A stretch of DNA of 64,000 nucleotides from the IMG/VR virus record IMGVR_UViG_3300036832_000548, positions 1-64,000 of that record; one strand, written 5' to 3'. This DNA comes from a virus. This document shows positions 1-64,000 of this stretch, piece by piece. Within the stretch, counting starts at the first letter, position 1. Every line of letters starts with the position of its first letter. The notes under the pieces are model-generated. The model did not search any database, had not been told where the DNA came from, and was given only the letters and a program-made list of their open reading frames with translations. Both the position numbers and the translations under genes were made by a program.

Positions 1-62
1 CTCGAAAGTTTATAAACTTACCAGCGCAACAAAAAATACACCTAATAAAGGACTGAAAAATA

Positions 63-1682
63 ATGGGATTGCGAGGAATTGGAGCGAGGCCGTTATCGGC
101 GCGTTCGCATCCATTAGATCCAAAGGTCAAGGCGGCGAACAAGCGTTTGCCGTGGATGAAGAAGACGTTGACGACGCGGTCAAGTCGGGTGATTGCGTTT
201 TGTCAGGACTTGACGGTGACGAGCGGCCCGGACGCTGGCAAGAAGCTGGTGTTGAGGCCGTGGCAGAAGGCGTTCATCGAGGATGTTTATCGAGTTGACG
301 CTGATGGCATCAGGCCTGTGCGGACGGCGGTGCTGTCGATGGGGCGCAAGAACGGGAAGACGCAGCTCGCGGCGGCGTTAGCGTTGTGCCACTTGTGTGG
401 ACCGGAGGCAGAGAGCCGGGGCGAGATCTATAGCTGCGCCAACGACCGCTTTCAGGCGGGAAAAATTTTTAACGAAATGGTAGCCCTGGTCGACAAGCAT
501 CCGTACTTGCGTGAGCGCACCAACATTGTGAATTTCCGCAAGGACATTGTTGATATGGAGACGGGGTCGATCTATTCGGCGCTGTCTTCTGAGGCACGGA
601 CCAAGATGGGATTGAATCCATCTTTCTGTTGCTATGACGAGCTTGGGCAGGCGGGTGATCGTGAGCTCTATGATGCGATGGATAGCGCGATGGGCGGTCG
701 CAAGGAGCCGCTGCTGCTGGTGATCTCGACGCAGGCGGCGGATGATTTTGCGCCGATGTCGCAGCTCATCGATTATGGGATCAAGGTCAATGCCAAGGAC
801 ATTATTGATCCGGCGTTTCATCTGACGCTGTTTCGGGCACCGGAGGATGCGGACCCGTGGGCGCTGCAGACATGGAAGGCGGCGAACCCGGCGCTGAACG
901 ATTTTCGGTCGCTGTCGGATCTGGAGCGGCAGGCGAAGCAGGCGCAGCGGATGCCGGCGCAAGAGAGTTCGTTCCGCAATCTGATTTTGAACCAGCGCGT
1001 GAGCGCGCACACCAAGTTCATCGAGCGCAGCGAGTGGAACGCCTGTGATGGCGAGCCTGACATTCCGATTGGGGTACCGGTGTATGCGGGGCTCGATCTG
1101 GGGGCCACGCGCGACATGAGCGCGCTGGTGATCGTGCATCAGGATTTCAACAACGTCTTTCATGTCGTCCCGTACTTTTGGCTTCCCGGTGATGTGCGGG
1201 ATCGAACCGACAAGGACAAGGCGCCGTATGAGAGCTGGGTGCGGCAAGGTTCAGTGATATCGTCGGGAGCGACGACGGACCCTGCGGTGATCGCGCACAA
1301 GATTGCGGAGATCAACGGTCAGAACAAGATCCAGACGCTGGCGTTCGACCGCTGGCGGATCAACGATCTCAAGCGCGAGCTGGACGCCATCGGGTGCTAT
1401 GTGCAGCTCGTCCCCCACGGCCAAGGGTTCAAAGATATGTCCCCGGCTGTGGACGTGCTCGAGCGGCTGGTGGTGCAGCGCCGGATCAGGCATGGGGGTA
1501 ATAAGCCGCTGGCGATGTGCGTGGCCAATGCGACGATCTCGCGCGATCCTACTGGCGGTCGCAAGCTGGACAAAGCGAAGAGCACGGGGCGGATCGACGG
1601 GATCGTGGCGCTCGCGATGGCGTTTTCGCTGGCGCTGATCAAGAGCGAGCGACCCATAGACGTGGAAGCTTTGATTGGGTGA
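63..1682 (+). CDS. terL: Phage terminase large subunit
   Basis: Motor ATPase and nuclease that cuts concatemeric phage DNA and pumps it into the prohead. A Walker A-type loop (GRKNGKT) lies at about residues 94-100, an acidic Walker B-type strand (CCYDELG) near 187-193, and the C-terminal half starts an RNase H-like nuclease with a conserved Asp strand (GLDLGATRD, near 343). The length of 539 residues is usual for Terminase_1/HK97-type large subunits. AAAGGA about 10 bases before the ATG supports the start. No small subunit is visible in the 62 bases to the left, so it lies outside the window or is absent. The next gene begins 7 bases after the stop. Confidence 0.95.
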   Translation: MGLRGIGARPLSARSHPLDPKVKAANKRLPWMKKTLTTRSSRVIAFCQDLTVTSGPDAGKKLVLRPWQKAFIEDVYRVDADGIRPVRTAVLSMGRKNGKTQLAAALALCHLCGPEAESRGEIYSCANDRFQAGKIFNEMVALVDKHPYLRERTNIVNFRKDIVDMETGSIYSALSSEARTKMGLNPSFCCYDELGQAGDRELYDAMDSAMGGRKEPLLLVISTQAADDFAPMSQLIDYGIKVNAKDIIDPAFHLTLFRAPEDADPWALQTWKAANPALNDFRSLSDLERQAKQAQRMPAQESSFRNLILNQRVSAHTKFIERSEWNACDGEPDIPIGVPVYAGLDLGATRDMSALVIVHQDFNNVFHVVPYFWLPGDVRDRTDKDKAPYESWVRQGSVISSGATTDPAVIAHKIAEINGQNKIQTLAFDRWRINDLKRELDAIGCYVQLVPHGQGFKDMSPAVDVLERLVVQRRIRHGGNKPLAMCVANATISRDPTGGRKLDKAKSTGRIDGIVALAMAFSLALIKSERPIDVEALIG

Positions 1683-1689
1683 GAGTGAC

Positions 1690-2226
1690 ATGAGCCTCGC
1701 CTTGCGGGCGCGGCCTGATTTGCCCCGGCCAGGGTGCCGGGTGCGGCTTGTGTGCGGACCACCAGCAGCGGGCAAGTCGACACACGTTGCGCAGCATGCG
1801 AGCGCCAACGACGTGGTGATCGACGTTGATGCCATTGCGCAGGAACGCGGGCTTGGCAGGGATCGACCAGCTGCAGCGATTGGAGATCTGCTGGACGAGC
1901 GCAACGCGCGGCTTGCCGCACTGGCAGACGAGCCCAGCACAAGAACGGCTTGGGTGATTCTCACCGCGCCGTCGCCAGCGTTGCGGGCTTGGTGGTGTGA
2001 AACGCTTGGCGTGGCCCCGGACGACATGGTGCTGCTGCTGCCAAGCCGGGAAGAGTTGCAGCGGCGCATCATCGCGGACCCGGACCGGCGCTACGTCACG
2101 GGGTTGTATCTCGACCTGGTCGCGCAATGGTTTGCGCGCGAGCGGGCAAATGATCCCGGCATCTTGCGTCCCGGTTGGGACGAGAGCGGCATCCCGCTCG
2201 ATCCGTTGCATCCTTGGAACCGCTAA
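1690..2226 (+). CDS. P-loop kinase-like ATPase (small, phage head module)
   Basis: 178-residue protein with an N-terminal Walker A loop (GPPAAGKST, about residues 24-32) followed by a strand ending in DVDAI, an arrangement seen in small kinases of the AAA/polynucleotide-kinase type. An Arg-rich segment (RRIIADPDRRY) in the C-terminal half resembles the lid of such kinases. The frame is open from a TTG at 1675, but the ATG at 1690 has a GAGAG purine run just upstream and avoids overlapping terL, so it is preferred. The gene lies between terminase and a capsid-like gene, a place where HK97-type phages normally carry portal. Substrate unknown; a nucleotide, nucleic-acid end or sugar kinase are all possible. 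Confidence 0.7.
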   Translation: MSLALRARPDLPRPGCRVRLVCGPPAAGKSTHVAQHASANDVVIDVDAIAQERGLGRDRPAAAIGDLLDERNARLAALADEPSTRTAWVILTAPSPALRAWWCETLGVAPDDMVLLLPSREELQRRIIADPDRRYVTGLYLDLVAQWFARERANDPGILRPGWDESGIPLDPLHPWNR

Positions 2227-2239
2227 AGGAACCCTGACC

Positions 2240-3310
2240 ATGCTCGACAAAGTCAGCGAGCGCACGGCCCCAACCTTCACGCCGCGGCGTGATCCGCCGC
2301 CTCCGGGCAATCTGCTGTGCCGCTACATCACGGCGCATGCCAAGGCGTTCGTGGCGCGGATGCCGCCTGAAGAGGTGGCGCGCGATTGGTGGCCTGACGA
2401 TCCCATGGTCGCGACCTTACTGCGCGCGGCCTCGACCCCGGCGCAGGTCGGGCAAGCCGGATGGGCGGCAGAGCTGGCGCGCCGCATCGTCAACGATACG
2501 CTCGAGGTGCTGGCCCCGGCCTCAGCATCAGCCGCAGTGTTCCAGAGATCGCCGCAGCTCTCTTGGGGCAACGAGGCGATCATTTCCGTGCCGGGATTTG
2601 CCGCTGGCACGTCAGGCAAGACCAGTGTGTTCGTGGCAGAACGCCAGCCGATTCCGGTCTATCAGCCGCTGGTATCGGCGGCGCAGCTGCTCCCGTACAA
2701 GCTCGCGGGCATCATGGTGGCGACCCGCGAGGTGATCGAAGGCAGCAACGCAGAGTCGCTGATCGAGGATCTCATACGGCAATCGTTCGGACGCGCGCTG
2801 GACGAGGTTTTGATCGACGCCAATCCCGCAGCGGCCAATCGGCCTGCAGGCCTGCGCAATGGCGTGGTGGCACTCACGGCGACCACCGGCGCGGATGCGT
2901 GGGGCAATTTTATCGCGGACGTGAGCAAGCTCGCGGACGCCGTCTCCCCGGTGTCGGGCAATGCCCCGCTGGTCTTCATCGGCTCCGCTGGCCGCAAGAT
3001 GCGCGCCAACATTCTGGGCCTTGACGACCTCGATGACGCAGAGGTGTTCGGATCGAACGCGGTGATCAACGATTTCATGTGCATCGCCACGGCGGCGTTG
3101 GTGTCGGCGGTCGGCGTCCCGGAGGTCGAGGTCCAGAAAGTCGGCACGCTGACCATGGACGACGCGCCTGCAGCTGACCCGACAACGCCTGTCGGGACCT
3201 ACAAATCGCTGTGGCAGACCGACTCGTTCGGCATCAAAGTGCGCTGGCCGTTGAGCTGGGCAATGCGCGATTCGCGCGGCTTTGCGTGGCTGACCCCAAC
3301 AGGATGGTGA
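2240..3310 (+). CDS. HK97-type major capsid protein paralogue (stand-alone)
   Basis: 356-residue protein whose C-terminal two thirds resembles the HK97 capsid fold family and, more directly, the capsid half of the fusion protein at 7418-9694: both contain RPAG[LI]xNGVVALTAT and a C-terminal block with QTDS, a following basic strand and P-L-[SN]-W-A. It has no protease or scaffold domain of its own. The N-terminal 100 residues (Pro-rich, then helical) are not matched in the paralogue. The frame is open back to 1997, but the ATG at 2240 follows AAAGGAACC and begins after the previous stop. It could be a second shell protein, a decoration protein derived from a capsid gene, or the main capsid protein processed in trans; the sequence does not decide. 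Confidence 0.8.
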   Translation: MLDKVSERTAPTFTPRRDPPPPGNLLCRYITAHAKAFVARMPPEEVARDWWPDDPMVATLLRAASTPAQVGQAGWAAELARRIVNDTLEVLAPASASAAVFQRSPQLSWGNEAIISVPGFAAGTSGKTSVFVAERQPIPVYQPLVSAAQLLPYKLAGIMVATREVIEGSNAESLIEDLIRQSFGRALDEVLIDANPAAANRPAGLRNGVVALTATTGADAWGNFIADVSKLADAVSPVSGNAPLVFIGSAGRKMRANILGLDDLDDAEVFGSNAVINDFMCIATAALVSAVGVPEVEVQKVGTLTMDDAPAADPTTPVGTYKSLWQTDSFGIKVRWPLSWAMRDSRGFAWLTPTGW

Positions 3311-3314
3311 CGAC

Positions 3315-4523
3315 GTGCTGCGCAAGCCCGTCATGAAGGCTGCAGAGTTCGGCGGGTTCGAACCACTCGACCTCGCGCCGGTGATCGTGTGCGAGCACAC
3401 GCAGACCGGCTGGCGCGGCCTGACCAAGGACGGCGAGATCCTCAACGTCAGCGGACACGTCAACGGATCGCAGCTCGACATTCCGCCCAATCTGGCGATC
3501 ACCCGTGGCGGCAACATCATCGGCTATCACGCGATCGACGTTGAACCCCACGACGGCGTCATCGCGGACTATCTTGAGCACCTCAACGCCGCGACCGCCT
3601 TGGTGCGCGACAACGACGCTCTGCAGGCCTTGAAGGAAATCGATTGCGCGCTGACCTGCGCCGCGACCGTGCTCGCCCGCTACAACCGCGCCATGATCCT
3701 GCTGCAGCTGGGCCGCTGGGACGAAGGTTTTGCGGAGTGGGCGGACTGCGAACAGACCTCGCCACTGTTCCGCCGCCCGCAATACGTCAAGGCCATCGAG
3801 CACGGACTCCAACCATGGCGCGGCGAGGAGATCGCCGGTAAGAAGCTGTTGCTGATCCACGACCACGGTTTTGGCGACACCATCATGATGCTGCGGCTCG
3901 TCCCGCTGCTCAACCTGATGGGCGCAGAGGTCGTGCTGCAGCTGCCGCAGGAGCTGGAGCGCCTCGCCGCGCAAGTCGCGCCGGTCACTCGCGACCTAGT
4001 CGATGCGGATTTTGTGTGCTCGATCCTGATGCTGCTGGCACAGCCGCAGCTAGGCGACACCAAAAAGATCATGGCCAGCGCGCCCTACCTGCAGGTCGAC
4101 ACTGGGCTGCAGAACAAATGGCTTGAGCGGCTGGGCTCGCATCACCGGCGCATCGGCATCGCTTGGTCAGTAGGTGTCGACCACAAGGACGATTTTCCGC
4201 GCACCATCCCGGTCGCGTATCTGGCGCAGGAATTGGCGCGCGACGGCGAGCTGATCACCGTGCAACAGCCGCTAACCGGCGAACGGTTCGAGGATTTTGC
4301 GGATTGCGCCGCGCTGATGAGCCTGCTGGACGAGATCGTCACGGTCGACACCGCCGCCGTGCATCTCGCCGGCGCGATCGGCCACCCGCGCATCACCCTG
4401 CTGCTGTCGCACTGGTCGAGCTGGCGCTGGCGCTTGCCGCTCTATCGCAACCTGCACATCTGCCAGCAGGAAACCGCGGGCGATTGGGCCAGCGCGCTCG
4501 CCGCCCGCAAAGCCGCGCCATGA
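3315..4523 (+). CDS. TPR / glycosyltransferase family 9-like protein
   Basis: 402 residues. The N-terminal 90 residues are unlike the rest. Residues about 95-150 look like one or two TPR helices (ALxxxDxAL, RYNRAxxLLxLGRWxEGFAEW). The remainder resembles the GT9/ADP-heptosyltransferase-like half of TPR-glycosyltransferase proteins: GKKLLLIHDHGFGDTIMMLR, a central RIGIAWSVG strand, and a C-terminal segment with DTAAVHLAGAIGHP that forms the nucleotide-sugar site in GT9 enzymes. A GTG at 3315 is used; an ATG at 3333 is the alternative. It overlaps the methyltransferase gene by ATGA, which implies coupled expression. Its place between two capsid genes suggests it glycosylates a virion protein or alters host surface glycan; this is inference. 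Confidence 0.75.
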   Translation: MLRKPVMKAAEFGGFEPLDLAPVIVCEHTQTGWRGLTKDGEILNVSGHVNGSQLDIPPNLAITRGGNIIGYHAIDVEPHDGVIADYLEHLNAATALVRDNDALQALKEIDCALTCAATVLARYNRAMILLQLGRWDEGFAEWADCEQTSPLFRRPQYVKAIEHGLQPWRGEEIAGKKLLLIHDHGFGDTIMMLRLVPLLNLMGAEVVLQLPQELERLAAQVAPVTRDLVDADFVCSILMLLAQPQLGDTKKIMASAPYLQVDTGLQNKWLERLGSHHRRIGIAWSVGVDHKDDFPRTIPVAYLAQELARDGELITVQQPLTGERFEDFADCAALMSLLDEIVTVDTAAVHLAGAIGHPRITLLLSHWSSWRWRLPLYRNLHICQQETAGDWASALAARKAAP

Positions 4524-5119
4524 TGTTGCTGCCGACTATTCCCATCAGCAATCTGCCGGTCGGACCCATGCCGGTCGATTGGCAGGATCTGCCGCCGACC
4601 TATCTGAATTTTGGCGAGTTGGAGATCATCGTTGCGCTACTGCGAGCTGCGGCACGCCAGGACATCATCGTTGAAATCGGGCTGGCTGAGGGCCGCACCG
4701 CCAAGGCGATCTTAAGGGAATTGCCGCATGTGCAGAAATATATCGGCATCGATACCAGTGATGCGGGGTATCAGCCCAAACTGCGCAGCCAATGGACTGA
4801 ACGCTCGCCGTCGCCGGGATATCTCGCGCTCAACGAACCGCGCTTCGACCGCTGGCTGCTTCCACGCGGATCGCTCGACTTGACTGCTGACGACTTTCCG
4901 CCGGTTGATGCGGTGTTCATCGATGGCGATCATTCCTCAGAGGTCGTGCGCCATGACAGCGATCTCGCCCGCGCCATCGTGCGCGAAGGCGGCATCGTGA
5001 TCTGGCACGATGCTTCGAACGTGTCAGTCGAGGTGCATAGTGTGCTCACTCGTCTGGTAAACGAGGGTTGGCCAATCAATCAGATCGAAGGGACATGGTT
5101 GGCTTTTATGAAGGTCTAG
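4520..5119 (+). CDS. Class I SAM-dependent methyltransferase
   Basis: 199 residues. The nucleotide-binding motif I is present as VEIGLAEGRTAKAIL (about residues 51-65), followed by YIGIDTSD (motif II acidic strand) and VDAVFIDGDHS (motif IV, with the Asp-His pair typical of Methyltransf_24-type enzymes acting on glycans and small molecules). The closing GGIVIWHDA strand is also typical. The ATG overlaps the upstream stop as ATGA. Fourteen bases of its 3' end, including its stop codon, are also the 3' end of the HNH gene on the other strand. Probably works with the glycosyltransferase upstream. Confidence 0.8.
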   Translation: MMLLPTIPISNLPVGPMPVDWQDLPPTYLNFGELEIIVALLRAAARQDIIVEIGLAEGRTAKAILRELPHVQKYIGIDTSDAGYQPKLRSQWTERSPSPGYLALNEPRFDRWLLPRGSLDLTADDFPPVDAVFIDGDHSSEVVRHDSDLARAIVREGGIVIWHDASNVSVEVHSVLTRLVNEGWPINQIEGTWLAFMKV

Positions 5120-5585
5120 CAAATTCGCCGTGCAGTTCCTGAGCGGCATCTCGATACGCGGCAAATGCTTCAGCTTTAGTTTTGAAACGGCCCAGATGAA
5201 TAAAATGCCCGTTGACTGATATTGTTGCTCGCCATGGTCGCTGTTTGATCGCTGCTGAATATGAAACGCCTTTAAATCCGCTAGCGTTGTTTTTATTTTT
5301 CGGACGGTTCTGTTGGTTCTGTGATCGTGTTGAAAGACGGAGATTCGTGAAGCGATTATCCGTGCCCTTGCCGTTGCGATGATCAATCCATTCGGACGGC
5401 ATTGTGCCTGTCATCCACAGCCATGCGATACGATGCACGTAATAAGTTTTGTCAGCAACACGAACGACCAAATAGCCGTTTGTGAGCGTCCCTACTTTCT
5501 TGCCCGTAGTTCTGCGTTTGAGAAGGCCCGTATGCGGATCGTACACAAACAACTTTCGCACCCGAGACGATGTGAGCTTGGACAT
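5106..5585 (-). CDS. HNH homing endonuclease with C-terminal AP2 domain (copy 1)
   Basis: 159 residues on the minus strand, opposite to the head genes. An HNH_3-type nuclease fold runs through YYVHRIAWLWMTG and EWIDHRNGKGTDNRFTNLR (DH...N motif, about residues 66-83). It is followed by an AP2-type DNA-binding unit (FKGVSY...WRATI...LGRFKTKAEAFAAYRDAA). This is the standard layout of phage free-standing homing endonucleases, which cut cognate sites and spread by repair. It ends inside the 3' end of the methyltransferase gene. A second copy of the same family stands at 6896-7390. Confidence 0.92.
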   Translation of the reverse strand: MSKLTSSRVRKLFVYDPHTGLLKRRTTGKKVGTLTNGYLVVRVADKTYYVHRIAWLWMTGTMPSEWIDHRNGKGTDNRFTNLRLSTRSQNQQNRPKNKNNASGFKGVSYSAAIKQRPWRATISVNGHFIHLGRFKTKAEAFAAYRDAAQELHGEFARPS

Positions 5586-5599
5586 AGCGAAAGCATAGC

Positions 5600-5695
5600 A
5601 TGAAATGGTGGGAGCGCCTGCTGATCGTGCTCGCCATCATGGGCGTGATGATCATCGCGCTCATCATCCTGTTGAGCTTCCCAACTCCACTGTGA
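5600..5695 (+). CDS. 31-residue single-span membrane peptide
   Basis: Tiny frame starting MKWWERLLIV with a 22-residue hydrophobic segment and ending SFPTPL. It lies in the short gap between the 5' end of the first HNH gene and the next head gene and is followed 9 bases later by that gene. Upstream AAGCATAGC is a poor ribosome site, which lowers confidence. Tiny membrane proteins are common in phage morphogenesis operons; no function can be given. Confidence 0.4.
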   Translation: MKWWERLLIVLAIMGVMIIALIILLSFPTPL

Positions 5696-5704
5696 GCAAA
5701 GATC

Positions 5705-6133
5705 GTGAGCACGCAGCACCCCACCGTGGAACTGATCGCCGGCGACGATTGGGAAATCGCCATCACGATGCTGGACGATGCGGGCAACCCGTTCGACCTC
5801 ACCGGCGCGACTATTTCATGGACGCTGATCGATGACGGCGGGCAACAGTTCATCGCACCGGACGAGGTGACCGTATCCGTCGCCACCGACCCCACGACCG
5901 GGGTCGCAACGGTCACCGTCCCCGGCACGGTCACCACCAGACTGAAGACATTCCTCTATCACGACGCCACGCGCATCGTCGTTGCAGGAGTAACCACAAC
6001 GATCTTGGTGGGCGACATCAAGGTCACCTCAGATCCGTTCGTGCCGCCCGTGCCGGTCTACAAGTTCACCAGCAAGGTGACAGGCGCGATGGGAGCGACT
6101 GAAGCTGCTGACACGGCTGATGTTGCAGCATAG
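5705..6133 (+). CDS. Phage structural protein, beta-sandwich-like, with a terminal repeat unit
   Basis: 142 residues. The segment LxAGDDWEIAITMLDDAGNPFDLTGATISWTL is typical of small phage proteins with an immunoglobulin-like or BppU N-terminal-like beta fold. The tail GAMGATEAADTADVAA matches one unit of the 21-residue repeat that fills the 928-residue protein at 49324-52110. GTG start at 5705. It lies between a membrane peptide and a GNAT-like gene and is probably a minor virion component; no exact role is recognised. Confidence 0.6.
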   Translation: MSTQHPTVELIAGDDWEIAITMLDDAGNPFDLTGATISWTLIDDGGQQFIAPDEVTVSVATDPTTGVATVTVPGTVTTRLKTFLYHDATRIVVAGVTTTILVGDIKVTSDPFVPPVPVYKFTSKVTGAMGATEAADTADVAA

Positions 6134-6144
6134 GACGCAGGTCC

Positions 6145-6909
6145 ATGCCCAGCGAAGACGTGCATGAGGTCGCGCAAGCGAATTTCGAGTTCTACAAGGT
6201 CGATGGTGACGTAGCCAGGGACCTTGGACACGACAAGCCGGTCAACGACATGAAGGACGCGGTGCGCGAGGTCGGCGCACACCCTGACCAAGTGCATAAC
6301 GTCGTGCAGCATGTGCTCGAGGCCGCAGACGAAAGCGGCAGCGCAACGAAGGCGCGAGAGGAATTTGATTTCAGCGGGCCGTTCGAAAAGCACCACGACG
6401 CCGCGCTCACCGTGCTGGAACAACACGAAGCAAAAAAACCAAAGGATTGGGGAGAGAGCAAAAAGTGGGAAGGCTGGCCCGATGACGTGACGATCAGTCA
6501 TGAGGCGACGAAGACCACTGTGACTATTAAGTCATTCGGAAGAGATCACAAATATACGGATGGGCAATTGCGTCAGGTGTTGGTGACTGATCTCTTCACA
6601 CCGGAAGAGTTTCGTGGAAAAGGCGGCGCTCATGCGGTAATGACGAAGGTTGAGACATTTTTGGACGTGCATAATCTGGTTGCAGTGCTTAATGCGCCGC
6701 CAGATGAAGAACGACCAGGTCTGCCTCAGCTTCATGCGCTTTATGCGCAGCATGGATTTTTCGCAGGCGCAAATAAACTTGAAATGATCAGATTACCCGG
6801 CGGGGTGAAGCCGACTGAAAAACCCAAGCCAAAAAAGGTTTTGATCCCGACGAGCCGCGCGATGAACAAGGCCGCTGGAGCGATGAGCGAGGCAACTAGC
6901 GAGGCCTAG
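6145..6909 (+). CDS. GNAT-like acetyltransferase domain protein
   Basis: 254 residues. The N-terminal 110 residues are charged and helical, without a recognised fold. The central part resembles a GNAT domain: VTDLFTPEEFRGKGGAHAVM corresponds to motif A with the acetyl-CoA loop (RGKGGA), followed by a helix, a VAVLNAP strand and LYAQHGFF, the usual end of GNAT domains. The C-terminus is Lys/Pro-rich. An alternative is a phage structural protein with a GNAT passenger domain. It is the third putative modifying enzyme between the two capsid genes. Its last 14 bases overlap the second HNH gene. Confidence 0.6.
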   Translation: MPSEDVHEVAQANFEFYKVDGDVARDLGHDKPVNDMKDAVREVGAHPDQVHNVVQHVLEAADESGSATKAREEFDFSGPFEKHHDAALTVLEQHEAKKPKDWGESKKWEGWPDDVTISHEATKTTVTIKSFGRDHKYTDGQLRQVLVTDLFTPEEFRGKGGAHAVMTKVETFLDVHNLVAVLNAPPDEERPGLPQLHALYAQHGFFAGANKLEMIRLPGGVKPTEKPKPKKVLIPTSRAMNKAAGAMSEATSEA

Positions 6910-7390
6910 CGAATTCACCGAAATGCGTGCGGGCTGCGACCATGTAGGCGGCGTGAGCTGCGCGCCGGGTTTTGAACCGACCGAGATTGATTGTTTTGTA
7001 ATTCACTTTGATGCGGGCGGCATAAAGGCCACGGGCTTTATCGAATGTCACACCTTTCGGAGTGGATTTCTGTTTCTTGCGCCATCGTTTGCTGTTCGCT
7101 CCGTTGGTCGAATAGTTGGCCTGACGCAAATTGCTCCAGCGGTCATCGGAAGGATTGCCATTCGTGTGATCGATCATACGGCGGGGCCAACGCCCAGTCA
7201 TGTGAACCCAAGCCAAGCGACCTGTCATGTGGATGACTTGGTCAAGGCAAATCTGCCGATGACCATCATGACGCAGAGTGCCAGCAATATCGCCAGCTCT
7301 GACGTGCCCCTGACGATTGACACGCCAAAAGAACAAACCGGATGCCGGATCGTAGTCGAGCAGTGCTCGCAATCGTTTCGCCGTTAGCAT
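6896..7390 (-). CDS. HNH homing endonuclease with C-terminal AP2 domain (copy 2)
   Basis: 164 residues, minus strand, same family and layout as the gene at 5106-5585. The HNH part includes RLAWVHMTGRWPRRMIDHTNGNPSDDRWSNLR split across residues 60-92 (DH...N motif), followed by an AP2-like unit (PKGVTFDKARGLYAARI...LGRFKTRRAAHAAYM). The C-terminus FGEFARPR closely matches GEFARPS of copy 1. The start is taken at the ATG at 7388-7390 (MLTAKRLRALLDY), because the longer upstream frame runs antisense through the protease-capsid gene. Its 3' end overlaps the GNAT-like gene by 14 bases, exactly as copy 1 does with the methyltransferase. Confidence 0.92.
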   Translation of the reverse strand: MLTAKRLRALLDYDPASGLFFWRVNRQGHVRAGDIAGTLRHDGHRQICLDQVIHMTGRLAWVHMTGRWPRRMIDHTNGNPSDDRWSNLRQANYSTNGANSKRWRKKQKSTPKGVTFDKARGLYAARIKVNYKTINLGRFKTRRAAHAAYMVAARTHFGEFARPR

Positions 7391-7417
7391 CTCCGATCTC
7401 CCTTGCAGGAGGCCATT

Positions 7418-9694
7418 ATGCCTATCAAGCCAGGAAAAGACGAGACGCAGTCGGAATGGATGGCCCGATGCACGCCTGAGATGATTGGCACCGGCGACAA
7501 TAAGCGCCCGCAGGAACAGGCCGTCGCGATCTGCCTCGACATCTGGCGCAACAAGGACAAGACCGCCATGAAACAATCGATCAAGCAATCGTTGCAGCCG
7601 GAAGACGACGAAAGCTATCAGGATTTCATGGACCGCTGCACTGACGAAACCGACGATCAGGATGTCTGCCAGACGCTCTGGGAAGATCGTTCCGTTGGCG
7701 GCATCAAACACAAGACCCACGCCGGCGAGGTCGACGGCACGGAGTATGTGCTCTCTGACGAAACCATCGACCGGATGGGCGACATCATCGAGGCTGACGG
7801 CTGGGATTTTACCAATTTCAAGAAGAACCCCATCGCGCTCGGATTTCACCGTCCCGATTTTCCGATCGGCAAGTGGGCCAATCTTCACATCACTAAGGAC
7901 AAGGAGCTGCGCGGCAAGCTCGAGCTGGCACCCAAGGGCACGTCGCCGCGCCTCGATGAGGTGCGGGCGTTGGTCGAGGCCGGGATTCTCAAGGCCGTAT
8001 CGGTCGGCTTCAAGCCGATCGACAGCATGCCCATCAATCCGAAAGATCCATGGAGCGGATCGCGCTTCATGAAGCAGGAACTGGTCGAATGCTCGCTGGT
8101 ATCAGTGCCGGCGAACGCCAACGCAATCGCGGTGGCAAAGTCACTGAAGCTTTCACCCGAAACGCTGAATCTCGTTTTCGCCGGGGCCGGCAACAAAGAC
8201 GGGACCATCAAGCGGCGCGGGTTCACTGGCGGGACCGCCTCGATACATCGCAACGGAAAGGGCGCGACCATGTCGCTAGCTCAACGAATTACTGAAATTC
8301 AGACCTACATCGGAACCAAAAGCGCCGAACTTGAGGAACACGTCGCGGCGCAGGACGACACCAACGTGTCGGATGAGCAGTACGAGAAGACCAAGCTGCT
8401 CAACGACCAGCTCGCCTCTGCCAGACGGCAGCATGCGATGCTGATCGAGGCTGAGAAGAACATTGCCCCCGGAGGCAGCAAGCCGAACGGCGGCAATGGC
8501 GCAACGCACAGCCGCGCGCTCGCGACGACCGCGTTCACGCAGACGCAAAGTCAAGAGCCGGTGGTGGCTCCAATCATCATCAAGTCCCGCAAGAAGGATT
8601 GGGACGCCATCGATCTACTGGTGCATGCCGGCGCTTCGATAATTGCCGCCAAGAACTGGGGCGTCTCCATCGACGCCGCGCGCACCAAGATCTACGGCGA
8701 GGATGAGCCGACCAAAGTCGTAACGGATTGGGTCATGCGTGCCCCGTCCGCGCCAGCCATGACAACCGTCCCCGGTTGGGCGCAGGAACTCGTCCATCAG
8801 ATCTACGCGGATTTGATGGGCCTGCTGTTTGCCAAGAGCATCTTCCCGCGATTGTCAGGAAGAGGCTTGACCTTGGCGTTCGGTCAGGCAGGCAAGATCG
8901 TGATGCCCACCCGCTCGCGCACGCCTTCGCTGGCTGGCAGTTTCGTAGGCGAGGGCATGGCGATCCCCGTGCGCCAAGGGGCGTTCACGTCTCAGACCTT
9001 CACGCCGAAAAAATTGGCAGTCATCTCCGTCTTCACGAGAGAGATGAGCGAGCATTCGATCCCGGCGATCGAGGGCGTGATCCGTGAGGCCATCGCGCAG
9101 GACACAGCGATTGCCATCGACAGCGTCCTGATCGATTCCAACCCGGCGACGACCATTCGTCCTGCCGGCATCCTCAACGGCGTTGTGGCCCTCACCGCGA
9201 CCGCTGGCGGCGGCATCCCGGCGATCGTGGGCGATCTCAAGCAGCTCGTCGGCGCGCTGATCACCAGCCTCTACGGCAATTTGCGCAACCCGGTCTGGTT
9301 GATGAACCCCGGAGACATGCTGTCCGCATCGCTGGCGACTGCGGTCAACACCGGCATTTTCCCGTTCCAGGAACAGATCAGCCAAGGTCAGTTGGGCAAC
9401 ATCCCGATAATTGACAGTGCAACAGTGCCGTCGAAGACCGTGGTGTTGATCGACGCCTCGGATTTTGTGACGATGCAAGGAGACGCAGTTCGAATGGAAC
9501 TTTCGGACACTGCGACGCTCCATATGGAGGACACAAATCCGCTCGATTTGGTCAGCGGTTCTCCTGGCACTGTTGCATCGCCGCAGCGTTCGCTATTCCA
9601 AACAGACAGCATCGCGCTTCGAATGATCGCGCCGCTCAACTGGGCCATCCGTCGCCCCGGCACCGTGGCGTGGACCCAGAGCGTCACTTGGTAA
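7418..9694 (+). CDS. Prohead protease-major capsid protein fusion
   Basis: 758 residues combining maturation protease, a helical scaffold-like linker and HK97-type capsid protein. Residues 1-85 hold two related Cys-containing segments (EWMARCTPEM...CLDIW and DFMDRCTDET...CQTLW). Residues about 95-240 match the HK97 prohead protease family, with the catalytic-His region GFHRPDFPIGKW (about 144), the Ser region AVSVGFKP (about 195) and the conserved VECSLVSVPA block. Residues 285-345 are predicted coiled coil (delta/scaffold-like). The rest is the capsid domain with IRPAGILNGVVALTAT. The ATG at 7418 follows AGGAGG; the TTG at 7403 is rejected. An in-frame internal ATG at 8270 could give the scaffold-capsid part alone. 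Confidence 0.93.
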   Translation: MPIKPGKDETQSEWMARCTPEMIGTGDNKRPQEQAVAICLDIWRNKDKTAMKQSIKQSLQPEDDESYQDFMDRCTDETDDQDVCQTLWEDRSVGGIKHKTHAGEVDGTEYVLSDETIDRMGDIIEADGWDFTNFKKNPIALGFHRPDFPIGKWANLHITKDKELRGKLELAPKGTSPRLDEVRALVEAGILKAVSVGFKPIDSMPINPKDPWSGSRFMKQELVECSLVSVPANANAIAVAKSLKLSPETLNLVFAGAGNKDGTIKRRGFTGGTASIHRNGKGATMSLAQRITEIQTYIGTKSAELEEHVAAQDDTNVSDEQYEKTKLLNDQLASARRQHAMLIEAEKNIAPGGSKPNGGNGATHSRALATTAFTQTQSQEPVVAPIIIKSRKKDWDAIDLLVHAGASIIAAKNWGVSIDAARTKIYGEDEPTKVVTDWVMRAPSAPAMTTVPGWAQELVHQIYADLMGLLFAKSIFPRLSGRGLTLAFGQAGKIVMPTRSRTPSLAGSFVGEGMAIPVRQGAFTSQTFTPKKLAVISVFTREMSEHSIPAIEGVIREAIAQDTAIAIDSVLIDSNPATTIRPAGILNGVVALTATAGGGIPAIVGDLKQLVGALITSLYGNLRNPVWLMNPGDMLSASLATAVNTGIFPFQEQISQGQLGNIPIIDSATVPSKTVVLIDASDFVTMQGDAVRMELSDTATLHMEDTNPLDLVSGSPGTVASPQRSLFQTDSIALRMIAPLNWAIRRPGTVAWTQSVTW
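8270..9694 (+). CDS. Possible internally initiated scaffold-capsid form
   Basis: The ATG at 8270 is in frame with the fusion (codon 285) and is preceded by GGAAAGGG at a suitable distance. It begins MSLAQRITEI, the first residues of the coiled-coil scaffold segment, so translation from here would give a 474-residue product equivalent to a free-standing HK97-type capsid precursor. The protease could then be made at low level as the long form. This nested start is inferred from position and ribosome-site resemblance only. Confidence 0.35.
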   Translation: MSLAQRITEIQTYIGTKSAELEEHVAAQDDTNVSDEQYEKTKLLNDQLASARRQHAMLIEAEKNIAPGGSKPNGGNGATHSRALATTAFTQTQSQEPVVAPIIIKSRKKDWDAIDLLVHAGASIIAAKNWGVSIDAARTKIYGEDEPTKVVTDWVMRAPSAPAMTTVPGWAQELVHQIYADLMGLLFAKSIFPRLSGRGLTLAFGQAGKIVMPTRSRTPSLAGSFVGEGMAIPVRQGAFTSQTFTPKKLAVISVFTREMSEHSIPAIEGVIREAIAQDTAIAIDSVLIDSNPATTIRPAGILNGVVALTATAGGGIPAIVGDLKQLVGALITSLYGNLRNPVWLMNPGDMLSASLATAVNTGIFPFQEQISQGQLGNIPIIDSATVPSKTVVLIDASDFVTMQGDAVRMELSDTATLHMEDTNPLDLVSGSPGTVASPQRSLFQTDSIALRMIAPLNWAIRRPGTVAWTQSVTW

Positions 9695-9696
9695 TC

Positions 9697-9726
9697 TTGA
9701 TCAACTAATCAATATTAGCTGATCAA
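9697..9726. other. Palindromic stem-loop just after the capsid stop codon
   Basis: TTGATCA (9697-9703) pairs with TGATCAA (9720-9726), and inside it CTAAT (9705-9709) pairs with ATTAG (9714-9718), leaving a 4-base loop. It begins 2 bases after the capsid stop. AT-rich with no following T-run: a candidate RNA-processing or stability element, or a protein-binding palindrome. Confidence 0.5.
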
Positions 9727-9738
9727 CGAACGAACTAA

Positions 9739-9770
9739 CCCGCGCATCAGGCCGTTGTCTGATGCGCGGG
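9739..9770 (+). terminator. Strong GC-rich hairpin after capsid gene
   Basis: Perfect 12-bp stem: CCCGCGCATCAG (9739-9750) pairs with CTGATGCGCGGG (9759-9770), 8-base loop. The following bases are GAATGATTCCC, so the T-tract of a normal intrinsic terminator is missing. It may act as a partial terminator or 3'-end stabiliser that lets the capsid gene be expressed more than the genes after it. Confidence 0.5.
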
Positions 9771-9799
9771 GAATGATTCCCGCAACAAGGAGAAACGCA

Positions 9800-10054
9800 A
9801 TGGCCGACGATCCCGGCAAAGCTATCAAGGAAAAATCCATGGCAGAGTTTGCCAAACGCACCAAAGGCAAGCCCACGCCCACGCAGGATGAACTCGACCG
9901 CGCCAATCTGGGCGAGCACATCACGGAGCATGAGGCTGACGGCTCAGATCCTGACGAGAATGCCGCAACGGTCAAGCAAGCGGAAGCAAAACCCGGCAGC
10001 GGCGGCAGCTATCAAACCCGGCAGGCCACGCCGCAACCGCGCAAGGCTGAGTAG
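9800..10054 (+). CDS. Small hydrophilic phage protein
   Basis: 84 residues, highly charged and without Cys (MADDPGKAIKEKSMAEFAKR..., ending QPRKAE). AAGGAG stands 7 bases before the ATG at 9800; the longer frame back to 9755 would run through the hairpin and is rejected. It sits alone between the capsid hairpins and the portal leader, so it could be a head accessory or regulatory peptide. No family recognised. Confidence 0.65.
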   Translation: MADDPGKAIKEKSMAEFAKRTKGKPTPTQDELDRANLGEHITEHEADGSDPDENAATVKQAEAKPGSGGSYQTRQATPQPRKAE

Positions 10055-10119
10055 CTTAGCTTGGCCCCTTTGCCGGGGCTGAGTGGTGGGGAGCGGGCGC
10101 ATCCACGCGCCGCCCCTAG

Positions 10120-10141
10120 CCGGGGCGGGAAACCGCCCCGG
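10120..10141 (+). terminator. GAAA-tetraloop hairpin upstream of portal
   Basis: CCGGGGCGG (10120-10128) pairs with CCGCCCCGG (10133-10141), closed by a GAAA tetraloop and followed by TTAATTT. A smaller GCCCC/GGGGC hairpin lies at 10064-10079. Terminator-like, but only 29 bases before the portal start, so attenuation of the head operon is as likely as termination. Confidence 0.45.
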
Positions 10142-10170
10142 TTAATTTCCCATCCTCACAAAGGCTATCG

Positions 10171-11616
10171 ATGGGCGCGCTCACTCGCATCGCTGACGGA
10201 TTCCGCACGCTGGTCCGCGCCACGGAAGGCGCGTTCAGGCCGGGGCCGTATTATCTGCCGGTGACGGGCGGATGGTTGCCTAACGGCGCAGCCATAAACT
10301 GGTGGCAGCAAGGCTACAACCCGATGGGTGCGCCGGGTTACGGCGCGATGGTCGAGGCCTGCCTCAGCGCCTACTCGCAGACGGTGGCGATGTGCCCCGG
10401 CTCGCATTGGCTGATGAACAACAAGGGCGGGCGCGACCGCGTCACCGTCTCAGCGCTGTCGCGCATCCTGCGGCACCCGAACGACTATCAATCGATTTCC
10501 GATTTCATGCTCAACCTGACGCGCTCGCTGTATTTCGACGGCAACGCTTACGCATTGTGCCTGCGCAACGACCGCTTTGAGATCGACGAACTGCATTTGA
10601 TGAATCCGCTCATGAGCCGCGCGCAGCTCGCGATAACCGGCGACGTGTTCTATACGCTGGCCGGCAACAACGTGATCGCGCAACGGATGGAGGGCGAGCA
10701 AAACATCTCACTGGTCGTCCCGCAACGCGATGTGTTGCATGTGCGACTGCATACGCCGGAATCTAAGCACCCGTTCCCGCTGCGCGGCGAGACGCCGCTT
10801 ATCGCGGCCTATGCCGACATTGCCACCAGCCAAGCCATCTCAAATCAGCAAATCCAGTTCTATCAAAACGAGGCGAGGCCATCGGCGGTGCTGCAGACCG
10901 ACATGGCACTCGACAAGGATCTGGTGCAGGCACTGACGGATCGATGGGACGAAAAAAGCCGGGGTCTGCATCAGGGCAAGACGCCCGTTCTCACCCACGG
11001 TCTCAAAGTGCAGCCCTGGTCCACGCCGGGAAAAGATGCGGCGATTGCGGAGATGATGAAACTCTCGCAGGAGCACATCGCGCTCGCGTTCCGCATCCCG
11101 CTGCAGATCCTCGGCATCGGCGGCACGACCTACAGCTCGACTGAGCTGCTCATGCAATCGTGGATCGCCAGCGGGCTTGGCTTCTGTCTCAACCACATCG
11201 AAGAAGCGTTTGGCGTGACCTTCAATCTGTGGGGACAGCCGGACGAGTACGTGGAGTTTGATACGGCGGCATTGCTGCGCTCTGCCTTCAAGGAACGCAT
11301 CGAAGGACTCGCGCGAGCCGTCCAGGGCGGTGTGTATAGCCCGAATGAAGCCAGAGCAATCGAAGGACTCGACGCGGTAAAATTTGGTGATGAGCCTAGG
11401 CTTCAGGCGCAGGTCGTCCCATTGTCCATTGCTGGTCAGATTCCGACAGCGCCCAGCGCGCCAGCCGCACCCGCACAGCCGGGGGCACCGCAACCGGACA
11501 AGCCGCCAGCACCATCGCAAGACGAGCAAGCCGCAAAACATCAGCGACGAGTACGAAGCCTGATCCATGCAGCAGATCAAATCGACCGACAGCGAGATCG
11601 AGAGCGAGTGGCCTGA
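10171..11616 (+). CDS. HK97-type portal protein
   Basis: 481 residues. Portal dodecamer subunit forming the DNA channel at the unique head vertex. Family features: N-terminal helix, the SISDFMLNLTRSLYFDGNAYAL block, DVLHVRLHTPE, a central QIQFYQNEARPSAVLQTD segment, and the characteristic EHIALAFRIPLQILGIGGTT...SSTELLMQSW run. The C-terminal 50 residues are a Pro/Ala-rich linker plus basic tail. The downstream collagen-like gene starts inside its last 50 bases. Portal lies after the capsid gene, the reverse of the usual HK97 order. Confidence 0.95.
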   Translation: MGALTRIADGFRTLVRATEGAFRPGPYYLPVTGGWLPNGAAINWWQQGYNPMGAPGYGAMVEACLSAYSQTVAMCPGSHWLMNNKGGRDRVTVSALSRILRHPNDYQSISDFMLNLTRSLYFDGNAYALCLRNDRFEIDELHLMNPLMSRAQLAITGDVFYTLAGNNVIAQRMEGEQNISLVVPQRDVLHVRLHTPESKHPFPLRGETPLIAAYADIATSQAISNQQIQFYQNEARPSAVLQTDMALDKDLVQALTDRWDEKSRGLHQGKTPVLTHGLKVQPWSTPGKDAAIAEMMKLSQEHIALAFRIPLQILGIGGTTYSSTELLMQSWIASGLGFCLNHIEEAFGVTFNLWGQPDEYVEFDTAALLRSAFKERIEGLARAVQGGVYSPNEARAIEGLDAVKFGDEPRLQAQVVPLSIAGQIPTAPSAPAAPAQPGAPQPDKPPAPSQDEQAAKHQRRVRSLIHAADQIDRQRDRERVA

Positions 11617-12970
11617 CGCCCTGCGCGACACGCTCGGCCAGGTCGTCGCTGACTTGCGCCGCCAGTGGCGGCTCGAGCATGAGGTCATGAGTTCGAACGC
11701 CGCGCGCACCATCGCGGAGCTGCGTGTTGATCTCAACAACCAGCGCACTGAGCTCGCCGCGATGTTCGCGGATACGGTTGTCAAGATGCAAGCGCAGTTC
11801 ACCGCGAGACTGGCTGAGCTGCGCGACGGCAAGGATGGTGCAGCTGGGCCGCAAGGCGACATTGGCCCAGCAGGGGCACAAGGCGAAAAGGGTGAGACTG
11901 GGCCGCAAGGCGAAGCAGGACCGCAGGGGCCGCAGGGCGCGGCGGGCGAGCTGGGCGCTGTTGGCGCTGATGGACCAATAGGTCCGCAGGGCGATCCGGG
12001 ATCGCAGGGCGAGCGTGGCGAACCTGGACCGCAGGGCGAGGCTGGAGCGCAAGGCCAACCGGGCAGCGTCGGCGCTGACGGCTTAACTGGGCCACAGGGC
12101 GAGCGCGGCGAAGCTGGCGCAGCGGGACGCGATGGTGACCACGGGCTCAAGGGCGATCCCGGCCCAGTAGGGCTGCAGGGCGAGCTGGGGCCTGTTGGAG
12201 ACGCAGGGCCACCGGGACCCAGCGGCGAACGCGGCGAACAAGGTTTGCCGGGGATCGCGGGCAAGGACGGCGTACCGGGAAAGCACGGCTTACAGGGAAA
12301 TCGCGGCGAGCGAGGACTTCGCGGCGAAACCGGACGGCAGGGCGAGCCAGGATTGCAGGGCGTTCCTGGCACTGCTGGCACTGCTGGCACAGATGGCGCG
12401 CCGGGAGAACGCGGGTCAGCGGGAGAGAAGGGCGAGCGCGGCGAACAGGGTCCGCGCGGCCTGTTGCAGATCGTCAAGACCTACGAGCCTGACGCTGTCC
12501 ACTATCTGGGCGATGTCGTTAGCCACGACGGCAGCACTTGGCAGGCAAAACGCGACACCGGGCAAGCACCGCCGCATCGGGACTGGATCTGCCTCGCTGC
12601 TGCAGCTCGCGCGATGCGTATCCGCGGCACCTACGAGACTGAGGAAACCTATGCCGCGTTCGATGTGGTGATGAAGGAAAGCTCGTCGCACATCGCACTC
12701 AAGAACGATCCCGGCCCATGTCCCGGTCCCGGCTGGCAGCTCCTGGCGGCATCAGGTCGGCGCGGCGTTGCTGGCGAGCGCGGCGCACACGGCGAGCGCG
12801 GGGCGAAAGGCGAGCGCGGTGATCCCGGCGAGGCTGGATCGATGATCGTCGGTTGGAAAATCGATCGCGAGAACTACACGATCACGCCTGTCGTATCTAA
12901 CGGTCAATACACCGTTCCGCCGCTCAACATGGGCGAACTATTCGAGCAATTCCACACCGAAACCAAATGA
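11567..12970 (+). CDS. Collagen-like virion protein with carbohydrate-binding-like segments
   Basis: 467 residues. Residues 1-87 are helical and probably coiled coil. From about 88 to 299 there is an almost unbroken run of Gly-X-Y triplets (about 70), able to form a collagen-type triple helix. Then come two related segments of about 40 residues (YEPDAVHYLGDVVSHDGSTW and YETEETYAAFDVVM..., each with a trailing W), resembling short chitin/carbohydrate-binding modules, a second short Gly-X-Y block and a beta-like end. The start overlaps portal by 50 bases and the stop overlaps the next ATG (ATGA). Likely a trimeric fibre on the head or neck; a tail role is less natural at this position. Confidence 0.85.
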   Translation: MQQIKSTDSEIESEWPDALRDTLGQVVADLRRQWRLEHEVMSSNAARTIAELRVDLNNQRTELAAMFADTVVKMQAQFTARLAELRDGKDGAAGPQGDIGPAGAQGEKGETGPQGEAGPQGPQGAAGELGAVGADGPIGPQGDPGSQGERGEPGPQGEAGAQGQPGSVGADGLTGPQGERGEAGAAGRDGDHGLKGDPGPVGLQGELGPVGDAGPPGPSGERGEQGLPGIAGKDGVPGKHGLQGNRGERGLRGETGRQGEPGLQGVPGTAGTAGTDGAPGERGSAGEKGERGEQGPRGLLQIVKTYEPDAVHYLGDVVSHDGSTWQAKRDTGQAPPHRDWICLAAAARAMRIRGTYETEETYAAFDVVMKESSSHIALKNDPGPCPGPGWQLLAASGRRGVAGERGAHGERGAKGERGDPGEAGSMIVGWKIDRENYTITPVVSNGQYTVPPLNMGELFEQFHTETK

Positions 12971-13173
12971 ACAAGCTCGCCATTTTACAGAGCGCACGCA
13001 TTGCAGAGCTGCGTGACCACGCCGCATTGGTCGCCAGCCTTTGCAAAGCGCCGGCGGTTGTCGAATTGCCGCATAACTCCCGGCGCGGCGACCACGACCG
13101 TCGGCGCTTCCTGATGTTGCTGGCGCACGAACGCCGCCGCAACTCCAGACTGGTCAAGCTGCTCGAGGAATAG
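12967..13173 (+). CDS. Small basic phage protein
   Basis: 68 residues, Arg/Leu/Ala-rich and helical (HDRRRFLMLLAHERRRNSRLVKLLEE at the C-terminus, read in two parts). Starts by ATGA overlap with the collagen-like gene and stops 1 base before the connector gene, so it is part of the operon. No family recognised. Confidence 0.6.
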   Translation: MNKLAILQSARIAELRDHAALVASLCKAPAVVELPHNSRRGDHDRRRFLMLLAHERRRNSRLVKLLEE

Positions 13174-13174
13174 A

Positions 13175-13828
13175 ATGGTCGACATCATTAAAAAGGTGCT
13201 GACCCCGCCAGACAGCATCGATCTGATGACGCTCGCAGAGGCGCGGCTGATGATCCTCAACATGCCAGGAGGCATCCCGCCTACTGACGAGCAGCTCGCG
13301 CAGATGATCACCCAATATTCCGCGCTGGTCGCGACACTGTGCAATCGGGTGCTTGGCTATCAGACTATGCGCGAGACGTGGCGCGATTTCGAACCGCTGT
13401 ATAACAATTTTGCCTCGCGCCGGTTGTTCCTGTCGATGTGGCCCGTGGTGGAAACGGACATCACCAGCGTGCAAGCGCCGCTTGGCACCGTGCTCGATCC
13501 GTCGACCTACGCGATCGAGGAACTACCCGGCAAGATCGAAATCCTCAACGGCGGCGGCAGCGACCCCATCGTGGTGGACTATTCTGGCGGATACAAATTG
13601 CCTGACGAAGCGCCCCCAGAACTCAAGCAGGCCGTAGGCCTGATGATCAGGCAATACCGATTCCAGAACGTGCTGGCCTCCGGCGTCCGCAGCGTGTCGC
13701 ACAAGGAGTCGCGGGTGCAGTATTTCTCGCCACGCGACATGCTGGCGGTGCAGCCCGTCAGCGGTGGCGTCAACATCACCAGCACCATCGACAACCTGCT
13801 TTCGCACTATCGGCGCGTCGAGATCTGA
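13175..13828 (+). CDS. Head-tail connector protein (gp6/YqbG-like)
   Basis: 217 residues. It has the helical hallmarks of adaptor proteins that sit below the portal ring: an N-terminal IDLMTLAEARLMI segment, an acidic DEQLAQMITQYSALVATLCNRV helix, and a middle beta region (LSMWPVVETDITSVQ) with a predicted Gly-rich loop, as in HK97 gp6-type and YqbG-type connectors. Position directly before a gp10-like gene agrees. The C-terminus (SRVQYFSPRDM...) is typical of longer relatives. Overlaps the next start by one base (TGATG). Confidence 0.75.
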   Translation: MVDIIKKVLTPPDSIDLMTLAEARLMILNMPGGIPPTDEQLAQMITQYSALVATLCNRVLGYQTMRETWRDFEPLYNNFASRRLFLSMWPVVETDITSVQAPLGTVLDPSTYAIEELPGKIEILNGGGSDPIVVDYSGGYKLPDEAPPELKQAVGLMIRQYRFQNVLASGVRSVSHKESRVQYFSPRDMLAVQPVSGGVNITSTIDNLLSHYRRVEI

Positions 13829-14361
13829 TGCCTGAGACATTTGAGGTCGGTGTCGATTGGAAAGTGAAGGAGCTGGGTCCGGTCTTTCGCGAGGCCGTGA
13901 ACCAGATGGCAAAGACTGTCCGCGATCGCGCCCGCCAGGATGTCGCCGGCGGTTTGCATAATTCAGGCCGCTTCGTGCGCGGCACCAACGTCAAGGTCGA
14001 CAAGATCGAGGGCGGATATTCAGTCGATGTGATCCAGCGGCCATCGTTCGCCAAGGTCTGGGAGTTCGGCGGCGTCAGCAGAGGCAATCCATATTTGTGG
14101 TTGCCAGCTCCCGGCAACCGCGCTTTGAAGCGCAACTACAAGGGCAAGCTGATCCGCCCAAAGGGCAGGCGGATTCTGGTCGCCGCCGTTCCCGGCACGA
14201 AGGTCACGGGCATGGCCGGAACCGGCACGACCCAGCGCGGTGACATCAAATACGTCGGCATCAGCTCGATCACCAACCGCAAGCGGTTTCATCTGAGCCA
14301 GATCGCGACGGAAGAAGCCAACAAGTTCATCACGACTTGGACCGCTCTGTTCAAGGCCTAA
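13828..14361 (+). CDS. HK97 gp10-like / minor tail protein (DUF6441-like)
   Basis: 177 residues. Begins with the pattern seen in tail-completion proteins that join head and tail: an N-terminal helix, then FREAVNQMAKTVRDRARQDVAGG (read with breaks), and a middle RPSFAKVWEFGGVSRGNPYLW in which a Trp-Glu-x-Gly-Gly turn is characteristic of gp10-like folds. Rich in Lys/Arg. Order portal-connector-this gene-completion genes fits. Exact equivalence to HK97 gp10 is inferred. Confidence 0.65.
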   Translation: MPETFEVGVDWKVKELGPVFREAVNQMAKTVRDRARQDVAGGLHNSGRFVRGTNVKVDKIEGGYSVDVIQRPSFAKVWEFGGVSRGNPYLWLPAPGNRALKRNYKGKLIRPKGRRILVAAVPGTKVTGMAGTGTTQRGDIKYVGISSITNRKRFHLSQIATEEANKFITTWTALFKA

Positions 14362-14362
14362 G

Positions 14363-14803
14363 ATGCCTATCGATTTCTCAAACGAGATTTATCTGGTCGC
14401 TCAGAACGTGTTCGGTCGCCCGGTCACGGTGATGCCGCTCGTCAGCCAGCCGGGTGCCGCGAGCTACGGCGGCGTGGGAATATTCGACAGCCGAGAAACC
14501 GACGTGATCGCTGAGGACGGCTCGCTGTTCTCCGACTCCAAAACCATCCTCGATATTCGGATCGAGGATTTCCCGATCCTGCCCATGCAGGGCGACATCG
14601 TTGATGTGTCCGACATGCCGGGAGCGCCGGGAGGTCAATTCGAGGTCGCGGATCTCGCGGGCATAGGCAACGCTGGCGGCGAAATCACGTTGACGCTGAA
14701 ACGTTGGGTGGGATCGCTAATCGTTATGCTACCGCCTGCGGCTGTTGGCCAACTCGTTGCTAAGGAAGCAGCAGCAGATACAGCGGCGTTTTCTGAACCA
14801 TGA
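14363..14803 (+). CDS. Head-tail joining protein with a terminal repeat unit
   Basis: 146 residues. Beta-rich body with DIVDVSDMPGAPGGQFEVADL, as in head-tail joining/attachment proteins of the FII or SPP1 gp16 type. The very end, GQLVAKEAAADTAAFSEP, is a close match to one unit of the 21-residue repeat of the 928-residue protein downstream and looks like an added tail. Starts 1 base after the previous stop; its stop overlaps the next start (ATGA). Confidence 0.6.
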   Translation: MPIDFSNEIYLVAQNVFGRPVTVMPLVSQPGAASYGGVGIFDSRETDVIAEDGSLFSDSKTILDIRIEDFPILPMQGDIVDVSDMPGAPGGQFEVADLAGIGNAGGEITLTLKRWVGSLIVMLPPAAVGQLVAKEAAADTAAFSEP

Positions 14804-15402
14804 ACGTCACCACGGATGTTAACAGCTACTCGCACATCATCCAGCTCGGGATGCTGGACCGCATGCGGCTGGTGGCACCGTTCATCGGCGCGGCTCGGTA
14901 CGCGCGCTCGAGAGCGCGAGCGATCCGGCCAGAGCACATCCCGCTGGTCGGCTGCTACATCATGGAAGAAGGCTTGTCGCCTGACGGCGAGCCAGCGGTC
15001 GCTGAACCAAGATTCCTGCACCGGCTGACGCTCGCGTTCTCCTACATCATTATGGACAACGACACGGACGAGGTCGAGGACATGCTCGATGTCGGCCATT
15101 GGGCGATCATGGGGCTGCTGCACGATCCAGAGTGGCACCATTTTCCGCAAGGCGTGCGGATCGAGGCGGTCACGGGCGGTAATCGCACGCACCATTTCGG
15201 CAACCTCGGCAGCAGCCAGAACGAGACGCCCATCGCTGAGATGCGGATGGAACTCTATCTGACCTATCGCTCGTCTTTCGAGCCATACGTCAACGACATC
15301 TTCAAGACCTTCCACATGGAGACATCGCAGGTGCCGCCGTATCCGCCTGATGGAGGCATCCCGCCGATCATTATCGAAACAGACCTTTGGGACAACAACT
15401 AG
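14800..15402 (+). CDS. Tail terminator/completion-like protein
   Basis: 200 residues, acidic and His-rich. The position just before a gp38-like gene and the sheath matches Mu gp36/gp37-type completion proteins. The middle has an IIMDNDTDEVEDMLDVG segment and a WxHFPQGVRIEAVT strand. No catalytic motifs. Function is assigned mainly from gene order, so other neck roles remain possible. Confidence 0.55.
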   Translation: MNVTTDVNSYSHIIQLGMLDRMRLVAPFIGAARYARSRARAIRPEHIPLVGCYIMEEGLSPDGEPAVAEPRFLHRLTLAFSYIIMDNDTDEVEDMLDVGHWAIMGLLHDPEWHHFPQGVRIEAVTGGNRTHHFGNLGSSQNETPIAEMRMELYLTYRSSFEPYVNDIFKTFHMETSQVPPYPPDGGIPPIIIETDLWDNN

Positions 15403-15411
15403 GAGACAATC

Positions 15412-15732
15412 ATGGACATCGTGATGAAGCGCGGCGCCCGTCCAGGTCAAGTGCGTCCGCAGGAAAAGGGCTTTATCGAGAGGCGCGTCGTGCGCGTGCT
15501 GCCCACCAGCGATTTGATCCGCAAATATCTCAAGCATCAACCCAGCAAAATCGGCTGGCTCAAGGAAGGCTCAGTCGAGTGGCCTTGGGATTCGTTCACC
15601 CGCAATCGCCTGCGCGACGGCGACATCACGATTGAACCGCCCAAGGCGGCGGCGGCTGACAAGAAGCCAAGCGAGAAAAAGCCAGCTGCAGCGGCAAAGC
15701 CGACAGCGGAAGCCCATCCGAAAACCTCATAA
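15412..15732 (+). CDS. Mu gp38-like protein (DUF2635-type)
   Basis: 106 residues. The central motif WPWDSFTRNRLRDGDITI is the diagnostic end of DUF2635/Mu gp38-like proteins (S-x-[FY]W-x-R-R-L-x-DGD-[IV]), found just before the sheath gene in Mu-like phages. The preceding half (IERRVVRVLPTSDLIRKYL) is longer than in Mu, and the C-terminus is an Ala/Lys-rich tail. AGGAGA before the ATG. An intrinsic terminator begins at its stop codon. Confidence 0.7.
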   Translation: MDIVMKRGARPGQVRPQEKGFIERRVVRVLPTSDLIRKYLKHQPSKIGWLKEGSVEWPWDSFTRNRLRDGDITIEPPKAAAADKKPSEKKPAAAAKPTAEAHPKTS

Positions 15733-15750
15733 GACGCCCGCGCGTCTTTT
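15731..15750 (+). terminator. Intrinsic terminator after gp38-like gene
   Basis: AAGACGC (15731-15737) and GCGTCTT (15742-15748) form a 7-bp stem with a CCGC loop, followed by TT then CC. Its first bases overlap the TAA stop. It would partly separate head/neck from sheath expression. Confidence 0.7.
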
Positions 15751-15815
15751 CCTGAAAAACGGCCCGCACCCGCGGGACGCTGGCCGCTGCGCACCCTAAC
15801 CAATGGGAGGCAACA

Positions 15816-17651
15816 TTGCCTATCAGCTTTAACAACATACCCTCTAACTGGCGCATGCCACTCTACTGGGCGGAAATCGATCCATCGCAAGCGGGCTTGC
15901 CGATCGTCCGCAACATCGCGCTGATCGTCGGCACCATGAACTCGCAAACCAACATGGAAGTCCAGACGGCGACCGTTGCCACAGGCGGCGGCGGCCTCGG
16001 CTACGTGGTCAACGACGAAATCACGCTGCAATTTGGCGTCACCCTCAAGGTCACCACAGTGGCGTCCGGTGCCGTCACCGGCGTGACCGTCGAGACACCC
16101 GGCGCATTCCCCGGCTCTGCGCCACTGCCGCCCAACCCGCTGACGCAAGTCACGACGACCGGCGTCGGCCTGAACGCGAGCTTCGATGTGACGTGGATAC
16201 AGACGCTGGCGACCAGCGATTTCGGCGGCGTCGGGGTGCCATGGGTTCCGAAGCCGATGGGCACGCAGGCGCAAGCCGATAGCGAGTATGGCATCGGCTC
16301 AGAACTGAGCTGCATGTTTCAAAGCTTCTTCGGAAACAACTTTGCTCAGGAGGTTTGGTGCCTGCCGGTTCCGCCCGCGCCTAACGCGACAGCGTCGGCG
16401 GCGCAGGTGCAAATCCTGACACCCGCGACCGAGGCCGGAACGATCCATCTCTATGTCGCCGGTCATCACGTCGACAACGTCAATGTTGGCACAACTGATA
16501 CGGTGCAAAACATTGCTAATACATTGGCGACCGGCATCAATGACGATCCGACGCTGCCAGTGGTTGCGACGGTCGGCACGGCTCCCAACGACGACACAAT
16601 CACCATCACTTGCAAGACACCGGGGCTGAACGGCAACGACATCACCCTGCTGCTCAACTATTACGGCAAGGTCGGCGGCCAGGAATTGCCGAAAGGCGTC
16701 ACGCTGAGCGTGCCGCCGCAGCTAGGCCAAGGAACTGGCGGCGTGGTTGGTGCCGGCATCCCTGATTTCGGCTATGCCATCAGCAATCTTGGCGAACATG
16801 AGTTCGAATACATCGCGCTGCCCTATACCGACAGCAATACACTGTTTGATTGGGAGCAGGAGTGGTCGTTCGAGGACACGGGGCGTTGGGGGTGGATGAG
16901 ACAGCTCTACGGGCATTTGTTTTGTGCCCGACGAGACACCTACACCAATCTCATCATCTATGGCGAAACCCGCAACTTTGGGGCGACCTCGATCATGGGG
17001 ATCGAACCGGACGCGGCATCGCCAACCTATGAGTGGGCCGCAGCATACACGGCAAAAGCCGCTCGAGCCCTGACTAACGATCCAGCACGGCCTCTCCAAA
17101 CATTGTCGCTCAACACGATGTTGGCGGCACAACCGGAGCGCCGGTTCAATCTTCCTGAGCTCAACAGTCTGGCGGGCGTCGGCATCGCGACTCAGAAGAC
17201 CGGCACCGACAACATCCCGCGCATCATGCGGGAAACGACCACGGCGCAGTTGAATAGTCTGGGCTACAGTGACGACGCATATGAGTTGGTCACGACCTTG
17301 GCCACGCTCGCTGCACTGATCCGCAATCAGCGGCAGGCGATCACCAGCAAATTCCCGCGCTACAAACTTGGAGATGACGGAATTCGCGTGGGTCCGGGCC
17401 AAAAATTGGTGACGCCAAAGTCGATCGCCGCAGAGCTCGTCGCGCAATATCGGATCGATGAGTTCAACGGTCTCGTAGAAAATGTGGATGCGTTCAAGCA
17501 ACACCTCATCGTAGAAAGAGACGTAAATAACCCGAACCGGCTGAACGTGCTCTATCCGCCAGATCTGGTTAACCAATTACGTGTGTTTGCCGTGCTCGTT
17601 CAGTTCAGGCTTCAGTACGACAGAGGCCAGGACCTCGAGATCATCACCTAA
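15816..17651 (+). CDS. Contractile tail sheath protein (Mu gpL-like)
   Basis: 611 residues, main contractile sheath subunit. The N-terminus (PISFNNIPSNWRMPLYWAEID...) and the segment ADSEYGIGSELSCMFQSFF with following WCLPVPP match the Mu-like sheath family, and the C-terminal domain contains the conserved RDVNNPNRLNVLYPPDLVN. It is about 110 residues longer than Mu gpL; the extra length seems to be a beta-rich insertion at residues 45-130. TTG start at 15816 with GGGAGG before it. It proves a myovirus-type tail. Confidence 0.93.
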   Translation: MPISFNNIPSNWRMPLYWAEIDPSQAGLPIVRNIALIVGTMNSQTNMEVQTATVATGGGGLGYVVNDEITLQFGVTLKVTTVASGAVTGVTVETPGAFPGSAPLPPNPLTQVTTTGVGLNASFDVTWIQTLATSDFGGVGVPWVPKPMGTQAQADSEYGIGSELSCMFQSFFGNNFAQEVWCLPVPPAPNATASAAQVQILTPATEAGTIHLYVAGHHVDNVNVGTTDTVQNIANTLATGINDDPTLPVVATVGTAPNDDTITITCKTPGLNGNDITLLLNYYGKVGGQELPKGVTLSVPPQLGQGTGGVVGAGIPDFGYAISNLGEHEFEYIALPYTDSNTLFDWEQEWSFEDTGRWGWMRQLYGHLFCARRDTYTNLIIYGETRNFGATSIMGIEPDAASPTYEWAAAYTAKAARALTNDPARPLQTLSLNTMLAAQPERRFNLPELNSLAGVGIATQKTGTDNIPRIMRETTTAQLNSLGYSDDAYELVTTLATLAALIRNQRQAITSKFPRYKLGDDGIRVGPGQKLVTPKSIAAELVAQYRIDEFNGLVENVDAFKQHLIVERDVNNPNRLNVLYPPDLVNQLRVFAVLVQFRLQYDRGQDLEIIT

Positions 17652-17661
17652 CAAAAACATC

Positions 17662-17692
17662 CGGGCGGGCCAGCATTGAACTGGCCCGCCCG
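17662..17692 (+). terminator. Hairpin between sheath and tube
   Basis: CGGGCGGGCCAG (17662-17673) pairs with CTGGCCCGCCCG (17681-17692), 12 bp, 7-base loop. Followed by ATCCTCTC, without a true T-run. Probably tunes the sheath:tube ratio by partial termination or RNA stability. Confidence 0.55.
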
Positions 17693-17729
17693 ATCCTCTC
17701 AATCATCCTCAAGCTAAAGGAGATCAGCC

Positions 17730-18092
17730 GTGGCCCAGCGCATCGCAGGAACCGCGTTCTGCAAAGTCGATGGAAATATGCTGCCGCTGCGCGGGAACTT
17801 TACGGTCTCGCCCAGCTCGCTCGAGCGGACGTTTTTGGCCGGCCAGGATTATGTGCATGGCTACCAAGAACTGCCGCGCGTTCCGTGGATCGAAGGCGAC
17901 ATCAGCTCAACACCTGACATTTCGATGGAAGGCCTTGAGCAAATGATCGACGTGACCGTGACCGCAGAGCTGGCCAACGGCAAGGTGTATGTGCTGAAGG
18001 AGGCGGCCTGCAAGAGCGCGCTGGAAAACAACACCCGAGAGGGTCAGTTCCGCGTCAAGTTCGAAGGCACGACCTGCGAAGAGATTGGCTAG
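17730..18092 (+). CDS. Tail tube protein (Mu gpM-like)
   Basis: 120 residues, inner tube subunit of the contractile tail. Family pattern: RIAGTAFCKVDGNMLPLRGNF at the N-terminus (given in part), a central GYQELPRVPWIEGDI, then VTVTAELANGKVYVLKEA and a FEGTTCEEI end, all typical of phage tail tube proteins next to Mu-type sheaths. GTG start with AAAGGAGA. Its TAG overlaps the last bases of the antisense cassette. Confidence 0.92.
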   Translation: MAQRIAGTAFCKVDGNMLPLRGNFTVSPSSLERTFLAGQDYVHGYQELPRVPWIEGDISSTPDISMEGLEQMIDVTVTAELANGKVYVLKEAACKSALENNTREGQFRVKFEGTTCEEIG

Positions 18093-18310
18093 TCGCCGCA
18101 GAGTTCTTCGACGGATTGCGCGGTCAGGTTCTCAGCAACCATGACCTCCAACAAGGCACGATCAGCGAATGGCGGCACGTCTTGGCCTGCCACCCAGCGG
18201 CGTATCGTGCGGGGAGCACGGCGCAAAAGCCGCGCCGCGTCCGTCTGGCTGAGTTCCAGTGTTTCGAGCAGCTCGCGCAAGCGTTGGGCTGATTTGGGAC
18301 GGCGAATCAT
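18089..18310 (-). CDS. Small helix-turn-helix DNA-binding protein (cassette regulator candidate)
   Basis: 73 residues. A clear HTH: LELSQTDAARLLRRAPRTIRRW (about residues 17-38), resembling XRE/MerR-like units that bind palindromes. Last gene of the antisense cassette that starts at 21592; ATGA overlap with the gene before it. It is the obvious candidate to bind the overlapping palindromes at the cassette promoter, but this is inference. The ATG at 18308-18310 is preferred over longer frames. Confidence 0.75.
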   Translation of the reverse strand: MIRRPKSAQRLRELLETLELSQTDAARLLRRAPRTIRRWVAGQDVPPFADRALLEVMVAENLTAQSVEELCGD

Positions 18311-18621
18311 GGGCGCGTGACCTCTGCAATTGTCGTCCAGACGATACGCCGCCCTCCCGAAAGTCTGCCTTTGATGTGGCAACGGCCGTTGATCTTGCAG
18401 ACGCTCAATATCCTGTTGATGGCATCGGCTCCGACGAACTTGGCGACAATGTCGGCGTCACACCACGAGTCCGGTCGATCAGCTTTCAAGAGATAGATGT
18501 CATCGTTTGCGTCCTTGGTCAGGACGCCACGACATGATTGGTACGGTCCGTGCGGACCTTGGGCATTGCCCGCGCTGGTGAGCGCGAGCAACGCTGCGGC
18601 GATGAGCAGAAGGCGCTTCAT
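18307..18621 (-). CDS. Small secreted protein
   Basis: 104 residues with a clear Sec signal peptide (MKRLLLIAAALLALTSAGNA, cleavage expected after about residue 20). The mature part has four Cys (SCRGV, WCDAD, VCKI, RCHIKG), suggesting two disulfides in the periplasm. ATGA overlaps with both neighbours in the cassette. Function unknown; a periplasmic exclusion or surface-modifying role is a guess. Confidence 0.65.
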   Translation of the reverse strand: MKRLLLIAAALLALTSAGNAQGPHGPYQSCRGVLTKDANDDIYLLKADRPDSWCDADIVAKFVGADAINRILSVCKINGRCHIKGRLSGGRRIVWTTIAEVTRP

Positions 18622-19031
18622 TGTCGGGGTCCGTTGTTGGTTGAGCTGCCGACAAAGCGGCCCTGATCGTCATAGAACGAGCGCGAGTTGCCAATCCGCA
18701 CGGAGCTGCCCGCGAACGAACCTTGGCGATCATAGAAGCTCCGCGAGTTGCCGCGTTCCACGGACGACCCAGAGAACTGGCCCTGAGCGTCGTAGAACGA
18801 GCGCGTCTGCGCGTGGGCCGCGCCAATGAGGATGCTCATCAGCCAAAGCAGGATCGCCCAGAACACCGCTTTCTTGAAATAGAACCAGACCCAGAAGGCA
18901 TTGGCCTGATGGATCTCGCTGCGGACCTGAGCGAGACGAGCGCGGACGAGTTCCAGTTCCAGCGCCGCCAGTTCATCACGGGGCGGTAGCGGCTGCGGTC
19001 GATGCCGCCCCGGAAATTTGATGAGGGTCAT
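18618..19031 (-). CDS. Membrane-anchored protein with three RSFYD repeats
   Basis: 137 residues. An N-terminal amphipathic helix (residues 18-44) precedes one hydrophobic span (about 54-74, ending AAHAQ, which may also be cleaved). The mature end is three 20-residue repeats RSFYDxQGxFxGSSVxxGNS at 77, 97 and 117. Such repeats occur in rhizobial and phage-associated proteins and look like a small beta-solenoid, probably periplasmic. Part of the ATGA-coupled cassette. Confidence 0.7.
   Translation of the reverse strand: MTLIKFPGRHRPQPLPPRDELAALELELVRARLAQVRSEIHQANAFWVWFYFKKAVFWAILLWLMSILIGAAHAQTRSFYDAQGQFSGSSVERGNSRSFYDRQGSFAGSSVRIGNSRSFYDDQGRFVGSSTNNGPRQ
18642..18803 (-). repeat. Three tandem 60-bp coding repeats
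   Basis: Encode RSFYDxQGxFxGSSVxxGNS three times in the membrane-anchored protein; period 20 residues. The third unit is slightly degenerate at its end. Confidence 0.8.
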
Positions 19032-19186
19032 GATCGCTTCGCCTCCAAAGGAGACACCAGACACAAAACGAGGATGATTATGAGGGCTGACTGCAGCACG
19101 ATAAGTGGCATGTCGATGGGCCAAAGCACAACGAGCATACCGCCGCCCAGCACGCCATAAACGAAGAGGCGGATGAGGGTGCTCAT
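19028..19186 (-). CDS. Small membrane protein
   Basis: 52 residues (MSTLIRLFVY...LEAKRS) with two hydrophobic segments and a basic C-terminus. Start at the ATG at 19184-19186, overlapping the previous stop by ATGA; the longer upstream frame is rejected because it would cover the neighbouring 37-residue gene. Cassette member of unknown role. Confidence 0.55.
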   Translation of the reverse strand: MSTLIRLFVYGVLGGGMLVVLWPIDMPLIVLQSALIIILVLCLVSPLEAKRS

Positions 19187-19296
19187 GTTAGCAATCCCAA
19201 GGTCAAAATACCGAAAATGATGAACAACGATGCGGCGGTTGACCAAAAACTCACCCAGCGGCTAAAGACGATCCTAGTTGCTTTCAACGTGGTCAT
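19183..19296 (-). CDS. 37-residue membrane peptide
   Basis: MTTLKATRIVFSRW followed by a hydrophobic span (FIIFGILTLGLLT). Stop overlaps the next ATG (ATGA) and it starts 3 bases after the preceding gene ends, which supports a real coupled gene. Too short for family assignment. Confidence 0.5.
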   Translation of the reverse strand: MTTLKATRIVFSRWVSFWSTAASLFIIFGILTLGLLT

Positions 19297-19299
19297 GAC

Positions 19300-19593
19300 T
19301 CAGCTTCCCATCGGATATTTGGCGGTGCCATAGATCTCATCGAGGAGTTCCGGGGGGCAGTGGAACGCGCGCTCGACACTGAACGGTTCCGTCATCTGCT
19401 TGCCCTTGTGGTCAGCGAAATGCACTGGGCCACCTTTCCACAGACGGTCCTTGCTGGGATCAAATCCAAACTTGGCCTTGATCTCGCGCACGAACCCTTT
19501 CGGATCGTCGCCCTCGTAGAAGATGATGCGACCCTGTGGGAACAGCTCACGCCACGTTGGCGTGCGCTTGGTCTTGGTCTTACGTTTGGTCAT
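19300..19593 (-). CDS. Cassette hypothetical, 97 residues
   Basis: Soluble basic protein (TKRKTKTKRTPTW at the N-terminus, then REIKAKFGFDPSKDRLW and EIYGTAKYPMGS). GAGGAAAGTC before the ATG at 19591-19593. No recognised domain. Confidence 0.6.
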   Translation of the reverse strand: MTKRKTKTKRTPTWRELFPQGRIIFYEGDDPKGFVREIKAKFGFDPSKDRLWKGGPVHFADHKGKQMTEPFSVERAFHCPPELLDEIYGTAKYPMGS

Positions 19594-19604
19594 GACTTTC
19601 CTCC

Positions 19605-19976
19605 TTATTCCTCGATGAACGCGCCGCAATCGATGCAGCGGCCACGACTGTCGCTGCGATGGTGGCAATGCTTCTGGATCTCTTCGATCTGTTCGTTGAC
19701 GAGGGTGAGCACCGCAGACCAATCATCAGTCTGCAATACGGGCAGGCCGTCATCAGCGAACTGGCCATCGCCGTCGAGGCGGTACACAGAAAAGCGGCAA
19801 CCCTCCTGATGCTCGCGATCCGCTGGGTCGAGATAGTCAATCCAGATGCTCAGCGGGCACTCTGCGTGATCGAAATGCGGCATCGTGTCGTTGTGCCAAG
19901 AGTTGTCGAGCCACTCTGCAGGAAGCGCAGGCATGGTGGCGGGATCAAACTTTGGGAACTCTTCGCGATAGCTCAT
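19605..19976 (-). CDS. Cassette hypothetical with C-terminal metal-binding-like motif
   Basis: 123 residues, acidic. The end CHHRSDSRGRCIDCGAF suggests a small zinc-ribbon-like knuckle. The middle has WIDYLDPADREHQEGCRFSVYRL, a pattern that partly recurs in the 161-residue protein at 20155-20640 (GLYRLEGD...LADGTLPNLQ versus SVYRLDGDGQFADDGLPVLQ), so these two cassette genes look related. ATG at 19974-19976 by ATGA overlap with the preceding gene. Confidence 0.6.
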   Translation of the reverse strand: MSYREEFPKFDPATMPALPAEWLDNSWHNDTMPHFDHAECPLSIWIDYLDPADREHQEGCRFSVYRLDGDGQFADDGLPVLQTDDWSAVLTLVNEQIEEIQKHCHHRSDSRGRCIDCGAFIEE

Positions 19977-20158
19977 TTGGACACCTTGAGGTGGAACCAC
20001 TCCACTATGAAATTGCACGGCTGCGAATAGTGGCGCATCTCGCTGGTGATTAAACGAGCCTTAAGCGCGTTGTAAATTTCCTGATCACTGTGGAAGAGCC
20101 GCAGCGCGTGATAGGTCGCCCCGTTAGGACAGCCCTGCAATCGTTCAAGAACGGTCAT
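19973..20158 (-). CDS. Cassette hypothetical, 61 residues
   Basis: MTVLERLQGCPNGATYHALRLF...; the pattern LxGxPxGATxxxL...EIYNAL resembles small winged-helix-like units, but this is weak. ATGA overlaps on both sides. Unknown function. Confidence 0.5.
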   Translation of the reverse strand: MTVLERLQGCPNGATYHALRLFHSDQEIYNALKARLITSEMRHYSQPCNFIVEWFHLKVSK

Positions 20159-20640
20159 TGTCCACCCCATGTCTCGCCAGCGGTGAGCGCGACCTCATAC
20201 GGATCAGGAGCAAGCTTGAACAACCGCTCCATGTCAGCATCGTACTCCGTGACCTGATCTGGGCTGAGAGCGGGCGAATAATCCGCGCCGCGTGTGTCAG
20301 GATGGAAACCAAGGCCAATCCTGACAGCCCACTTGCGGGCGATGCCGTACATCTCGCACCACTCAAGTGCGGCCTGCAGATTGGGGAGCGTGCCGTCAGC
20401 CAGAACGTCGCCCTCAAGACGGTAGAGGCCAACGAGATACGGTTCGTCCAACTTGTCGCCAAGGCCACTACCCTGATCGCAAATCCACAAGTAGCCATCT
20501 GGGACGATCTGCTCCCAACACAGGCACCCGCCGCCCGTGTGCGCGACCGTATAGTTGCCAGCAGCAGCAACCGCCTTGCCAACCTCGCTCGCTTGCGCGG
20601 CAGCAGTGGTCGCATCAAGCCAAGTGAAAAAGTTACTCAC
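20155..20640 (-). CDS. Cassette hypothetical, 161 residues
   Basis: Acidic soluble protein with a GTG start at 20640 (VSNFFTWLDAT) preceded by GGAGGATC; longer frames are rejected because they run through the next gene. Contains CLCWEQIVPDGYLWICDQ and a GLYRLEGDVLADGTLPNLQ segment related to the 123-residue cassette protein. Overlaps the upstream gene by 8 bases. Unknown function. Confidence 0.6.
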   Translation of the reverse strand: MSNFFTWLDATTAAAQASEVGKAVAAAGNYTVAHTGGGCLCWEQIVPDGYLWICDQGSGLGDKLDEPYLVGLYRLEGDVLADGTLPNLQAALEWCEMYGIARKWAVRIGLGFHPDTRGADYSPALSPDQVTEYDADMERLFKLAPDPYEVALTAGETWGGQ

Positions 20641-20965
20641 GGGGATCCTCCTGCAGCGCCAATGGTGACTCTGAGTTCCAAGCCTCATCGCTCTCAGCGT
20701 CGTCGCAGCCGGGATCGAGGTGCGTGCCATACGGCGGCAAATAAACCTTGCCCTTCCATTCCTGCTGTAACGCTGCGGTGACTTTTTCGTCGTCCACGCT
20801 CACAAGCATGGCGCACCAAATTTCGTTGAGACCATTTTCAGCGATGGTGCCAACTGTGCCAGCGGGCACGATGCACTCTGGAAAGATGTCGAGCGGCTCC
20901 GCAAAGCGGACGCGCGTCCCTTCCGGGAGTTTCGCGAGTTCAAGCCAAGTCAATTGACGGGTCAT
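20633..20965 (-). CDS. Cassette hypothetical, 110 residues
   Basis: MTRQLTWLELAKLPEGTRVRF... followed by a beta-rich PECIVPAGTVGTIAENG segment, which suggests a small SH3-like barrel, and a very acidic end. Coupled to the preceding gene by ATGA. No firm family. Confidence 0.6.
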   Translation of the reverse strand: MTRQLTWLELAKLPEGTRVRFAEPLDIFPECIVPAGTVGTIAENGLNEIWCAMLVSVDDEKVTAALQQEWKGKVYLPPYGTHLDPGCDDAESDEAWNSESPLALQEDPRE

Positions 20966-21129
20966 GACTTTCTCTTTCGCTGCTTCTGGCCATCGCTGTG
21001 GCCCCAATCGTAAATCGCTTGATCCAAGCCACCGGGAAAATAGTCGCCTTGTTCGCCGTCTTGGAATCCGGTGCGATAGGTTTCGAGTTCCGTTCCGGTC
21101 AGTTCGTAGGCTTTGCGTTTCTTCTTCAT
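20962..21129 (-). CDS. Cassette hypothetical, 55 residues
   Basis: MKKKRKAYELTGTELETYRTGFQDGEQGDY... with a basic end (QKQRKRKS). Contains a DGEQGDYFPGGLDQAIYDWG turn-rich segment. No family recognised. Confidence 0.5.
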   Translation of the reverse strand: MKKKRKAYELTGTELETYRTGFQDGEQGDYFPGGLDQAIYDWGHSDGQKQRKRKS

Positions 21130-21133
21130 GATC

Positions 21134-21340
21134 TCAGTCCATGTAGCCGTGGGGATACTGAGTCTTGGCGTGGTCGCGGCACGAATGGCACGGCTCGACG
21201 TGAGCGTTCCAACCTTTTGCAACACGCTTTTCGGTGCCGTCATATTTGGAGCGGTAGACATAGAATTTAGCGGTCTCGCGAACTAGTTCACCGCGTGAGA
21301 TACACGGGCCAACGGGAGAGAAGGTTCTAACGGTAGTCAT
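21134..21340 (-). CDS. Cassette hypothetical, 68 residues
   Basis: MTTVRTFSPVGPCISRGELV... with CHSCRDH near the end, a possible single metal knuckle. Stands 4 bases from the next gene. Unknown function. Confidence 0.5.
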   Translation of the reverse strand: MTTVRTFSPVGPCISRGELVRETAKFYVYRSKYDGTEKRVAKGWNAHVEPCHSCRDHAKTQYPHGYMD

Positions 21341-21394
21341 TTGGTTCCTCGTTTGTTTGATCGGTGGGGAGGGGCCGTAACCCCTCCGGGCTGA

Positions 21395-21592
21395 TCAAGC
21401 GCGGTACCTGTCGATATAGGCAACCGCCTCGTCTACGCTCTTAAATCCGTCCTTACAGTCATACATGCTGTTGAACTTGTTATAGATGCTGTAAGTGCCT
21501 GCGGCTTTAGTCGGATATTTTTCTGACCAGAACTCGATTGAATAGTTGCGGTAAGAGATCCGGCCAAATTCGTCTGTCTGTGCTTTGCTCAT
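21395..21592 (-). CDS. First gene of antisense cassette, 65 residues
   Basis: MSKAQTDEFGRISYRNYSIEFW..., with EAVAYIDRYRA at the end. AGAGAGAAAG directly before the ATG. Its start lies about 17 bases after the predicted transcription start of the cassette promoter. Unknown function. Confidence 0.55.
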   Translation of the reverse strand: MSKAQTDEFGRISYRNYSIEFWSEKYPTKAAGTYSIYNKFNSMYDCKDGFKSVDEAVAYIDRYRA

Positions 21593-21615
21593 TTCTTTCT
21601 CTCTTTGTTGAAATG

Positions 21616-21644
21616 AATATAGGACAATCCGTCCTAGGACGCAA
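21616..21644 (-). promoter_or_regulatory. Promoter of the antisense cassette
   Basis: On the minus strand, -35 TTGCGT (21644-21639) and -10 TATATT (21621-21616) are separated by exactly 17 bases; the first cassette ATG is at 21592. Both elements are close to the sigma-70 consensus. The spacer is occupied by a palindrome. Confidence 0.7.
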
Positions 21645-21652
21645 GGTCCTAG
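21620..21652. promoter_or_regulatory. Two overlapping operator-like palindromes
   Basis: TAGGAC-N5-GTCCTA occurs at 21620-21636 and again at 21635-21651 (extended by C/G to 21634-21652), sharing TA. The first covers the promoter spacer and touches the -10, the second covers the -35. This is a classical repressor layout; the 73-residue HTH protein at the end of the cassette is the likeliest ligand. Confidence 0.7.
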
Positions 21653-21739
21653 TGTGCGGCATCTTGGCTGGAATAACAGCCTGTTTTTCAAGGGGGTAAC
21701 TACGACGGTAACCAGAGGTTGACAAGAGGAACACACACA

Positions 21740-22105
21740 ATGGACGACACGACCAATAAACCCGCCCCGGAAGAGGCCATCGATTTCGAGAGCAGCCCGC
21801 AGCTCGATCAGGAAGCAAACCTTGAGCACACGTTGTCGAAGCCCATCCAAGCGCATGGCGAGGAGTTGCGCATTCTCAGATGGCGCGAGCCAACCGGAGC
21901 TGACATCGAGCGCGCAGGCAATCCCATCGTGATCGATTTCTTTGGCGAGAAGCCCACCCTGACATTCAACGAAAAGAAGATGGGCGCGATGATCTCCGCG
22001 CTCTGTCAGATCCCGCCCTCGAGCGTGCGCCAGCTAACCGCAGCGGACTGGAATTCCATCGCTTGGAAGCTAGTCCGTTTTTTTATGCCGCAGGGGGCGG
22101 CGTAA
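21740..22105 (+). CDS. Tail assembly chaperone, short form (Mu gp41-like)
   Basis: 121 residues. Its place between tube and tape measure and its sequence (HGEELRILRWREPTGADIERAGNP near the start, then MISALCQIPPSSVRQLTAADWNSI) match the Mu gp41/P2 gpE type of tail assembly chaperone, which coats the tape measure before the tube polymerises. GACAAGAGGAA precedes the ATG at 21740; the frame also runs back to a TTG at 21719. A T7 slip site near the end leads to the long form. Confidence 0.85.
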   Translation: MDDTTNKPAPEEAIDFESSPQLDQEANLEHTLSKPIQAHGEELRILRWREPTGADIERAGNPIVIDFFGEKPTLTFNEKKMGAMISALCQIPPSSVRQLTAADWNSIAWKLVRFFMPQGAA

Positions 22106-22281
22106 TCGCGCCCGACAGCATCGTGCTGATGTGTTACGAGCTGGCGTATTTCTATCACATTGATCCGCGCTTGTTCCTTGAGCAGACCATCAGCGAGCTG
22201 GCGCGCCACAAGCTGTGGACTGCGCGCCTGACTGAACGGATTCGCGCTGCGCAAGAGGCAGAGTCCGGTTCTGAGAATTAG
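21740..22281 (+). CDS. Tail assembly chaperone, -1 frameshift long form
   Basis: Slipping back one base on the seven-T run keeps the two Phe codons and then reads YAAGGGVIAPDSIVLMCYEL... to the stop at 22279-22281, giving about 180 residues. The downstream frame has no credible start of its own (only a TTG without a ribosome site), ends 3 bases before the tape measure, and encodes a helical domain with LARHKLWTARLTERIRAA, as expected for the G-T type extension that binds the tape measure. Programmed frameshifting here is known for many long-tailed phages (lambda G/GT, P2 E/E', Mu). Confidence 0.75.
22078..22084 (+). promoter_or_regulatory. Programmed -1 frameshift site
   Basis: T-TTT-TTT in the zero frame of the chaperone gene, a heptamer that allows tandem -1 re-pairing of both tRNAs. 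It is 7 codons before the zero-frame stop. A GGGGGCG run at 22093-22099 follows but gives poor -1 re-pairing. Confidence 0.65.
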
Positions 22282-22284
22282 GCA

Positions 22285-24468
22285 ATGCCTGACCAGACAG
22301 TCGAGATCAAACTAGTATTGCGGGACGAGCTGTCCAAGCAGCTTGCCCCTATTGTTGCGCAGGTCAGGCAGCTCAATCAGGCGATCGATACTACCCGCCC
22401 GCAACAGCACATGGAGCGGTTCGGCGGGGCCGTCCAGGGCGTTCGCCGCGAACTCTCCGCACTATCGCAGATCACTTTCGGCGGGTTGATCGGCGGCGGC
22501 ATTGTCGCTGGCTTAATGGCCACGGCAAAGGCGCTGGGCGACATGGCCAACCGTGGCCTCCAGCTCCGCTACAGTGCCGACGCGCTGGGCGTCACCACCG
22601 GGATGCTCAATCAATTTTCCGACGCCATGATGGGGCTCGGGAAATCGCGTGAGGCAGGTCAAGCAAGCATCGAGGCAGCAACCAAGTCGCTGCGCGAGCT
22701 ACAGATCGAAGGAGGACAGTCAAAGCTTTTCACTGAACTCGAGCGCGCCGGCGGCGAAACCGGCCAACGCCTCGCGCAAGAACTGGCGAAGGAGATCGCT
22801 GGACCGCGCGGCCTGCAGGGCGGTCTTGAGTATGCGATGCGCCGCATGGCGGGGATGCGACAGGAGTCAGCCGCCAAGTTCGCAGAAATTCTGGGGCTGG
22901 GGCCGGGGTTCGGTCGGGAGGCCGCGCGGGATTATCTGCAAGTCCTCGGGCAGCTCCCCAAGCGACTCGAACTTTCGCATCAGCAGCAGCTCGAGCTGGC
23001 AAAGGCCAATGCGAGCCTCGGCATCTCTTGGGACAATATCAAGACTACGCTGGCCGGATCGCTGCTCCCGATCTTCGCGCAGCTCACTCACACGCTCGAT
23101 CAGTTCCTGCAATCCAAGGCCGGTCAGGAATTCACCAAGCAGCTCGAATCATGGGGCCGCGAGATGAATGCCGCGCTCAAGGAGTGGCTTGAGGGCGGCG
23201 GCTTAACGCGACTGACCGAAACGCTCGGGACAGCGGTTGGCACGTTGAGGCAGGGATTTGAGGCCGCTGACAAAGTGGTCACGGCCATGGGAACGGATTG
23301 GGGGCACGTCCTAGGTGCGCTTGGGATCGCGGTGTTCGCCTCACAGTTGGCGGGCATTGCTTCTAGCCTCCGATTGATTGGAGGCATTCCCGGCATCGCC
23401 TTGATACTTGGTAGCCTCGCGCTCATCACAAAGCCAAAGATCGAGGACATCAAAGACCCGGCAAAACGTGCGCAAGCGGAAAAGGACGTAGCGGGCGGCG
23501 CAGCACAACCCGGCGACCCGTGGGCACTTTGGAATATTCTCAAGGATCTGTTGAAAGGCAACATCGATTGGAAATCGATGTTGCGCGAAGATCCGCTCCT
23601 TCCCTTTCCGGGCAGTGGGCAATCCAAGACTCCATCAGAGAAGCGCGCCGACGACGCAGCAAAAAAGAACGCGCAACAGCGCATCACCGAAGAGTTCAGA
23701 GATCTCGATTACGAACTCCAGAAGCTCAATCAATACCTCGCGCCGGGTGGACCAGAAGGCAGCGCAGGATCAAGCGGTTTCCAACTGCCTCCGTATCAGC
23801 AAAAAGATTTCACGTTCTATTATCCCGGTGCCAGCGGTGCGAAGGGAATGGAAGGACCGTTTGAAACCGCGCGAGCGGGATTGGACAAGCAATTCACTCC
23901 TAAAACACTTGATGATTTTCGGTTGGGGCTCACGCCCGCTGTTACGGTTGCTGGACCTGCGAGCAAATTGGGACAGTCGATCAACTTAGGCGATATCGAA
24001 TATCGCAGCCCGATTGATGGCAAAGTCTATCAGGTCCCTAATGTGCCGGGTTATGTGCATGATCGCGGCGGGGCATTCACAGAAGATAAACCAAACAAAC
24101 GCGACATCGCCGTTGGCGATTTTCGTGGCCTCAATCCTGTCACCGGCTTGCCATTCAATGACGCTACCGCAGAAGCGTTCAGCCGCGGGAACAAGCAATT
24201 TGCCGCCGGCACATTTCCAACAGCGTCAGGCTACGATGAAGCGGGCTTTACCGGCGAAGGCGTTGTCGGCACCGATCCGATCACGTCGCATCTCGCCACG
24301 CGCGATTCTCAATCCGTCAATGGCACCGCTACCGTCGACATAGACGTTGGCGGCATGACGCAAGCGATGCGAAATCCGAATGACCTGTTCAAGCCGCAAC
24401 CACTCGGCGGTTCAGTGCAAATGCAAAACGTGACGCGCCCAGACAACAATCCTATGAGTTTCCAGTAA
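22285..24468 (+). CDS. Tape measure protein paralogue 1
   Basis: 727 residues. N-terminal VEIKLVLRDELSKQLAP relates it to the next two genes (VEVVVRDEVTRALER, VEILVRDEATVALER). Long helical region with hydrophobic spans near 65-90 and 350-395 (FGGLIGGGIVAGLMATAKAL; GIPGIALILGSLALI), as usual for tape measures. The shared block SWDNIKTTLAGSLLPIFAQL...TLDQFLQ is present in all three paralogues. Its C-terminal 250 residues carry no recognised enzyme domain and it lacks the GFSPG end. Follows the frameshifted chaperone by 3 bases. Confidence 0.88.
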   Translation: MPDQTVEIKLVLRDELSKQLAPIVAQVRQLNQAIDTTRPQQHMERFGGAVQGVRRELSALSQITFGGLIGGGIVAGLMATAKALGDMANRGLQLRYSADALGVTTGMLNQFSDAMMGLGKSREAGQASIEAATKSLRELQIEGGQSKLFTELERAGGETGQRLAQELAKEIAGPRGLQGGLEYAMRRMAGMRQESAAKFAEILGLGPGFGREAARDYLQVLGQLPKRLELSHQQQLELAKANASLGISWDNIKTTLAGSLLPIFAQLTHTLDQFLQSKAGQEFTKQLESWGREMNAALKEWLEGGGLTRLTETLGTAVGTLRQGFEAADKVVTAMGTDWGHVLGALGIAVFASQLAGIASSLRLIGGIPGIALILGSLALITKPKIEDIKDPAKRAQAEKDVAGGAAQPGDPWALWNILKDLLKGNIDWKSMLREDPLLPFPGSGQSKTPSEKRADDAAKKNAQQRITEEFRDLDYELQKLNQYLAPGGPEGSAGSSGFQLPPYQQKDFTFYYPGASGAKGMEGPFETARAGLDKQFTPKTLDDFRLGLTPAVTVAGPASKLGQSINLGDIEYRSPIDGKVYQVPNVPGYVHDRGGAFTEDKPNKRDIAVGDFRGLNPVTGLPFNDATAEAFSRGNKQFAAGTFPTASGYDEAGFTGEGVVGTDPITSHLATRDSQSVNGTATVDIDVGGMTQAMRNPNDLFKPQPLGGSVQMQNVTRPDNNPMSFQ

Positions 24469-27366
24469 ATGGTAGCTCGCAAACCACAAACCATCGAGGT
24501 CGTCGTTCGCGACGAGGTGACGCGCGCTCTTGAGCGTGCGCGCTCGCATATGCGCCAAGTCGGTGGCGGCAAGGAAACACTGGGCGGCATAACGGGCGCG
24601 ATCAAGGGACTCGAGGGTGGCATCGAGTCAGTCGCACGCGGCATCAGCCGCGAGTTTGGCACGCTGGCCCGCATGGCGGGCGGCAGCTTGCTGGGTGCTG
24701 GTTTTGTCGCTGGCCTCAACAGGACGGCGCAGGCGCTGGGCAATGTGGCGCGGGCCGCAACGCAGCAGCACTATCTCGCTGAACAAATCGGGCTGACGAC
24801 GCAGCAGCTCGCAAATCTCACGGCTCGCGGTCGCGCGTTCGGCTTGGGTGTTGAGCAGACCACGGCTGGCATTTCGAGTCTCTCCAAAAATCTGCGCGAT
24901 CTGAAGATGCTCGGTCAGAACGCGCCCATTTATAAGTCACTCACGGAAGCGGGCGGCGGTAGTGGTCAGCGGTTTGGCGACAAGCTCATAGCAGCGGTCA
25001 GGGGACCTGGCGGCTACGACGCTGGCGTCCATACGTTTATCAAACTGATGTCGGAGACGAACGCTCAGGCGCAGAGCAAGCTCTCTGATATGTTTAATCT
25101 AGGTTCGATTGCGTTCCGCGATCTCGATTCTCTTGGTCTGGGCGATCTTCCAAAGCCGATTGTATTGTCTGATTCGGCAGCGCGCGATCTCACGCGCTCG
25201 ACGGCGCTTGCAGATCAGTCGTGGACAAATATCAAAAACACTGTCGGCGGCGCGTTGATGCCGGCGGTCGAACAGTTGGCGCGAACGCTTGACGCATTCC
25301 TGCAAGGACCTGGCGCAGGAATGCTCAAACAGTTTACAGACTGGGTTTCCAAGATCAACATCCCATGGGGAGCAATCGGCACCGCGCTGGCGAGTGCAGC
25401 CGGAATATTAAGCATGGCCTTCATCTGGGTGAAGAAGGCAATCGTGGAGGTCACTCCGATAGTCGATAAAATCGGCGGCTGGGGACCGCTTCTGCTCACG
25501 GCGGGTGCCGTGATCCAATACGGCAACGTCAACAAGGTCACGCTGAGCTTGTATGTCATCGGCGGTGCGTTGACCGTCATTGGCGAGCACGACTGGGTAC
25601 TCAAAGCACTCGCTGACGCCAGCAGATTGGCAATGGGGACGGGCAAACTGTCATCGCAGTTTGGATCGCCCTATTCGAGGAACATCGAGGACCGTCGCGG
25701 GCAGCCGTCCATACAGATGCCGCCGAATGCCAAGGCCATGCGCGGCGGCTACAACCTCATGAGCAGCACCACTGGCTCGAGCGACGACGATGACGATATC
25801 ACCAATGCGTTGAGTAATCAGCTGCAAAGCACCAGCGCGCAAGTCATGCAGCTGGCCAATATCGTGGCAACGCAGGGACTGACTCCCGATCAGCTCGGCG
25901 GCGGGACTGCAGGAGGAGGACAGATCCGCATTCCCAGCGCTGGTGGCGGCGGTGGCGGGTACACGCCGCGCCCGCGAGCTGCACCGCCGCCTTCGACACC
26001 ACGGACAACAACGCCACCGTCGACGCCACCGTCGACGCCGCCAGCACCGCCTCCATCGACGCCGCCAGTAACACCACCAACGCCATCTTCAACACCGTCG
26101 AGGCCATCCTCGACAACGCCTCCAGGGCCGACACCGGGACCAACACAGCCGCCGCCCGGAGGTACTAATAAGGGCGTGTTGCTGTTCGCGCACGGCCTTA
26201 CCGGACGCTATGCGGGGATGCACGGCAGCATCGCGCAAGTCGAAGCAGACGTTAAGCGATACGCGGCAGCGCACGGCTATAGCAGCGTTGAGTTCATTTA
26301 CGGCTCGCCCGCCGAACAAGAACGGCAAATGCTGGATCGGGTTAAGCGCGGAGGCGTCGGCGGCCTTTTGGGCTTTTCGGCTGGCGCTGGTCCTGCGCGA
26401 CGGGTCAGCAATGCGACCGGTGTGCCGGCGGTTACGACCGGAGCACCAAGAGTTCCAGGCGACGTGAGCCCCGCGAAACGTCACATGGACCAAATCCGCG
26501 TGCTGGCGGAACAGGAAGAAAGGAAACGACTACAACAAAATCCGACCGCGCAGCCACAAGTGCCAACCGCGAACCCGCAACAGCCGACCACCGGGCGGTC
26601 GGGATTGGTTTCGCCGGTCACCGGATCATTCGGTGAGAATTCGTCCAACCCATACGGCGCTGCTCGCAAGGGTGGGCGACCGCACTCCGGCGTCGATTGG
26701 CGCGCGGAGAATGGGACGCCAGCGGTTGCGATGATTGGCGGTGTCGTTACGCACGTCGGCTACGATAGAGGCGGTTACGACAACTATGCGGTGGTGAAGG
26801 GTGACGACGGCGTCTATCGTCGATATGCCTATCACGGGCGATCGCTTGTCCACAAAGGACAGCGGGTCGAGCAAAAGCAACCGCTTGGCATCATTGATCG
26901 GCGCCATCTGCATTACGAAGAAATCCACCCGAAATTGGCGAATGGCAAACCGAATCCGGTGTATGCGGAATTTGAGCGGAATGGCAACGCCAGCACCAGC
27001 TATCAACGCGGCACGTCCGATCCGTCGCAGACGCTCAATATGCCATATCGGACCAGGGTCACCGCAGGCGAACCGCTTGGCGGCCAACCTGCAACGGCAC
27101 AGCCTGCGCAAACGTCGCCAATCGTCTATTCGAACGAGGACGAGATCGAGCGGCTCAAATATAAAAAAGAATTGGACGAACAATATCCGCAGGGCGGCTA
27201 TACGCCGATTCCAAAAGGTCGCATCAGCGGCCTTGTCAATCTCCAGATCAATGTGCGCGGGCCGCGCGGCGTGAAAGTATCTGGCGAAGGTGCCGGGGTC
27301 GTAGGGCCTGCGAGCATCGACCGATCCGATCCCAGCGGCGGCATCGAAGGCTTCTCACCGGCATAA
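24469..27366 (+). CDS. Tape measure protein paralogue 2 with M23 peptidase domain
   Basis: 965 residues. Residues 1-400 align with the other two paralogues (VVVRDEVTRALERAR, the SWTNIKNTVGGALMPAVEQL block). A Gly-rich then Pro/Ser/Thr-rich linker spans about 490-560. Residues 568-660 look like an alpha/beta-hydrolase fragment (LLFAHGLTG; nucleophile elbow GFSAG near 635). Residues 715-840 are an M23 (LytM) endopeptidase with HSGVDW (about 738) and HLHYEE (about 812), which cleaves peptidoglycan cross-links. The C-terminus is DPSGGIEGFSPA. The tail tip would thus deliver a wall hydrolase with the tape measure. ATG overlaps the previous TAA by 1 base. Confidence 0.9.
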   Translation: MVARKPQTIEVVVRDEVTRALERARSHMRQVGGGKETLGGITGAIKGLEGGIESVARGISREFGTLARMAGGSLLGAGFVAGLNRTAQALGNVARAATQQHYLAEQIGLTTQQLANLTARGRAFGLGVEQTTAGISSLSKNLRDLKMLGQNAPIYKSLTEAGGGSGQRFGDKLIAAVRGPGGYDAGVHTFIKLMSETNAQAQSKLSDMFNLGSIAFRDLDSLGLGDLPKPIVLSDSAARDLTRSTALADQSWTNIKNTVGGALMPAVEQLARTLDAFLQGPGAGMLKQFTDWVSKINIPWGAIGTALASAAGILSMAFIWVKKAIVEVTPIVDKIGGWGPLLLTAGAVIQYGNVNKVTLSLYVIGGALTVIGEHDWVLKALADASRLAMGTGKLSSQFGSPYSRNIEDRRGQPSIQMPPNAKAMRGGYNLMSSTTGSSDDDDDITNALSNQLQSTSAQVMQLANIVATQGLTPDQLGGGTAGGGQIRIPSAGGGGGGYTPRPRAAPPPSTPRTTTPPSTPPSTPPAPPPSTPPVTPPTPSSTPSRPSSTTPPGPTPGPTQPPPGGTNKGVLLFAHGLTGRYAGMHGSIAQVEADVKRYAAAHGYSSVEFIYGSPAEQERQMLDRVKRGGVGGLLGFSAGAGPARRVSNATGVPAVTTGAPRVPGDVSPAKRHMDQIRVLAEQEERKRLQQNPTAQPQVPTANPQQPTTGRSGLVSPVTGSFGENSSNPYGAARKGGRPHSGVDWRAENGTPAVAMIGGVVTHVGYDRGGYDNYAVVKGDDGVYRRYAYHGRSLVHKGQRVEQKQPLGIIDRRHLHYEEIHPKLANGKPNPVYAEFERNGNASTSYQRGTSDPSQTLNMPYRTRVTAGEPLGGQPATAQPAQTSPIVYSNEDEIERLKYKKELDEQYPQGGYTPIPKGRISGLVNLQINVRGPRGVKVSGEGAGVVGPASIDRSDPSGGIEGFSPA

Positions 27367-27369
27367 AAA

Positions 27370-29883
27370 ATGGCTCAAGGCACCAGATCACCCACCGTCG
27401 AGATCCTCGTCAGGGATGAGGCTACGGTTGCGCTCGAGCGCGAGCGCGCACGCATCCGAGCGGCTGCGGCCAATCATGAGCTATTTACTGGACTCGAGTC
27501 AGCCTTCAAAGGATTCGAAGGCGCAATCCAGTCGCTGGCGCGGACGGTCAATCGTGAATTTAGAACGATATTGGGACTAACCGGCGCGGGCGGCTTTCTC
27601 GGAGCTGGCCTTGTCCTCGCCATCGACAAGACGGCACAAGCCGTCAGCGGCCTCGCGCGTTCCGCTGAGGAGAACAGATATCTAGCCGACACGCTTGGCG
27701 TGACCACCGCGCAGCTCAACAACTTGGTTGCGCGCGGTCAGGCGCTCGGCATGAGCACGGAGCAAAGCAGATCAGGCATCGAGAGCCTGCTCCGCGCGAT
27801 GCGCGATCTAAGACTGATGGGGCAGGATGCGCCGGTCTATAAGGCGCTGGTGGAGGCTGGCGGGGCGAGCGGCCAACGTGTTGGTGATCAGCTCATCGCT
27901 ATGGTGAAGGGACCGGGCGGCTACGAGGCAGGCATCCGTCAATTTGCCAAACTGCAATCGGGGATGAACCTCGATGCCCAGCGTAAATTGTCGGAAATTT
28001 TCGGCACAAGTTCACTTGCATTCCGCGATCTCTATACCGTCAAGAATATCCCTTCGATTATCGATCTTGCTGGTCCACAGGCGCGCCGTCTCAGCATCGC
28101 GATGGCGAGTCTGAATGTCTCGTTCGATAATTTGAAGACCACGCTTGCTGGCGCGGTGATGCCAGCGTTCGAAGGATTATCGCAAACACTCGACAAGTTC
28201 TTGCAGGGTCCTGGCAAGAAGATCGTTCAGCAATTCGCGGATTGGCTGTCAACGCTCAATATCCCGTGGGACAGAATCGCCAAAGGCTTGGTGGGCGCGG
28301 TCGAGGCGCTGCGAGACATTTTTGCATGGGGCAAGAAAACCGCAGAGGATCTCGAGCCGATCATCGGGAAACCCAAATTGTGGGGACCCGTATTGAAAAA
28401 GATGGCTGATCTGGTCATTCCCGGATTCGTCAATCATCTGCTGACTTTTGCCAAGGCATTGATGGCCGTTGGCCAGCATGCGGATGTGATCGCGAAGATA
28501 ACCGCAGCCGTCCGCGGCGGCGAAGCTCCCGCGCCGCCAACTGCGAAGCCATCAGCATCACCGTTGCTGCCCATGCCGACGCCGCAACAACTGCGTGGCA
28601 CTGGCCGCACGCAAGGCCAGAGTCCGTCAGCGCCGCGAGCGATGGGCCTGCTATCGACTGGTGGTGGTTATACTCCCGGTGGAGGCGAGGACCCGCAAGA
28701 TACCGATCAACTGAGCGAACAGGTACACGCGACATCGCGGCAAGTGTTGCAGCTCGCGAACTACATATCTTCGCAGGCTCTCACCACGGACGTGAGCGGT
28801 GCGGGCGGATTGGCTGGGCTGGCTGGACAAATCCGCACGGGCAGAGTTGGCCGCGCTGGCACAACAATCGGCGGCGGTGGTGGAGGCACGCGCGGCGGTG
28901 GTGGTGGCCGACGCGGCGGTGGTGGAGACAGTGGCATCCCTGACACCGGGACAAACGCAACCGGCACCACGAAAGGCGTCACGTCAGAAGGCATGGCACT
29001 GCTTGACACCATCGCGACTTGGGAAGCGGAGCCAGCTTTCAAAAACGGTCAGCGCGCTGGCTGGAATACAATGATTGGCAACGTCCGCTTCGATCCGAAT
29101 ACGGACGAGCACCCTAAAAGAGCCTATCCGTGGCTGCGCGGTTATGTTGGGGGGGCTGGTGTTTCCTATGCGTCTGGTCGCTATCAGGAAACGATCAACA
29201 CCTATTATGAGAACGTCGCGCGCAGCAAGCGATTGCACCCCGGCATGAAGGTTTCGGGCTGGTCGCCAGAGGCCCAGAACATTCGCAACTGGGACAAGGC
29301 ACAAGATATTTACGCGCGCCGTTATAGAAATCTCGGCATTCCAAGTCTGACCGGCAACTTGCAAAAAGATTTGGAAGCCAACAAAAACAACCCAGCAATG
29401 ATTGGAAGGATGGCGCGGGCACTTAGTGGTGAATGGACGACGGCCCCTGGTGGACACGAACGCTCAAAACAAACGGGCAAGAGCGAGAGCCAATATTCAA
29501 CGCAATATCTAAAAATGCTCGCGAGGACATCGCAAGATCCCGCGCTGGCCAATCAAAGCGATCCTGCCTCGCCGTCCTCATCGTCAGCATCGTCATCGCC
29601 AACAGCGCCGACATCGCCGCCTGCGCCAACGTCACCAATTGTCTGGTCGAACCTGGACGAGATCGCGCGTCTTGAGCGGGAAGCACGGGAGGCGGCAAGC
29701 CTACCAGCTGGCGGGTTCACCCCAATTCCGCGGCAAGGCGGCTCGAGCAGGATCAATCTGAACGTCAACGTGCGCGGGCGCAGTGCAAGGGTGTCGTCGG
29801 AAAGCAGCGGCGACATGGGATCGGCAACGATCAGCCGGGACAAAGACCCAAGCGGCGGCATCGAAGGCTTCTCACCGGGATAA
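27370..29883 (+). CDS. Tape measure protein paralogue 3 with lambda-R-like transglycosylase domain
   Basis: 837 residues, separated from paralogue 2 by 3 bases. Residues 1-390 match the paralogues (VEILVRDEATVALERER; SFDNLKTTLAGAVMPAFEGL). After a Gly-rich linker (about 470-525), residues 540-705 resemble lambda R-type lytic transglycosylases: LLDTIATWEAE with the likely catalytic Glu, EHPKRAYPWLRG, the diagnostic SASGRYQ-like YASGRYQETI (about 600), SPEAQN and ALSGEW. The C-terminus is DPSGGIEGFSPG. The combination implies a second, different wall-degrading activity in the tail. Confidence 0.9.
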   Translation: MAQGTRSPTVEILVRDEATVALERERARIRAAAANHELFTGLESAFKGFEGAIQSLARTVNREFRTILGLTGAGGFLGAGLVLAIDKTAQAVSGLARSAEENRYLADTLGVTTAQLNNLVARGQALGMSTEQSRSGIESLLRAMRDLRLMGQDAPVYKALVEAGGASGQRVGDQLIAMVKGPGGYEAGIRQFAKLQSGMNLDAQRKLSEIFGTSSLAFRDLYTVKNIPSIIDLAGPQARRLSIAMASLNVSFDNLKTTLAGAVMPAFEGLSQTLDKFLQGPGKKIVQQFADWLSTLNIPWDRIAKGLVGAVEALRDIFAWGKKTAEDLEPIIGKPKLWGPVLKKMADLVIPGFVNHLLTFAKALMAVGQHADVIAKITAAVRGGEAPAPPTAKPSASPLLPMPTPQQLRGTGRTQGQSPSAPRAMGLLSTGGGYTPGGGEDPQDTDQLSEQVHATSRQVLQLANYISSQALTTDVSGAGGLAGLAGQIRTGRVGRAGTTIGGGGGGTRGGGGGRRGGGGDSGIPDTGTNATGTTKGVTSEGMALLDTIATWEAEPAFKNGQRAGWNTMIGNVRFDPNTDEHPKRAYPWLRGYVGGAGVSYASGRYQETINTYYENVARSKRLHPGMKVSGWSPEAQNIRNWDKAQDIYARRYRNLGIPSLTGNLQKDLEANKNNPAMIGRMARALSGEWTTAPGGHERSKQTGKSESQYSTQYLKMLARTSQDPALANQSDPASPSSSSASSSPTAPTSPPAPTSPIVWSNLDEIARLEREAREAASLPAGGFTPIPRQGGSSRINLNVNVRGRSARVSSESSGDMGSATISRDKDPSGGIEGFSPG

Positions 29884-29900
29884 ATTGAGGCTCGACTAAC

Positions 29901-30455
29901 TTGGCTTCCATACGTGATAATCATAACGTCTGGCGCGACAATCTGGTGCCCGCCTCGTTTCGCGGCGCGGTCTTTCATGTGGAGACGAGCGCGCGATCGA
30001 GCGGACGCAGGACAGTCGTCCATGAGTATCCGAAACGGAATAACCCCTATGCCGAGGACATGGGCCGCAGCGCGATCCGCTGGCAGATCACGGGCTATTT
30101 GATCCTGCGCGACAAGGGCATTCGTGGCAACCTGCTCAGCCAGATTGGAGACATGATCAACGCGCTCGAGGCGGACGGCCCTGGCGTTTTGATTCATCCG
30201 ACGCTGGGCGAGATGCTGGTCCAGTGCGAGAGATATTCGTACAGCGACAAGCGCACGGCCGGCGGTTACATCGAGTGGGATATGCAGTTCGTGGAGGCGG
30301 GATCTGGGATATTGACTGCAGTGATCAATACTGCAGCCATGCTGGTCATGACCTCGACCGCAGCTGAGACAAGCGCAGCGACGGCAATCAAAAGCGATAC
30401 AGCTCCGCTGCAGAGCACGATCAAACCTCAACCCAGCCAAACCGTAGCGGCATGA
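29901..30455 (+). CDS. Mu gpN-like baseplate protein, N-terminal part (DNA circularisation family)
   Basis: 184 residues matching the N-terminus of Mu gpN/gp43 relatives: WRDNLVPASFRGAVFHVE, then GRRTVVHEYPKRNNPYAEDMGR and a GPGVLIHPTLGEMLVQCERYS strand. The family name is historical; gpN is a baseplate/tail protein. In Mu this is a single protein of about 490 residues; here it stops at 184 and the rest is a separate gene overlapping by ATGA. TTG start at 29901. Confidence 0.85.
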   Translation: MASIRDNHNVWRDNLVPASFRGAVFHVETSARSSGRRTVVHEYPKRNNPYAEDMGRSAIRWQITGYLILRDKGIRGNLLSQIGDMINALEADGPGVLIHPTLGEMLVQCERYSYSDKRTAGGYIEWDMQFVEAGSGILTAVINTAAMLVMTSTAAETSAATAIKSDTAPLQSTIKPQPSQTVAA

Positions 30456-31123
30456 GCACGCCATCTGAACTAGCTGAAATCAACGGCATCGTTAGTCGGA
30501 TAACTGCGAATTTGATGCGGTTTAACGGCATGCGCGGTCAGACCGGTTCTGCGTTGCGTCAAGCCTGCGGCGATCTTAATGCACGCACCAGCACCTATGT
30601 GGTTGATGGAACATTCGCCAATCGCTTGTTGAACTGCTTTCTCCTCGCAACCGTGGCCGGCATTAGTCTTGATTGGATGGACCAGGTCGTTGCTGGACTT
30701 ATTGCTGAACAGCCGACCACTCTGATGTCGACCAGTGTCGTACAGAATGCGTTGATCATGGCTATCGCGCAGGAAGGGCGGATCATTGCAGCGACAGTCT
30801 ATGTCAGTCGCGATGATGTCGATGCGACCATGCAACGGATGAATAATTGGTTCGAAACCATCAAGGACATCATCGCGGATACCATGAGCGGTCCAGGCTA
30901 CGAGGCATTCATCACGCTTACGGGATCGATCACCCGGCATCTGACAGACAGCGCGCGACCGTTGCCGCGGATACTACGCTATCAGATGCCCATGGTGATG
31001 CCGGGGTTGTTGGCCAGCCAATACATCTACGGCGACGGGAGCCGGGATGAAGAACTGGCGGCAGAAAACAAGGTCGTCCATCCCCTGTTCATGCCACTGG
31101 CATTGCGGGCCTTGAGCGCGTGA
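30452..31123 (+). CDS. Mu gpN-like baseplate protein, C-terminal part
   Basis: 223 residues. It ends in LRYQMPMVMPGLLASQYIYGDGSRDEELAAENKVVHPLFMPLAL (given here as family comparison in parts: LPxxxxxY, YGDxSRxxEL, HPxFMP), the classic C-terminal signature of the gpN/DNA circularisation family. A helical domain occupies the first 150 residues. The ATGA junction with the previous gene suggests a natural fission of gpN into two co-translated polypeptides rather than a decayed gene. Confidence 0.75.
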   Translation: MSTPSELAEINGIVSRITANLMRFNGMRGQTGSALRQACGDLNARTSTYVVDGTFANRLLNCFLLATVAGISLDWMDQVVAGLIAEQPTTLMSTSVVQNALIMAIAQEGRIIAATVYVSRDDVDATMQRMNNWFETIKDIIADTMSGPGYEAFITLTGSITRHLTDSARPLPRILRYQMPMVMPGLLASQYIYGDGSRDEELAAENKVVHPLFMPLALRALSA

Positions 31124-31130
31124 GGCAATC

Positions 31131-32279
31131 GTGCCGTTCAGAGCTTCAGAAATCGCAGTCATTACTGTCGGTGGCATGGATTTCAAGGATTGGGAAAATG
31201 TCACGGTCAAGATGGTGGAAGGAGAATCGAACCACAGTTTCAAGCTGTCGGTGTCGGAAGGAGCCCCGCTGACCAAAGATTTTGGGAGTCTGAAGATCAA
31301 GCCAGGGGATCATTGTACGATCACGCTGGGCGGTGAGCTGGCCATTTCTGGATACGTCGAGACGCGGCAAGTCGGCTACAACGCAACACAGCATGGCATT
31401 CAGATCATTGGGCACAGCTACAATAAGGCGGCGGCTGATGGCTCCGTCATGCACAAGACGATGGAGTTCAAGAACCAATCGCTGCAACAAATCGGGACGC
31501 AACTCCTGAAACCGTTCGGCATCCAGTTTGTCCCTAAGACGGCAATGCCTACCAAGCAATTTCCACGGGTGAACGTGGCGCCAGGTATGAGTGCGTGGCA
31601 TCAACTCGATATCCTTGCGCGCCAGCGGCAGGTGACCCTAGGGACTGACAAGCAAGGCAACGTGACAGGACGGACGTTTTTTCAGGGCGGCGGCGATGCG
31701 CTGGTCGAGGGCGTAAATATTCTTGATGGTCAAGAGGTCATGACCATGAACATGGGCGACGGGCCGCTCAATGAGAAAAGTCAGACACCCGGCAGCAATT
31801 TCAATTTTGGGCGCGAGGCCGCAGGCCCAACGTCAAAAACCGATAGCCGACCACTGGGTGAGTCTGGGAAGGGCGTATATGCGCCGCAGGTTGGATTGAC
31901 TGAGCATCACGGCGACAAGGACGACACCAAGGCGCGCGGCAATATGGAACAACAACGCCGCGGCCAAGAGCAGTTGCAAGTGACCATAGTGGTGCAGGGG
32001 TGGATGAGACCGTCAGGCGGCCTTTGGGAGCCGGGGACGAAGGTCATGGTGCAATCGCCCATGCTGTTGGTTAGTGAATCGCTCAAGCTCATGTCAGCGA
32101 CATTTACGCAAGACAACAAGTCAGGGACGCGCACGACGCTGGAGCTCACGCGCGAAACCGGCAGCGAACAGGACGCCAAGGACGGGAAGGCACCTTACAA
32201 CATGGATCCGAAAACCCCTGGCGGCGTGGACGATCCAAGCGATCCGTCCGGGGGCCGACCGGGATTCTCGCCGGGATAA
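31131..32279 (+). CDS. Baseplate hub protein (Mu gpP-like)
   Basis: 382 residues, related to Mu gp44/P2 gpD, the gp27-like hub below the tube. It has ITVGGMDFKDWENVTVK near the N-terminus, the GELAISGYVETRQVGY strand pair, ATQHGIQIIGHSYNKAAADG and VNVAPGMSAWHQLDILARQRQ, all typical. The C-terminus is unusual: DPSDPSGGRPGFSPG repeats the terminal tag of tape measures 2 and 3. GTG start at 31131. Confidence 0.85.
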   Translation: MPFRASEIAVITVGGMDFKDWENVTVKMVEGESNHSFKLSVSEGAPLTKDFGSLKIKPGDHCTITLGGELAISGYVETRQVGYNATQHGIQIIGHSYNKAAADGSVMHKTMEFKNQSLQQIGTQLLKPFGIQFVPKTAMPTKQFPRVNVAPGMSAWHQLDILARQRQVTLGTDKQGNVTGRTFFQGGGDALVEGVNILDGQEVMTMNMGDGPLNEKSQTPGSNFNFGREAAGPTSKTDSRPLGESGKGVYAPQVGLTEHHGDKDDTKARGNMEQQRRGQEQLQVTIVVQGWMRPSGGLWEPGTKVMVQSPMLLVSESLKLMSATFTQDNKSGTRTTLELTRETGSEQDAKDGKAPYNMDPKTPGGVDDPSDPSGGRPGFSPG

Positions 32280-32295
32280 TGGGAGACATCGACCG

Positions 32296-33207
32296 ATGGT
32301 GATGCGAAGCAACAGCGGCGACTCGGCTAACCGCATTCAAACTCATGCGTCCCGTGCGACTTTGCGCGAACTCGATTCGAGTCCGTTTTGGAGTGAGACA
32401 AAAGAACTCGATGTGATGGACAGCGAGACACATACCGGCGTCGAATTCGCTGAGAATTATGGGGGGACTTGTGTGCCGGCGAAACAGGACCAAGACGATC
32501 AGCAGCAACAACAAGGCCAACAGGACACTGGGGGTGGCAGCAGCGGTCCCGGAGGCGGCGGCGCTGGCTCGCAGGGCGAGGAAGGCCAACAGCCGCAGGG
32601 CGATGCCGCTGAGGCCATCGTGCTCTATCTCAATGGCTCGCGCAGCCATCCGGTCATCATATCGATGGGCGATCGGCGTCATCGCCTGATCGGATTAGAG
32701 GAAGGCGATGTTGCCAATCATCGGCTCCAGAGCGACCGGCAGCAATTTCTTCTGTCAAGCGACGGCACCTATCTATCGACGCGCGATGACAAGGTAATGC
32801 GGATCGCGCTGGTGCCGTCAGCGGATACTGGCACGCCGAAACCGCAACAGCCATCTGCGACACAAACAGCGGCGAGCGGAGGCAGCAGCGGCAGCTCGAG
32901 CAGCGGTGCAGGTCAGCAGAACCAACAAAAAAAGTACGGCCAGAAATCAGCCAAGAGCGACAACCAGAGTTCAAAGATCAGCATTCAACAAACAAAGGAC
33001 GCGACGACCGTTCAGCAAAACAGTGCATATTCACAGCAGGGGTCGGATCACAGCACGGTTTATTACGGAGACAAAACCAAGTCAGCGCAGGCGACCACCG
33101 ACCACGCGCATTTGCGCACGGGCGGCAATCGCATATTCACCGACAGCGGTGGGTGCTGGTCGACGGTGCCGATCCAGCAAAAGAAGGATGGCTACTGCAA
33201 AGAATAA
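32296..33207 (+). CDS. Baseplate central spike (Mu gp45-like)
   Basis: 303 residues. Follows the hub, as gp45 does in Mu. An OB-fold-like N-terminal half is interrupted by a Gln/Gly-rich loop (about 55-100), followed by VIISMGDRRHRLIGLEEGDV typical of gp45. The C-terminal part is repetitive and Gln/Ser-rich, suited to a trimeric beta-helix needle. A DHAHLRTGG motif lies near residue 271; an H-x-H pair binds iron at the apex of P2 gpV and phi92 spikes. The start is at the ATG at 32296 after GGGAGAC; the frame runs further upstream inside the hub gene. Confidence 0.75.
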   Translation: MVMRSNSGDSANRIQTHASRATLRELDSSPFWSETKELDVMDSETHTGVEFAENYGGTCVPAKQDQDDQQQQQGQQDTGGGSSGPGGGGAGSQGEEGQQPQGDAAEAIVLYLNGSRSHPVIISMGDRRHRLIGLEEGDVANHRLQSDRQQFLLSSDGTYLSTRDDKVMRIALVPSADTGTPKPQQPSATQTAASGGSSGSSSSGAGQQNQQKKYGQKSAKSDNQSSKISIQQTKDATTVQQNSAYSQQGSDHSTVYYGDKTKSAQATTDHAHLRTGGNRIFTDSGGCWSTVPIQQKKDGYCKE

Positions 33208-33211
33208 TCCC

Positions 33212-34399
33212 ATGCGCTGGTGGCTCAACACGGACGATCCGCAGATATTCGCGGTCGACAATGCGTCAGTCAGCGGGATGGATTTCTCGACGCTGCCGAT
33301 CAATTCGTGGATGGTGCAGTGGACGGATGGCAAGGGCGAGATCGAGAACCAGATTGACCCCAACACGAACGACAATGGCCTACGCGCAAGCTTTATCGAT
33401 GTCACGCCTTATGCATCATTCTTTCAGCAGTTCCTTACGCTGTTGCCAGGTCTGACACTGGCGCAAGCGCAGAAGGTTCAAACCGATCTGATCAAACAAA
33501 TCTTCGAAAGCAAGCGGCAGGACCCATTTCACTATCCTGTCGCATCTGGGGACTACTCGTGGGACGCATCGGACGAGGCGCTGTTTTCGTCTCATGGAGC
33601 GCAACTACAAAACAATCTTACAGAGATCGGCGCATCCGTTGTCTCCTACACGGCTTCCGCTACCATCACGATTCCAGCGGAGCAGGCGTGGGTTCGCATG
33701 TGGGGCGGATCGGGCGCGTCGGGTGCTGGATCATCTGTGTCTTATTTGATCGGATCGCCGGGTGTTGGCGCACCGGGTTATCTTGAAAAATTTCTGACCG
33801 GACTCACGCCAGGCCACACGCTCACCTACACGCGCGGCAATGGTGGCGCAGCGACGACAGGAGTGGGCGGCAACGGCACGCCATCGATCTTGGCGAGTGG
33901 CACGCAGACGATTCCTACGCTCACGGCGAATGGAAGCAACGGGACAAGCCTTAACAGCGCTGGCATGTATCCCACACAAGGCAGTGCAGGCGGGACGGCG
34001 ACTGGTGGTGACATCAACCGTAAGGGTCAGATGGGAGGGCCGTCAGTTACTCAACAAGCAGATAGTACTGGCGTGTTGGCGCTGTTGTTTGGAACGGCTG
34101 GTCAGACCGGACTGGCGAGCGGCGTTGATGGTTCCTATACTAGCCCCGGCAATCCGGGCAATCCGGGCGGCATGATCGTGTCCTGGGGCAACGTCGTCGT
34201 CACGACCGGCATGCAATGGATACCGATTGGTGCCAGCGCGCCGGTGGCCGTGACATCGACAGAGCAAACCGCAATTCTCAATGGCATCGCCGTGCGCACC
34301 AACACTCTTGCTGGCACGAAAAATACGAAAGTCGCGCAGGTCGAAGCGCTGACAGTGATCGCAGACGTAATCAATTACGACGTAACTGCGGGGTGGTGA
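33212..34399 (+). CDS. Glycine-rich tail/fibre-like protein
   Basis: 395 residues. The N-terminal 130 residues (RWWLNTDDPQIFAVDNASV...) contain a segment similar to small phage DUF4376-type domains near AQAQKVQTDLIKQI. Residues about 150-340 are Gly/Thr/Ser-rich with repeated GG turns, resembling the glycine-rich sandwiches of phage adhesins and the 987-residue protein at 44280. The end (TEQTAILNGIAVRTNTLAGT...VEALTVIADVINYDVTAGW) is helical. An ATG at 33188 is an alternative start but overlaps the spike gene. Confidence 0.6.
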   Translation: MRWWLNTDDPQIFAVDNASVSGMDFSTLPINSWMVQWTDGKGEIENQIDPNTNDNGLRASFIDVTPYASFFQQFLTLLPGLTLAQAQKVQTDLIKQIFESKRQDPFHYPVASGDYSWDASDEALFSSHGAQLQNNLTEIGASVVSYTASATITIPAEQAWVRMWGGSGASGAGSSVSYLIGSPGVGAPGYLEKFLTGLTPGHTLTYTRGNGGAATTGVGGNGTPSILASGTQTIPTLTANGSNGTSLNSAGMYPTQGSAGGTATGGDINRKGQMGGPSVTQQADSTGVLALLFGTAGQTGLASGVDGSYTSPGNPGNPGGMIVSWGNVVVTTGMQWIPIGASAPVAVTSTEQTAILNGIAVRTNTLAGTKNTKVAQVEALTVIADVINYDVTAGW

Positions 34400-34400
34400 A

Positions 34401-34583
34401 ATGGGCCAAGCATACCGACCCTCATGCGCCCAGTGTGGCTATGAGGCTCACGGCTTGCCGGATCGCAAGCAGGATCTGGTCCAGAAGCATGTCATGGGCG
34501 TGCTGGTCTGGCTCCATTTGCAGTGCGAGCAAATCTATCGACAGAACGCGGCGCCGCCGCCAGCACCGGCACCACAACAATGA
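34401..34583 (+). CDS. 60-residue CxxC protein
   Basis: Contains CAQCGYEAHG near the N-terminus and a Pro/Ala-rich end. Starts 1 base after the previous stop and overlaps the gp46-like start by ATGA, so translation is coupled. One CxxC only; could bind metal as a dimer. Unknown role. Confidence 0.55.
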   Translation: MGQAYRPSCAQCGYEAHGLPDRKQDLVQKHVMGVLVWLHLQCEQIYRQNAAPPPAPAPQQ

Positions 34584-35128
34584 CCGATATCTATCTGCAG
34601 GATCGGGTCAGTCTAGCCGGCACGTTCATGGATTGGCTGCAGAACGCTGATGGCTTGTCTGAGGAACAGGAGCTGGCCACGGCGGTGCGCGTGGCGATCG
34701 GTACGGACACCTTGGCCGCGATTGACGATCCGTTGCCTGATCTCGACAGCGAAGATCGCCGCGGCTGGTGGGGGGACTTGGACGCTGAGGAAATCTGGCA
34801 AGGCTGGCCAATAGGCTGCAAGAACTGGCTGCTGTTCCGCGCCAAGATTGCTGACCCTTATTCATGGGAAGGCGCAACCTTGGTGCGTGCCAAGGCTTAC
34901 ACCCGCCAAGCCCTGCAGCCGTTCATCGATCTGCACATCTGCAGTCGCATCGATGTCGACGCAACGCGCAGCGGTCGCGACCAGATCTCGGTGAGCGTCA
35001 GCATGTATCGCGGACCCAAGCGACTTATCGAGCTGCGCTTCCAAAGTCTGTGGGACGAAATCGGGCGCGATTATGTTCCGGTCGGATCGAAGGATCGATA
35101 CGTCACCGGCCAACCCCTTAATCCTTAA
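34580..35128 (+). CDS. Baseplate wedge protein (Mu gp46-like)
   Basis: 182 residues. The GP46 family pattern is clear: DRRGWWGDLDAEEI, then GCKNWLLFRAKI and the ALQPFIDLHIC helix. In Mu, gp46 is the T4 gp25-like wedge component that starts sheath assembly. Gene order gp45-46-47-48 is kept. Confidence 0.85.
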   Translation: MTDIYLQDRVSLAGTFMDWLQNADGLSEEQELATAVRVAIGTDTLAAIDDPLPDLDSEDRRGWWGDLDAEEIWQGWPIGCKNWLLFRAKIADPYSWEGATLVRAKAYTRQALQPFIDLHICSRIDVDATRSGRDQISVSVSMYRGPKRLIELRFQSLWDEIGRDYVPVGSKDRYVTGQPLNP

Positions 35129-35143
35129 TTTCGGATCTATCTC

Positions 35144-36232
35144 ATGCCGTGGACCACACCGTCACTCAAGACGGTCAGGCAGCTTACGCGCGATGCAATC
35201 ACGGCCAACCTTTACGGTGCCGTCTTCGTCGGCAACAACGTGCTGCGCGTCATGGCAGACACGATGGCGGGGCTGGCGCATCATGTCCTGCGCTATATCG
35301 ATTGGCTCGCGCTGCAGCTCCTGCCCGACACCGCTGAAACAGAATGGTTGGATCGGCATGGTTCCATCTGGCTGGTGAATTCAGATGGCACCATCGGACG
35401 AAAGCTGGCAACGCTGGCATTCGGTTCCATCTCGGTCACTGGCACACCCGGCGTTGTTATTCCGCTGGGCGCGACTTTGGTCAGCCAGCCAGCGACAGGC
35501 GCTGTCACAAATTACGAGACCATGGAACAGAGCGTTGTCGGCCAGACTTCGACATCGCTCAGCGTGCGGGCACTCGATGCTGGCAGTAACGGCAACCAGG
35601 CCGCAGGCCAGTTCTTGCTATTCAATCCAGCATTGAACGGCGTAGATCCTCCCGCCTCTGTGATTACGATCACGGGCGGCGCTGACGATGAGACGGACGA
35701 CGAGCTGCGGATGCGCGTTCTCAAGCGCATACAGCAGCCTCCGATGGGGGGAGATGCCACGGATTATGAAGCGTGGGCCTTGGCTGTGCCTGGAGTTACG
35801 CGAGCATGGGCATTTCCGCTAGAGCAAGGCATGGGCACGGTAACCATCCGCTTCATGATGGACGATCTTCGTGCCGACAATAACGGCTTCCCCTTGGCGG
35901 AAGACGTGACGGCGGTCGAAACCTACGTTGACTCGCAGCGCCCAGTGGCGGTCAAGGACATCTTCGTTGTCGCTCCAATTCCGTTTCCAATCGATCTGCG
36001 CATCAATCAATTGGTCGTTGATAGTGGCGCTACACGCGAAGCAATCGAGCAATCGCTGGTCGAGATGCTTTTTGAAAAAGCCGTTCCTGGCGGCACGATA
36101 TATGCCTCATGGGTCGAGGTGGCCATCGCTGACGCGCTAGGCGTCGATCATTTCGAACTGGTGTTTGCCACACAGGCGATGCCTAGTCCTGGACACTTGG
36201 CAATTCTGGGATCGATCATTTACGCGGGATAA
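35144..36232 (+). CDS. Baseplate J-like wedge protein (Mu gp47-like)
   Basis: 362 residues, equivalent to P2 gpJ/T4 gp6. Typical segments: LLPDTAETEWLDRHGSIW near residue 66, the GVVIPLGATLVSQ strand, VITITGGADDETDDELRMRVLKR in the middle (given in parts) and a PVAVKDIFVVAPIP strand. It makes the iris of the baseplate that opens at contraction. Confidence 0.92.
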   Translation: MPWTTPSLKTVRQLTRDAITANLYGAVFVGNNVLRVMADTMAGLAHHVLRYIDWLALQLLPDTAETEWLDRHGSIWLVNSDGTIGRKLATLAFGSISVTGTPGVVIPLGATLVSQPATGAVTNYETMEQSVVGQTSTSLSVRALDAGSNGNQAAGQFLLFNPALNGVDPPASVITITGGADDETDDELRMRVLKRIQQPPMGGDATDYEAWALAVPGVTRAWAFPLEQGMGTVTIRFMMDDLRADNNGFPLAEDVTAVETYVDSQRPVAVKDIFVVAPIPFPIDLRINQLVVDSGATREAIEQSLVEMLFEKAVPGGTIYASWVEVAIADALGVDHFELVFATQAMPSPGHLAILGSIIYAG

Positions 36233-36241
36233 GGGTTTGCG

Positions 36242-36958
36242 ATGCCGGATAGGCACATAAGGCGCGACGGTGATGCCTATGCGGTGCAATGTGCTGCGCT
36301 GTTGCCGCAAGGAGTAGCGTGGCCGCGAGAGCCTGATTCCGTCTTAATGAAAACGGTGCGTGGCCTCTCACAGATCTGGGGTTACGTCGATGGTCGCGCC
36401 GCTGACTTACTGGAAAGGGAAAGCGATCCGCGTCTGACAATCGAGCTGCTCCCGGATTGGGAGCGCAACTGGGGACTTCCTGATCCCTGCTTCAAAAGTG
36501 CGCTGACCATCGAGCAGCGGCATACGTTGCTGCTGTTCAAGATGACGCTGTTGGGTGCGCAAAGCCGACAGTGGTTCATCGATATCTCAAAGTGGCTCGG
36601 CTATAGCATCACGATCACGGAATTCGCGCCATTTACTTGCGGGATCTCGCAATTAGGTGACACGCGCGGCATGGAGTTGTGGGACGACACGCCAGGTCAG
36701 CATCCTGAATTGATGGATGATTTTCGTTGGGAAATCGGCCCACCTGAAACTCGATTTTACTGGCAGGTCCACGTTCACCTTGCGCCATTGATGTGGTTTC
36801 GATGTGGATCTGGCCGCGCCGGCGAGGACCCGCATCTGACGATCGGATATGCACAGGATCTTGAGTGTCTATTGAGGCGCTGGAAACCTGCTCAGACTGA
36901 CATCGTTTTTGATTACAGCAACCTATCTCCGCCGAACAAGTACGCAGGATTGCCATGA
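36242..36958 (+). CDS. Baseplate protein (Mu gp48/YmfQ-like, DUF2313)
   Basis: 238 residues. YmfQ features: LLPQGVAWPREPDSVLMKTV, then RAADLLERESDPRLTIELLPDWERNWGLPD (given in parts) and a cluster following CGISQLGD. P2 gpI/Mu gp48-type proteins link the wedge to tail fibres, which fits the fibre genes that follow. ATGA overlap with the first fibre gene. Confidence 0.88.
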   Translation: MPDRHIRRDGDAYAVQCAALLPQGVAWPREPDSVLMKTVRGLSQIWGYVDGRAADLLERESDPRLTIELLPDWERNWGLPDPCFKSALTIEQRHTLLLFKMTLLGAQSRQWFIDISKWLGYSITITEFAPFTCGISQLGDTRGMELWDDTPGQHPELMDDFRWEIGPPETRFYWQVHVHLAPLMWFRCGSGRAGEDPHLTIGYAQDLECLLRRWKPAQTDIVFDYSNLSPPNKYAGLP

Positions 36959-38742
36959 AATACGAGCCGCCGCTCACCAGCTCTGATCCGAATGCGCCGT
37001 ATATCAACGCGCAGGAGGGAAAGGGCATACATGGCTCGGTTCCAACGGCGGCGACCGTCGAAAATCCGCTGCGAGAGATTACGAGTCTGATCACGAACTC
37101 GGAACAGACGCCTGACGATGGTGACTTGATGCAGGTCACTCGCGGTGTCCGCGACGGACGATTGAACTTTCGCGTGGATCAAGGAACACCCGATGCACTT
37201 GTTGTCGCGCAACTGTCGCCGCCTATTACAGATTATGAGGCTGGCCTTGAAGTTCGTGTATTGGTGGCCCACAGCGCAAGCGGAACTGTGCCGGTTACAA
37301 TTCAGATTGGCAATCTTGCGACGGCGGGTGTCGTAAAATTAGACGGCACTGATTTGAAGGCCAACGATTTGTTGGCCGGACAGATTGCAGATTTGGTTTA
37401 TGATGGTGTTAATTTTCAGGTCCAGAACCTTGGCATTGCCGATCAAGCTGGTTCTGGCAACATTGATCGATATGAAATTACGATCCCCTACGTGCATGAC
37501 ACTGGTACTATCAATCATTTGATTGGTTTGTACGTTCCAAGTTTGCCCAATATAAATGAAGGGAGAACCGTTGAAATCAAACTGGCAAACAATACGACTG
37601 GGCCAGTTGATTTCAAGCCCAACAATTTCCCAGTCTATCCAGTGCGTCATCCTGACGGTACTGACCTGTCCGCAGGCGACGGCGTCATCAACCAGATTTT
37701 GCTTCTCGTTTGGGACGGCGGGCAGTGGCAGTTAATCAGCAGCCGCGCGGACCCGACTGCACTTATTGTAAGAACGCCAAAGCGATCGCTGCAGTTTCAG
37801 GACCCTAGCGCTGGATGGTGGGGAACCTACACGTCCTTCCCATTTATGATGCGCACGCCCAAGGCCGCTGGCAACAGCAGCCTATGGACGTTTAGTACGT
37901 TCATTCGTTGGCCGGTTTTGATCCCACGGCCTAATGTGGTTCCAGGCCATCAAACCGATCTTAGAGAGTTCGTCATATCCGCTGCCGACGCTACCGGACC
38001 TGCTACTGGTGGAGCTGGCGATGTGACCTGCCTGGAGTTTGAAGGCGCCGACATCGACACCTGTCTATCGACCTTTTGGGACAATACTAACGTCCCAAAA
38101 AGCGGTTACGGCGACTCCACTACGCCTGCAACGCATAACGGTGTTTTTGCGTGGGGCTTATTCAAAGACACAAACTGGCATCATCTAATGTGGCGGGGAG
38201 ACTCGATCAGCGCTCATCAAACTGAAGTGTGGATCGATGGCATTCTGGTAAATGCTGGTTCTGTGACTACTCCAAGCACGATGAATGCAGCACGGTTGCA
38301 CGCTCTCGGCACCGAAACTGGCCCGGATAATCCCGCTAACACGACTCCCACTCCTGTTGCGTTCCAACCATCAGTCTATGGCTGTCGTGCTCGCATGGCC
38401 GAGGTTGTCATGGTTGATGGGCAGTGGCTCGATTGGAGCGTCTTCGCCTATAACATCGGCGGCATAATGGTCCCGAAAGTGCTTAACATACCGGCGATGA
38501 ATTTCGGAGTGAACGGCTATTATTTGAACTGGTCGAATGCCACTGCCATGACAGAAACAACTTTAGGCTCCGACTACAGCGGCAAAGGCAATAATTGGAC
38601 GCCGGTCAACTTCACGGCTGCGCATCTGCATTTGGACTATCCCGGTAATCCTGACTCTACCGAGACCTTCGGAACCTTTACCAATGGCGGCACATGGCCA
38701 ACCGGCCTACCGCCAGGATGGCGCACGATTTCAGGACCGTGA
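36955..38742 (+). CDS. Tail fibre protein 1 with concanavalin-like domain
   Basis: 595 residues. Residues 1-110 (NPLREITSLITNSEQTPDDG, DLMQVTRGVRDGRLNF) are probably the baseplate-attachment end. Residues 110-270 are repetitive beta-rich shaft. The C-terminal 300 residues resemble LamG/concanavalin-like receptor-binding domains: WHHLMWRGDSI...EVWIDGILVN and the NWSNATAMTETT...GKGNNWTP signature seen in phage fibres. Paralogous along its length to the gene at 39253. Codon use in the shaft is more AT-rich than in the head genes. Confidence 0.8.
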   Translation: MKYEPPLTSSDPNAPYINAQEGKGIHGSVPTAATVENPLREITSLITNSEQTPDDGDLMQVTRGVRDGRLNFRVDQGTPDALVVAQLSPPITDYEAGLEVRVLVAHSASGTVPVTIQIGNLATAGVVKLDGTDLKANDLLAGQIADLVYDGVNFQVQNLGIADQAGSGNIDRYEITIPYVHDTGTINHLIGLYVPSLPNINEGRTVEIKLANNTTGPVDFKPNNFPVYPVRHPDGTDLSAGDGVINQILLLVWDGGQWQLISSRADPTALIVRTPKRSLQFQDPSAGWWGTYTSFPFMMRTPKAAGNSSLWTFSTFIRWPVLIPRPNVVPGHQTDLREFVISAADATGPATGGAGDVTCLEFEGADIDTCLSTFWDNTNVPKSGYGDSTTPATHNGVFAWGLFKDTNWHHLMWRGDSISAHQTEVWIDGILVNAGSVTTPSTMNAARLHALGTETGPDNPANTTPTPVAFQPSVYGCRARMAEVVMVDGQWLDWSVFAYNIGGIMVPKVLNIPAMNFGVNGYYLNWSNATAMTETTLGSDYSGKGNNWTPVNFTAAHLHLDYPGNPDSTETFGTFTNGGTWPTGLPPGWRTISGP

Positions 38743-38745
38743 CCC

Positions 38746-39240
38746 ATGTCAATTCTCACACACGACAGACCGGACCCGAGGTACTACACGAATATCGTGC
38801 AGTACGACAATGGGGACTGGGCAGCTGATCCACTTCCAGTTGACGATACGATCATATATCCGACCAGGGGCGGATACACCGGAGCAGGCATTCCATTTCC
38901 AGGCTTGCGCACGACCACTGCAGGCAGCGTGAAAACTATGGCGCAACAGCTGATCTACAAATACGCGCCCAACGACTTACAACGAAATGCTCTCTACATC
39001 TTGGTAACTCAAACATCCGGTACTGCTTGGACGAACGCCAAGGCGATGATGGACTGGATAGCTGCGGTCAATGCTTTCAGAGATACAACAATTGCGAACA
39101 TCAAAACATTAAACTTCAACCAGATTGTTATGTATATCCCGCCTCTTGGAATGCCGCCCTGGCCTGTGCCACCGGCTGGCTTGACGCCAGTATCGGGAGC
39201 ACGGGTGGGCAGTGCTACTTATGCGCTTCGCTATTCTTAA
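38746..39240 (+). CDS. Fibre partner protein 1
   Basis: 164 residues. Pattern DRPDPRYYTNIVQYDNGDW at the N-terminus, then a helical NDLQRNALYILV and AKAMMDWIAAVNAFRDTTIANIKTL, and a Pro-rich MPPWPVPPAG end. Paralogous to the gene at 41165-41611. Placed directly after fibre 1, so it may be the fibre assembly chaperone; the helical middle agrees with phage tail fibre assembly factors, but this is inference. Confidence 0.6.
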   Translation: MSILTHDRPDPRYYTNIVQYDNGDWAADPLPVDDTIIYPTRGGYTGAGIPFPGLRTTTAGSVKTMAQQLIYKYAPNDLQRNALYILVTQTSGTAWTNAKAMMDWIAAVNAFRDTTIANIKTLNFNQIVMYIPPLGMPPWPVPPAGLTPVSGARVGSATYALRYS

Positions 39241-39252
39241 AGGAGAGATGAC

Positions 39253-40998
39253 GTGCAATATCAGCCTCCATATGGTCCACCTGGCCTAATTGATCCGAAC
39301 GCCTCTTACATAAATGGCGATCCTACAATCGGGCGTCAGGGCTCCGTGCCGCCCGCTTCAGCGTTCGAATATCCACAGCGCGAGATCGTCAACCTGATCA
39401 GCAATTCGAAACAGGTCCCGACTGATCAGGATCTGATGCAGATGACGCGCGCCGTGCGCGACGGCAAGCTGATATATAGTCTCGATAGTGGTCCGCTGGA
39501 TACTGTGGAGATTCCCAATTTCAACCCGCCGATCATTTCCTACACTCAAGGGCTGACATTACATGTTCTTATCGCCCATACGGTCACCGGGCCTACGACT
39601 ATAGCCATCGGTAATCTAAATCCCACGGCCATCAAGCGCAGAGACGGGGCCGAACTTAATGCTAACGATATGGTGGCCGGCCAGATTGCCACTTTGGTTT
39701 CGGACGGTAGTTTCTTTCAACTCCAAAATATGGGCGCGGATGGTGGCGTTGGTGGCGCAACGACGCTGCACAACGTCGATCTGCCTTATGTCCACGACAC
39801 GGGCGCGCTCGATCCGAATTGGCAAGATCCAAAACAAACCACAAAGAATCATGTGATCGGACTATACAGTCCGGTGTTGCCTGACATCAAGGAAGGCCGC
39901 ACGGTTGAGGTTAAGCTCGATCAAGTAATCCAAGGGCCAACTGATTTTGCGCCGAACTCATTTCCGATTCATCCTGTGGCACATCCTGACGGCTCTCCAA
40001 TCGTAGCGGGCGATGGCGTTCCTAATCAGATTTGGCTTTTGGTGTTTGATTCAGCCCAATGGCAGTTGCTCGATGTTTTCAATTCAGGCGCTCAACCCGG
40101 ACCTGAGCCAGCACCGAAAGCGTATGACGGCAGATCGCTTCAATTGATGCCTCCCGGTAGTCCTAGCTACGGCGCTTGTAACACTCCCCAGTGTTTGGAT
40201 CGCATGCCTTCGTTGAATACGAATCGGCAAGTGTTCACGATCAGTGCCTTCGTAAAGACTCCTGTAGCAACAAATCAAATCTATGGGGGCGCTCAGTCGG
40301 GCGGCGGTCAATCTTGGGCGTTCACAGCCGGTGACGTTGGAGGGGCGTGGTGGGGTTGTAGTATGAATTTCTTTGGCGTGAACCTTGAAGGCGACACAAC
40401 CAACAACAACATATGGACTGTCTGGTGGAATAACTCTGGCGGTCAAGTCTCAGGCGTAGGATCGTATGAATCTTACACAGGTGTGACGAATGGGTACTAC
40501 ACGTCAGGCATAATGACTGACAATAAATGGCATCACTTTCTCTGCACCTCTGATGGAGCATTTATCTATGTCTATATGGACGGCATTCTGAAAAACAAGG
40601 GTGCTGTTTCGGGCAACAGTCCTTGGAATAGCACGCTGAAACAGAACATTGGAACAGATTGGTCTTGTACTGGCATGCCAACCTTAGGTGGCGCTGCCGG
40701 TAATTTCGGGTACAGCACATTGCGTTATGCAGAAGTGATCAACATAGATGGCCAATCGATAGGAGATTATACAAAGTTTGCTCAGGCAGTTAATGGCATT
40801 CTCGTTCCGCTCGATCCGAGCGAGATCATGAAGATGAACTTTGGTCCCAACGGATTTTACTTGAACTGGCAGAACGCAACCGACGCCACGCCGACTGGCT
40901 TAGGCAAGGACGCCAGCCCGAACAACAATAATTGGACGCCAAGAAATATGGATTTGACGCATCTTCAAACCGACTTCCCCGGCAAGCAGCAATCATAA
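39253..40998 (+). CDS. Tail fibre protein 2 with concanavalin-like domain
   Basis: 581 residues, the second copy of the fibre at 36955. Shared features: YPQREIVNLISNSKQVPTDQ, DLMQMTRAVRDGKL, the HPDGSPIVAGDGVPNQIWLL block, WHHFLCTSDG...YMDGILKNKG and MNFGPNGFYLNWQNAT...NNNNWTP. The receptor-binding part (residues 300-450) differs most, which suggests different receptors. GTG start at 39253 with AAAGGAGA before it. Confidence 0.8.
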   Translation: MQYQPPYGPPGLIDPNASYINGDPTIGRQGSVPPASAFEYPQREIVNLISNSKQVPTDQDLMQMTRAVRDGKLIYSLDSGPLDTVEIPNFNPPIISYTQGLTLHVLIAHTVTGPTTIAIGNLNPTAIKRRDGAELNANDMVAGQIATLVSDGSFFQLQNMGADGGVGGATTLHNVDLPYVHDTGALDPNWQDPKQTTKNHVIGLYSPVLPDIKEGRTVEVKLDQVIQGPTDFAPNSFPIHPVAHPDGSPIVAGDGVPNQIWLLVFDSAQWQLLDVFNSGAQPGPEPAPKAYDGRSLQLMPPGSPSYGACNTPQCLDRMPSLNTNRQVFTISAFVKTPVATNQIYGGAQSGGGQSWAFTAGDVGGAWWGCSMNFFGVNLEGDTTNNNIWTVWWNNSGGQVSGVGSYESYTGVTNGYYTSGIMTDNKWHHFLCTSDGAFIYVYMDGILKNKGAVSGNSPWNSTLKQNIGTDWSCTGMPTLGGAAGNFGYSTLRYAEVINIDGQSIGDYTKFAQAVNGILVPLDPSEIMKMNFGPNGFYLNWQNATDATPTGLGKDASPNNNNWTPRNMDLTHLQTDFPGKQQS

Positions 40999-41193
40999 AT
41001 GTGTACGTTTTGCGAGGAAACGAGACGCAGGGCGATAAGGTTGACCGCCATCGTCGAAGCTTGGACCAGAAGCCGACTGGGTGTCAATTCGCAGATTGTG
41101 ACTGAAATTGATCGCTATTACCGTGAACAGTACAGACTGGCGGACTCAAACGCGGAAGGTCAAAATGGCGATAATCACGACAACCAAGCCTGA
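40999..41193 (+). CDS. Small MCxFC protein
   Basis: 64 residues starting MCTFCEETRRRAIRL, helical and charged. Starts at the base after the fibre 2 stop. It interrupts the fibre/partner pair compared with copy 1. Overlaps the start of fibre partner 2 by 29 bases. Unknown role. Confidence 0.5.
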   Translation: MCTFCEETRRRAIRLTAIVEAWTRSRLGVNSQIVTEIDRYYREQYRLADSNAEGQNGDNHDNQA

Positions 41194-41611
41194 TCCGAGG
41201 TATTATCAAAATATCACGCAACTGCCCGACCTCACTTGGTCCTCTGATCAGAAGCTTCTTCCTGACCAACAACGTATTGCGCCCGGATATACGAGTGCCA
41301 ACCCTCAGAACATCGCAACCATTCCTGGGCTAACGTCAGAAACAGCATCGAATGTCACTGAATACGCTGCATCACTGGTCAACAAATACGCGCCTGCGGA
41401 TGTGCAAAGAAACGCTCTCTATACATTGTCCCACACACCCACTGATGCGAACTCCAAGGCGACGATGGATTGGGTTGCTTCAGTCAACTCCTATCGGGAC
41501 ACGCAAATCGCCAACGTCAAGACATTAGATTTCAATGGATGTGTAGCGTACATCGTGCCTACTGGAATGCCACCGTGGCCAACACCCCCGTCCTTCCTGA
41601 CACCCTCATAA
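41165..41611 (+). CDS. Fibre partner protein 2
   Basis: 148 residues, paralogue of the protein at 38746: both have PDPRYYxNIxQ, KYAPxDxQRNALY, AxMDWxAxVNxxRDTxIANxKTLxFN and GMPPWPxPPxxLTP. The ATG at 41165 follows GGAAGG. Together with fibre 2 it forms a repeated module, suggesting each fibre needs its own partner. Confidence 0.65.
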   Translation: MAIITTTKPDPRYYQNITQLPDLTWSSDQKLLPDQQRIAPGYTSANPQNIATIPGLTSETASNVTEYAASLVNKYAPADVQRNALYTLSHTPTDANSKATMDWVASVNSYRDTQIANVKTLDFNGCVAYIVPTGMPPWPTPPSFLTPS

Positions 41612-41624
41612 AAAGACCGTCATC

Positions 41625-42098
41625 ATGGCCTCGCAGCTTCTTTATTTGCCCGTCTGCGTGCTCGTTGCTGAAGCGGCAAACAATGCTGATTGGCTCGATG
41701 GCCTTGAATATTGGGATGCACCGCCGCCAGCCGGCAATCCGATAATGCTGGACGGCATCTCGTTCACGCTCGAGATGCGATCTGCGCCGCCAGCCGCAAC
41801 CGTTGTGCTGCAGGCAAGCACAGTCAATGGGTTTCTCAAGGTCTATGACAACACTTGGCAATTGTCTGTTCCGGCTGCGACTATGCAGCTCGTCCCGCCA
41901 GGAGATTACGTTTTCGATCTGCTCGGGATGGCTGACGGATACACGCGCAATCTCGTGCAAGCGACGGTCACCATCGATCTGGGAATCACACGAAGCATTA
42001 TTCCAACAGCGACGATATTGCCGAGTGCCCAACCGATTCCATTTCCGGCATCAACAATCACTCGCGTCGTCGGAATCAATCCAGAGGCAGTGATATGA
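41625..42098 (+). CDS. Phage hypothetical, fibre-region beta protein
   Basis: 157 residues. Contains GISFTLEMRSAPPAATVVLQAST and VPPGDYVFDLLGMADGYTRNLV, the pattern of small immunoglobulin-like phage baseplate/fibre proteins (compare the protein at 5705). Its stop overlaps the next ATG (ATGA). Probably a fibre adaptor. Confidence 0.55.
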   Translation: MASQLLYLPVCVLVAEAANNADWLDGLEYWDAPPPAGNPIMLDGISFTLEMRSAPPAATVVLQASTVNGFLKVYDNTWQLSVPAATMQLVPPGDYVFDLLGMADGYTRNLVQATVTIDLGITRSIIPTATILPSAQPIPFPASTITRVVGINPEAVI

Positions 42099-43495
42099 CG
42101 ATCCAATCAGTCACAGTCGTAAACGGCAGCGCCGGCAACATCGGCCCTCCTGGCCCTCCTGGTCCGAGTTATAACGGAAGCAGCACTTCACCCTTCGTCA
42201 TTGGCGTTGGTCCAAAAACTTTCATCACGCAACCCAATCTCGCATACCTGCCGGGGAGCAGAGTGCGTTTCTCATCGGCGGCGTTGCCAATCGATGATTG
42301 GATGGAAGGTGTCGTCAATTCTTATTCTGCTGGCGTCATGCTGGTCACGATTGATCTAATTAGTCAGACACGGGACTCGAACAGTCATAGTGACTGGAAT
42401 TTGACCGCTGCAGGACATCCCGGCGCACAAGGCAATCCCGGCGCGCAAGGTGTGGCTGGTCGTCCGGGTAATGTCATCTGGCAAGGAGTAGCCGCGCCGA
42501 CAGGGAGTGCTCCGGCATCGCCCGTCGATGGTGACTATTATCTTCAAAACAATCCGGCTGTGCCGGGATCAGCGGCATATCTGTGGGGGCCATATAATCA
42601 TGCCGCCACGCCGTCGTGGGGCGCGTCTGGTTTGTTGCTTGCGGTTGGACCGCCCGGACCCATGGGACCTACAGGGGCGACTGGGGCGACCGGGGCGACT
42701 GGGCCTCAGGGATCTATCGGACCAGCGGGGCCTCAAGGTGTGCCGGGGCCATCCGGGAACCAAGGACTTCAAGGAAATCCTGGAGCAGGATATGGTGGCT
42801 TCTCCACAACATCAGCAACAGTCGGAATAGGAACATTCACGTTCATTTTGACTACGGCTGGATATGCTTATGTTGTTGGATCACGCATCCGCGCGACTTC
42901 GCAATCAAGCAATGAATGGATGGAAGGCGTTGTCACCAACTACACCGGTACGACCCTGGCGTTTACTGCCGATCTTGTTTCTGGTTCCGGGACACACGCT
43001 GACTGGAATATCAGTATCGCTGGCCAACAGGGTCAGCAAGGCATCCCAGGACCTGCGGGAGCTGGCAGTGGCGACATGCTCCGCAGCAATAATCTCTCAG
43101 ATGTTTTGAGCGTTTCGACTGCGCGCAACAATCTCGGCCTCGCTGCCGTCGCTAACAGCGGTTCGTATGCGGATCTATCCGGCAAGCCACTGCCGCCAAC
43201 GCAGCGCAGCGTCACGGCCTCACCAATCTCGCTCGTGGCAAATGATGAGATTATCAACTGCAACATCACGAGCGGTACGGCTTCATGCAACTTGCCATCT
43301 GCCGCCACGCGCGCGGGCAGAGCACTCGTCTTCAAGGACGTTGGCGGGCAATTCTCCAACCATCCGCTGACGCTTACTTGCGCTGGCTCAGAAAGAATGG
43401 ACGGGCTCGGCGGCATTACGCTCAACACCAACTATCAGTTCCTGCGGCTCGTACCCGCCAATGATGGGGTGAACACAGGATGGTCACTGCAATAA
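42095..43495 (+). CDS. Collagen-like tail fibre protein
   Basis: 466 residues. Gly-X-Y blocks at about 14-26 (GNIGPPGPPGPS), 107-128 and 188-232 alternate with two related domains of about 80 residues (SRVRFSSAALPIDDWMEGVV and SRIRATSQSSNEWMEGVV, each ending SDWN/ADWN). The last 100 residues (RSVTASPISLVANDEIINCN to the end) are related to the 135-residue protein at 48920. Typical trimeric fibre with a carboxy-terminal tip. Confidence 0.78.
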   Translation: MTIQSVTVVNGSAGNIGPPGPPGPSYNGSSTSPFVIGVGPKTFITQPNLAYLPGSRVRFSSAALPIDDWMEGVVNSYSAGVMLVTIDLISQTRDSNSHSDWNLTAAGHPGAQGNPGAQGVAGRPGNVIWQGVAAPTGSAPASPVDGDYYLQNNPAVPGSAAYLWGPYNHAATPSWGASGLLLAVGPPGPMGPTGATGATGATGPQGSIGPAGPQGVPGPSGNQGLQGNPGAGYGGFSTTSATVGIGTFTFILTTAGYAYVVGSRIRATSQSSNEWMEGVVTNYTGTTLAFTADLVSGSGTHADWNISIAGQQGQQGIPGPAGAGSGDMLRSNNLSDVLSVSTARNNLGLAAVANSGSYADLSGKPLPPTQRSVTASPISLVANDEIINCNITSGTASCNLPSAATRAGRALVFKDVGGQFSNHPLTLTCAGSERMDGLGGITLNTNYQFLRLVPANDGVNTGWSLQ

Positions 43496-44283
43496 GACTG
43501 CTCATCATCTTCGCAGCTCTGCTGCTTGGCCTCGATAGGGCGCAGGCGCAGTGCTCAGGCCAACCTAGCGCCAATCAATTCTGTGCTGGCCCGAGCTCAG
43601 GCGGCTCCGGTTTGCCAGGCTGGCGTGCGATGGTTGGCGCGGATCTGCCGACACCGATCAGCGCGCCGATCCAAGTGAACACGACAGTGATCACCGGCGG
43701 CACGTCGGGCCGCACTCCGTACAACAATGCGGGGGTATATGGCGAATTCGTCATGGGCGGCGATTGTAGCCTCGCTGTGCCTAGCATTACTTGCACCAAG
43801 ACGGGCGGCGCGGCATTCGTCGCATCAGCAACGACTGACGCGACCAACGCCAGCAACATCGGCACCGGCACGCTCGCCACGGCGCGGCTCAACACGGCGG
43901 CAGCTGCGGATTTCGAGGCTGGCACTGCCGGTAAGGTTCTAGTCGCAGATCAGGTGTTTACTACCGAAGCAACGGTCGTGGCAGCGGCGACCACAACTCT
44001 CAACTTTAGCAACTTCATCAACGTCCAAGTCACGATGGGTGCGTCGATCACGACGCTGAATTTTTCAAACGTCAAAGCCGGTCAGGCTGGACTGATACGA
44101 TTCGTGCAAGGAGCATCGGGCGGCCCATACACAATCCCGGCGACGATAAATTCAACATTAAAATGCGCGGGAGCGTGTAACTATACGCTATCAACGGCAG
44201 CGAGCGCAGTCGATATCATTGGCTACACTTGTCTCTCGGCCACGTATTGTGTTGGTGGCGCATTGCTTAAGGACGTGAAATGA
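43480..44283 (+). CDS. Secreted-looking fibre/adhesin-like protein
   Basis: 267 residues. It starts with a Sec-type signal (MVTAIRLLIIFAALLLGLDRAQAQ) although it sits inside the fibre cluster. The mature part is Ala/Thr/Gly-rich with ATTDATNASNIGTGTLATARL, a segment common in phage and prophage tail fibres, and two Cys pairs. The start overlaps the collagen-like fibre gene by 16 bases, the stop overlaps the next gene by ATGA. Either the hydrophobic start is a membrane anchor or the product is exported by the lysogen. Confidence 0.6.
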   Translation: MVTAIRLLIIFAALLLGLDRAQAQCSGQPSANQFCAGPSSGGSGLPGWRAMVGADLPTPISAPIQVNTTVITGGTSGRTPYNNAGVYGEFVMGGDCSLAVPSITCTKTGGAAFVASATTDATNASNIGTGTLATARLNTAAAADFEAGTAGKVLVADQVFTTEATVVAAATTTLNFSNFINVQVTMGASITTLNFSNVKAGQAGLIRFVQGASGGPYTIPATINSTLKCAGACNYTLSTAASAVDIIGYTCLSATYCVGGALLKDVK

Positions 44284-47243
44284 AAATGCGCTGGCGTTGG
44301 CTGCAAAATGTAGTGAGCGTCGCGGCGCTCTGCGGATTGTTTTCGCAGGGCGCGTTCGCGCAACTACCGGGGACGTTTCAGCCGCTCACTGCGGTGGCCG
44401 CTGGTGGTGGTGTCCAAGATTGTATTGGTGGGACTATCACCTATAACGCCGGACAAACGATACACACGTTCACGAATGCTGGAAGCAATGATTTCGCATG
44501 TGCGTCCGCGCGAACCGTAAACTATTTGGTCGTTGCGGGCGGCGGTGCCAGTGGCGGTGCACAAAATGCAGGCGGTGGCGGTGCTGGAGGGATGCTGACT
44601 GGCACTGGCACAATTCCTATTGGAACAAGTCAGGTCGTGGTTGGGGCAGGCGGCATCGCTGCCGTAGGGTTAACGAAAGGATCGAGCGGCGGCAATTCGC
44701 TGATACTAACACCGGGCGGTGCTGGATCGTGGTTTGGCATAATGCCAAGTCTATCACTTTCTAGCTTCGGGTCAGGGAGTGCCGGGTTCGAATATCGCAG
44801 CCGCATCAATACGGCGGCATATGTAGGGGCACCTGTGCTAGGATCGCAACTGCGGATAACAATCGGTCAAGGTGCTAGTAGCCGCGCACTATTCAATGCG
44901 ATGTATTGCGGTCATGCGGCAGCGGCAAGCCCCAACTTAAATTACGATGGCAATCAGGTTCAGATCAAATGGGCAGGTGCCGCAAGCCCATCTGGCGGCG
45001 TCCCAACCGGCTCGATTGTTTCCGATCCAGTCACCTTCGCGTTTTCCGGCAGCAAGGATTTAATCTGTGCAACAAATTGGAATGACAATTCTATTACTGG
45101 AAATGAAACGGCTGGCACTAATATCGTTGGTACTAATTGCTCAGGTGCGAATGCTGGCAACACGACATCGCCCTGCGCAACTGGTACTGCTCAGTACTGG
45201 CTGGTTCCGATTTTGCAGATCGAGGCCTTCGCCGCTGGCACGATTCTCGCGCAATCCACGGGTGGTGGAGGCGGCGGCGTCAACTCAGGAGGCTTGCAAG
45301 TTGGTCTCAACGGTGGGTCAGGTGGTGGTGGTAGTGGTGCCGCAACGGCGGCAGGGACTGGGATAGCTGGACAGGGTCACAACGGTGCATTTGCTGGCAG
45401 TGGTGTTAATTCTGGCAGCGGTGGTGGCGGGGCTGGTGCCGTTGGTGTTGTGGCTGTCGATCCTAACGGCGGCAACGGCGGCGCTGGTCTCTCGTCATCA
45501 ATAACTGGCACATCGGTTTGCTACGCGGGCGGCGGTGCCGGCGGGCCGTGGACCGGTGTTGCGGGAACGGCCACTTGCGGCGGCGGCAACGGCGGAAGCT
45601 ATTCGCCCTCGACCGCTTGCACGGTAGGAACACCAAACACTGGCGGCGGGGGCGGCGGCGGTAATGGCACCGGCGGCTCGTGCACTGGTGGAAGCGGCAT
45701 CGTTGTCATCAGCTATCCGTCGTCTGGCGTGCCGTACGTGAATTGCATAGGCGGCACGATCACGACTTCCGGCGCGAACACTGTCCATACGTTCGCAACA
45801 GCCGGCACCTTCAGTATTAGCTGCGGAACGGGCAAGACAATTAACTATTTGATTGTTGCTGGCGGCGGTGCTGGTGGTGCTAATTCTGGCAGTGCAAGTG
45901 CTTCACCTGGCGCTGGTGGAGCAGGCGGATTTTTAACTGCTTCAGGCACATTCCTACCGGCTGGGGCGTCGTCTGTTGTTGTTGGAGCTGGGTCACCTGC
46001 GCCTACAGCTTATAATGTTGCGCCTTGCAATACGACTGGCACAGCAGGTAATTCATCAATTGGACCTATCGCAACCGCCATCGGCGGGGGCAACCCCGGT
46101 TGTAATCAATTTGCTGGTTCCAATGGTGGCTCGGGCGGCGGCAGTTCCTATGGTTACACCGTCGGGCTAGGTACTAGCGGACAAGGCAACAATGGCGGAA
46201 AAGGCTTTGTGGCAGCACCTGGGGGCGGCGGCGGTGGTGGTGGTTGCGGCGCTATAGGCGTGGATGCTCTCACTGGCACTGTTGCCGGCAATGGTGGGAC
46301 TGGTTGCACCAGTTCGATCACTGGAACATCGGTTTGCTATTCCGGTGGCGGCGGCGGCGGCATTACGGGAGTTGGAACGCCGGGAACTGCAACGTGCGGC
46401 GGCGGCAATGCCGGGGCCTCGGGTGGCGTCAACGTCGGAACTGCTGGGGTTAATGGAACTGGAGGCGGTGGCGGTGCCAGCAGTACAAATGCTGCAGCTC
46501 TTGGCGGATCAAAAGGTGGGGATGGAATTGTTGTCATCTCGTATGTCACAGGCTCCACGACGCCGCCACCACCTGTTCCTAATCTGACGCTTTTCGCTAA
46601 TCCGGGGAAGAGTACTCAAACCACCACAGTCATTACAGCAACCACGACTGCGCCGATAGTTGCTGGCAACTTGGCCATCGTCGCATTTGGGAATGCGAGC
46701 AACAACGGCGCCGCAACAGTGTCAGTGTCGGATGGCACCAACAGTTACACAAAAGCAAAGAACCAAGGCACAGCGACGACAAATTATGCCGAGGTCTGGT
46801 ACAAAGCCAATGCCGCTGCCGTGCCGAGTGGATCAACGATTTCTGTCACATACGCCAGTGCTCCCGGTGGAGCACCCTATGAGCGCCAAGTCATCATCGG
46901 TGCGCAGTCGCTAAATGTCATTACGACTTCGCCGCTGGATCAGACGGCGGGTGCGAACGGGACTGGCAGCACAGTGTCAGTGTCTATACCGGCACTCGCG
47001 CAGGCATCCGAGGTGATTGTTTGTATGTGGTGGGTAAATCAACCGGGCAGTCCTAGTTCATTGACTGCCTCTGGACCTGGCTTTACCAATGTAGCGACCG
47101 GATTTGATGCCACCAACTATCCAGATGGCTGGTCGCTCGACCAGAAGGTCACACAGAGCACTGCTGCGGTGACCTACAATCCAACTTGGAGCTCTGGTAA
47201 CTCGGGCGCGCCGGCAGCGTGCGCCACGTTCAAGGGCATCTGA
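44280..47243 (+). CDS. Large glycine-rich secreted/adhesin-like protein
   Basis: 987 residues with a predicted signal peptide (VVSVAALCGLFSQGAFA). Two homologous blocks (about 50-500 and 480-760) each begin CIGGTIT...HTFTxAGxF and NYLxVAGGGA, run through long GG-rich stretches resembling polyglycine-II sandwiches of phage adhesins, and end SGIVVISYPS or DGIVVISYVT. Residues 770-980 form a different beta domain (VISYVTGSTTPPPP then NLAIVAFGNAS). Like the gene before it, it combines fibre-type sequence with an export signal. It may coat the tail tip or the cell surface. Confidence 0.6.
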   Translation: MKMRWRWLQNVVSVAALCGLFSQGAFAQLPGTFQPLTAVAAGGGVQDCIGGTITYNAGQTIHTFTNAGSNDFACASARTVNYLVVAGGGASGGAQNAGGGGAGGMLTGTGTIPIGTSQVVVGAGGIAAVGLTKGSSGGNSLILTPGGAGSWFGIMPSLSLSSFGSGSAGFEYRSRINTAAYVGAPVLGSQLRITIGQGASSRALFNAMYCGHAAAASPNLNYDGNQVQIKWAGAASPSGGVPTGSIVSDPVTFAFSGSKDLICATNWNDNSITGNETAGTNIVGTNCSGANAGNTTSPCATGTAQYWLVPILQIEAFAAGTILAQSTGGGGGGVNSGGLQVGLNGGSGGGGSGAATAAGTGIAGQGHNGAFAGSGVNSGSGGGGAGAVGVVAVDPNGGNGGAGLSSSITGTSVCYAGGGAGGPWTGVAGTATCGGGNGGSYSPSTACTVGTPNTGGGGGGGNGTGGSCTGGSGIVVISYPSSGVPYVNCIGGTITTSGANTVHTFATAGTFSISCGTGKTINYLIVAGGGAGGANSGSASASPGAGGAGGFLTASGTFLPAGASSVVVGAGSPAPTAYNVAPCNTTGTAGNSSIGPIATAIGGGNPGCNQFAGSNGGSGGGSSYGYTVGLGTSGQGNNGGKGFVAAPGGGGGGGGCGAIGVDALTGTVAGNGGTGCTSSITGTSVCYSGGGGGGITGVGTPGTATCGGGNAGASGGVNVGTAGVNGTGGGGGASSTNAAALGGSKGGDGIVVISYVTGSTTPPPPVPNLTLFANPGKSTQTTTVITATTTAPIVAGNLAIVAFGNASNNGAATVSVSDGTNSYTKAKNQGTATTNYAEVWYKANAAAVPSGSTISVTYASAPGGAPYERQVIIGAQSLNVITTSPLDQTAGANGTGSTVSVSIPALAQASEVIVCMWWVNQPGSPSSLTASGPGFTNVATGFDATNYPDGWSLDQKVTQSTAAVTYNPTWSSGNSGAPAACATFKGI

Positions 47244-47258
47244 GAATTCCATTGATGG

Positions 47259-47627
47259 ATGACGATGAGCACTTCCTTCCGCGAGGACTGGAAGGTCGGC
47301 AGCGCATTGCTCGCCGCGTTGTTGGCGCTTGGCATCATTGGCGCGGTCATCGTTTATTTAATGACTCCTGCGCCAGCACAACAAGTGTCACCGCCGTCAG
47401 CAGATTTGTATGCCGACATTCCGTTCGATCCAAAGCTGTTGCAAATCGACAAGACGGCGCTGACTGAGGCATACCACGATCAGCTCAAGCATCTATTTGA
47501 CATCTGGCTCCGGGGACAGGCGCAGAGCACCAAGGAAATCACCACGGGGCTAAAGATCGCGCGGCGCGCATACGGCATTGCCGCTGGGCAGATTGCCAAG
47601 CGCGAAGCAGAGGCCGGACTGAAATGA
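47259..47627 (+). CDS. Single-span membrane protein
   Basis: 122 residues: basic/acidic start (MTMSTSFREDWKVG), one transmembrane span (SALLAALLALGIIGAVIVYLM), then a soluble helical tail with QAQSTKEITTGLKIARRAYG. Start at 47259 or 47265. An inner-membrane phage protein; holin is possible but the long soluble tail and single span are not diagnostic. Confidence 0.55.
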   Translation: MTMSTSFREDWKVGSALLAALLALGIIGAVIVYLMTPAPAQQVSPPSADLYADIPFDPKLLQIDKTALTEAYHDQLKHLFDIWLRGQAQSTKEITTGLKIARRAYGIAAGQIAKREAEAGLK

Positions 47628-47668
47628 GCATCGAGGGCGCATATGCCAAGGCAGAAGGAGAACGATGA
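47624..47668 (+). CDS. 14-residue leader-like peptide
   Basis: ATGA-coupled frame MSIEGAYAKAEGER ending over the start of the next gene. Its first 6 residues and 19 bases match the start of the 71-residue gene at 52107. It may be a translational coupler or the remains of a second copy of that gene. Weak evidence. Confidence 0.25.
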   Translation: MSIEGAYAKAEGER

Positions 47669-48045
47669 TGGCTGTGAACTATTCCAATTCGATCAAAGAC
47701 CAAAGGATGACGGCAGCATTGAACGGCATCGACAACAATGCCGCGCCAGCCTACATCGAGATCTGCACGGCTGCGTTTGCCGCGGTGCTGGTGACGATCA
47801 CGCTGGCCAAGCCAAGCTTCACTGAAGCCGCGCAAACGCTCACGATGGCGGGCGCGCCAAAGTCAGGCGTTGCTGGCGGGAACGGCACTGCTGCGGTCGC
47901 CCGTATCAAGGACGGCGGCGGCACGGTGCAGGTCAACAATCTGTCTGTTGGCACGTCAGGCTCTGACATCAATCTCAATAGCGTGGCTATAAGTTCTGGT
48001 CAGACCGTTACGCTTTCTTCGGGGACTGTGACCCACGCGCCGTGA
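47665..48045 (+). CDS. Phage hypothetical, small beta-rich protein
   Basis: 126 residues. DQRMTAALNGIDNNAAPAYIEICTAAFAAVLVTITLAKPSF is typical in style of small proteins that precede fibre genes in rhizobial and caudoviral prophages. GGAGAACG before the ATG. Probably structural; function unknown. Confidence 0.55.
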   Translation: MMAVNYSNSIKDQRMTAALNGIDNNAAPAYIEICTAAFAAVLVTITLAKPSFTEAAQTLTMAGAPKSGVAGGNGTAAVARIKDGGGTVQVNNLSVGTSGSDINLNSVAISSGQTVTLSSGTVTHAP

Positions 48046-48057
48046 TAGAGTTACCGA

Positions 48058-48759
48058 ATGGGCGAAACAAAAATAGAGCGTCACCGTCGTCAATGCCGCG
48101 AAGCTACACGCCGATGGCGCGCACGGCACAAAGCGGGCATGCCAAAGCGCATCATGCAGGCTGCACCGGAGGGAATCGCACTGTATCCGATCCCCGGTTA
48201 CAGCAATTACATGATTGATGATGATGGCATCTTATATTCGCGGTTACCATTTCACGCGCCGCGAATAGAAGATGGCAACTTTGTCCCGTGGCGCGTTGTC
48301 CCGCTGAATAGATCGTTAAGAAAAGGGGCGAATGGTCACAACTATTTCACGGTGAGAATACGCGCCGATGCTGAGAAAAAACGAAAGCGCGTCTTAGTGC
48401 ATCGGCTGGCAGCACTGGCATTCCTTGGTCCGCGTCCGACCGGAATGTTTGTTGCGCATGAACAACTAGGATTTGAAAATAATTCGCGTGCTAATCTGTC
48501 CTACAAAACGCCTAAACAAAACAAAGCAGATGAGCTTAGAGACGGCACGCGCTATCAGGGCGAAGAGCATCATGAAGTGCGGATACATAATGCCATCTGG
48601 CCGGAGCTAGTGGTTCGATGGAATGCGGGCATAGAACGTAAATCGGATATTTGTCGCGAGTACAAGATCAGCCATCAGGCCGTGAGGCGTCGATTGGCGC
48701 GTGAAAATCCATACAGCAGGCCGGACTTCGCGGGTGCATTTGAAGGATTAGTAACATGA
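48058..48759 (+). CDS. HNH homing endonuclease with NUMOD4 domain
   Basis: 233 residues. An N-terminal basic helix is followed by a NUMOD4-like unit (LYPIPGYSNYMIDDDGILYSR). An HNH core follows: VLVHRLAALAFLGPRPTGMFVAHEQLGFENNSRANL in parts (HR...H...N). The C-terminal part (ICREYKISHQAVRRRLARENPY) is a helix-turn-helix DNA-binding unit. Unlike the two HNH-AP2 genes it is on the plus strand. It lies in the fibre region, probably as an intruder. Confidence 0.88.
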   Translation: MGETKIERHRRQCREATRRWRARHKAGMPKRIMQAAPEGIALYPIPGYSNYMIDDDGILYSRLPFHAPRIEDGNFVPWRVVPLNRSLRKGANGHNYFTVRIRADAEKKRKRVLVHRLAALAFLGPRPTGMFVAHEQLGFENNSRANLSYKTPKQNKADELRDGTRYQGEEHHEVRIHNAIWPELVVRWNAGIERKSDICREYKISHQAVRRRLARENPYSRPDFAGAFEGLVT

Positions 48760-48923
48760 CGTTCGAACAAGAACTCAAGGCAGCAATCGACCAACATCGC
48801 GGCGAAGGCTTCGAAAAGCTGCGGGCCGTAGTCGATGCGATCTTCGCCAAGCATGGTCGCGAGATCCCGCAACCGATCACCGGCACCATTGAGACAGTTG
48901 ACCCTGGCGATAGGCTGCAATGA
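48756..48923 (+). CDS. 55-residue phage protein
   Basis: MTFEQELKAAIDQHRGEGFEKLRAVVDAIFAKHG..., then PQPITGTIETVDPGD. ATGA overlaps with both neighbours, so it is part of the operon although very short. Helical start and extended end suggest a small fibre-region adaptor. No family. Confidence 0.5.
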   Translation: MTFEQELKAAIDQHRGEGFEKLRAVVDAIFAKHGREIPQPITGTIETVDPGDRLQ

Positions 48924-49327
48924 CTCAGCAAACGATCGGCATTGGTTCCGCGCCCAACGACGGCACCGGCGATCCGGTTAGAACTGCGTTCGACAAGTGC
49001 AATAAAAATTTCACTGAGCTCTATCAGACCCAGCGGCGCGTCACGTCCTCGCCCATCACGATTACATCGACTGATGCGATCATAAATTGCAACATCAGCA
49101 GCGGCTCGCCTACTTGTACCTTGCCGCCATCCGCCTCGCGCGGAGGCCTGCCGCTCATCTTCAAGGATGTCGGGGGTCATTTCGCCGCTAACAACCTGAC
49201 CATCACTGCGGCAGCTAGCGAATTTATCGACGGGCTGACCACCATCGTACTCAGCACGAATTACCAGAGGCTGAAGCTGCTTCCAGTCAATGACGGCGTT
49301 GGAGTGGGGTGGATCATTGACCAATGA
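48920..49327 (+). CDS. Fibre tip-like protein
   Basis: 135 residues. N-terminus QTIGIGSAPNDGTGDPVRTAF followed by NKNFTELY is a frequent start of phage tail fibres. The remaining 95 residues repeat the C-terminal domain of the collagen-like fibre at 42095 (ITSTDAIINCNISSGSPTC, LIFKDVGGHF, TNYQRLKLLPVNDGV). Looks like a free tip or decoy domain; the ATGA-coupled neighbours suggest it is expressed with the repeat protein. Confidence 0.65.
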   Translation: MTQQTIGIGSAPNDGTGDPVRTAFDKCNKNFTELYQTQRRVTSSPITITSTDAIINCNISSGSPTCTLPPSASRGGLPLIFKDVGGHFAANNLTITAAASEFIDGLTTIVLSTNYQRLKLLPVNDGVGVGWIIDQ

Positions 49328-52110
49328 CATTCCCAACTGCCGATCTCACAACGATCACGGCAGACAGAACTGATTTCACTGCCGACGCTTCCGTTACGCT
49401 AACTGCCGACACGACGAAATTCACGGCGGATAGCACCAGCATATCCGCCGATATGATCATGCTGCCGGGTGCCGTGGGCACACTGGCGGCGACGGAAGCG
49501 GCAGACGGCGCGACATTTGCTGGTGCGGTTGCGTGGCCGGTCATCACCGGCACGTTGGTCGCAACCGACGTTGCTGATGGCGCAGCATTCAGCGCAACGT
49601 CAGTCACGCTCGGGGCATTGGCGGCGACTGAGAGCAGCGACACTGCGGCATTTTCCGGTGCGGCGGCTACTCTTGGATCGCTAGCGGCGACAGACGCTAG
49701 TGACGCCACGACGTTCGCCGGTCAAGTCGCTTGGCTCGGAACAATCGCCGCGACGGAAGGCGCGGATACCAGCACATTCTCTGGCATCATCGGATTGCTC
49801 GGCTCGCTGGCGGCTGAAGAGATCGATGATGCGGCAAGTTTCACCGGCTCTGCAGTTACGTTTGGATCGTTCGCTGCGAACGAGGCTATCGATACCGCAG
49901 CGTTTGCTGGCACTGCCGTCACGCTCGGCAGCTTTGCGCTCACTGAAGATGTCGACACGGCGGATTTCGCGGGCGGTCTCGTTGGCCTCTCGACGCTGAC
50001 GGCACAGGAAGGCCCGGATAGTGCTGCGGTCAGCGGCCAGGTCGAATGGTTCGTAACTCTAACGGCGACGGAAGGCGCGGATAGCGGTTCGTTTGCGGGT
50101 CTGACCGGTCTGCTTGGTTCGCTCGCGGCGACTGACGATCTCGATACGGCGGCAATCGACGGCGCGGTTGATTGGCAGCTCGAACTCGCGGCTGTTGAGG
50201 GCTCTGACGCTGCAGCGTTCAGCGGGCAGAGCGAATGGATCGCCACCCTAGCCGCGACTGAAGGCGCGGACGTTGCGGCCTTTGTCGTATCGTCAGCGTT
50301 CAGCGGCATCCTCGCCGCGACTGATGATCTCGACACCGCAGTGTTCAGCGGACTTGCTGGTGCGATCGGCCAGGTCGCGGCGGTCGAGGCGGGCGACAGC
50401 GCGTCGTTCAGCGGCCAAGTCGAAACCGTTGTGGCGCTGGCCGCGACGGAGGACGCAGATGCAGCCGCGTTCGCTGGCGAGCTGGTCTGGGCCGGGACGC
50501 TGGCAGCGGTTGAAGCCAGCGATATCGTGGCCTTCGCTGGCGGGATCTCAACGGCCGGCGCGTTGGCGGCGACTGAGGACATCGATACCGCAGCGTTCTC
50601 CGGTTCTGGCTATCTGATCTATGCCAGCCTCGCCGCCACAGACGCGGTCGATGCTGCGGCATTCAGCGGACTGGCTGGTGTGCTGGGATCGCTGACGGCG
50701 CTCGAGGGCGCTGATCAGGCGACGTTCGCGGTCACAGCCACATGGCTTGGCACGCTGGCCGCGACTGAGCGCGCTGACGACGCCTATTTCCCCGGCGAGT
50801 CGATTACGTTTGGCACGGTCGCCGCGACTGACGGGCAAGACGCGCCGTCCTTCAGCGGCACGGTCGCATGGCAAGGTGCCCTTGCTGCGGCAGAGATTGG
50901 CGACCGTGCGGGATTTGCCGGTCAAGCGGCCTTTCTAGCCACGCTGGCTGCAATCGAGCTGCCAGACGCCGCCAGCCTCACGGGCGCGGTAGCGTGGCTG
51001 GGCACGCTGGCCGCTCAGGAGGCGGCGACCGATACAGCCTCGATCCAGGGGCTTGTAAGCGCCTACGGTGCGCTAGCTGCCAACGAGGCAGGCGACAGGG
51101 CCAGCCTAACCGCCAGCGTGCAGACCCTCGGGTCTCTGGCAGCAACGGAACTCCGTGACACCGCTGCGTTCAGTTCGCAGGTCGGGGTCAGCGGAACCCT
51201 AGCGGCGAATGAGACCGCCAGCGACACTGCCAGTTTCGGGCTGTCTGCCCAAACGCTCGGTGTCATAAGCGCGATTGAAGCAGCCGGTGATGCCGCCGCG
51301 TTCAGCGGGGAGGCTGGTCGCGTCGGCACGCTGGCCGCGACTGAGACGACGGTCGATGCCGCGCAGTTTCAGGGTCAAGTCGTTTGGGTCGCCACGCTGG
51401 CGGCGGTCGATGGTCCCGACAGCGCGCAGCTTGCGGGGCGCGTTACCTGGTTCGCCACTCTGGCGGCGAACGAAGGTCCTGACGCCGCCAGCTTCAGTGT
51501 CACCCTCGGATGGCTGGGTGCGCTCGCCGCGCATGAGGCGCCTGACAGCGCCAGCATCACGGCTGTTGCCCAGACGTTTGCAACGCTCGAGGCGGTCGAG
51601 CGTCCAGACAGCGCGGCGATATACGGCATAGCCGGCATAGTCGGTTCGCTCAATGCGCACGAAGCGCCCGACACATTTCAGGCCAGCGCGGTGGCCGGCG
51701 CGATCGGCGCGCTCGCCGCGCTCGAGGCACCGGATCGCGCGAGCTTCACGTCAGCTGACGTTCAGACGGTTCAGTTCGTTGCAAGGAAAATCCCGCTCGA
51801 TGTCACGGTCACCGTCAAGCCACGGATTGTCGCCGTCGTCAGGCAGGTCGACACGGCGTGGCAAACCAATGTCACAGCGTCAGGCTATAGCGATGCTGTT
51901 CAAAGCAAGCAAACGCGCATCACGGCGACCAATCGGCAGACTGAGTTTACTGGCCAGAGCACGCCGCTCGATAATGTTATTACGTTCAAACCAAGCGGCC
52001 TGAGTTCTACAAGCAAAAAGATCGGCGCAACTGCCGACATGAAGATCACTGCATCTGGCTATCAGGCGACGGCGCAAGGCAAGCGGACGGGGTGGAAAGG
52101 AAAGCCATGA
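49324..52110 (+). CDS. Giant 21-residue repeat protein (36 units)
   Basis: 928 residues. N-terminal 50 residues have shorter TADxTxFTAD repeats. From about residue 50 to 815 there are 36 tandem units of 21 (a few 22-23) residues with consensus GxLAATExxDxAAFSGxxxxx. The C-terminal 110 residues differ (VTVTVKPRIVAVVR, then KITASGYQATAQG). The spacing of small hydrophobic residues suggests a beta-solenoid; a long fibre or adhesin is likely from the location. No catalytic motif and no export signal. Single units also end the proteins at 5705 and 14363. Confidence 0.75.
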   Translation: MTFPTADLTTITADRTDFTADASVTLTADTTKFTADSTSISADMIMLPGAVGTLAATEAADGATFAGAVAWPVITGTLVATDVADGAAFSATSVTLGALAATESSDTAAFSGAAATLGSLAATDASDATTFAGQVAWLGTIAATEGADTSTFSGIIGLLGSLAAEEIDDAASFTGSAVTFGSFAANEAIDTAAFAGTAVTLGSFALTEDVDTADFAGGLVGLSTLTAQEGPDSAAVSGQVEWFVTLTATEGADSGSFAGLTGLLGSLAATDDLDTAAIDGAVDWQLELAAVEGSDAAAFSGQSEWIATLAATEGADVAAFVVSSAFSGILAATDDLDTAVFSGLAGAIGQVAAVEAGDSASFSGQVETVVALAATEDADAAAFAGELVWAGTLAAVEASDIVAFAGGISTAGALAATEDIDTAAFSGSGYLIYASLAATDAVDAAAFSGLAGVLGSLTALEGADQATFAVTATWLGTLAATERADDAYFPGESITFGTVAATDGQDAPSFSGTVAWQGALAAAEIGDRAGFAGQAAFLATLAAIELPDAASLTGAVAWLGTLAAQEAATDTASIQGLVSAYGALAANEAGDRASLTASVQTLGSLAATELRDTAAFSSQVGVSGTLAANETASDTASFGLSAQTLGVISAIEAAGDAAAFSGEAGRVGTLAATETTVDAAQFQGQVVWVATLAAVDGPDSAQLAGRVTWFATLAANEGPDAASFSVTLGWLGALAAHEAPDSASITAVAQTFATLEAVERPDSAAIYGIAGIVGSLNAHEAPDTFQASAVAGAIGALAALEAPDRASFTSADVQTVQFVARKIPLDVTVTVKPRIVAVVRQVDTAWQTNVTASGYSDAVQSKQTRITATNRQTEFTGQSTPLDNVITFKPSGLSSTSKKIGATADMKITASGYQATAQGKRTGWKGKP
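49474..51765 (+). repeat. 36 tandem 63-bp coding repeats
   Basis: Encode GxLAATExxDxAAFSGxxxxx. Units are diverged at the DNA level but keep the protein pattern, so they are under protein-level selection, not a recent slippage expansion. Boundaries are approximate. Confidence 0.8.
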
Positions 52111-52322
52111 GCATCGAGGGCGCATTGCCGCCGCATCCGCCACCGCTCGAGCCCACGCCTTCGTATGCGATCAAGGAGCTGCTCACTGAGGCGAAAATCA
52201 GTGCGCTCAACGAAGGTCTCGCTGACCAGGGCGTCACGCCGGATCAGATCATTTCTATTCAGTACAGGCGTATGCATGGAAGCGCGCGTTACCACGTCTT
52301 CTACAAAGGAACACAGACATGA
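52107..52322 (+). CDS. 71-residue phage protein before endolysin
   Basis: MSIEGALPPHPPPLEPTPSY, then a helical KELLTEAKISALNEGLADQGV and PDQIISIQYRR...YHVFYKG. The end has the pattern of small beta folds that sense their translation neighbour. ATGA overlaps with the repeat protein and with the endolysin. Unknown role. Confidence 0.55.
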   Translation: MSIEGALPPHPPPLEPTPSYAIKELLTEAKISALNEGLADQGVTPDQIISIQYRRMHGSARYHVFYKGTQT

Positions 52323-53602
52323 GCAAAGCTATCGCCATCAGCTCTGGCCATGCGCAGGATGTGCCAGGCGCATCAGGCGAATGCGACGAGGTCACAGAAG
52401 CCCGCAAAATTGTCGACCGCGTCCATGAACTGCTGCAGCAAGCAAACGTGCCGTGCGTCAAGTTCCACGATAACGAATCGCAATCGCAGTCAGAAAATTT
52501 AGACGCCATAGTATCCTGGCATAATCAGCAGGACCGGCAGAGAGACATCAGCGTCCACCTAAATGCTGGAGGCAATGATGGTCCAATGGGCTGTGAGGTG
52601 CTTTGGGTCACGCAGGAAGAACTCGCTGGCGAGATCTCCGCGGCTATCGCAGCTGCAGGTCATCTCAAAAACAGAGGGCCGAAGGAACGCACTGATCTGG
52701 CGTTCCTGAACGGGACCGACATGCCTAGTTGCTTGCTCGAGGTAATATTTTGCGATAGCAGTGCCGACACTGAGTTGCTGAACGAGCACCATGAAGCGAT
52801 CTGCGTTGCGATTGCGGAGAGCATCGCTGACGTGAGGCTCGAGCAACAGCCACCAGCAGAGAGGCCACCAATCGATATGCCAGATCGGCCACCGCCCGAA
52901 CCCGCTGAGGAGCAAAGCCGCGTCAATATCGTGGGCCGCGCGCAGGGAGATGTTCAAGTCACCATCAACGGCGTCGTCGTCTATGGGCACGGTCGACGGG
53001 GGCGCGGTCAGCGTTGTCCGAATAGGGTGGACATGGTCGCCACGATGCAGGGTGATGTCATCGTCGTGCTGAACGGCGAAGAGTTTCACAACAAACCTGT
53101 CGCTATCCCGCCAGAGCCGCCGCCTGACGAACTCCAACCGGAGATCAAAGCGAACCACAAGAACGTATTCGCGACCACGTTCGGCGGCGAAGCGGACAAC
53201 GAACACAGTGCCTATCCACCCTATGACAGCGACGGCATGGGCGAGTATTTGGACGATGAGAGCTTCTATGTATCGCTGCCAGTTGCTGTCGACGATGCGG
53301 AGGACCGCGAGCGCGGGGTCACGGTGTTCAATCGCGCGAACGGCAAGAGCGCGCCGGCGCCGGTGAAGGACAAGGGACCATGGGTTATCAATGACGATGC
53401 GTATGTGTTTGGTGACGAGCGACCGATCGCGGAGCAATGCTACAACGATCATGAGCCGCTGCCGCAGGGATCAGGAAATAACGCTGGGAAGATCCCGGCG
53501 AATCCCGCTGGCATCGATCTGTCGCCGGGACTGATGAAAGAACTCGGGATGACCGACAACGGCCCAGTTGATTGGCGCTGGAACGAGGCTGAGATCGCCT
53601 AA
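52319..53602 (+). CDS. Endolysin: N-acetylmuramoyl-L-alanine amidase with RlpA-like C-terminus
   Basis: 427 residues. Residues 1-175 are an Amidase_3 zinc amidase that cleaves the amide between muramic acid and the stem peptide: zinc ligands in AISSGHAQD (H10) and ISVHLNAGG (near 80) and the catalytic Glu in SCLLEVIFC (near 142). After a Pro-rich linker comes a beta segment (VNIVGRAQGDVQVTINGVVV). The C-terminal 150 residues end in NPAGIDLSPGLMKELGM...DWRW, the closing pattern of double-psi beta-barrel (RlpA-like) domains. No signal peptide, so a holin is required. The extra domain may bind or cut glycan. Confidence 0.85.
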   Translation: MSKAIAISSGHAQDVPGASGECDEVTEARKIVDRVHELLQQANVPCVKFHDNESQSQSENLDAIVSWHNQQDRQRDISVHLNAGGNDGPMGCEVLWVTQEELAGEISAAIAAAGHLKNRGPKERTDLAFLNGTDMPSCLLEVIFCDSSADTELLNEHHEAICVAIAESIADVRLEQQPPAERPPIDMPDRPPPEPAEEQSRVNIVGRAQGDVQVTINGVVVYGHGRRGRGQRCPNRVDMVATMQGDVIVVLNGEEFHNKPVAIPPEPPPDELQPEIKANHKNVFATTFGGEADNEHSAYPPYDSDGMGEYLDDESFYVSLPVAVDDAEDRERGVTVFNRANGKSAPAPVKDKGPWVINDDAYVFGDERPIAEQCYNDHEPLPQGSGNNAGKIPANPAGIDLSPGLMKELGMTDNGPVDWRWNEAEIA

Positions 53603-53608
53603 GTTCTG

Positions 53609-53659
53609 TTGACAACCAAGTGTTGCGCTATTGACGAACTGTCACAAGCGCGTAGCAAT
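53609..53659 (+). promoter_or_regulatory. Possible promoter for the Pro/Gly-rich gene
   Basis: Two -35-like TTGAC hexamers (TTGACA at 53609-53614 and TTGACG at 53631-53636) occur in the 112-base gap. The second is followed after 16-17 bases by TAGCAA/AGCAAT, a weak -10. The gene that follows has its own ribosome site and terminator, which makes a separate transcript plausible. Confidence 0.3.
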
Positions 53660-53714
53660 CACTAGCGTAACGTCAGACTCGTTTACCAACCAACCCAAAA
53701 GGAGCTTGACCGCG

Positions 53715-54368
53715 ATGAATCCTTTCCTCGCTATGATTATTCCCGTCAGTGGTGCTGGTGGTCCGGTTGATCCGGGGTTCGGCGTGCCCGGTTGGCCCGC
53801 GCATCCGATCGCACCGGGCGGCCCACCGGGGGTGCCGACACACCCGTGGGTTCCGCCAATGCCGCCAACGTGGGGCGGACGACCACCTCCCGGTTACATT
53901 TCTGGTGGTCCCGGATCGCTGCCGGGTGTCCCGCCTGGAACATGGGGCGGGGTTGCGCCGCCGTGGGTTGACCATACGCTGCCGGGTGTCCCGCCTGGAA
54001 CATGGGGTGGAGTCGCGCCGCCGTGGGTTGACCACACGCTGCCCGGATGGCAACCACATCCGTCACATCCGATCGCGCCCGGTGGTGGTCAACCTCCCGG
54101 CATTTGGGGCGGCCCCGGTTCATTGCCGCCTTGGGCCATGCCGCCGATCTATCTTCCGCCTGACGAAACGCCACCAGAGCCTGGTTCTGGCAATTCGCCA
54201 GCACATCCGATTTACATCCCGCCCCCGCACGGACAGCAGCCGGGTGGCGGCAAGTTCTTGGTCCATGTTTTTGTGCCGGGTGTCGGCGGTGTGTGGTTCC
54301 TAATCGAAGCGCCGCCAGCTCCAGCGCATCCGATTGTTGAACCGCCTCCAACGGGACCGAAGGCCTGA
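53715..54368 (+). CDS. Proline/glycine-rich low-complexity protein
   Basis: 217 residues, about half Pro and Gly, with Trp and His: WGGxAPPWVDHTLPGVPPGT is repeated twice exactly by a 60-bp DNA duplication. The last 45 residues are less biased (GGGKFLVHVFVPGVGGVWFLIEAPP), a short beta pair. AAAAGGAG before the ATG at 53715. Single gene between a candidate promoter and a strong terminator. Such proteins are common orphans after endolysin genes in rhizobial prophages; function unknown. Confidence 0.65.
   Translation: MNPFLAMIIPVSGAGGPVDPGFGVPGWPAHPIAPGGPPGVPTHPWVPPMPPTWGGRPPPGYISGGPGSLPGVPPGTWGGVAPPWVDHTLPGVPPGTWGGVAPPWVDHTLPGWQPHPSHPIAPGGGQPPGIWGGPGSLPPWAMPPIYLPPDETPPEPGSGNSPAHPIYIPPPHGQQPGGGKFLVHVFVPGVGGVWFLIEAPPAPAHPIVEPPPTGPKA
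53919..54038 (+). repeat. Two 60-bp direct repeats
   Basis: 53919-53978 and 53979-54038 differ at only a few positions and code for the same 20 residues (LPGVPPGTWGGVAPPWVDHT). Recent tandem duplication. Confidence 0.9.
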
Positions 54369-54440
54369 ACACGACGGGACGAGCGGCAAGAACGGCGGGA
54401 TGACCGTCGTGCCGCCCGCCGCGACTGAGGTAATAAAAAA

Positions 54441-54465
54441 GCGGGGCACCGACATGGTGCCCCGC
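54441..54465. terminator. Bidirectional terminator between convergent genes
   Basis: GCGGGGCACC (54441-54450) pairs with GGTGCCCCGC (54456-54465), loop GACAT. AT-rich ATTATTTC follows on the plus side and TAATAAAAAA precedes, giving a U-run on the minus transcript. It closes both the Pro/Gly-rich gene and the minus-strand gene. Confidence 0.85.
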
Positions 54466-54471
54466 ATTATT

Positions 54472-54927
54472 TCATTCTGATTTTCTCGCTTCCATCTCAG
54501 CCTTGAAATCATCAGGCGTTCGCCGCGTCTTCCGTTTCGGCTCAGCCCCATCAGCCCTTGCAGGTCCGGGTGGGGCGGGAGGGGAACCGGCCTCGGTTGT
54601 GTTCCCCGAGGTCGGTTTCTTCTTCCTGCGCAACGACGGGACCTCGTCATTCAGCGGAGCCTCGACCGTCTTAGCGGCGATCGCCGTGATCAGCGCCGGC
54701 ACTGCTGATGCGGTTGGGCCTCCATTGTGGGTGGCGATAGTCAGGCGGTCGAGCTTGTCGAGCCGCTTGCTGCTGCGGGTCACGGTACGGATCTGGGCGT
54801 CGATCCGCTTTTCCTGCCGGACGAATGCCGCGAGCATTTTTTCCCGCTTGTCTCGCATCCGGTTCAGAAGGGCCACCTCGGCATTGTGTTTCCGTCGGGC
54901 ACGTTCTAGTCTTGGACTGTCGGTCAT
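54472..54927 (-). CDS. Coiled-coil basic protein
   Basis: 151 residues on the minus strand. Residues 5-60 form a strongly charged helix (RLERARRKHNAEVALLNRMR, DKREKMLAAFVRQEKRIDAQI), likely coiled coil. The C-terminal part is Lys/Pro-rich and disordered, ending PDDFKAEMEARKSE. Start at the ATG at 54925-54927 after AAGGAT. Could bind DNA or act as a small scaffold. Function unknown. Confidence 0.6.
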   Translation of the reverse strand: MTDSPRLERARRKHNAEVALLNRMRDKREKMLAAFVRQEKRIDAQIRTVTRSSKRLDKLDRLTIATHNGGPTASAVPALITAIAAKTVEAPLNDEVPSLRRKKKPTSGNTTEAGSPPAPPGPARADGAEPKRKTRRTPDDFKAEMEARKSE

Positions 54928-54961
54928 GATTGATATCCTTAGAAGGTTGGTTGCAGACCCC

Positions 54962-54990
54962 ACCCCGGCTGGTTGACGCCCAGCCGGGGT
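54962..54990 (+). terminator. Plus-strand intrinsic terminator
   Basis: ACCCCGGCTGG (54962-54972) pairs with CCAGCCGGGGT (54980-54990) followed by TTCTTTGCTTT. It lies upstream of the minus-strand coiled-coil gene and would block plus-strand read-through from the lysis region. Confidence 0.6.
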
Positions 54991-55170
54991 TTCTTTGCTT
55001 TCCGATTTACATTTCAAAAAGCCCGGTCATTAACGACCGTGAGATAGAGTCTAGCACACGCGATTCCGCGTTCAGTTAGTTAGAAGATGAATAGCAAACA
55101 CTTAGCTCGGCGCGGTGTTTGATGTTGTTGATGAAAATACTTTCTAAAAATACCGTTTTGGAATTTCGGC

Positions 55171-55281
55171 ATGGATCGCGGCACCCGCAACGCAGCCATC
55201 ATTTTCCTGATCGTCGTCGCGATCCTAGTCGCGATGTGGTTTATCGGTGCGTATGTCTGGAACGGAGGAGACTACCAATGA
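55171..55281 (+). CDS. 36-residue membrane peptide
   Basis: MDRGTRNAAIIFLIVVAILVAMWFIGAY..., one span with a short polar end (VWNGGDYQ). ATGA overlap with the next tiny membrane gene supports translation. The pair could be holin-like, but no diagnostic motif is present. Confidence 0.45.
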   Translation: MDRGTRNAAIIFLIVVAILVAMWFIGAYVWNGGDYQ

Positions 55282-55457
55282 CAAGAGGTCTACTGTTTTG
55301 GGTCGTCTATGTGATCTGCGTCATCGTTTGGCTAGGCGTTAGCTTTGGCGGCTTCGGCGGTCCATACGGCGCGCACCTAGCTGGCGGCAGCGTCATCGAG
55401 TTCATTCTGTTTGGTCTGCTCGGCTGGCAAGTATTTGGTCCGGTCGTTCACGGCTAA
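55278..55457 (+). CDS. 59-residue two-span membrane protein
   Basis: MTRGLLFWVVYVICVIVWLGVSF..., then a Gly-rich turn and a second span (VIEFILFGLLGWQVFGPVV). GGAGGAG before the ATG at 55278. Two spans and the place 1.7 kb after the endolysin make a small holin possible. Followed by a strong terminator. Confidence 0.55.
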   Translation: MTRGLLFWVVYVICVIVWLGVSFGGFGGPYGAHLAGGSVIEFILFGLLGWQVFGPVVHG

Positions 55458-55504
55458 CGAGTTCCGCGTTACGCTCCGTGGCGCGGAAGATTGCCCTCCC
55501 CACT

Positions 55505-55532
55505 AGCCCCGGCTCACACCGGGGCTTTTTTT
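55505..55532 (+). terminator. Intrinsic terminator
   Basis: AGCCCCGG (55505-55512) pairs with CCGGGGCT (55519-55526), loop CTCACA, followed by a seven-T run. Ends the tiny membrane gene pair. Confidence 0.88.
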
Positions 55533-55533
55533 A

Positions 55534-55686
55534 TTATGATCGCAGCATCCACATGGCGAGCCCAAACAATGCCGCGCCGAGTGACATGCCTATGATGGCG
55601 ATTGCCACGCCAAGCAGCATGAGTTGCCAGCCCTGGCGGCGGTTCATCCAACTGTCAATCCGCCCGATTGGTATTCGTTTGCTCAT
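55534..55686 (-). CDS. 50-residue membrane protein
   Basis: MSKRIPIGRIDSWMNRRQGW followed by a long hydrophobic span (MLLGVAIAIIGMSLGAAL). Last gene of a minus-strand operon, coupled by ATGA to the gene before it. Its stop lies just beyond the T-run of the plus-strand terminator. Confidence 0.5.
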   Translation of the reverse strand: MSKRIPIGRIDSWMNRRQGWQLMLLGVAIAIIGMSLGAALFGLAMWMLRS

Positions 55687-55832
55687 TGGTGGTGGATGTG
55701 CTGCATGAAGAGGTCACGCTTCGCGATCTCCATGAAGACCGCGCGCGTATCCTGCGGCAGCGGATTGAGCTTGGCCCAGCTCACCATCACGACGGCGAAG
55801 ACGAGCGGCAGCAGCACGGTGAGCCGGGTCAT
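55683..55832 (-). CDS. 49-residue membrane-anchored protein
   Basis: MTRLTVLLPLVFAVVMVSWA is a signal anchor; the rest is a short acidic/basic tail with two His pairs at the end (MQHIHHQ). ATGA overlaps on both sides. Unknown. Confidence 0.5.
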   Translation of the reverse strand: MTRLTVLLPLVFAVVMVSWAKLNPLPQDTRAVFMEIAKRDLFMQHIHHQ

Positions 55833-56050
55833 TTTGCCCATTTTGGCCGCTTGAGTTCGCCACTCGCCAGATCGATCAGAGCCGTGCCTATCTTGGCGGC
55901 TTGCTCGCGCGGGATCAGCCAAGTGATCGTCATGTGCTCTGGGTGTTGCATACTCAGAAAAATGTGCTCGGACCCATCGAACATCACCTTGCCGACCTTC
56001 CAGCGCGGATCGAGTATGGCTTGCAGTATCTTTTCGTCATTGATGCTCAT
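55829..56050 (-). CDS. 73-residue phage hypothetical
   Basis: MSINDEKILQAILDPRWKVG..., then a beta pattern GKVMFDGSEHIFLSMQ and a helix EQAAKIGTALIDLASGEL. Third gene of the minus-strand operon, ATGA-coupled. No family. Confidence 0.55.
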   Translation of the reverse strand: MSINDEKILQAILDPRWKVGKVMFDGSEHIFLSMQHPEHMTITWLIPREQAAKIGTALIDLASGELKRPKWAK

Positions 56051-56301
56051 GTGGTTCCTAAGCTCATCAGTTCATCTGCAAGCTTTTCCATGAGCTTGCT
56101 GACCTCGCGTATCCTGCGTGCGGTCATTCGCAGGTTCAACCTGTGATCAGGTCTGCTGACCAACGCCGCGAATCGTTCCGCCTCTTTCCGGCTCTTAAAT
56201 GTTTTGATCCGGCGTTTGCCATCAGCGTCAGTCCAATTAACGATCATCGCTATGCTGCGCACACCTTTGCTATTGTACCATGTACGCTCGCGGATGCTCA
56301 T
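56047..56301 (-). CDS. Arm-type DNA-binding-like small protein
   Basis: 84 residues. RERTWYNSKGVRSIAMIVNW, DADGKRRIKTFKSRKEAERF is the three-strand/helix pattern of the AP2-like arm domain that begins phage integrases, here free-standing and followed by a helix rich in Arg (RMTARRIREVSKLMEKLADEL). May bind DNA as a decoy or regulator. ATGA overlap with the next gene. Confidence 0.6.
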   Translation of the reverse strand: MSIRERTWYNSKGVRSIAMIVNWTDADGKRRIKTFKSRKEAERFAALVSRPDHRLNLRMTARRIREVSKLMEKLADELMSLGTT

Positions 56302-56471
56302 TATGGCCGCATGGTTCGCGTTGTTCGATAGACGCCGTGGCCGACTTTGACCACAACGCCGTTGCGTCGAAGCGTGCGCAGCGTAGGAAATTCAATCCCC
56401 TTAGCGCGTGCGCTTCCGCGTAGTTCGCGCCATTGCACCCATCGGAATTTTTGTGGTTGGACTCGTTTCAT
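56301..56471 (-). CDS. 56-residue basic protein
   Basis: MKRVQPQKFRWVQWRELRGSARAKGIEFPTLRTLRRNG..., a winged-helix-like basic fold. Starts at the ATG at 56469-56471; stop and next start overlap by one base. First gene of the minus operon. Perhaps DNA-binding. Confidence 0.5.
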   Translation of the reverse strand: MKRVQPQKFRWVQWRELRGSARAKGIEFPTLRTLRRNGVVVKVGHGVYRTTRTMRP

Positions 56472-56497
56472 GGATTTCCCTTTGCCTTCCACCCAGA

Positions 56498-56526
56498 TCT
56501 TTGGCTAGTGTCGGCCCTCCTGTCAA
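56498..56526 (-). promoter_or_regulatory. Possible promoter of the five-gene minus operon
   Basis: On the minus strand TTGACA (56526-56521), a perfect -35, is followed after 17-18 bases by CAAAGAT, a poor -10. The first ATG is at 56471. Confidence 0.35.
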
Positions 56527-56538
56527 CTGGAGGTTGCC

Positions 56539-56958
56539 TTGCGCGCTTACCTGATCGACCCTGCCCTGCATCGGATCTCGGACATCGAGCTTAACGACCG
56601 GGACATTGTCGGGGATATGCACCGGATAATTGGTGCGGTGACGCTCGACAAATTAAAGATTAGTGACGCCGGCGACCGCATGTGGTGCGATGACGGCGTG
56701 CTCGCTCGAGGTGTTCCCTGTTTCGCATTCAAGCTAAGGGGCAACGGACCCTTCGGCGGCAAGTGCATCATCATCGGACATGACAGACAGGGCGACGAGC
56801 GCGCTCCAGTCGTTCCGCTGGAAATGATTGAGAACGACGTTGATTGGCTCGATGAAATCGTCCCGGAAATCGTCTGGCTCCAAGAGCCCGCAACGGTCTT
56901 CGGGAAAGAGGGCACCCGGTTCCACAGCGTCGTCACCTACTCGCGCAAAAAAACCTAA
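56539..56958 (+). CDS. DUF3846-like phage protein
   Basis: 139 residues, TTG start at 56539 after CTGGAGG. The pattern MRAYLIDPALHRISDIELND, then DRMWCDDGVL, then FGGKCIIIGHDRQGDERAP matches small phage proteins of the DUF3846 type. A DNA-metabolism role is often suggested by neighbours but not shown. It begins a plus-strand group of small genes. Confidence 0.6.
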   Translation: MRAYLIDPALHRISDIELNDRDIVGDMHRIIGAVTLDKLKISDAGDRMWCDDGVLARGVPCFAFKLRGNGPFGGKCIIIGHDRQGDERAPVVPLEMIENDVDWLDEIVPEIVWLQEPATVFGKEGTRFHSVVTYSRKKT

Positions 56959-56959
56959 A

Positions 56960-57139
56960 ATGAAGCAGCGTAAGTTGCAGCTCCCGATGGTCGACGGCAG
57001 CTTAGTGGTGTGCGCGCGTTGTACGTTTCGCGCCGCCAGTCATTACATTGTGGAGATGGTTAGCGGCAGTTCAAAATATCGCGTCTTGTGTTGCCAGTGC
57101 TACGAGTGTTCTGAAGGAAAGAAATGCAATCATGTGTAG
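56960..57139 (+). CDS. Small zinc-ribbon protein
   Basis: 59 residues with CARC (near residue 19) and CCQCYECSEGKKC at the end, enough Cys for one or two zinc sites. Starts 2 bases after the previous stop. Unknown partner. Confidence 0.55.
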   Translation: MKQRKLQLPMVDGSLVVCARCTFRAASHYIVEMVSGSSKYRVLCCQCYECSEGKKCNHV

Positions 57140-57198
57140 CTTTTGCGATCAGGTCAGGAACTGGCCGCGCGCCATCGGGCGATGGATGGGAGATCGTT

Positions 57199-57501
57199 AT
57201 GCAAATCCGCAGATTCAGCGACATACCGGAAATCGATTCCGACGAGGGGGCCAAGCAAGCGCAAGCAATCAAGCGGCAAATCAGGCCGCACCTGGCCGGC
57301 CTTCCGTCAGAGGTTCAGGGAGCAATCCTAGCGGACCTTCTGTCCCTTTGGCTGGCGGGCCACATCGTTCCCGGCAACCGGCGCGAGACTGATAGCCTGC
57401 GCTCCGTCTTGCTCAGGCAGCACGTCAAGGCGGTGCGGGAGATGATCCCATCGAGCGAGGCGGAAATTTTGGGGAACCTGCCTGTGGCTGGCAGTGGCTG
57501 A
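57199..57501 (+). CDS. 100-residue rhizobial-type phage hypothetical
   Basis: MQIRRFSDIPEIDSDEGAK, then a helical HLAGLPSEVQGAILADLLSLWLAGH and a second helix RSVLLRQHVKAVREMIP. GGGAGATC before the ATG at 57199. The all-helical pattern is common in alphaproteobacterial prophages; function unknown. The frame extends further upstream to 57124 without a ribosome site. Confidence 0.55.
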   Translation: MQIRRFSDIPEIDSDEGAKQAQAIKRQIRPHLAGLPSEVQGAILADLLSLWLAGHIVPGNRRETDSLRSVLLRQHVKAVREMIPSSEAEILGNLPVAGSG

Positions 57502-57574
57502 CGGTAGCAACGCACGGTTGACAGGTTGCCGCAGGGTGCCAGAGTCCGCGTGTCTGCAAGGGATGGGGGATTTC

Positions 57575-58003
57575 ATGAGACTAGTCACCGGAATGCTTTT
57601 GCTCGCGTGCAGCTCGAGCGCGATGGCGGCTGACCAGTGCATCAGGTCGCTGCCTGATCACCGTCAAGGCCACTGGCACTATCGCTATCAGGATGGTGCC
57701 AAGTGCTGGTACGGGCCGGGAGCGGAGTCGATTCGACTCTCGCGCCGGGAGGATCGTGAGCAGCTCGAGCCGCGTAGGCACCGCGAGCCTGAGCGGACGG
57801 CACCGCCTACACCGGTCGCCAGCATTGCACAATATATAGAAGAAGAGCCTGACCAGCCGCTCGATCCAACGGTGAAGCGCGTGCGCGTGGAACCGTTTCG
57901 GATGCCGCTCAGCTCAAGCCGGCGAATCCAGCAAACTTTTGAGCAGCTCGTTGACGCTTGCCAGTTAAGCATCGAGGCGTGCGAGCGATTTGTCGGTCGC
58001 TGA
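57575..58003 (+). CDS. Secreted Cys-rich protein
   Basis: 142 residues. Signal peptide MRLVTGMLLLACSSSAMAA, then CIRSLPDHRQGHWHYRYQDGAKCWY, a pattern of small periplasmic rhizobial proteins, a charged Pro-rich middle and a helical end with two Cys (ACQLSIEACERF). Ribosome site GGGGGA before 57575; an ATG at 57563 is possible. Periplasmic cargo of the prophage. Confidence 0.6.
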   Translation: MRLVTGMLLLACSSSAMAADQCIRSLPDHRQGHWHYRYQDGAKCWYGPGAESIRLSRREDREQLEPRRHREPERTAPPTPVASIAQYIEEEPDQPLDPTVKRVRVEPFRMPLSSSRRIQQTFEQLVDACQLSIEACERFVGR

Positions 58004-58343
58004 TATGTCTATATCCAATGATAGGGCAACTGGGAGTTGACGATTCTCGCGTTAGCGTCAGGGTGGGGACGGTGGGACAGTTGCGTTGCTAGTGCGCTCT
58101 TGCCCTGCCTGCGGCGGGCGACCTGGGGCCTCGGGTAAGCCCGCCGTATCATTCTTTTGTCTTAACCCCATAGCTCCCGGTTCAATTGCGGAAGCATCGC
58201 CTTCCATCCACAGCATTTTTTGTCCGCAACAAAAGGTTGACCCTTATACCTTTCGATATACGGACAACGCCGTAGTTTTGCGCATAGAGTTGCCTCGATG
58301 GGATTCCACGGGGAGGGCGACCCCTCCAGAAAGAAGGAACTGA
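58004..58343. other. 340-base gap before the PEP-CTERM pair
   Basis: No convincing gene. It carries a weak TTGACC element at 58237-58242 with TATACG 14 bases later (too close for sigma-70), a G-rich stretch near 58065-58080, and AAAGAAGG just before the next start. Upstream regulatory sequence of the PEP-CTERM genes is expected here but could not be defined. Confidence 0.4.
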
Positions 58344-59051
58344 ATGAAGACTCTATTACTAGGTGCAGCCGCGCTTGCCGCGTTAGCGTTCGTGACGCCC
58401 GCAAGCGCGCAAAGCGAAAGCGTGACTATCGACCTGACTAACATCAACCTTCCCGGTACTACGTTCTCGGTCTCCGGTAGCGTGACTCAGAATGGTACGG
58501 GCGGCCTCAATGTCAGTTTGGTCACTGACGGGTTCAACACGCCGGACCTATTCTTCCACGGTTCGACGGGTCATCCGACGTTGGGCTTCGATCTGGGTGG
58601 CCTCGTTGCCGGTCTTGGTATCGTCAATGGCGATATCTCGATTGCCAACGCGACCTTCTTCGACCCGACCCACAACGTGACGACGACCGCCGTTCTCGGC
58701 ATCGGCAGTCAGCAATACGATGGGTTCGGCAATTTCACGTTCAACCTCACTTGCGGTCTTGCCTGCCAAGCGTCGACCACGGACGTGACGACGTTGAACT
58801 TCACCATCAAGGACAGCGACGGCAGCTTGCTGTTGGCGAACCTCGTCAACAACGGTAACGGCAATCTGTTCGGTCTGGACGTTTGGACTGATCAGGGCGG
58901 CGCAGGTGGCAACACCGTCGCCACTGGCTTCGCAGCCGTGCAACTCGCTGCGGCGGTTCCAGAACCCGCGACATGGGGCATGATGCTGCTCGGCTTCATT
59001 GGCCTCGCGGCTGCGTTTCGCACACGTCGCCGGATAGCTGGCTTCGCCTAA
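58344..59051 (+). CDS. PEP-CTERM sorted protein 1
   Basis: 235 residues. Sec signal (MKTLLLGAAALAALAFVTPASA), a beta-rich Thr/Gly/Asn-rich mature domain, and a C-terminal sorting signal VPEPATWGMMLLGFIGL followed by RTRRR: the PEP motif, a transmembrane span and a basic cluster. Such proteins are processed by an exosortase and displayed or secreted with exopolysaccharide; the exosortase must be supplied by the host. AAAGAAGGAA before the ATG. Tandem with a second member; cargo of the prophage. Confidence 0.88.
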   Translation: MKTLLLGAAALAALAFVTPASAQSESVTIDLTNINLPGTTFSVSGSVTQNGTGGLNVSLVTDGFNTPDLFFHGSTGHPTLGFDLGGLVAGLGIVNGDISIANATFFDPTHNVTTTAVLGIGSQQYDGFGNFTFNLTCGLACQASTTDVTTLNFTIKDSDGSLLLANLVNNGNGNLFGLDVWTDQGGAGGNTVATGFAAVQLAAAVPEPATWGMMLLGFIGLAAAFRTRRRIAGFA

Positions 59052-59121
59052 TAAGAAACGGGCATCGATATCGGGACGGGCGCACGCGCCCCTCCAGCTT
59101 CCCTCCACTTAATCGGGTGAC

Positions 59122-59772
59122 ATGATGAAGAAAATCTTACTTGCTAGCGTGTTTGCTTTGGCGGTCGGACCCGCCCTCGCAGACTCGATCCAACTGACGG
59201 CAACCGCCGATGGCGGCGTTCCTATTGTTATCAATAGCGCCGATGGTTCGCTCACTGTGACGAACCAAGCATTCGGTGTGTTCAACTTGAACAGTCTGTC
59301 GATCAACAGTCAGACGTTCCTTGCGCCTCCGGGCGTGTTATCGTCCAACACGTTGGACGTTGATCAAGCCACGACCGGCACTCACACGCTGGCCCTCGAC
59401 ATCATTGCATCTGGTCTCTCTGGGCCGAATGCAGTTGAGAACTTTCTGTCGAGCTTCAGCGTGAGCGGCCAAACGGCAGGATGGTCAGTGATCGAGCGAA
59501 CAACGATCAACGGCAATCCGTTGGCGACCACTCCCTTGTTTACTGGCGTTAGCGACTCGGCGTTCAGCAACAATCTCGCGTTTGCTGGCACGCTGTTCAC
59601 CGCCGACGAGCACTATCTGATCACCAGCGTGGGCCAAGGCAGTTTCAACGGCGGCATCGACATCGCCGTTGGCGTTCCTGAGCCTGCGACTTGGGGTATG
59701 ATGTTGCTAGGCTTCGTCGGCTTGGCTGCAGCGTTCCGCACACGTCGGCGGATGAGCCACGGCATCGCGTAG
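59122..59772 (+). CDS. PEP-CTERM sorted protein 2
   Basis: 216 residues. Signal MMKKILLASVFALAVGPALA and a C-terminus VPEPATWGMMLLGFVGL plus RTRRR that is nearly identical to protein 1, although the mature domains differ. Probably arose by duplication of the sorting tail or exchange of the domain. Seventy bases separate the pair, so they are likely co-transcribed. Confidence 0.88.
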   Translation: MMKKILLASVFALAVGPALADSIQLTATADGGVPIVINSADGSLTVTNQAFGVFNLNSLSINSQTFLAPPGVLSSNTLDVDQATTGTHTLALDIIASGLSGPNAVENFLSSFSVSGQTAGWSVIERTTINGNPLATTPLFTGVSDSAFSNNLAFAGTLFTADEHYLITSVGQGSFNGGIDIAVGVPEPATWGMMLLGFVGLAAAFRTRRRMSHGIA

Positions 59773-59843
59773 GCTTTAGTAACTTTCACTACGCGACACC
59801 TCGCCGGGAGCCCACCGCTCCCGGCATTTTTATGAGGCCCGCA

Positions 59844-60191
59844 ATGTTATGGACTTACTCTCTGATCTTCTGCGCGGTCGTGGGCGCGCTCATCATCTGG
59901 AAAATGTTTCAAGGCGAGAAGCGCATCGAGCTTCCGCGCTCGACGGGAACACCGCGATCGAACGAAGCTGGCAGCATCCTCTCCCGCAACGAGTGTCCGG
60001 TCTGCCGACAGGCAGGCGCGGATTTCTACTATGGCCCAGTCAATCCTGAGTTCCGCGTGCTGTATTGTGCAAACCCGGAGTGCCGCACGACCTTCAAGGT
60101 CGAGAACTACGGCGGCGGTCGCGTCTATGCGGACATCGATGACGATGAAGCGCCAGCGTACCTGTACGGGCTGACTAAGCGGCGGTCCTAG
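59844..60191 (+). CDS. Membrane-anchored zinc-ribbon protein
   Basis: 115 residues: an N-terminal span (WTYSLIFCAVVGALIIWKMF), a charged linker, then NECPVCRQAGADFYYGPVNP (CxxC) and YCANPECRTTFKVENYG (CxxxxC), a zinc ribbon resembling those of rhizobial phage and chromosome small proteins. GAGGCC before the ATG at 59844. Could be a membrane sensor; unknown. Confidence 0.6.
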   Translation: MLWTYSLIFCAVVGALIIWKMFQGEKRIELPRSTGTPRSNEAGSILSRNECPVCRQAGADFYYGPVNPEFRVLYCANPECRTTFKVENYGGGRVYADIDDDEAPAYLYGLTKRRS

Positions 60192-60198
60192 CTCGCCT

Positions 60199-60232
60199 CA
60201 GCCAGCCCGTGCCTTGGGGACCGGGCTGGCTG
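60199..60232 (+). terminator. GC-rich hairpin after zinc-ribbon gene
   Basis: CAGCCAGCCCG (60199-60209) pairs with CGGGCTGGCTG (60222-60232), 12-base loop, followed by CTTCTGG. Terminator-like without a long T-run. Confidence 0.5.
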
Positions 60233-60420
60233 CTTCTGGGGCGGGCATTCGTCATGGGGTGGGGGTGGATATGACGCCTGCTGCTTCCATCAAGCCGCAG
60301 GACTCAAGGGGGGCGAGATTCCTGCGACCGCGAACAGTGTAACACGGATTCGCGCTGTTCCAACCACAGGTTGACATTCGCACACGAAAATTCCACCCTG
60401 ACAATCGAGGCTAATCCCCC

Positions 60421-61410
60421 ATGAGCGATTCTGCTGTCGAGAAGGCAATCACGAACTGCCGCGCAGGTGTTGAGCAAGCCGCGACCGGCACGCGCGCCAT
60501 TGAGAAGGCGCACGCTGACCTCAAGCCCATAGTGTTCCGCAGCCAGCCCGTGGGCCTCGCGATCGCCATGGGCGACTTGGAGCGTCAGCGCAACACGACG
60601 ATCCGCGGCATGCTGCTGGCCAATGCCAAGGAGGCTGTCAGGCTTGACCGCCGCCCCGCTGCTGGCTTGGCCTTCTGCCAACTCCGTGAGACCTTTGAGC
60701 GGCCCAGCGAGTGGCTGGCGTTTCTGCAGATGAACCTTGCTCCGCTACAGCTCACCAAGGTCGAGGCCCTGATGGGCGAGGTCCGGTTCCGGGGTGCGCT
60801 GATGACCTGCTCGCATCCGGGGTGTGACTGCACGGTCAAGGCACCCTGCTCCCACGGCAAGCCTTATATCGTTGACGGGTCGTGGCCTGACGATACCGCC
60901 GTTGTGCCTGCAGCGCTTGTGACGACCGCCGCCATGGATCGCGCCCTTGAGGCCATCAAGGCTGACCGGAATAAGAGTAACCGTTTGATCGCACGAGAGA
61001 TCGGCGCTTCTGAGTTCCTTGTCCGCAAGGCCCGCAAGGCAATCGCACCCGCAATCGCAGTTGCAGACGAGACGGCCCGCATCGGGCAGGACGGTCGCGC
61101 TCGCCGCGCGCCCAAGCGCGGTCAGGGTTGGCAGGTCTTGCCCCCGGAAGGCCAAGGGGAATGCGATTACAATCCTGAATTTGAGCCAGCGTTCGACGGC
61201 ATGTCTGACGCTGAGCTTCGCCAGCAGGCCCACAAGGCGCAGATGGCTGAGGCTGAGCGTCTGGGGCAGGAAGGTGCTTTTTTGCGCGCCGGCACCAAGA
61301 AAGGCGAGATCAACCGGGCGCGCCTGAAGGAGGTGCGGCGGGCGATCAGGTCATTGAAGACGTACTACGACAGGCTGCTCGAAATCGGAGAGATAAAGAA
61401 AGGGTCGTAA
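60421..61410 (+). CDS. Putative DNA-binding phage protein with Cys motif and HTH
   Basis: 329 residues. Residues 1-125 are helical. A Cys cluster (CSHPGCDCTVKAPCSHGK, about 121-138) may bind zinc. Residues about 165-205 form an HTH (ALEAIKADRNKSNRLIAREI, then FLVRKARKAI) as in ParB/KorB-like or excision regulators. The C-terminal part is a charged coiled coil. Starts 189 bases after the hairpin. A role in replication control or packaging recognition is possible but not shown. Confidence 0.6.
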   Translation: MSDSAVEKAITNCRAGVEQAATGTRAIEKAHADLKPIVFRSQPVGLAIAMGDLERQRNTTIRGMLLANAKEAVRLDRRPAAGLAFCQLRETFERPSEWLAFLQMNLAPLQLTKVEALMGEVRFRGALMTCSHPGCDCTVKAPCSHGKPYIVDGSWPDDTAVVPAALVTTAAMDRALEAIKADRNKSNRLIAREIGASEFLVRKARKAIAPAIAVADETARIGQDGRARRAPKRGQGWQVLPPEGQGECDYNPEFEPAFDGMSDAELRQQAHKAQMAEAERLGQEGAFLRAGTKKGEINRARLKEVRRAIRSLKTYYDRLLEIGEIKKGS

Positions 61411-61427
61411 CCAGAGAGGAGGCGCCG

Positions 61428-62003
61428 ATGGCGCGACAAAAGTACAAGAAGCTCTACACGGCTGACGATTGCTCGACGCACGTCTGGGCGCTCGTCAAAG
61501 ACGCGCGGGAGAACGTCGAGTTCACGCTCAAGCTCGACGCCGCGTTCATCCAGGACTCGCGGCGCGGCGTGCCGTGGAAATGCCTGCTGGCCAACGGCAC
61601 GGCTGCTATCGCCCATAGCGGTCACAATCCGTTCAGCCATCCGGTCAAGTTCGTTTACGTCGAGGGGTCGCACCTCTACGTCCTGACCCGCGTGTCAGGC
61701 CGCAACCGGCGTGAGTATCCGCTGGCCATGCGATATCGCCACAATTTCACAAAGACCTTGCGGCAATTCGACAACATGACCAAGGCCCAGTTTGTGGAGC
61801 TGTTTGGCGATGCGGGTGTACAGATCAGGCTGAAGCCACCCATCCGCCATCAGCGCAGTGCGGAGCAGACTGAGAGCCGCCAGCAGCCCGCGCGTGCGCC
61901 CTCGACTGAGCGCAGGCTGGTTGGGGCCATGCGGCGCGCCCGTGACGCGGGCCTGCTCAACCTTGAGCACCTTGGCGGGCCTAGCCCTGCCACGGCGGCC
62001 TGA
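61428..62003 (+). CDS. 191-residue phage hypothetical
   Basis: Basic protein (MARQKYKKLYTADDCSTHVW), with a beta-rich middle (VPWKCLLANGTAAIAHSG; KFVYVEGSHLYVLTRVSG) and a Lys/Arg-rich end with RRLVGAMRRARDAGLLNLEHL. GGAGGCGCC precedes the ATG. Not recognised; next to the putative DNA-binding gene and followed by a strong terminator, so probably the end of that transcript. Confidence 0.6.
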   Translation: MARQKYKKLYTADDCSTHVWALVKDARENVEFTLKLDAAFIQDSRRGVPWKCLLANGTAAIAHSGHNPFSHPVKFVYVEGSHLYVLTRVSGRNRREYPLAMRYRHNFTKTLRQFDNMTKAQFVELFGDAGVQIRLKPPIRHQRSAEQTESRQQPARAPSTERRLVGAMRRARDAGLLNLEHLGGPSPATAA

Positions 62004-62036
62004 CGACCCTCTCCCGGAGGGGAGGTGCGGCGGTGA

Positions 62037-62067
62037 ACCGGGTGCCCGAAAGGGTGCCCGGTTTTTT
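62037..62067 (+). terminator. Strong intrinsic terminator
   Basis: ACCGGGTGCCC (62037-62047) and GGGTGCCCGGT (62052-62062) form an 11-bp stem with two G-U pairs and a GAAA loop, followed by five T. Ends the gene pair 60421-62003. Confidence 0.92.
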
Positions 62068-62533
62068 ATGGGGAGAGAGACGTATCGTCTCGGCCAAGGC
62101 GCTCTTGATACCCATGTCCCGGATGCCGAGACGGGCCGCCATCGGCCACAAGGGGAATGATGCCCACCTGCTTGATGCCGGTGGCGGCCACCTAAAAGAA
62201 CGAGCCGACCTCCGGGGCGTTAAGAGGCCGGCTCGTCCTGCTTGGTAACCCGGCTGGTCGAGGGCTGGGCAACCGCGGGGATCATCGCACCGGCGCGGCT
62301 GTGTTGTCTAGGCCTATCCCTGCCGTTGCCGGCCCATCCACAAGAAACAAACGTAGACCCGACATTTGGCCCGACAGAAACTGGAAAGGTTGGTGTATTC
62401 AAGGTGTTGAAGCACCCTATAAGGGCGAAATAGACCATCAATCGCTGCCCATCGCTGCCAAAAGCATTGTGATTGCAATGGGACTTATTATCTGGTCTGA
62501 TGTCAGCAACCACCGACCCGACAAGGACCAGAC
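62068..62533. other. 466-base gap before integrase
   Basis: No convincing gene. It holds a hairpin at 62201-62235 (one mismatch) that on the minus strand would be followed by TTCTTTTAGG, i.e. a terminator for a minus transcript. An attachment site adjacent to the integrase would be expected here or beyond 63727, but none can be proved without the host junction. Confidence 0.4.
62201..62235 (-). terminator. Possible minus-strand terminator hairpin
   Basis: CGAGCCGACCTC (62201-62212) pairs with GAGGCCGGCTCG (62224-62235) with one A-C mismatch. On the minus strand it is followed by TTCTTTTAGG. A doubtful minus-strand frame ends in its loop. Confidence 0.4.
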
Positions 62534-63727
62534 ATGGATAAGATCGATACCAAGGGCGCCCGCGAGAAGCTCCCCGCACGCGGGCGCGCATACTTCCTAA
62601 ACACTGTCGCCAGTGGCATCACGCTGGGCTATCGCCGCCTGCCGGCTGGCCCTGGCTCCTGGCTCATTCGTAAGGCCGACGGCAAGGGCGGGGCCGTCCT
62701 CGTCACCTTCGCCAAGGCGGACGACCTGGTGCCAGCCGACGGCAAAACCATCCTCGACTTTGATCAAGCCCTCTTGCGAGCCCGCGAGGTTGCGGTCGAC
62801 CTCATGAGCGACGTTGGCCCGCTGTCTATCGACAGGGCACTCACCGACTTTGCCAACGATCTGGCTGGCCGCGATTCGAACCCCGATAATGCCCGCCGCG
62901 TTCGCAAGCATTTGTCCTCGACTATGCTTGCCAAGCCCGTGGGCGCGCTCACCGCGCGCGAGCTTAAGCGATGGCGTGACGATCTCCTGAAGAAGATGAC
63001 GCGGCCGACGGCCGTACGAACAATCAAGATGTTCCGCGCCGCGCTTAATCTCGCTGCCGATCTCGATAGCAAAATCACCAACCGCAATGACTGGCGGATC
63101 GGCCTTAAGACGCGAGACGACTATCGGCCGGTTGATCGGGTACTTGAGGATGATCAGGTGCTACAGCTGATCGACGCGGCCTATGCGTTCGACTATCAGT
63201 ACGGCTTGCTGCTTGAGGTGTTGGCGTTCACCGGAACGCGCACCAAGCAGGCGACGCGCCTGATGGTCAGCGATCTTGATATCGCTGACAAGGACAAGCC
63301 GCGCCTGATGATGCCCGTGAGCCGCAAAGGCAAGTATCGCAAGACCGAGGTCAATCGGTCGATCCCGATTCCTGTCGATCTCGCTGGCAGGCTGCGTGCA
63401 GCTGCTGGCACTCGGCCGCGCAATACAGCGTTACTAGTCGACGGCAAGGGCAACCCGTGGAAACCGGCCGGCAACGAGATACGCAGGATGTGGAAGCGCG
63501 TCGCCGAGCAAGGCGGAATCAAAGAAACCATGTACGCCCTGCGGCACTCGTTCATCACGCGCAGTCTTAAGGCTGGCATTCCGCCAAGCGTGCTGGCGAA
63601 CAGCGTCGACACATCGGTGGCAATGATCGAGAAAACCTATGGGCGCTTCGTCGCCAATCATGCGGACGACATCATGCGTCGTGCCCTGCTGCCATCAAGC
63701 AAGAGGATCCTTCGGATTGTGCCGTAG
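62534..63727 (+). CDS. int: Tyrosine-type phage integrase
   Basis: 397 residues. An N-terminal arm domain (YFLNTVASGITLGYRR, LPAGPGSWLIRKADG) is followed by a SAM-like core-binding domain (residues 95-190). The catalytic domain has the first Arg in FTGTRTKQATRL (near 235), the H-x-x-R box in ALRHSFITR (336-343) and the nucleophile Tyr in EKTYGRF (near 369). This enzyme inserts and excises the prophage at att sites. The ATG at 62534 has no strong ribosome site. It overlaps the minus-strand HTH gene by 33 bases at its 3' end. Confidence 0.95.
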   Translation: MDKIDTKGAREKLPARGRAYFLNTVASGITLGYRRLPAGPGSWLIRKADGKGGAVLVTFAKADDLVPADGKTILDFDQALLRAREVAVDLMSDVGPLSIDRALTDFANDLAGRDSNPDNARRVRKHLSSTMLAKPVGALTARELKRWRDDLLKKMTRPTAVRTIKMFRAALNLAADLDSKITNRNDWRIGLKTRDDYRPVDRVLEDDQVLQLIDAAYAFDYQYGLLLEVLAFTGTRTKQATRLMVSDLDIADKDKPRLMMPVSRKGKYRKTEVNRSIPIPVDLAGRLRAAAGTRPRNTALLVDGKGNPWKPAGNEIRRMWKRVAEQGGIKETMYALRHSFITRSLKAGIPPSVLANSVDTSVAMIEKTYGRFVANHADDIMRRALLPSSKRILRIVP

Positions 63728-63925
63728 CCGCTCAATGCGGCGGGCCCACTCCGCGTCGGCCTCGCGTGTAATGCTGATCTTCCCGCCTCGCGACAGTTGC
63801 ACAATAGCTGGCGCGAGGCCTTTCTTTTGTAACTTCGTGAACCGGGTGCGCGAGACACGCCGCTTCACCAGCCATTCGGCCAATGTGTAGTCGCGGTCAG
63901 CCGCGATGGCCTCTTTTTTTGGCAC
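63695..63925 (-). CDS. Excisionase/AlpA-like small HTH protein
   Basis: 76 residues with a GTG start preceded by AAAGGACGG. YTLAEWLVKRRVSRTRFTKL is a helix-turn-helix, followed by ISITREADAEWARRIERLR as the wing and second helix, the pattern of MerR-like excisionases and small phage regulators. Convergent with the integrase. It could control excision direction or be an early-region regulator. Confidence 0.65.
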   Translation of the reverse strand: MPKKEAIAADRDYTLAEWLVKRRVSRTRFTKLQKKGLAPAIVQLSRGGKISITREADAEWARRIERLRHNPKDPLA

Positions 63926-64000
63926 GTTTCCGTCCTTTCCGCTTGATTCTCGCTTGTCTCAATCTCGTCGCGTAGCCGCCCATCATCTCATCGTTGATGC
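63897..64000 (-). CDS. Partial basic protein at window edge
   Basis: Minus-strand frame entering from the right edge, ending in a very Arg/Lys-rich tail (RLRQARIKRKGRKRAKKRG). Overlaps the start of the excisionase-like gene by 29 bases, as in a coupled operon. Only the last 33 residues are visible, so no function can be given. Confidence 0.35.
   Translation of the reverse strand, partial: INDEMMGGYATRLRQARIKRKGRKRAKKRGHRG

Follow-up and report, generated by a model that had tools for sequence, protein, structure and literature searches.

Two described systems use a second HK97-fold capsid protein in one shell. In SaPIbov5, the satellite-encoded capsid homologue Ccm forms the pentamers and the phi12 capsid protein forms the hexamers (PMC8569155), and in T4 the vertices are occupied by gp24, thought to be a duplicate of gp23, while gp23 itself makes up the hexamers (PMC9958956). 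Neither a capsid homologue borne by a satellite nor a vertex protein that arose by duplication is new in itself. Capsid genes are also frequent in the Gram-negative PICIs, with 21 of 29 reference islands having a major capsid gene (PMC10111431). A further group of phages (PHROG 617; PAJU2, JLK-2012 and FSL SP-016) fuses the capsid protein to its protease. The locus described here has elements of each of these systems. What is new about it is the origin and exchange of its stand-alone capsid gene, and not the possession of two capsid genes as such; in the literature searched we found no report in which a satellite-type capsid protein is retained by a complete phage next to the phage's own.

The stretch analysed (the window) covers the opening 64 kb of a virus record of 82.6 kb. 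Among its genes are those for TerL, portal, tail sheath, tail tube, three tape-measure-like proteins, endolysin and integrase, from which we conclude that it comes from a temperate contractile-tailed phage. We will refer to the stand-alone capsid gene and its product as MCP1 and to the protease-capsid fusion as FUS. The features needed below are as follows.

63..1682, plus strand: terminase large subunit (TerL; PF20441, PF03354), the left border of the variable interval that holds MCP1
2240..3310, plus strand: MCP1, stand-alone HK97-fold capsid protein, probably of satellite type, 356 aa, with AAAGGA upstream of the start
3315-4523, plus strand: GT9/TPR-like protein, between MCP1 and FUS
about 4520-5119, plus strand: methyltransferase, between MCP1 and FUS
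5106..5585, minus strand: HNH endonuclease (HNH_3 + AP2), between the capsid genes
6896..7390, minus strand: second HNH endonuclease (HNH_3 + AP2), just upstream of the FUS gene
7418..9694, plus strand: FUS, with an S78 prohead protease at aa 120-241, a coiled-coil/scaffold-like segment at about aa 285-355 and an HK97 capsid domain at about aa 386-758 (Pfam, PHROG 617, model)
8270..9694, plus strand: predicted capsid-only product of the FUS gene, 474 aa, starting internally at M285
10171..11616, plus strand: portal protein (PF04860), one copy

Several other genes of the window may be mentioned here. A P-loop kinase-like protein (AAA_33; 1675-2226) matches a PHROG named terminase small subunit, and a gene of the same type also lies between TerL and MCP1 in the relative L126. 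Right after the portal there is a collagen-like repeat protein (11567-12970) that is kept in relatives with varying repeat length, and at 22285-29883 three large ORFs follow in a row, each matching tape-measure or lytic tail protein families.

Both capsid ORFs are open, and MCP1 aligns with the C-terminal half of FUS at 31% identity over 346 aa (BLASTP, E 1e-30), a value that rules out chance similarity. Both proteins score above the cut-off of 24.2 bits for Pfam PF05065 (Phage_capsid), MCP1 with 27.5 bits and FUS with 51.6 bits. The motifs from which a sequence-only reading had first recognised the pair are present in each, an RPAG motif (RPAGLRNGVVALTAT and RPAGILNGVVALTAT) and a QTDS block (QTDSFGIKVRWPLSWAM and QTDSIALRMIAPLNWAI). 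That reading had called for structure prediction of the two proteins, and modelled singly both folds are HK97-type: the AlphaFold models, of moderate confidence (pLDDT 75.4 for MCP1 and 71.5 for the FUS capsid domain), match solved HK97-fold capsids with a Foldseek probability of 1.00. A sequence search of the PDB with MCP1 alone gave no match, although a profile search did. Two HK97-type capsid genes in one phage, as the sequence-only reading had it, are thus borne out, as is its statement that only the fusion brings a protease, the Peptidase_S78 match in Pfam being limited to FUS; a full-length HK97-fold protein is unlikely to form the decoration layer that it also suggested. Neither the window nor the remainder of the 82.6 kb record yielded a third capsid gene.

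The FUS reading frame starts at 7418 behind the Shine-Dalgarno sequence AGGAGG. Its PHROG 617 match spans aa 109-758, and it matches the fused protease and capsid of PAJU2, JLK-2012 and FSL SP-016 over aa 118-758; in each of these records, searches with MCP1 and with FUS hit one and the same capsid place. An ATG at FUS codon 285 (position 8270) is kept in most relatives and lies 6-8 nt downstream of the SD-like sequence GAAAGGGC. Because this internal start is conserved behind GAAAGGGC, it is likely that the FUS gene also gives a protease-free capsid product. MCP1 consists of the capsid fold and a short N-terminal helical part, and has neither a protease nor a delta-like coiled coil. Since it lacks both the protease and a scaffold-like coiled coil, MCP1 would most likely be unable to build a shell alone.

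Orthologues of MCP1 occur in IMG/VR contigs, in a prophage of Bradyrhizobium stylosanthis BR 446 (L018) and in prophages of two more Bradyrhizobium genomes, and the presence of the same gene pair in independent contigs and in chromosomal prophages rules out a frame or assembly artefact. In the window MCP1 is a gene of the late operon, placed between TerL and FUS. Every one of the 16 contigs that reach far enough has FUS downstream of MCP1, although these contigs include two near-identical pairs and so amount to about 14 distinct ones. In L018 and L058 MCP1 is directly upstream of FUS, the two being about 84 bp apart in L018; the GT9/TPR-like and methyltransferase genes (3315..5119), which are missing between the capsid genes of these two, are kept as cargo in most relatives. 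The expectation that the pair always occurs together stands in one direction, in that MCP1 is never seen without FUS, but not in the other, since FUS is often found without MCP1 in related prophages and contigs. Ten relatives with a readable TerL-FUS interval (L019-L021, L064-L067, L069, L131 and L132) have FUS and no MCP1, which makes MCP1 an accessory of one FUS clade and no general part of the system, and in these ten the FUS product presumably makes complete shells alone. L120 (2875-9881) and L127 have three capsid genes, two tandem MCP1-like genes that are 40% identical, and FUS. We also note that in L074 (G106), a remnant prophage, a fusion-type capsid gene has decayed and is broken into several frames.

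A profile search of 272 genomes with MCP1 retrieved lone capsid genes, about 24 of them, encoding proteins of 330-485 aa. Around these genes we find no portal (PF04860), TerL (PF20441/PF03354) or protease (PF04586), all of which the same searches detect in the paired prophages. Among the genes nearby are those for integrases, primases, an AlpA regulator and small terminases (TerS); this set is pooled across loci, not each of which showed every gene, and AlpA comes from a single locus. In three loci, direct repeats of tRNA ends that resemble att sites, of 56 bp (L084), 52 bp (L085) and 15 bp (L072), delimit islands of about 9.8-10.9 kb. In integrase, AlpA or primase, TerS and att repeats, and in the lack of TerL and portal, the lone-capsid islands match the gene content of PICIs, which measure 10-20 kb, and resemble the Gram-negative PICIs (PMC10111431) in integrase, AlpA, primase, TerS and capsid. 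The window differs from the latter in having TerL, portal, protease, sheath, tape measure, endolysin and integrase. A PICI-like, capsid-encoding island family is apparent in Bradyrhizobium (L070-L073, L075, L076, L078, L079, L081-L093); in the L075 island there also seems to be a baseplate domain like that of Mu gpP. Lone-capsid islands and fusion prophages rarely share a genome.

In phylogenetic trees, MCP1 and its orthologues (18 rows, support 100/99) nest inside the clade of lone capsids and away from FUS, with support of 100/98 for the split between lone capsids plus MCP1 and FUS; three lone capsids (L077, L080 and L094) place on the FUS side. The trees are unrooted, have several long branches and draw their lone loci mostly from one genus. 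AU tests, whose groups were defined once the first tree was known, reject a grouping of MCP1 with FUS to the exclusion of lone capsids (p 6.7e-6 and 4.7e-10), and also reject a single origin of all phage-borne extra capsids, the L062 type being separate (p 3.5e-6). For the extra copy in L120 the tree suggests a third independent capture (94/90) without support from the AU test (p 0.27), and an old duplicate of MCP1 is therefore equally possible. We consider it very probable from these relationships that MCP1 has satellite-type ancestry; the word 'paralogous', if taken as duplication within the phage, is not supported. With FUS as outgroup, movement from satellite to phage would be the simpler course, but an unrooted tree does not prove this direction.

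Compared with Ccm, MCP1 is likewise an HK97-fold homologue of a phage capsid protein, of similar length (about 355 aa), that is no complete capsid system alone, and its relatives likewise reside in islands of small size that have an integrase, a primase and TerS. This likeness is one of fold, length and island context. The two differ in that MCP1 is found in a complete phage beside that phage's own capsid gene, the islands without portal, large terminase or protease being those of its lone relatives, and in that MCP1 has no coiled-coil or delta-like region before the capsid domain, where Ccm has its N-terminal delta domain, which is removed on assembly. The locus resembles T4 in that a single phage encodes a second HK97-fold protein in addition to the main one. 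It departs from T4 in descent, gp24 being a presumed duplicate of gp23 whereas MCP1 is no within-lineage duplicate of the FUS capsid.

MCP1 is under purifying selection (dN/dS 0.07-0.24), which indicates that the protein is used and, together with the intact ORFs, rules out a decayed gene. Nevertheless, in 88 of 91 phage pairs the FUS capsid domain is better conserved than MCP1. L059 and L060, two prophages in the same genome, have FUS capsid domains that are 100% identical and MCP1 proteins with 65% identity, and at the DNA level identity falls to 50-80% inside MCP1 with flanks mostly at 85-100%; between the window and L010, MCP1 is 43% and the FUS capsid 90% identical. These comparisons show MCP1 to be an exchangeable module, with alleles swapped independently of FUS. 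The HNH_3/AP2 genes beside MCP1 could drive this exchange (compare PMC10448857).

Because MCP1 lacks its own scaffold and protease, always occurs with FUS, belongs to the late operon and is maintained by selection, it fits the role of an accessory pentamer protein. The main shell protein is the FUS product, as the protease-capsid form and the putative capsid-only form. We propose that MCP1 may co-assemble with the processed FUS capsid, filling the pentameric vertices while the FUS product forms the hexamers, in the manner of SaPIbov5 Ccm with phi12 and of T4 gp24. The benefit could be a fixed capsid size, or it could lie in keeping satellites with a protein of this kind away from the vertex sites. 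A mixed shell, as the sequence-only reading had raised, is the leading reading, and co-assembly at the pentamers may quite possibly be the whole explanation; the vertex position in particular, which is predicted by analogy with the known systems, is plausible if somewhat doubtful. A number of observations argue against a vertex role. FUS is presumably sufficient in the ten relatives without MCP1, and MCP1 changes independently of FUS (65% versus 100%, and 43% versus 90%), and this is unexpected for a subunit that would touch FUS so closely; there is moreover a second MCP1-like gene in L120, and the delta domain of Ccm has no counterpart in MCP1. The apparent sufficiency of FUS and the free variation of MCP1 genuinely weigh against a simple structural role and speak for conflict.

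Such a conflict could be with satellites: MCP1 would then be a captured capsid-remodelling protein that occupies or poisons the sites that satellite capsids need and so guards the phage's own packaging, and the exchange of alleles would be arms-race diversification. The closest relatives of MCP1 are satellite capsids, proteins of this kind have been paired with FUS at least two separate times (the MCP1 and L062 types, p-AU 3.5e-6), the alleles are swapped between otherwise near-identical prophages, MCP1 is the less conserved partner in nearly all phage pairs, and Ccm alone cuts the phi12 titre 1e3-1e4-fold (PMC5052747). However, these phages have not been linked to any satellite as its helper, the dN/dS values indicate purifying and not positive selection, and MCP1 invariably lies next to the capsid gene in the late operon, where a structural part would be expected, so that we regard this explanation as unlikely. 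We would give about the same weight to a broader account, in which satellite capsid proteins were captured more than once and kept as a swappable counter-weapon or vertex module, the phage turning the protein with which satellites take over a shell into a means of holding its own vertices, and exchanging alleles independently of the main capsid protein.

An MCP1-dependent alternative capsid size, which was also among the original suggestions, is possible in principle: MCP1 might let the phage make a second capsid of other size or shape, for some of its progeny or for a partner element. The closest functional analogue has just this activity, Ccm turning the prolate phi12 capsid into a T=4 shell (PMC8569155), and MCP1, without scaffold and protease, would depend on FUS. 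A smaller shell, however, is no obvious gain for a phage of about 60-84 kb (records L117, G000 and L133), and we consider this explanation more doubtful still. It is improbable that MCP1 serves as a dominant-negative shell protein against related phages entering the lysogen; Ccm expressed alone does block its helper (PMC5052747) and co-resident prophages do carry different MCP1 alleles, but the place in the late operon suggests late-only expression, and such a protein would be harmful to the phage itself. The view that MCP1 began as a tandem, gp23/gp24-like duplicate within the phage and only afterwards reached satellites, for which the adjacency of genes of one family might speak, as might the place of MCP1 directly upstream of FUS in L018 and L058, is very improbable given the AU tests, with the caution that an unrooted tree leaves the direction of transfer unproven.

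If MCP1 does work in the shell, as the mixed-shell reading has it, the locus would show that a protein of phage-satellite conflict has passed between the two kinds of element. Relatives with and without MCP1, swapped alleles within one genome and a phage with three capsid genes together constitute a natural experiment, which makes the reuse of satellite weapons by phages testable, and likewise a role in conflict or in a mixed shell.

Follow-up and report, generated by a model that had tools for sequence, protein, structure and literature searches.

Three tandem tape-measure paralogues with different putative wall-cutting domains in a contractile-tailed soil phage

The DNA analysed here (the window) is a stretch of 64,000 nucleotides from an IMG/VR virus record of 82.6 kb (IMGVR_UViG_3300036832_000548, positions 1 to 64,000) and belongs to a soil phage. 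Its genes specify a head of HK97 type (TerL, portal and S78 protease-capsid) and an SfV/Mu-type contractile tail (sheath, Tail_tube, TAC_7 chaperone, DNA_circ/gp43, gp44 and gp45), together with a baseplate J protein. On the plus strand, the contractile tail sheath (15816–17651; Pfam Phage_sheath_1/1C, E = 3e-13/3e-14; PHROG 165, E = 6e-140) is followed by the tail tube (17730–18092; Pfam Tail_tube, E = 2e-33) and by a tape-measure assembly chaperone of the E/41/14 type (21719–22105; Pfam Phage_TAC_7, E = 1e-11). Three adjacent, intact reading frames, designated TMP1, TMP2 and TMP3 for tape-measure protein (TMP), lie between this chaperone and a DNA_circ_N gene that corresponds to the N-terminal half of gp43 (29901–30455, plus strand; Pfam E = 1e-24). 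The C-terminal half of gp43 is a separate plus-strand gene (30452–31123; PHROG 184 positions 278–401), so that this DNA circulation/hub protein is encoded by two overlapping genes (29901–31123); in several relatives gp43 lies downstream of gp44/gp45. Next comes a gp44-like baseplate hub (31131–32279, plus strand; Pfam/PHROG). A separate plus-strand gene for an Amidase_3 protein (52319–53602; Pfam E = 4e-20) probably supplies the endolysin, and any enzymes on the TMPs therefore need not act in lysis. A phage integrase gene (62534–63727) suggests that the phage is temperate.

Several other features of the window were recorded. Minus-strand ORFs, none with a Pfam match, form a block (18307–21856) that interrupts the tail operon between the tube and chaperone genes; two relatives (L010 and L008) have a gap of other sizes at the same site, and a third (L007) has none. 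In L008, an insertion of about 250 bp additionally interrupts the tail tube gene (7948–8564) after codon 22. Positions 8005–8216 within this insertion resemble a group I intron, scoring 47.8 bits (E = 6e-11) where the gathering score of the model is 50, and HNH-like ORFs flank the insertion on both sides. In the window, a minus-strand HNH_3 and AP2 homing-endonuclease-like gene (6896–7888) directly precedes the protease-capsid gene. A PEP-CTERM sorting motif occurs on a phage-encoded protein (58344–59051; Pfam E = 8e-7), and two proteins carry collagen repeats (11567–12970, Pfam E = 1e-40; 42095–43495, Pfam E = 2.5e-10).

The three central genes, all on the plus strand, encode proteins of 727 (TMP1, 22285–24468), 965 (TMP2, 24469–27366) and 837 residues (TMP3, 27370–29883). 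Their junctions are tight, namely TAAATG between TMP1 and TMP2 and a 3-nt gap between TMP2 and TMP3. The initial annotation had read them as tandem tape-measure paralogues, and their paralogy is indeed far above chance, since BLAST within the record aligned TMP3 with TMP2 at E = 5e-109 and with TMP1 at E = 1e-39. TMP2 and TMP3 are 43–45% identical over ~470 residues and TMP1 is ~31% identical to both (31% over 373 residues with TMP2). TMP1 matches PHROG 2276 (tape measure) at E = 4e-11; the PHROG tape-measure matches of its paralogues TMP2 and TMP3 are weaker (1e-3 and 9e-5). The genes also have the location of TMPs, with TAC_7 upstream (21719) and DNA_circ_N (29901) and gp44 (31131) downstream. 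The block S[WF][DT]N[IL]K[TN]T described earlier was found in all three proteins, whereas the N-terminal VRDE occurs in TMP2 and TMP3 only; TMP1 has LRDE, leaving RDE common to all. A single TMP split or frameshifted into three was ruled out, because every gene has a full N-terminal tape.

The tapes of TMP2 (residues 1–470) and TMP3 (residues 1–472) are nearly equal in length, residues 8–474 of the former aligning with 9–474 of the latter, and as judged from the sequence the final helix ahead of the linker stops near residues 486, 470 and 471 in TMP1, TMP2 and TMP3, respectively. An AF2 model of the tape contained helix only and zero strands, at low confidence (mean pLDDT 51). Hydrophobic segments lie near residues 342–382 (TMP1), 303–372 (TMP2) and 349–367 (TMP3).

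Beyond the tape, the paralogues differ in their predicted enzymes. TMP1 had been described as ending in nothing recognised, and no recognisable enzyme was detected there. A C-terminal DRGG sequence noticed by eye was considered as a 3D/MltA-like enzyme and rejected, as there was no library match and the L007 orthologue has no such motif, so that no conserved catalytic site is present. In TMP2, a Pro-rich linker and a possible α/β hydrolase-like stretch precede a Peptidase_M23 domain (residues 738–817 of 965; 26680–26919, plus strand), which is assigned by Pfam (E = 2.4e-14; 53.7 bits against a cut-off of 28.7) and by sequence relatives in the PDB. All of its Zn ligands are kept (H739, D743 and HxH at 813–815, within PHSGVDW at 738 and HLHYE at 813). 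The stretch before it (26161–26463, plus strand) contains HGLTG and GFSAG (residue 635) and is nearly identical in the window and L010, being more conserved between them than the tape. It gave no Pfam, NCBIfam or PDB match of note and is possibly a reduced α/β hydrolase, a putative third virion enzyme.

In TMP3, a Gly-rich linker leads to a putative lytic transglycosylase domain of the lambda-R-like (GH104) type (about residues 542–720 of 837; 28993–29529, plus strand). The likeness is weak but above chance. The domain had zero Pfam/NCBIfam matches and no significant BLAST match to lambda R itself. With tblastn the domain matched, at E = 0.01, a protein annotated as GH104, which forms a bridge to the lambda-R family, and hhalign against a seven-member lambda-R profile gave a score of 29.7, compared with 22.7 for the best of 40 shuffles, at a probability of only 30%. 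The candidate catalytic Glu552 and SGRYQ (602) are collinear with the SEG and GAGRYQ motifs of lambda R. A single-sequence AF2 model of the domain had a pLDDT of 36 and was set aside. The enzyme activities of all these domains are predictions from sequence, above all that of TMP3 and that of the E-module of the relatives described below, and the window would pair a glycan cutter with a peptide cutter as far as the GH104 assignment is accepted.

The initial annotation had placed a hydrolase at the end of both TMP2 and TMP3. The M23 assignment is solid and the lambda-R-like one weak, but neither domain is terminal: both proteins continue into a shared C-terminal tail (27094–27363 in TMP2 and 29611–29880 in TMP3, plus strand; 54% identity over ~90 residues), and the hydrolases are thus internal. 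Both tails end in DPSGGIEGFSP[A/G]. The general form, DPSGG-x-x-GFSP-x, is also the C-terminus of the gp44-like hub (DPSGGRPGFSPG), which places it at 27328–27363, 29845–29880 and 32241–32276, and it is absent from all other fetched loci. The gp44 copy is written in different codons, suggesting selection on the peptide, and the ending is perhaps a docking or sorting tag. The tails also bear on the arrangement of the tapes. If the paralogues were stacked end to end, their lengths would sum to a long tail, three serial tapes giving in principle a longer ruler. However, every copy has its own C-terminal tail, type-specific in phages with two TMPs, which fits side-by-side anchoring, and we regard stacking as very improbable.

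Soil relatives were gathered by a sheath scan and a TMP scan of viral contigs. Loci complete from the chaperone to gp44/gp43 were classed, and removal of near-copies left 23 distinct viral loci. Ten of these have one TMP, 12 have two, and the window alone has three. Different enzyme modules sit on different paralogues in all 14 tandem arrays (13 viral and one in a prophage of Bradyrhizobium sp. SRL28), and this is a solid result. Among the two-TMP arrays, 11 of 12 have a CHAP-like module on one paralogue and an E-module on the other, in either order, and the twelfth has two H/C modules, paired with SLT-like and Amidase_2 modules. The two TMPs of the SRL28 prophage (L133) lie in tandem and are 41% identical over 575 residues; one has an SLT-like module and the other an M15-like motif. 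Seven of the ten single-TMP loci have two different modules on their one TMP; the other three have one module only, so that two enzymes are not obligatory.

The search for three-gene arrays proposed with the initial annotation thus gave a divided answer: two-TMP arrays recur and parts of the gene order are found in close relatives, but the TMP1 scan of viral contigs returned no second complete triplet. L010 has orthologues of TMP1 (72% identical) and TMP2 (67–71%), after which its contig stops; in L007, TMP1 (53%) is followed by the beginning of the next paralogue (46%); and L008/L132 have a TMP1 orthologue (53% in L008). Close relatives of TMP3 or its enzyme domain were not found in the viral scans beyond L007, L008/L132 and L010. 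Outside viral contigs, a profile scan of genome contigs with the TMP alignment gave zero matches, and the sheath alignment found 32 loci there, the nearest in Bradyrhizobium prophages. A search of 272 genomes from the same genus as Bradyrhizobium SRL28 gave only weak matches to window-type TMPs, and none of the TMPs compared with 50,697 phage records had a match over its tape domain.

The module labels of the relatives differ in standing. CHAP in L018 is supported by Pfam (E = 5.5e-7) and by TIGR02594 (E = 1e-15, under its cut-off), and Amidase_2 by Pfam (E = 2e-12); the SLT and M15/VanY modules score under thresholds. The E-module has an invariant Glu and no match to Pfam, NCBIfam, PHROG or PDB families or to SLT, lambda-R and M15 profiles; the name 'SleB-like' (SleBb) is a motif-based label. 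Because it matches no known family, its glycan-cleaving role is treated as conjecture, and so is the split into a glycan and a peptide cutter in the CHAP/E-module arrays. The H/C module has an invariant His and Cys and no family match, and its label, YkuD-like, again comes from motifs.

With enzymes of some kind on both copies in the two-TMP relatives, no pure tape exists in those phages. This argues against the reading in which TMP1 alone sets tail length and TMP2 and TMP3 are lumen cargo, that is, pilot enzymes whose tape-like N-terminus acts as a loading tag, as do the near-equal tape lengths of TMP2 and TMP3. That reading draws on the lack of an enzyme in TMP1, the first gene after the chaperone, and on the closer mutual relationship of TMP2 and TMP3 than of either to TMP1. 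We consider it unlikely, and favour instead, with somewhat better than an even chance, that matched paralogous tapes assemble together inside one tail lumen, with complementary muralytic cargo divided among them.

The relatives also bear on how many kinds of tape a virion would contain. Each virion might hold a homo-oligomer of one paralogue, and the particles of a burst would then differ in the enzymes that they carry, a form of bet-hedging. In the TMP structures known so far the protein is a homotrimer (JBD30; PMC11445458), and interchangeable tapes are expected from independent duplications. Nevertheless, L013, L084, L134 and L140 carry both module types on one polypeptide, which argues that a single tail has use for both. 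L013 joins the very CHAP-like and E-module types that the 11 two-gene arrays split, and the Bradyrhizobium prophages L134 and L140 have this pair on a single TMP. Particles built of TMP1 alone would, moreover, be without enzyme. Bet-hedging is a less probable reading still than a tape of TMP1 alone.

Tapes and enzyme modules have followed different histories. In the two groups of two-TMP phages, tapes from the same genome are 58–64% and 50–61% identical, whereas tapes with the same enzyme type are only 26–34% identical between group I and group II. Between the groups, CHAP-like modules show 65% identity, and the group II CHAP modules nest within those of group I. The tape tree groups sequences by lineage, with the six rows of the window clade forming one clade (100/99), and forcing the CHAP-type tapes into a single clade was rejected (AU p = 8e-6). 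L031 and L097 have tapes that are 91% identical and E-modules of different subtype. Matched tapes within genomes and similar CHAP modules across groups thus imply that cassettes are passed from tail to tail while each tape remains matched to its partner. The matching may come from independent duplications or from concerted evolution; either suits a single tube, and neither proves simultaneous presence. The likeness of tapes within a genome could also stem from independent tandem duplications without any co-assembly, and the tape lengths of group I pairs differ by 13–43 residues, which speaks against exact matching.

Each TMP copy is under purifying selection, with dN/dS of 0.08–0.32 for all paralogues tested. 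Decay of the other copies in relatives had been named as an outcome that would tell against a functional array; no decay was seen, the frames being intact and dN/dS ~0.22. Tandem duplication is common in phages, and the arrays might be neutral duplications whose redundant copies are being lost, or an assembly artefact. Both are strongly disfavoured: the copies are intact and under selection, an isolate genome has an array, as do 13 distinct viral loci sampled in many metagenomes, and the paralogues have diverged too far for assembly error.

Taken further, the co-assembly of matched tapes would amount to a true hetero-oligomeric tape in which structural, peptide-cutting and glycan-cutting roles are divided, in the window perhaps with a single copy of each of the three proteins. 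Such tapes would have originated several times among contractile-tailed phages of soil and rhizobia and would exchange cassettes while remaining matched. This fuller proposal is tentative and falls a little short of an even chance. In the favoured reading, TMP1–3 would be co-translated, and the shared chaperone would load a mixed bundle into the growing tail tube; co-assembly in one virion and the stoichiometry of the bundle are what we infer from the genes. The N-terminal helical segments (~470–487 residues up to the linker) would serve as matched tapes, TMP1 as a purely structural copy, and the C-terminal tails as anchors of the bundle at the hub. The M23 endopeptidase of TMP2 and the lambda-R-type lytic transglycosylase of TMP3 would each be held between a flexible linker and the C-terminal tail. 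Upon contraction, the bundle would be ejected together, C-terminus leading, and the enzymes would cut peptide bonds (TMP2) and glycan bonds (TMP3) of the wall. The hydrophobic segments may then insert in the inner membrane, as has been proposed for other TMPs (PMC11445458). Relatives would reach the same outcome with two enzymes on a long single TMP or with one or two on each tandem TMP.

TMPs with muralytic domains are familiar from TM4, T5 pb2, P1 Sit and phiCbK gp95 (PMC1796659, PMC9024508, PMC3556154), which likewise combine a helical tape with a wall-hydrolase domain delivered by the tail. Those phages have a single TMP gene each, whereas the window has three paralogues among which the enzymes are divided. 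In SP-beta, CwlP/YomI carries two enzymes, a lysozyme and an endopeptidase, on one virion protein (PMC5380687), and here too glycan- and peptide-cleaving domains would pass through one tail. In CwlP both domains share a polypeptide, a state matched by relatives with one long TMP (e.g. L013 and L018), while in the window they lie on separate tandem paralogues. The TMP of JBD30 is a homotrimer (PMC11445458) that, as in T5 and 80alpha, fills the tail lumen and has its C-terminus anchored in the baseplate core. Such structures fit the rule of one tape measure per tail assumed at the outset. JBD30 uses three copies of one gene product; the window encodes three different ones. With SfV/Mu-type modules the window shares Tail_tube, TAC_7, DNA_circ/gp43, gp44 and gp45, and its sheath is 35–41% identical to theirs, but those modules have one TMP and the window has three, with gp43 split in two genes and an HK97-type head. 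A full-text search of the open-access literature for tandem, split or duplicated TMP genes turned up no description of tandem TMP paralogues.

The comparison of these loci reveals a modular rule, in which the tape is resident and the muralytic cassette exchangeable. It also makes natural one-gene and two-gene forms of the same enzyme pair available to compare, and a tandem TMP array is present in a sequenced Bradyrhizobium isolate. If the tape is indeed made of two or three paralogues, its copy number, packing and order of ejection could be tested directly with one paralogue at a time labelled or deleted.
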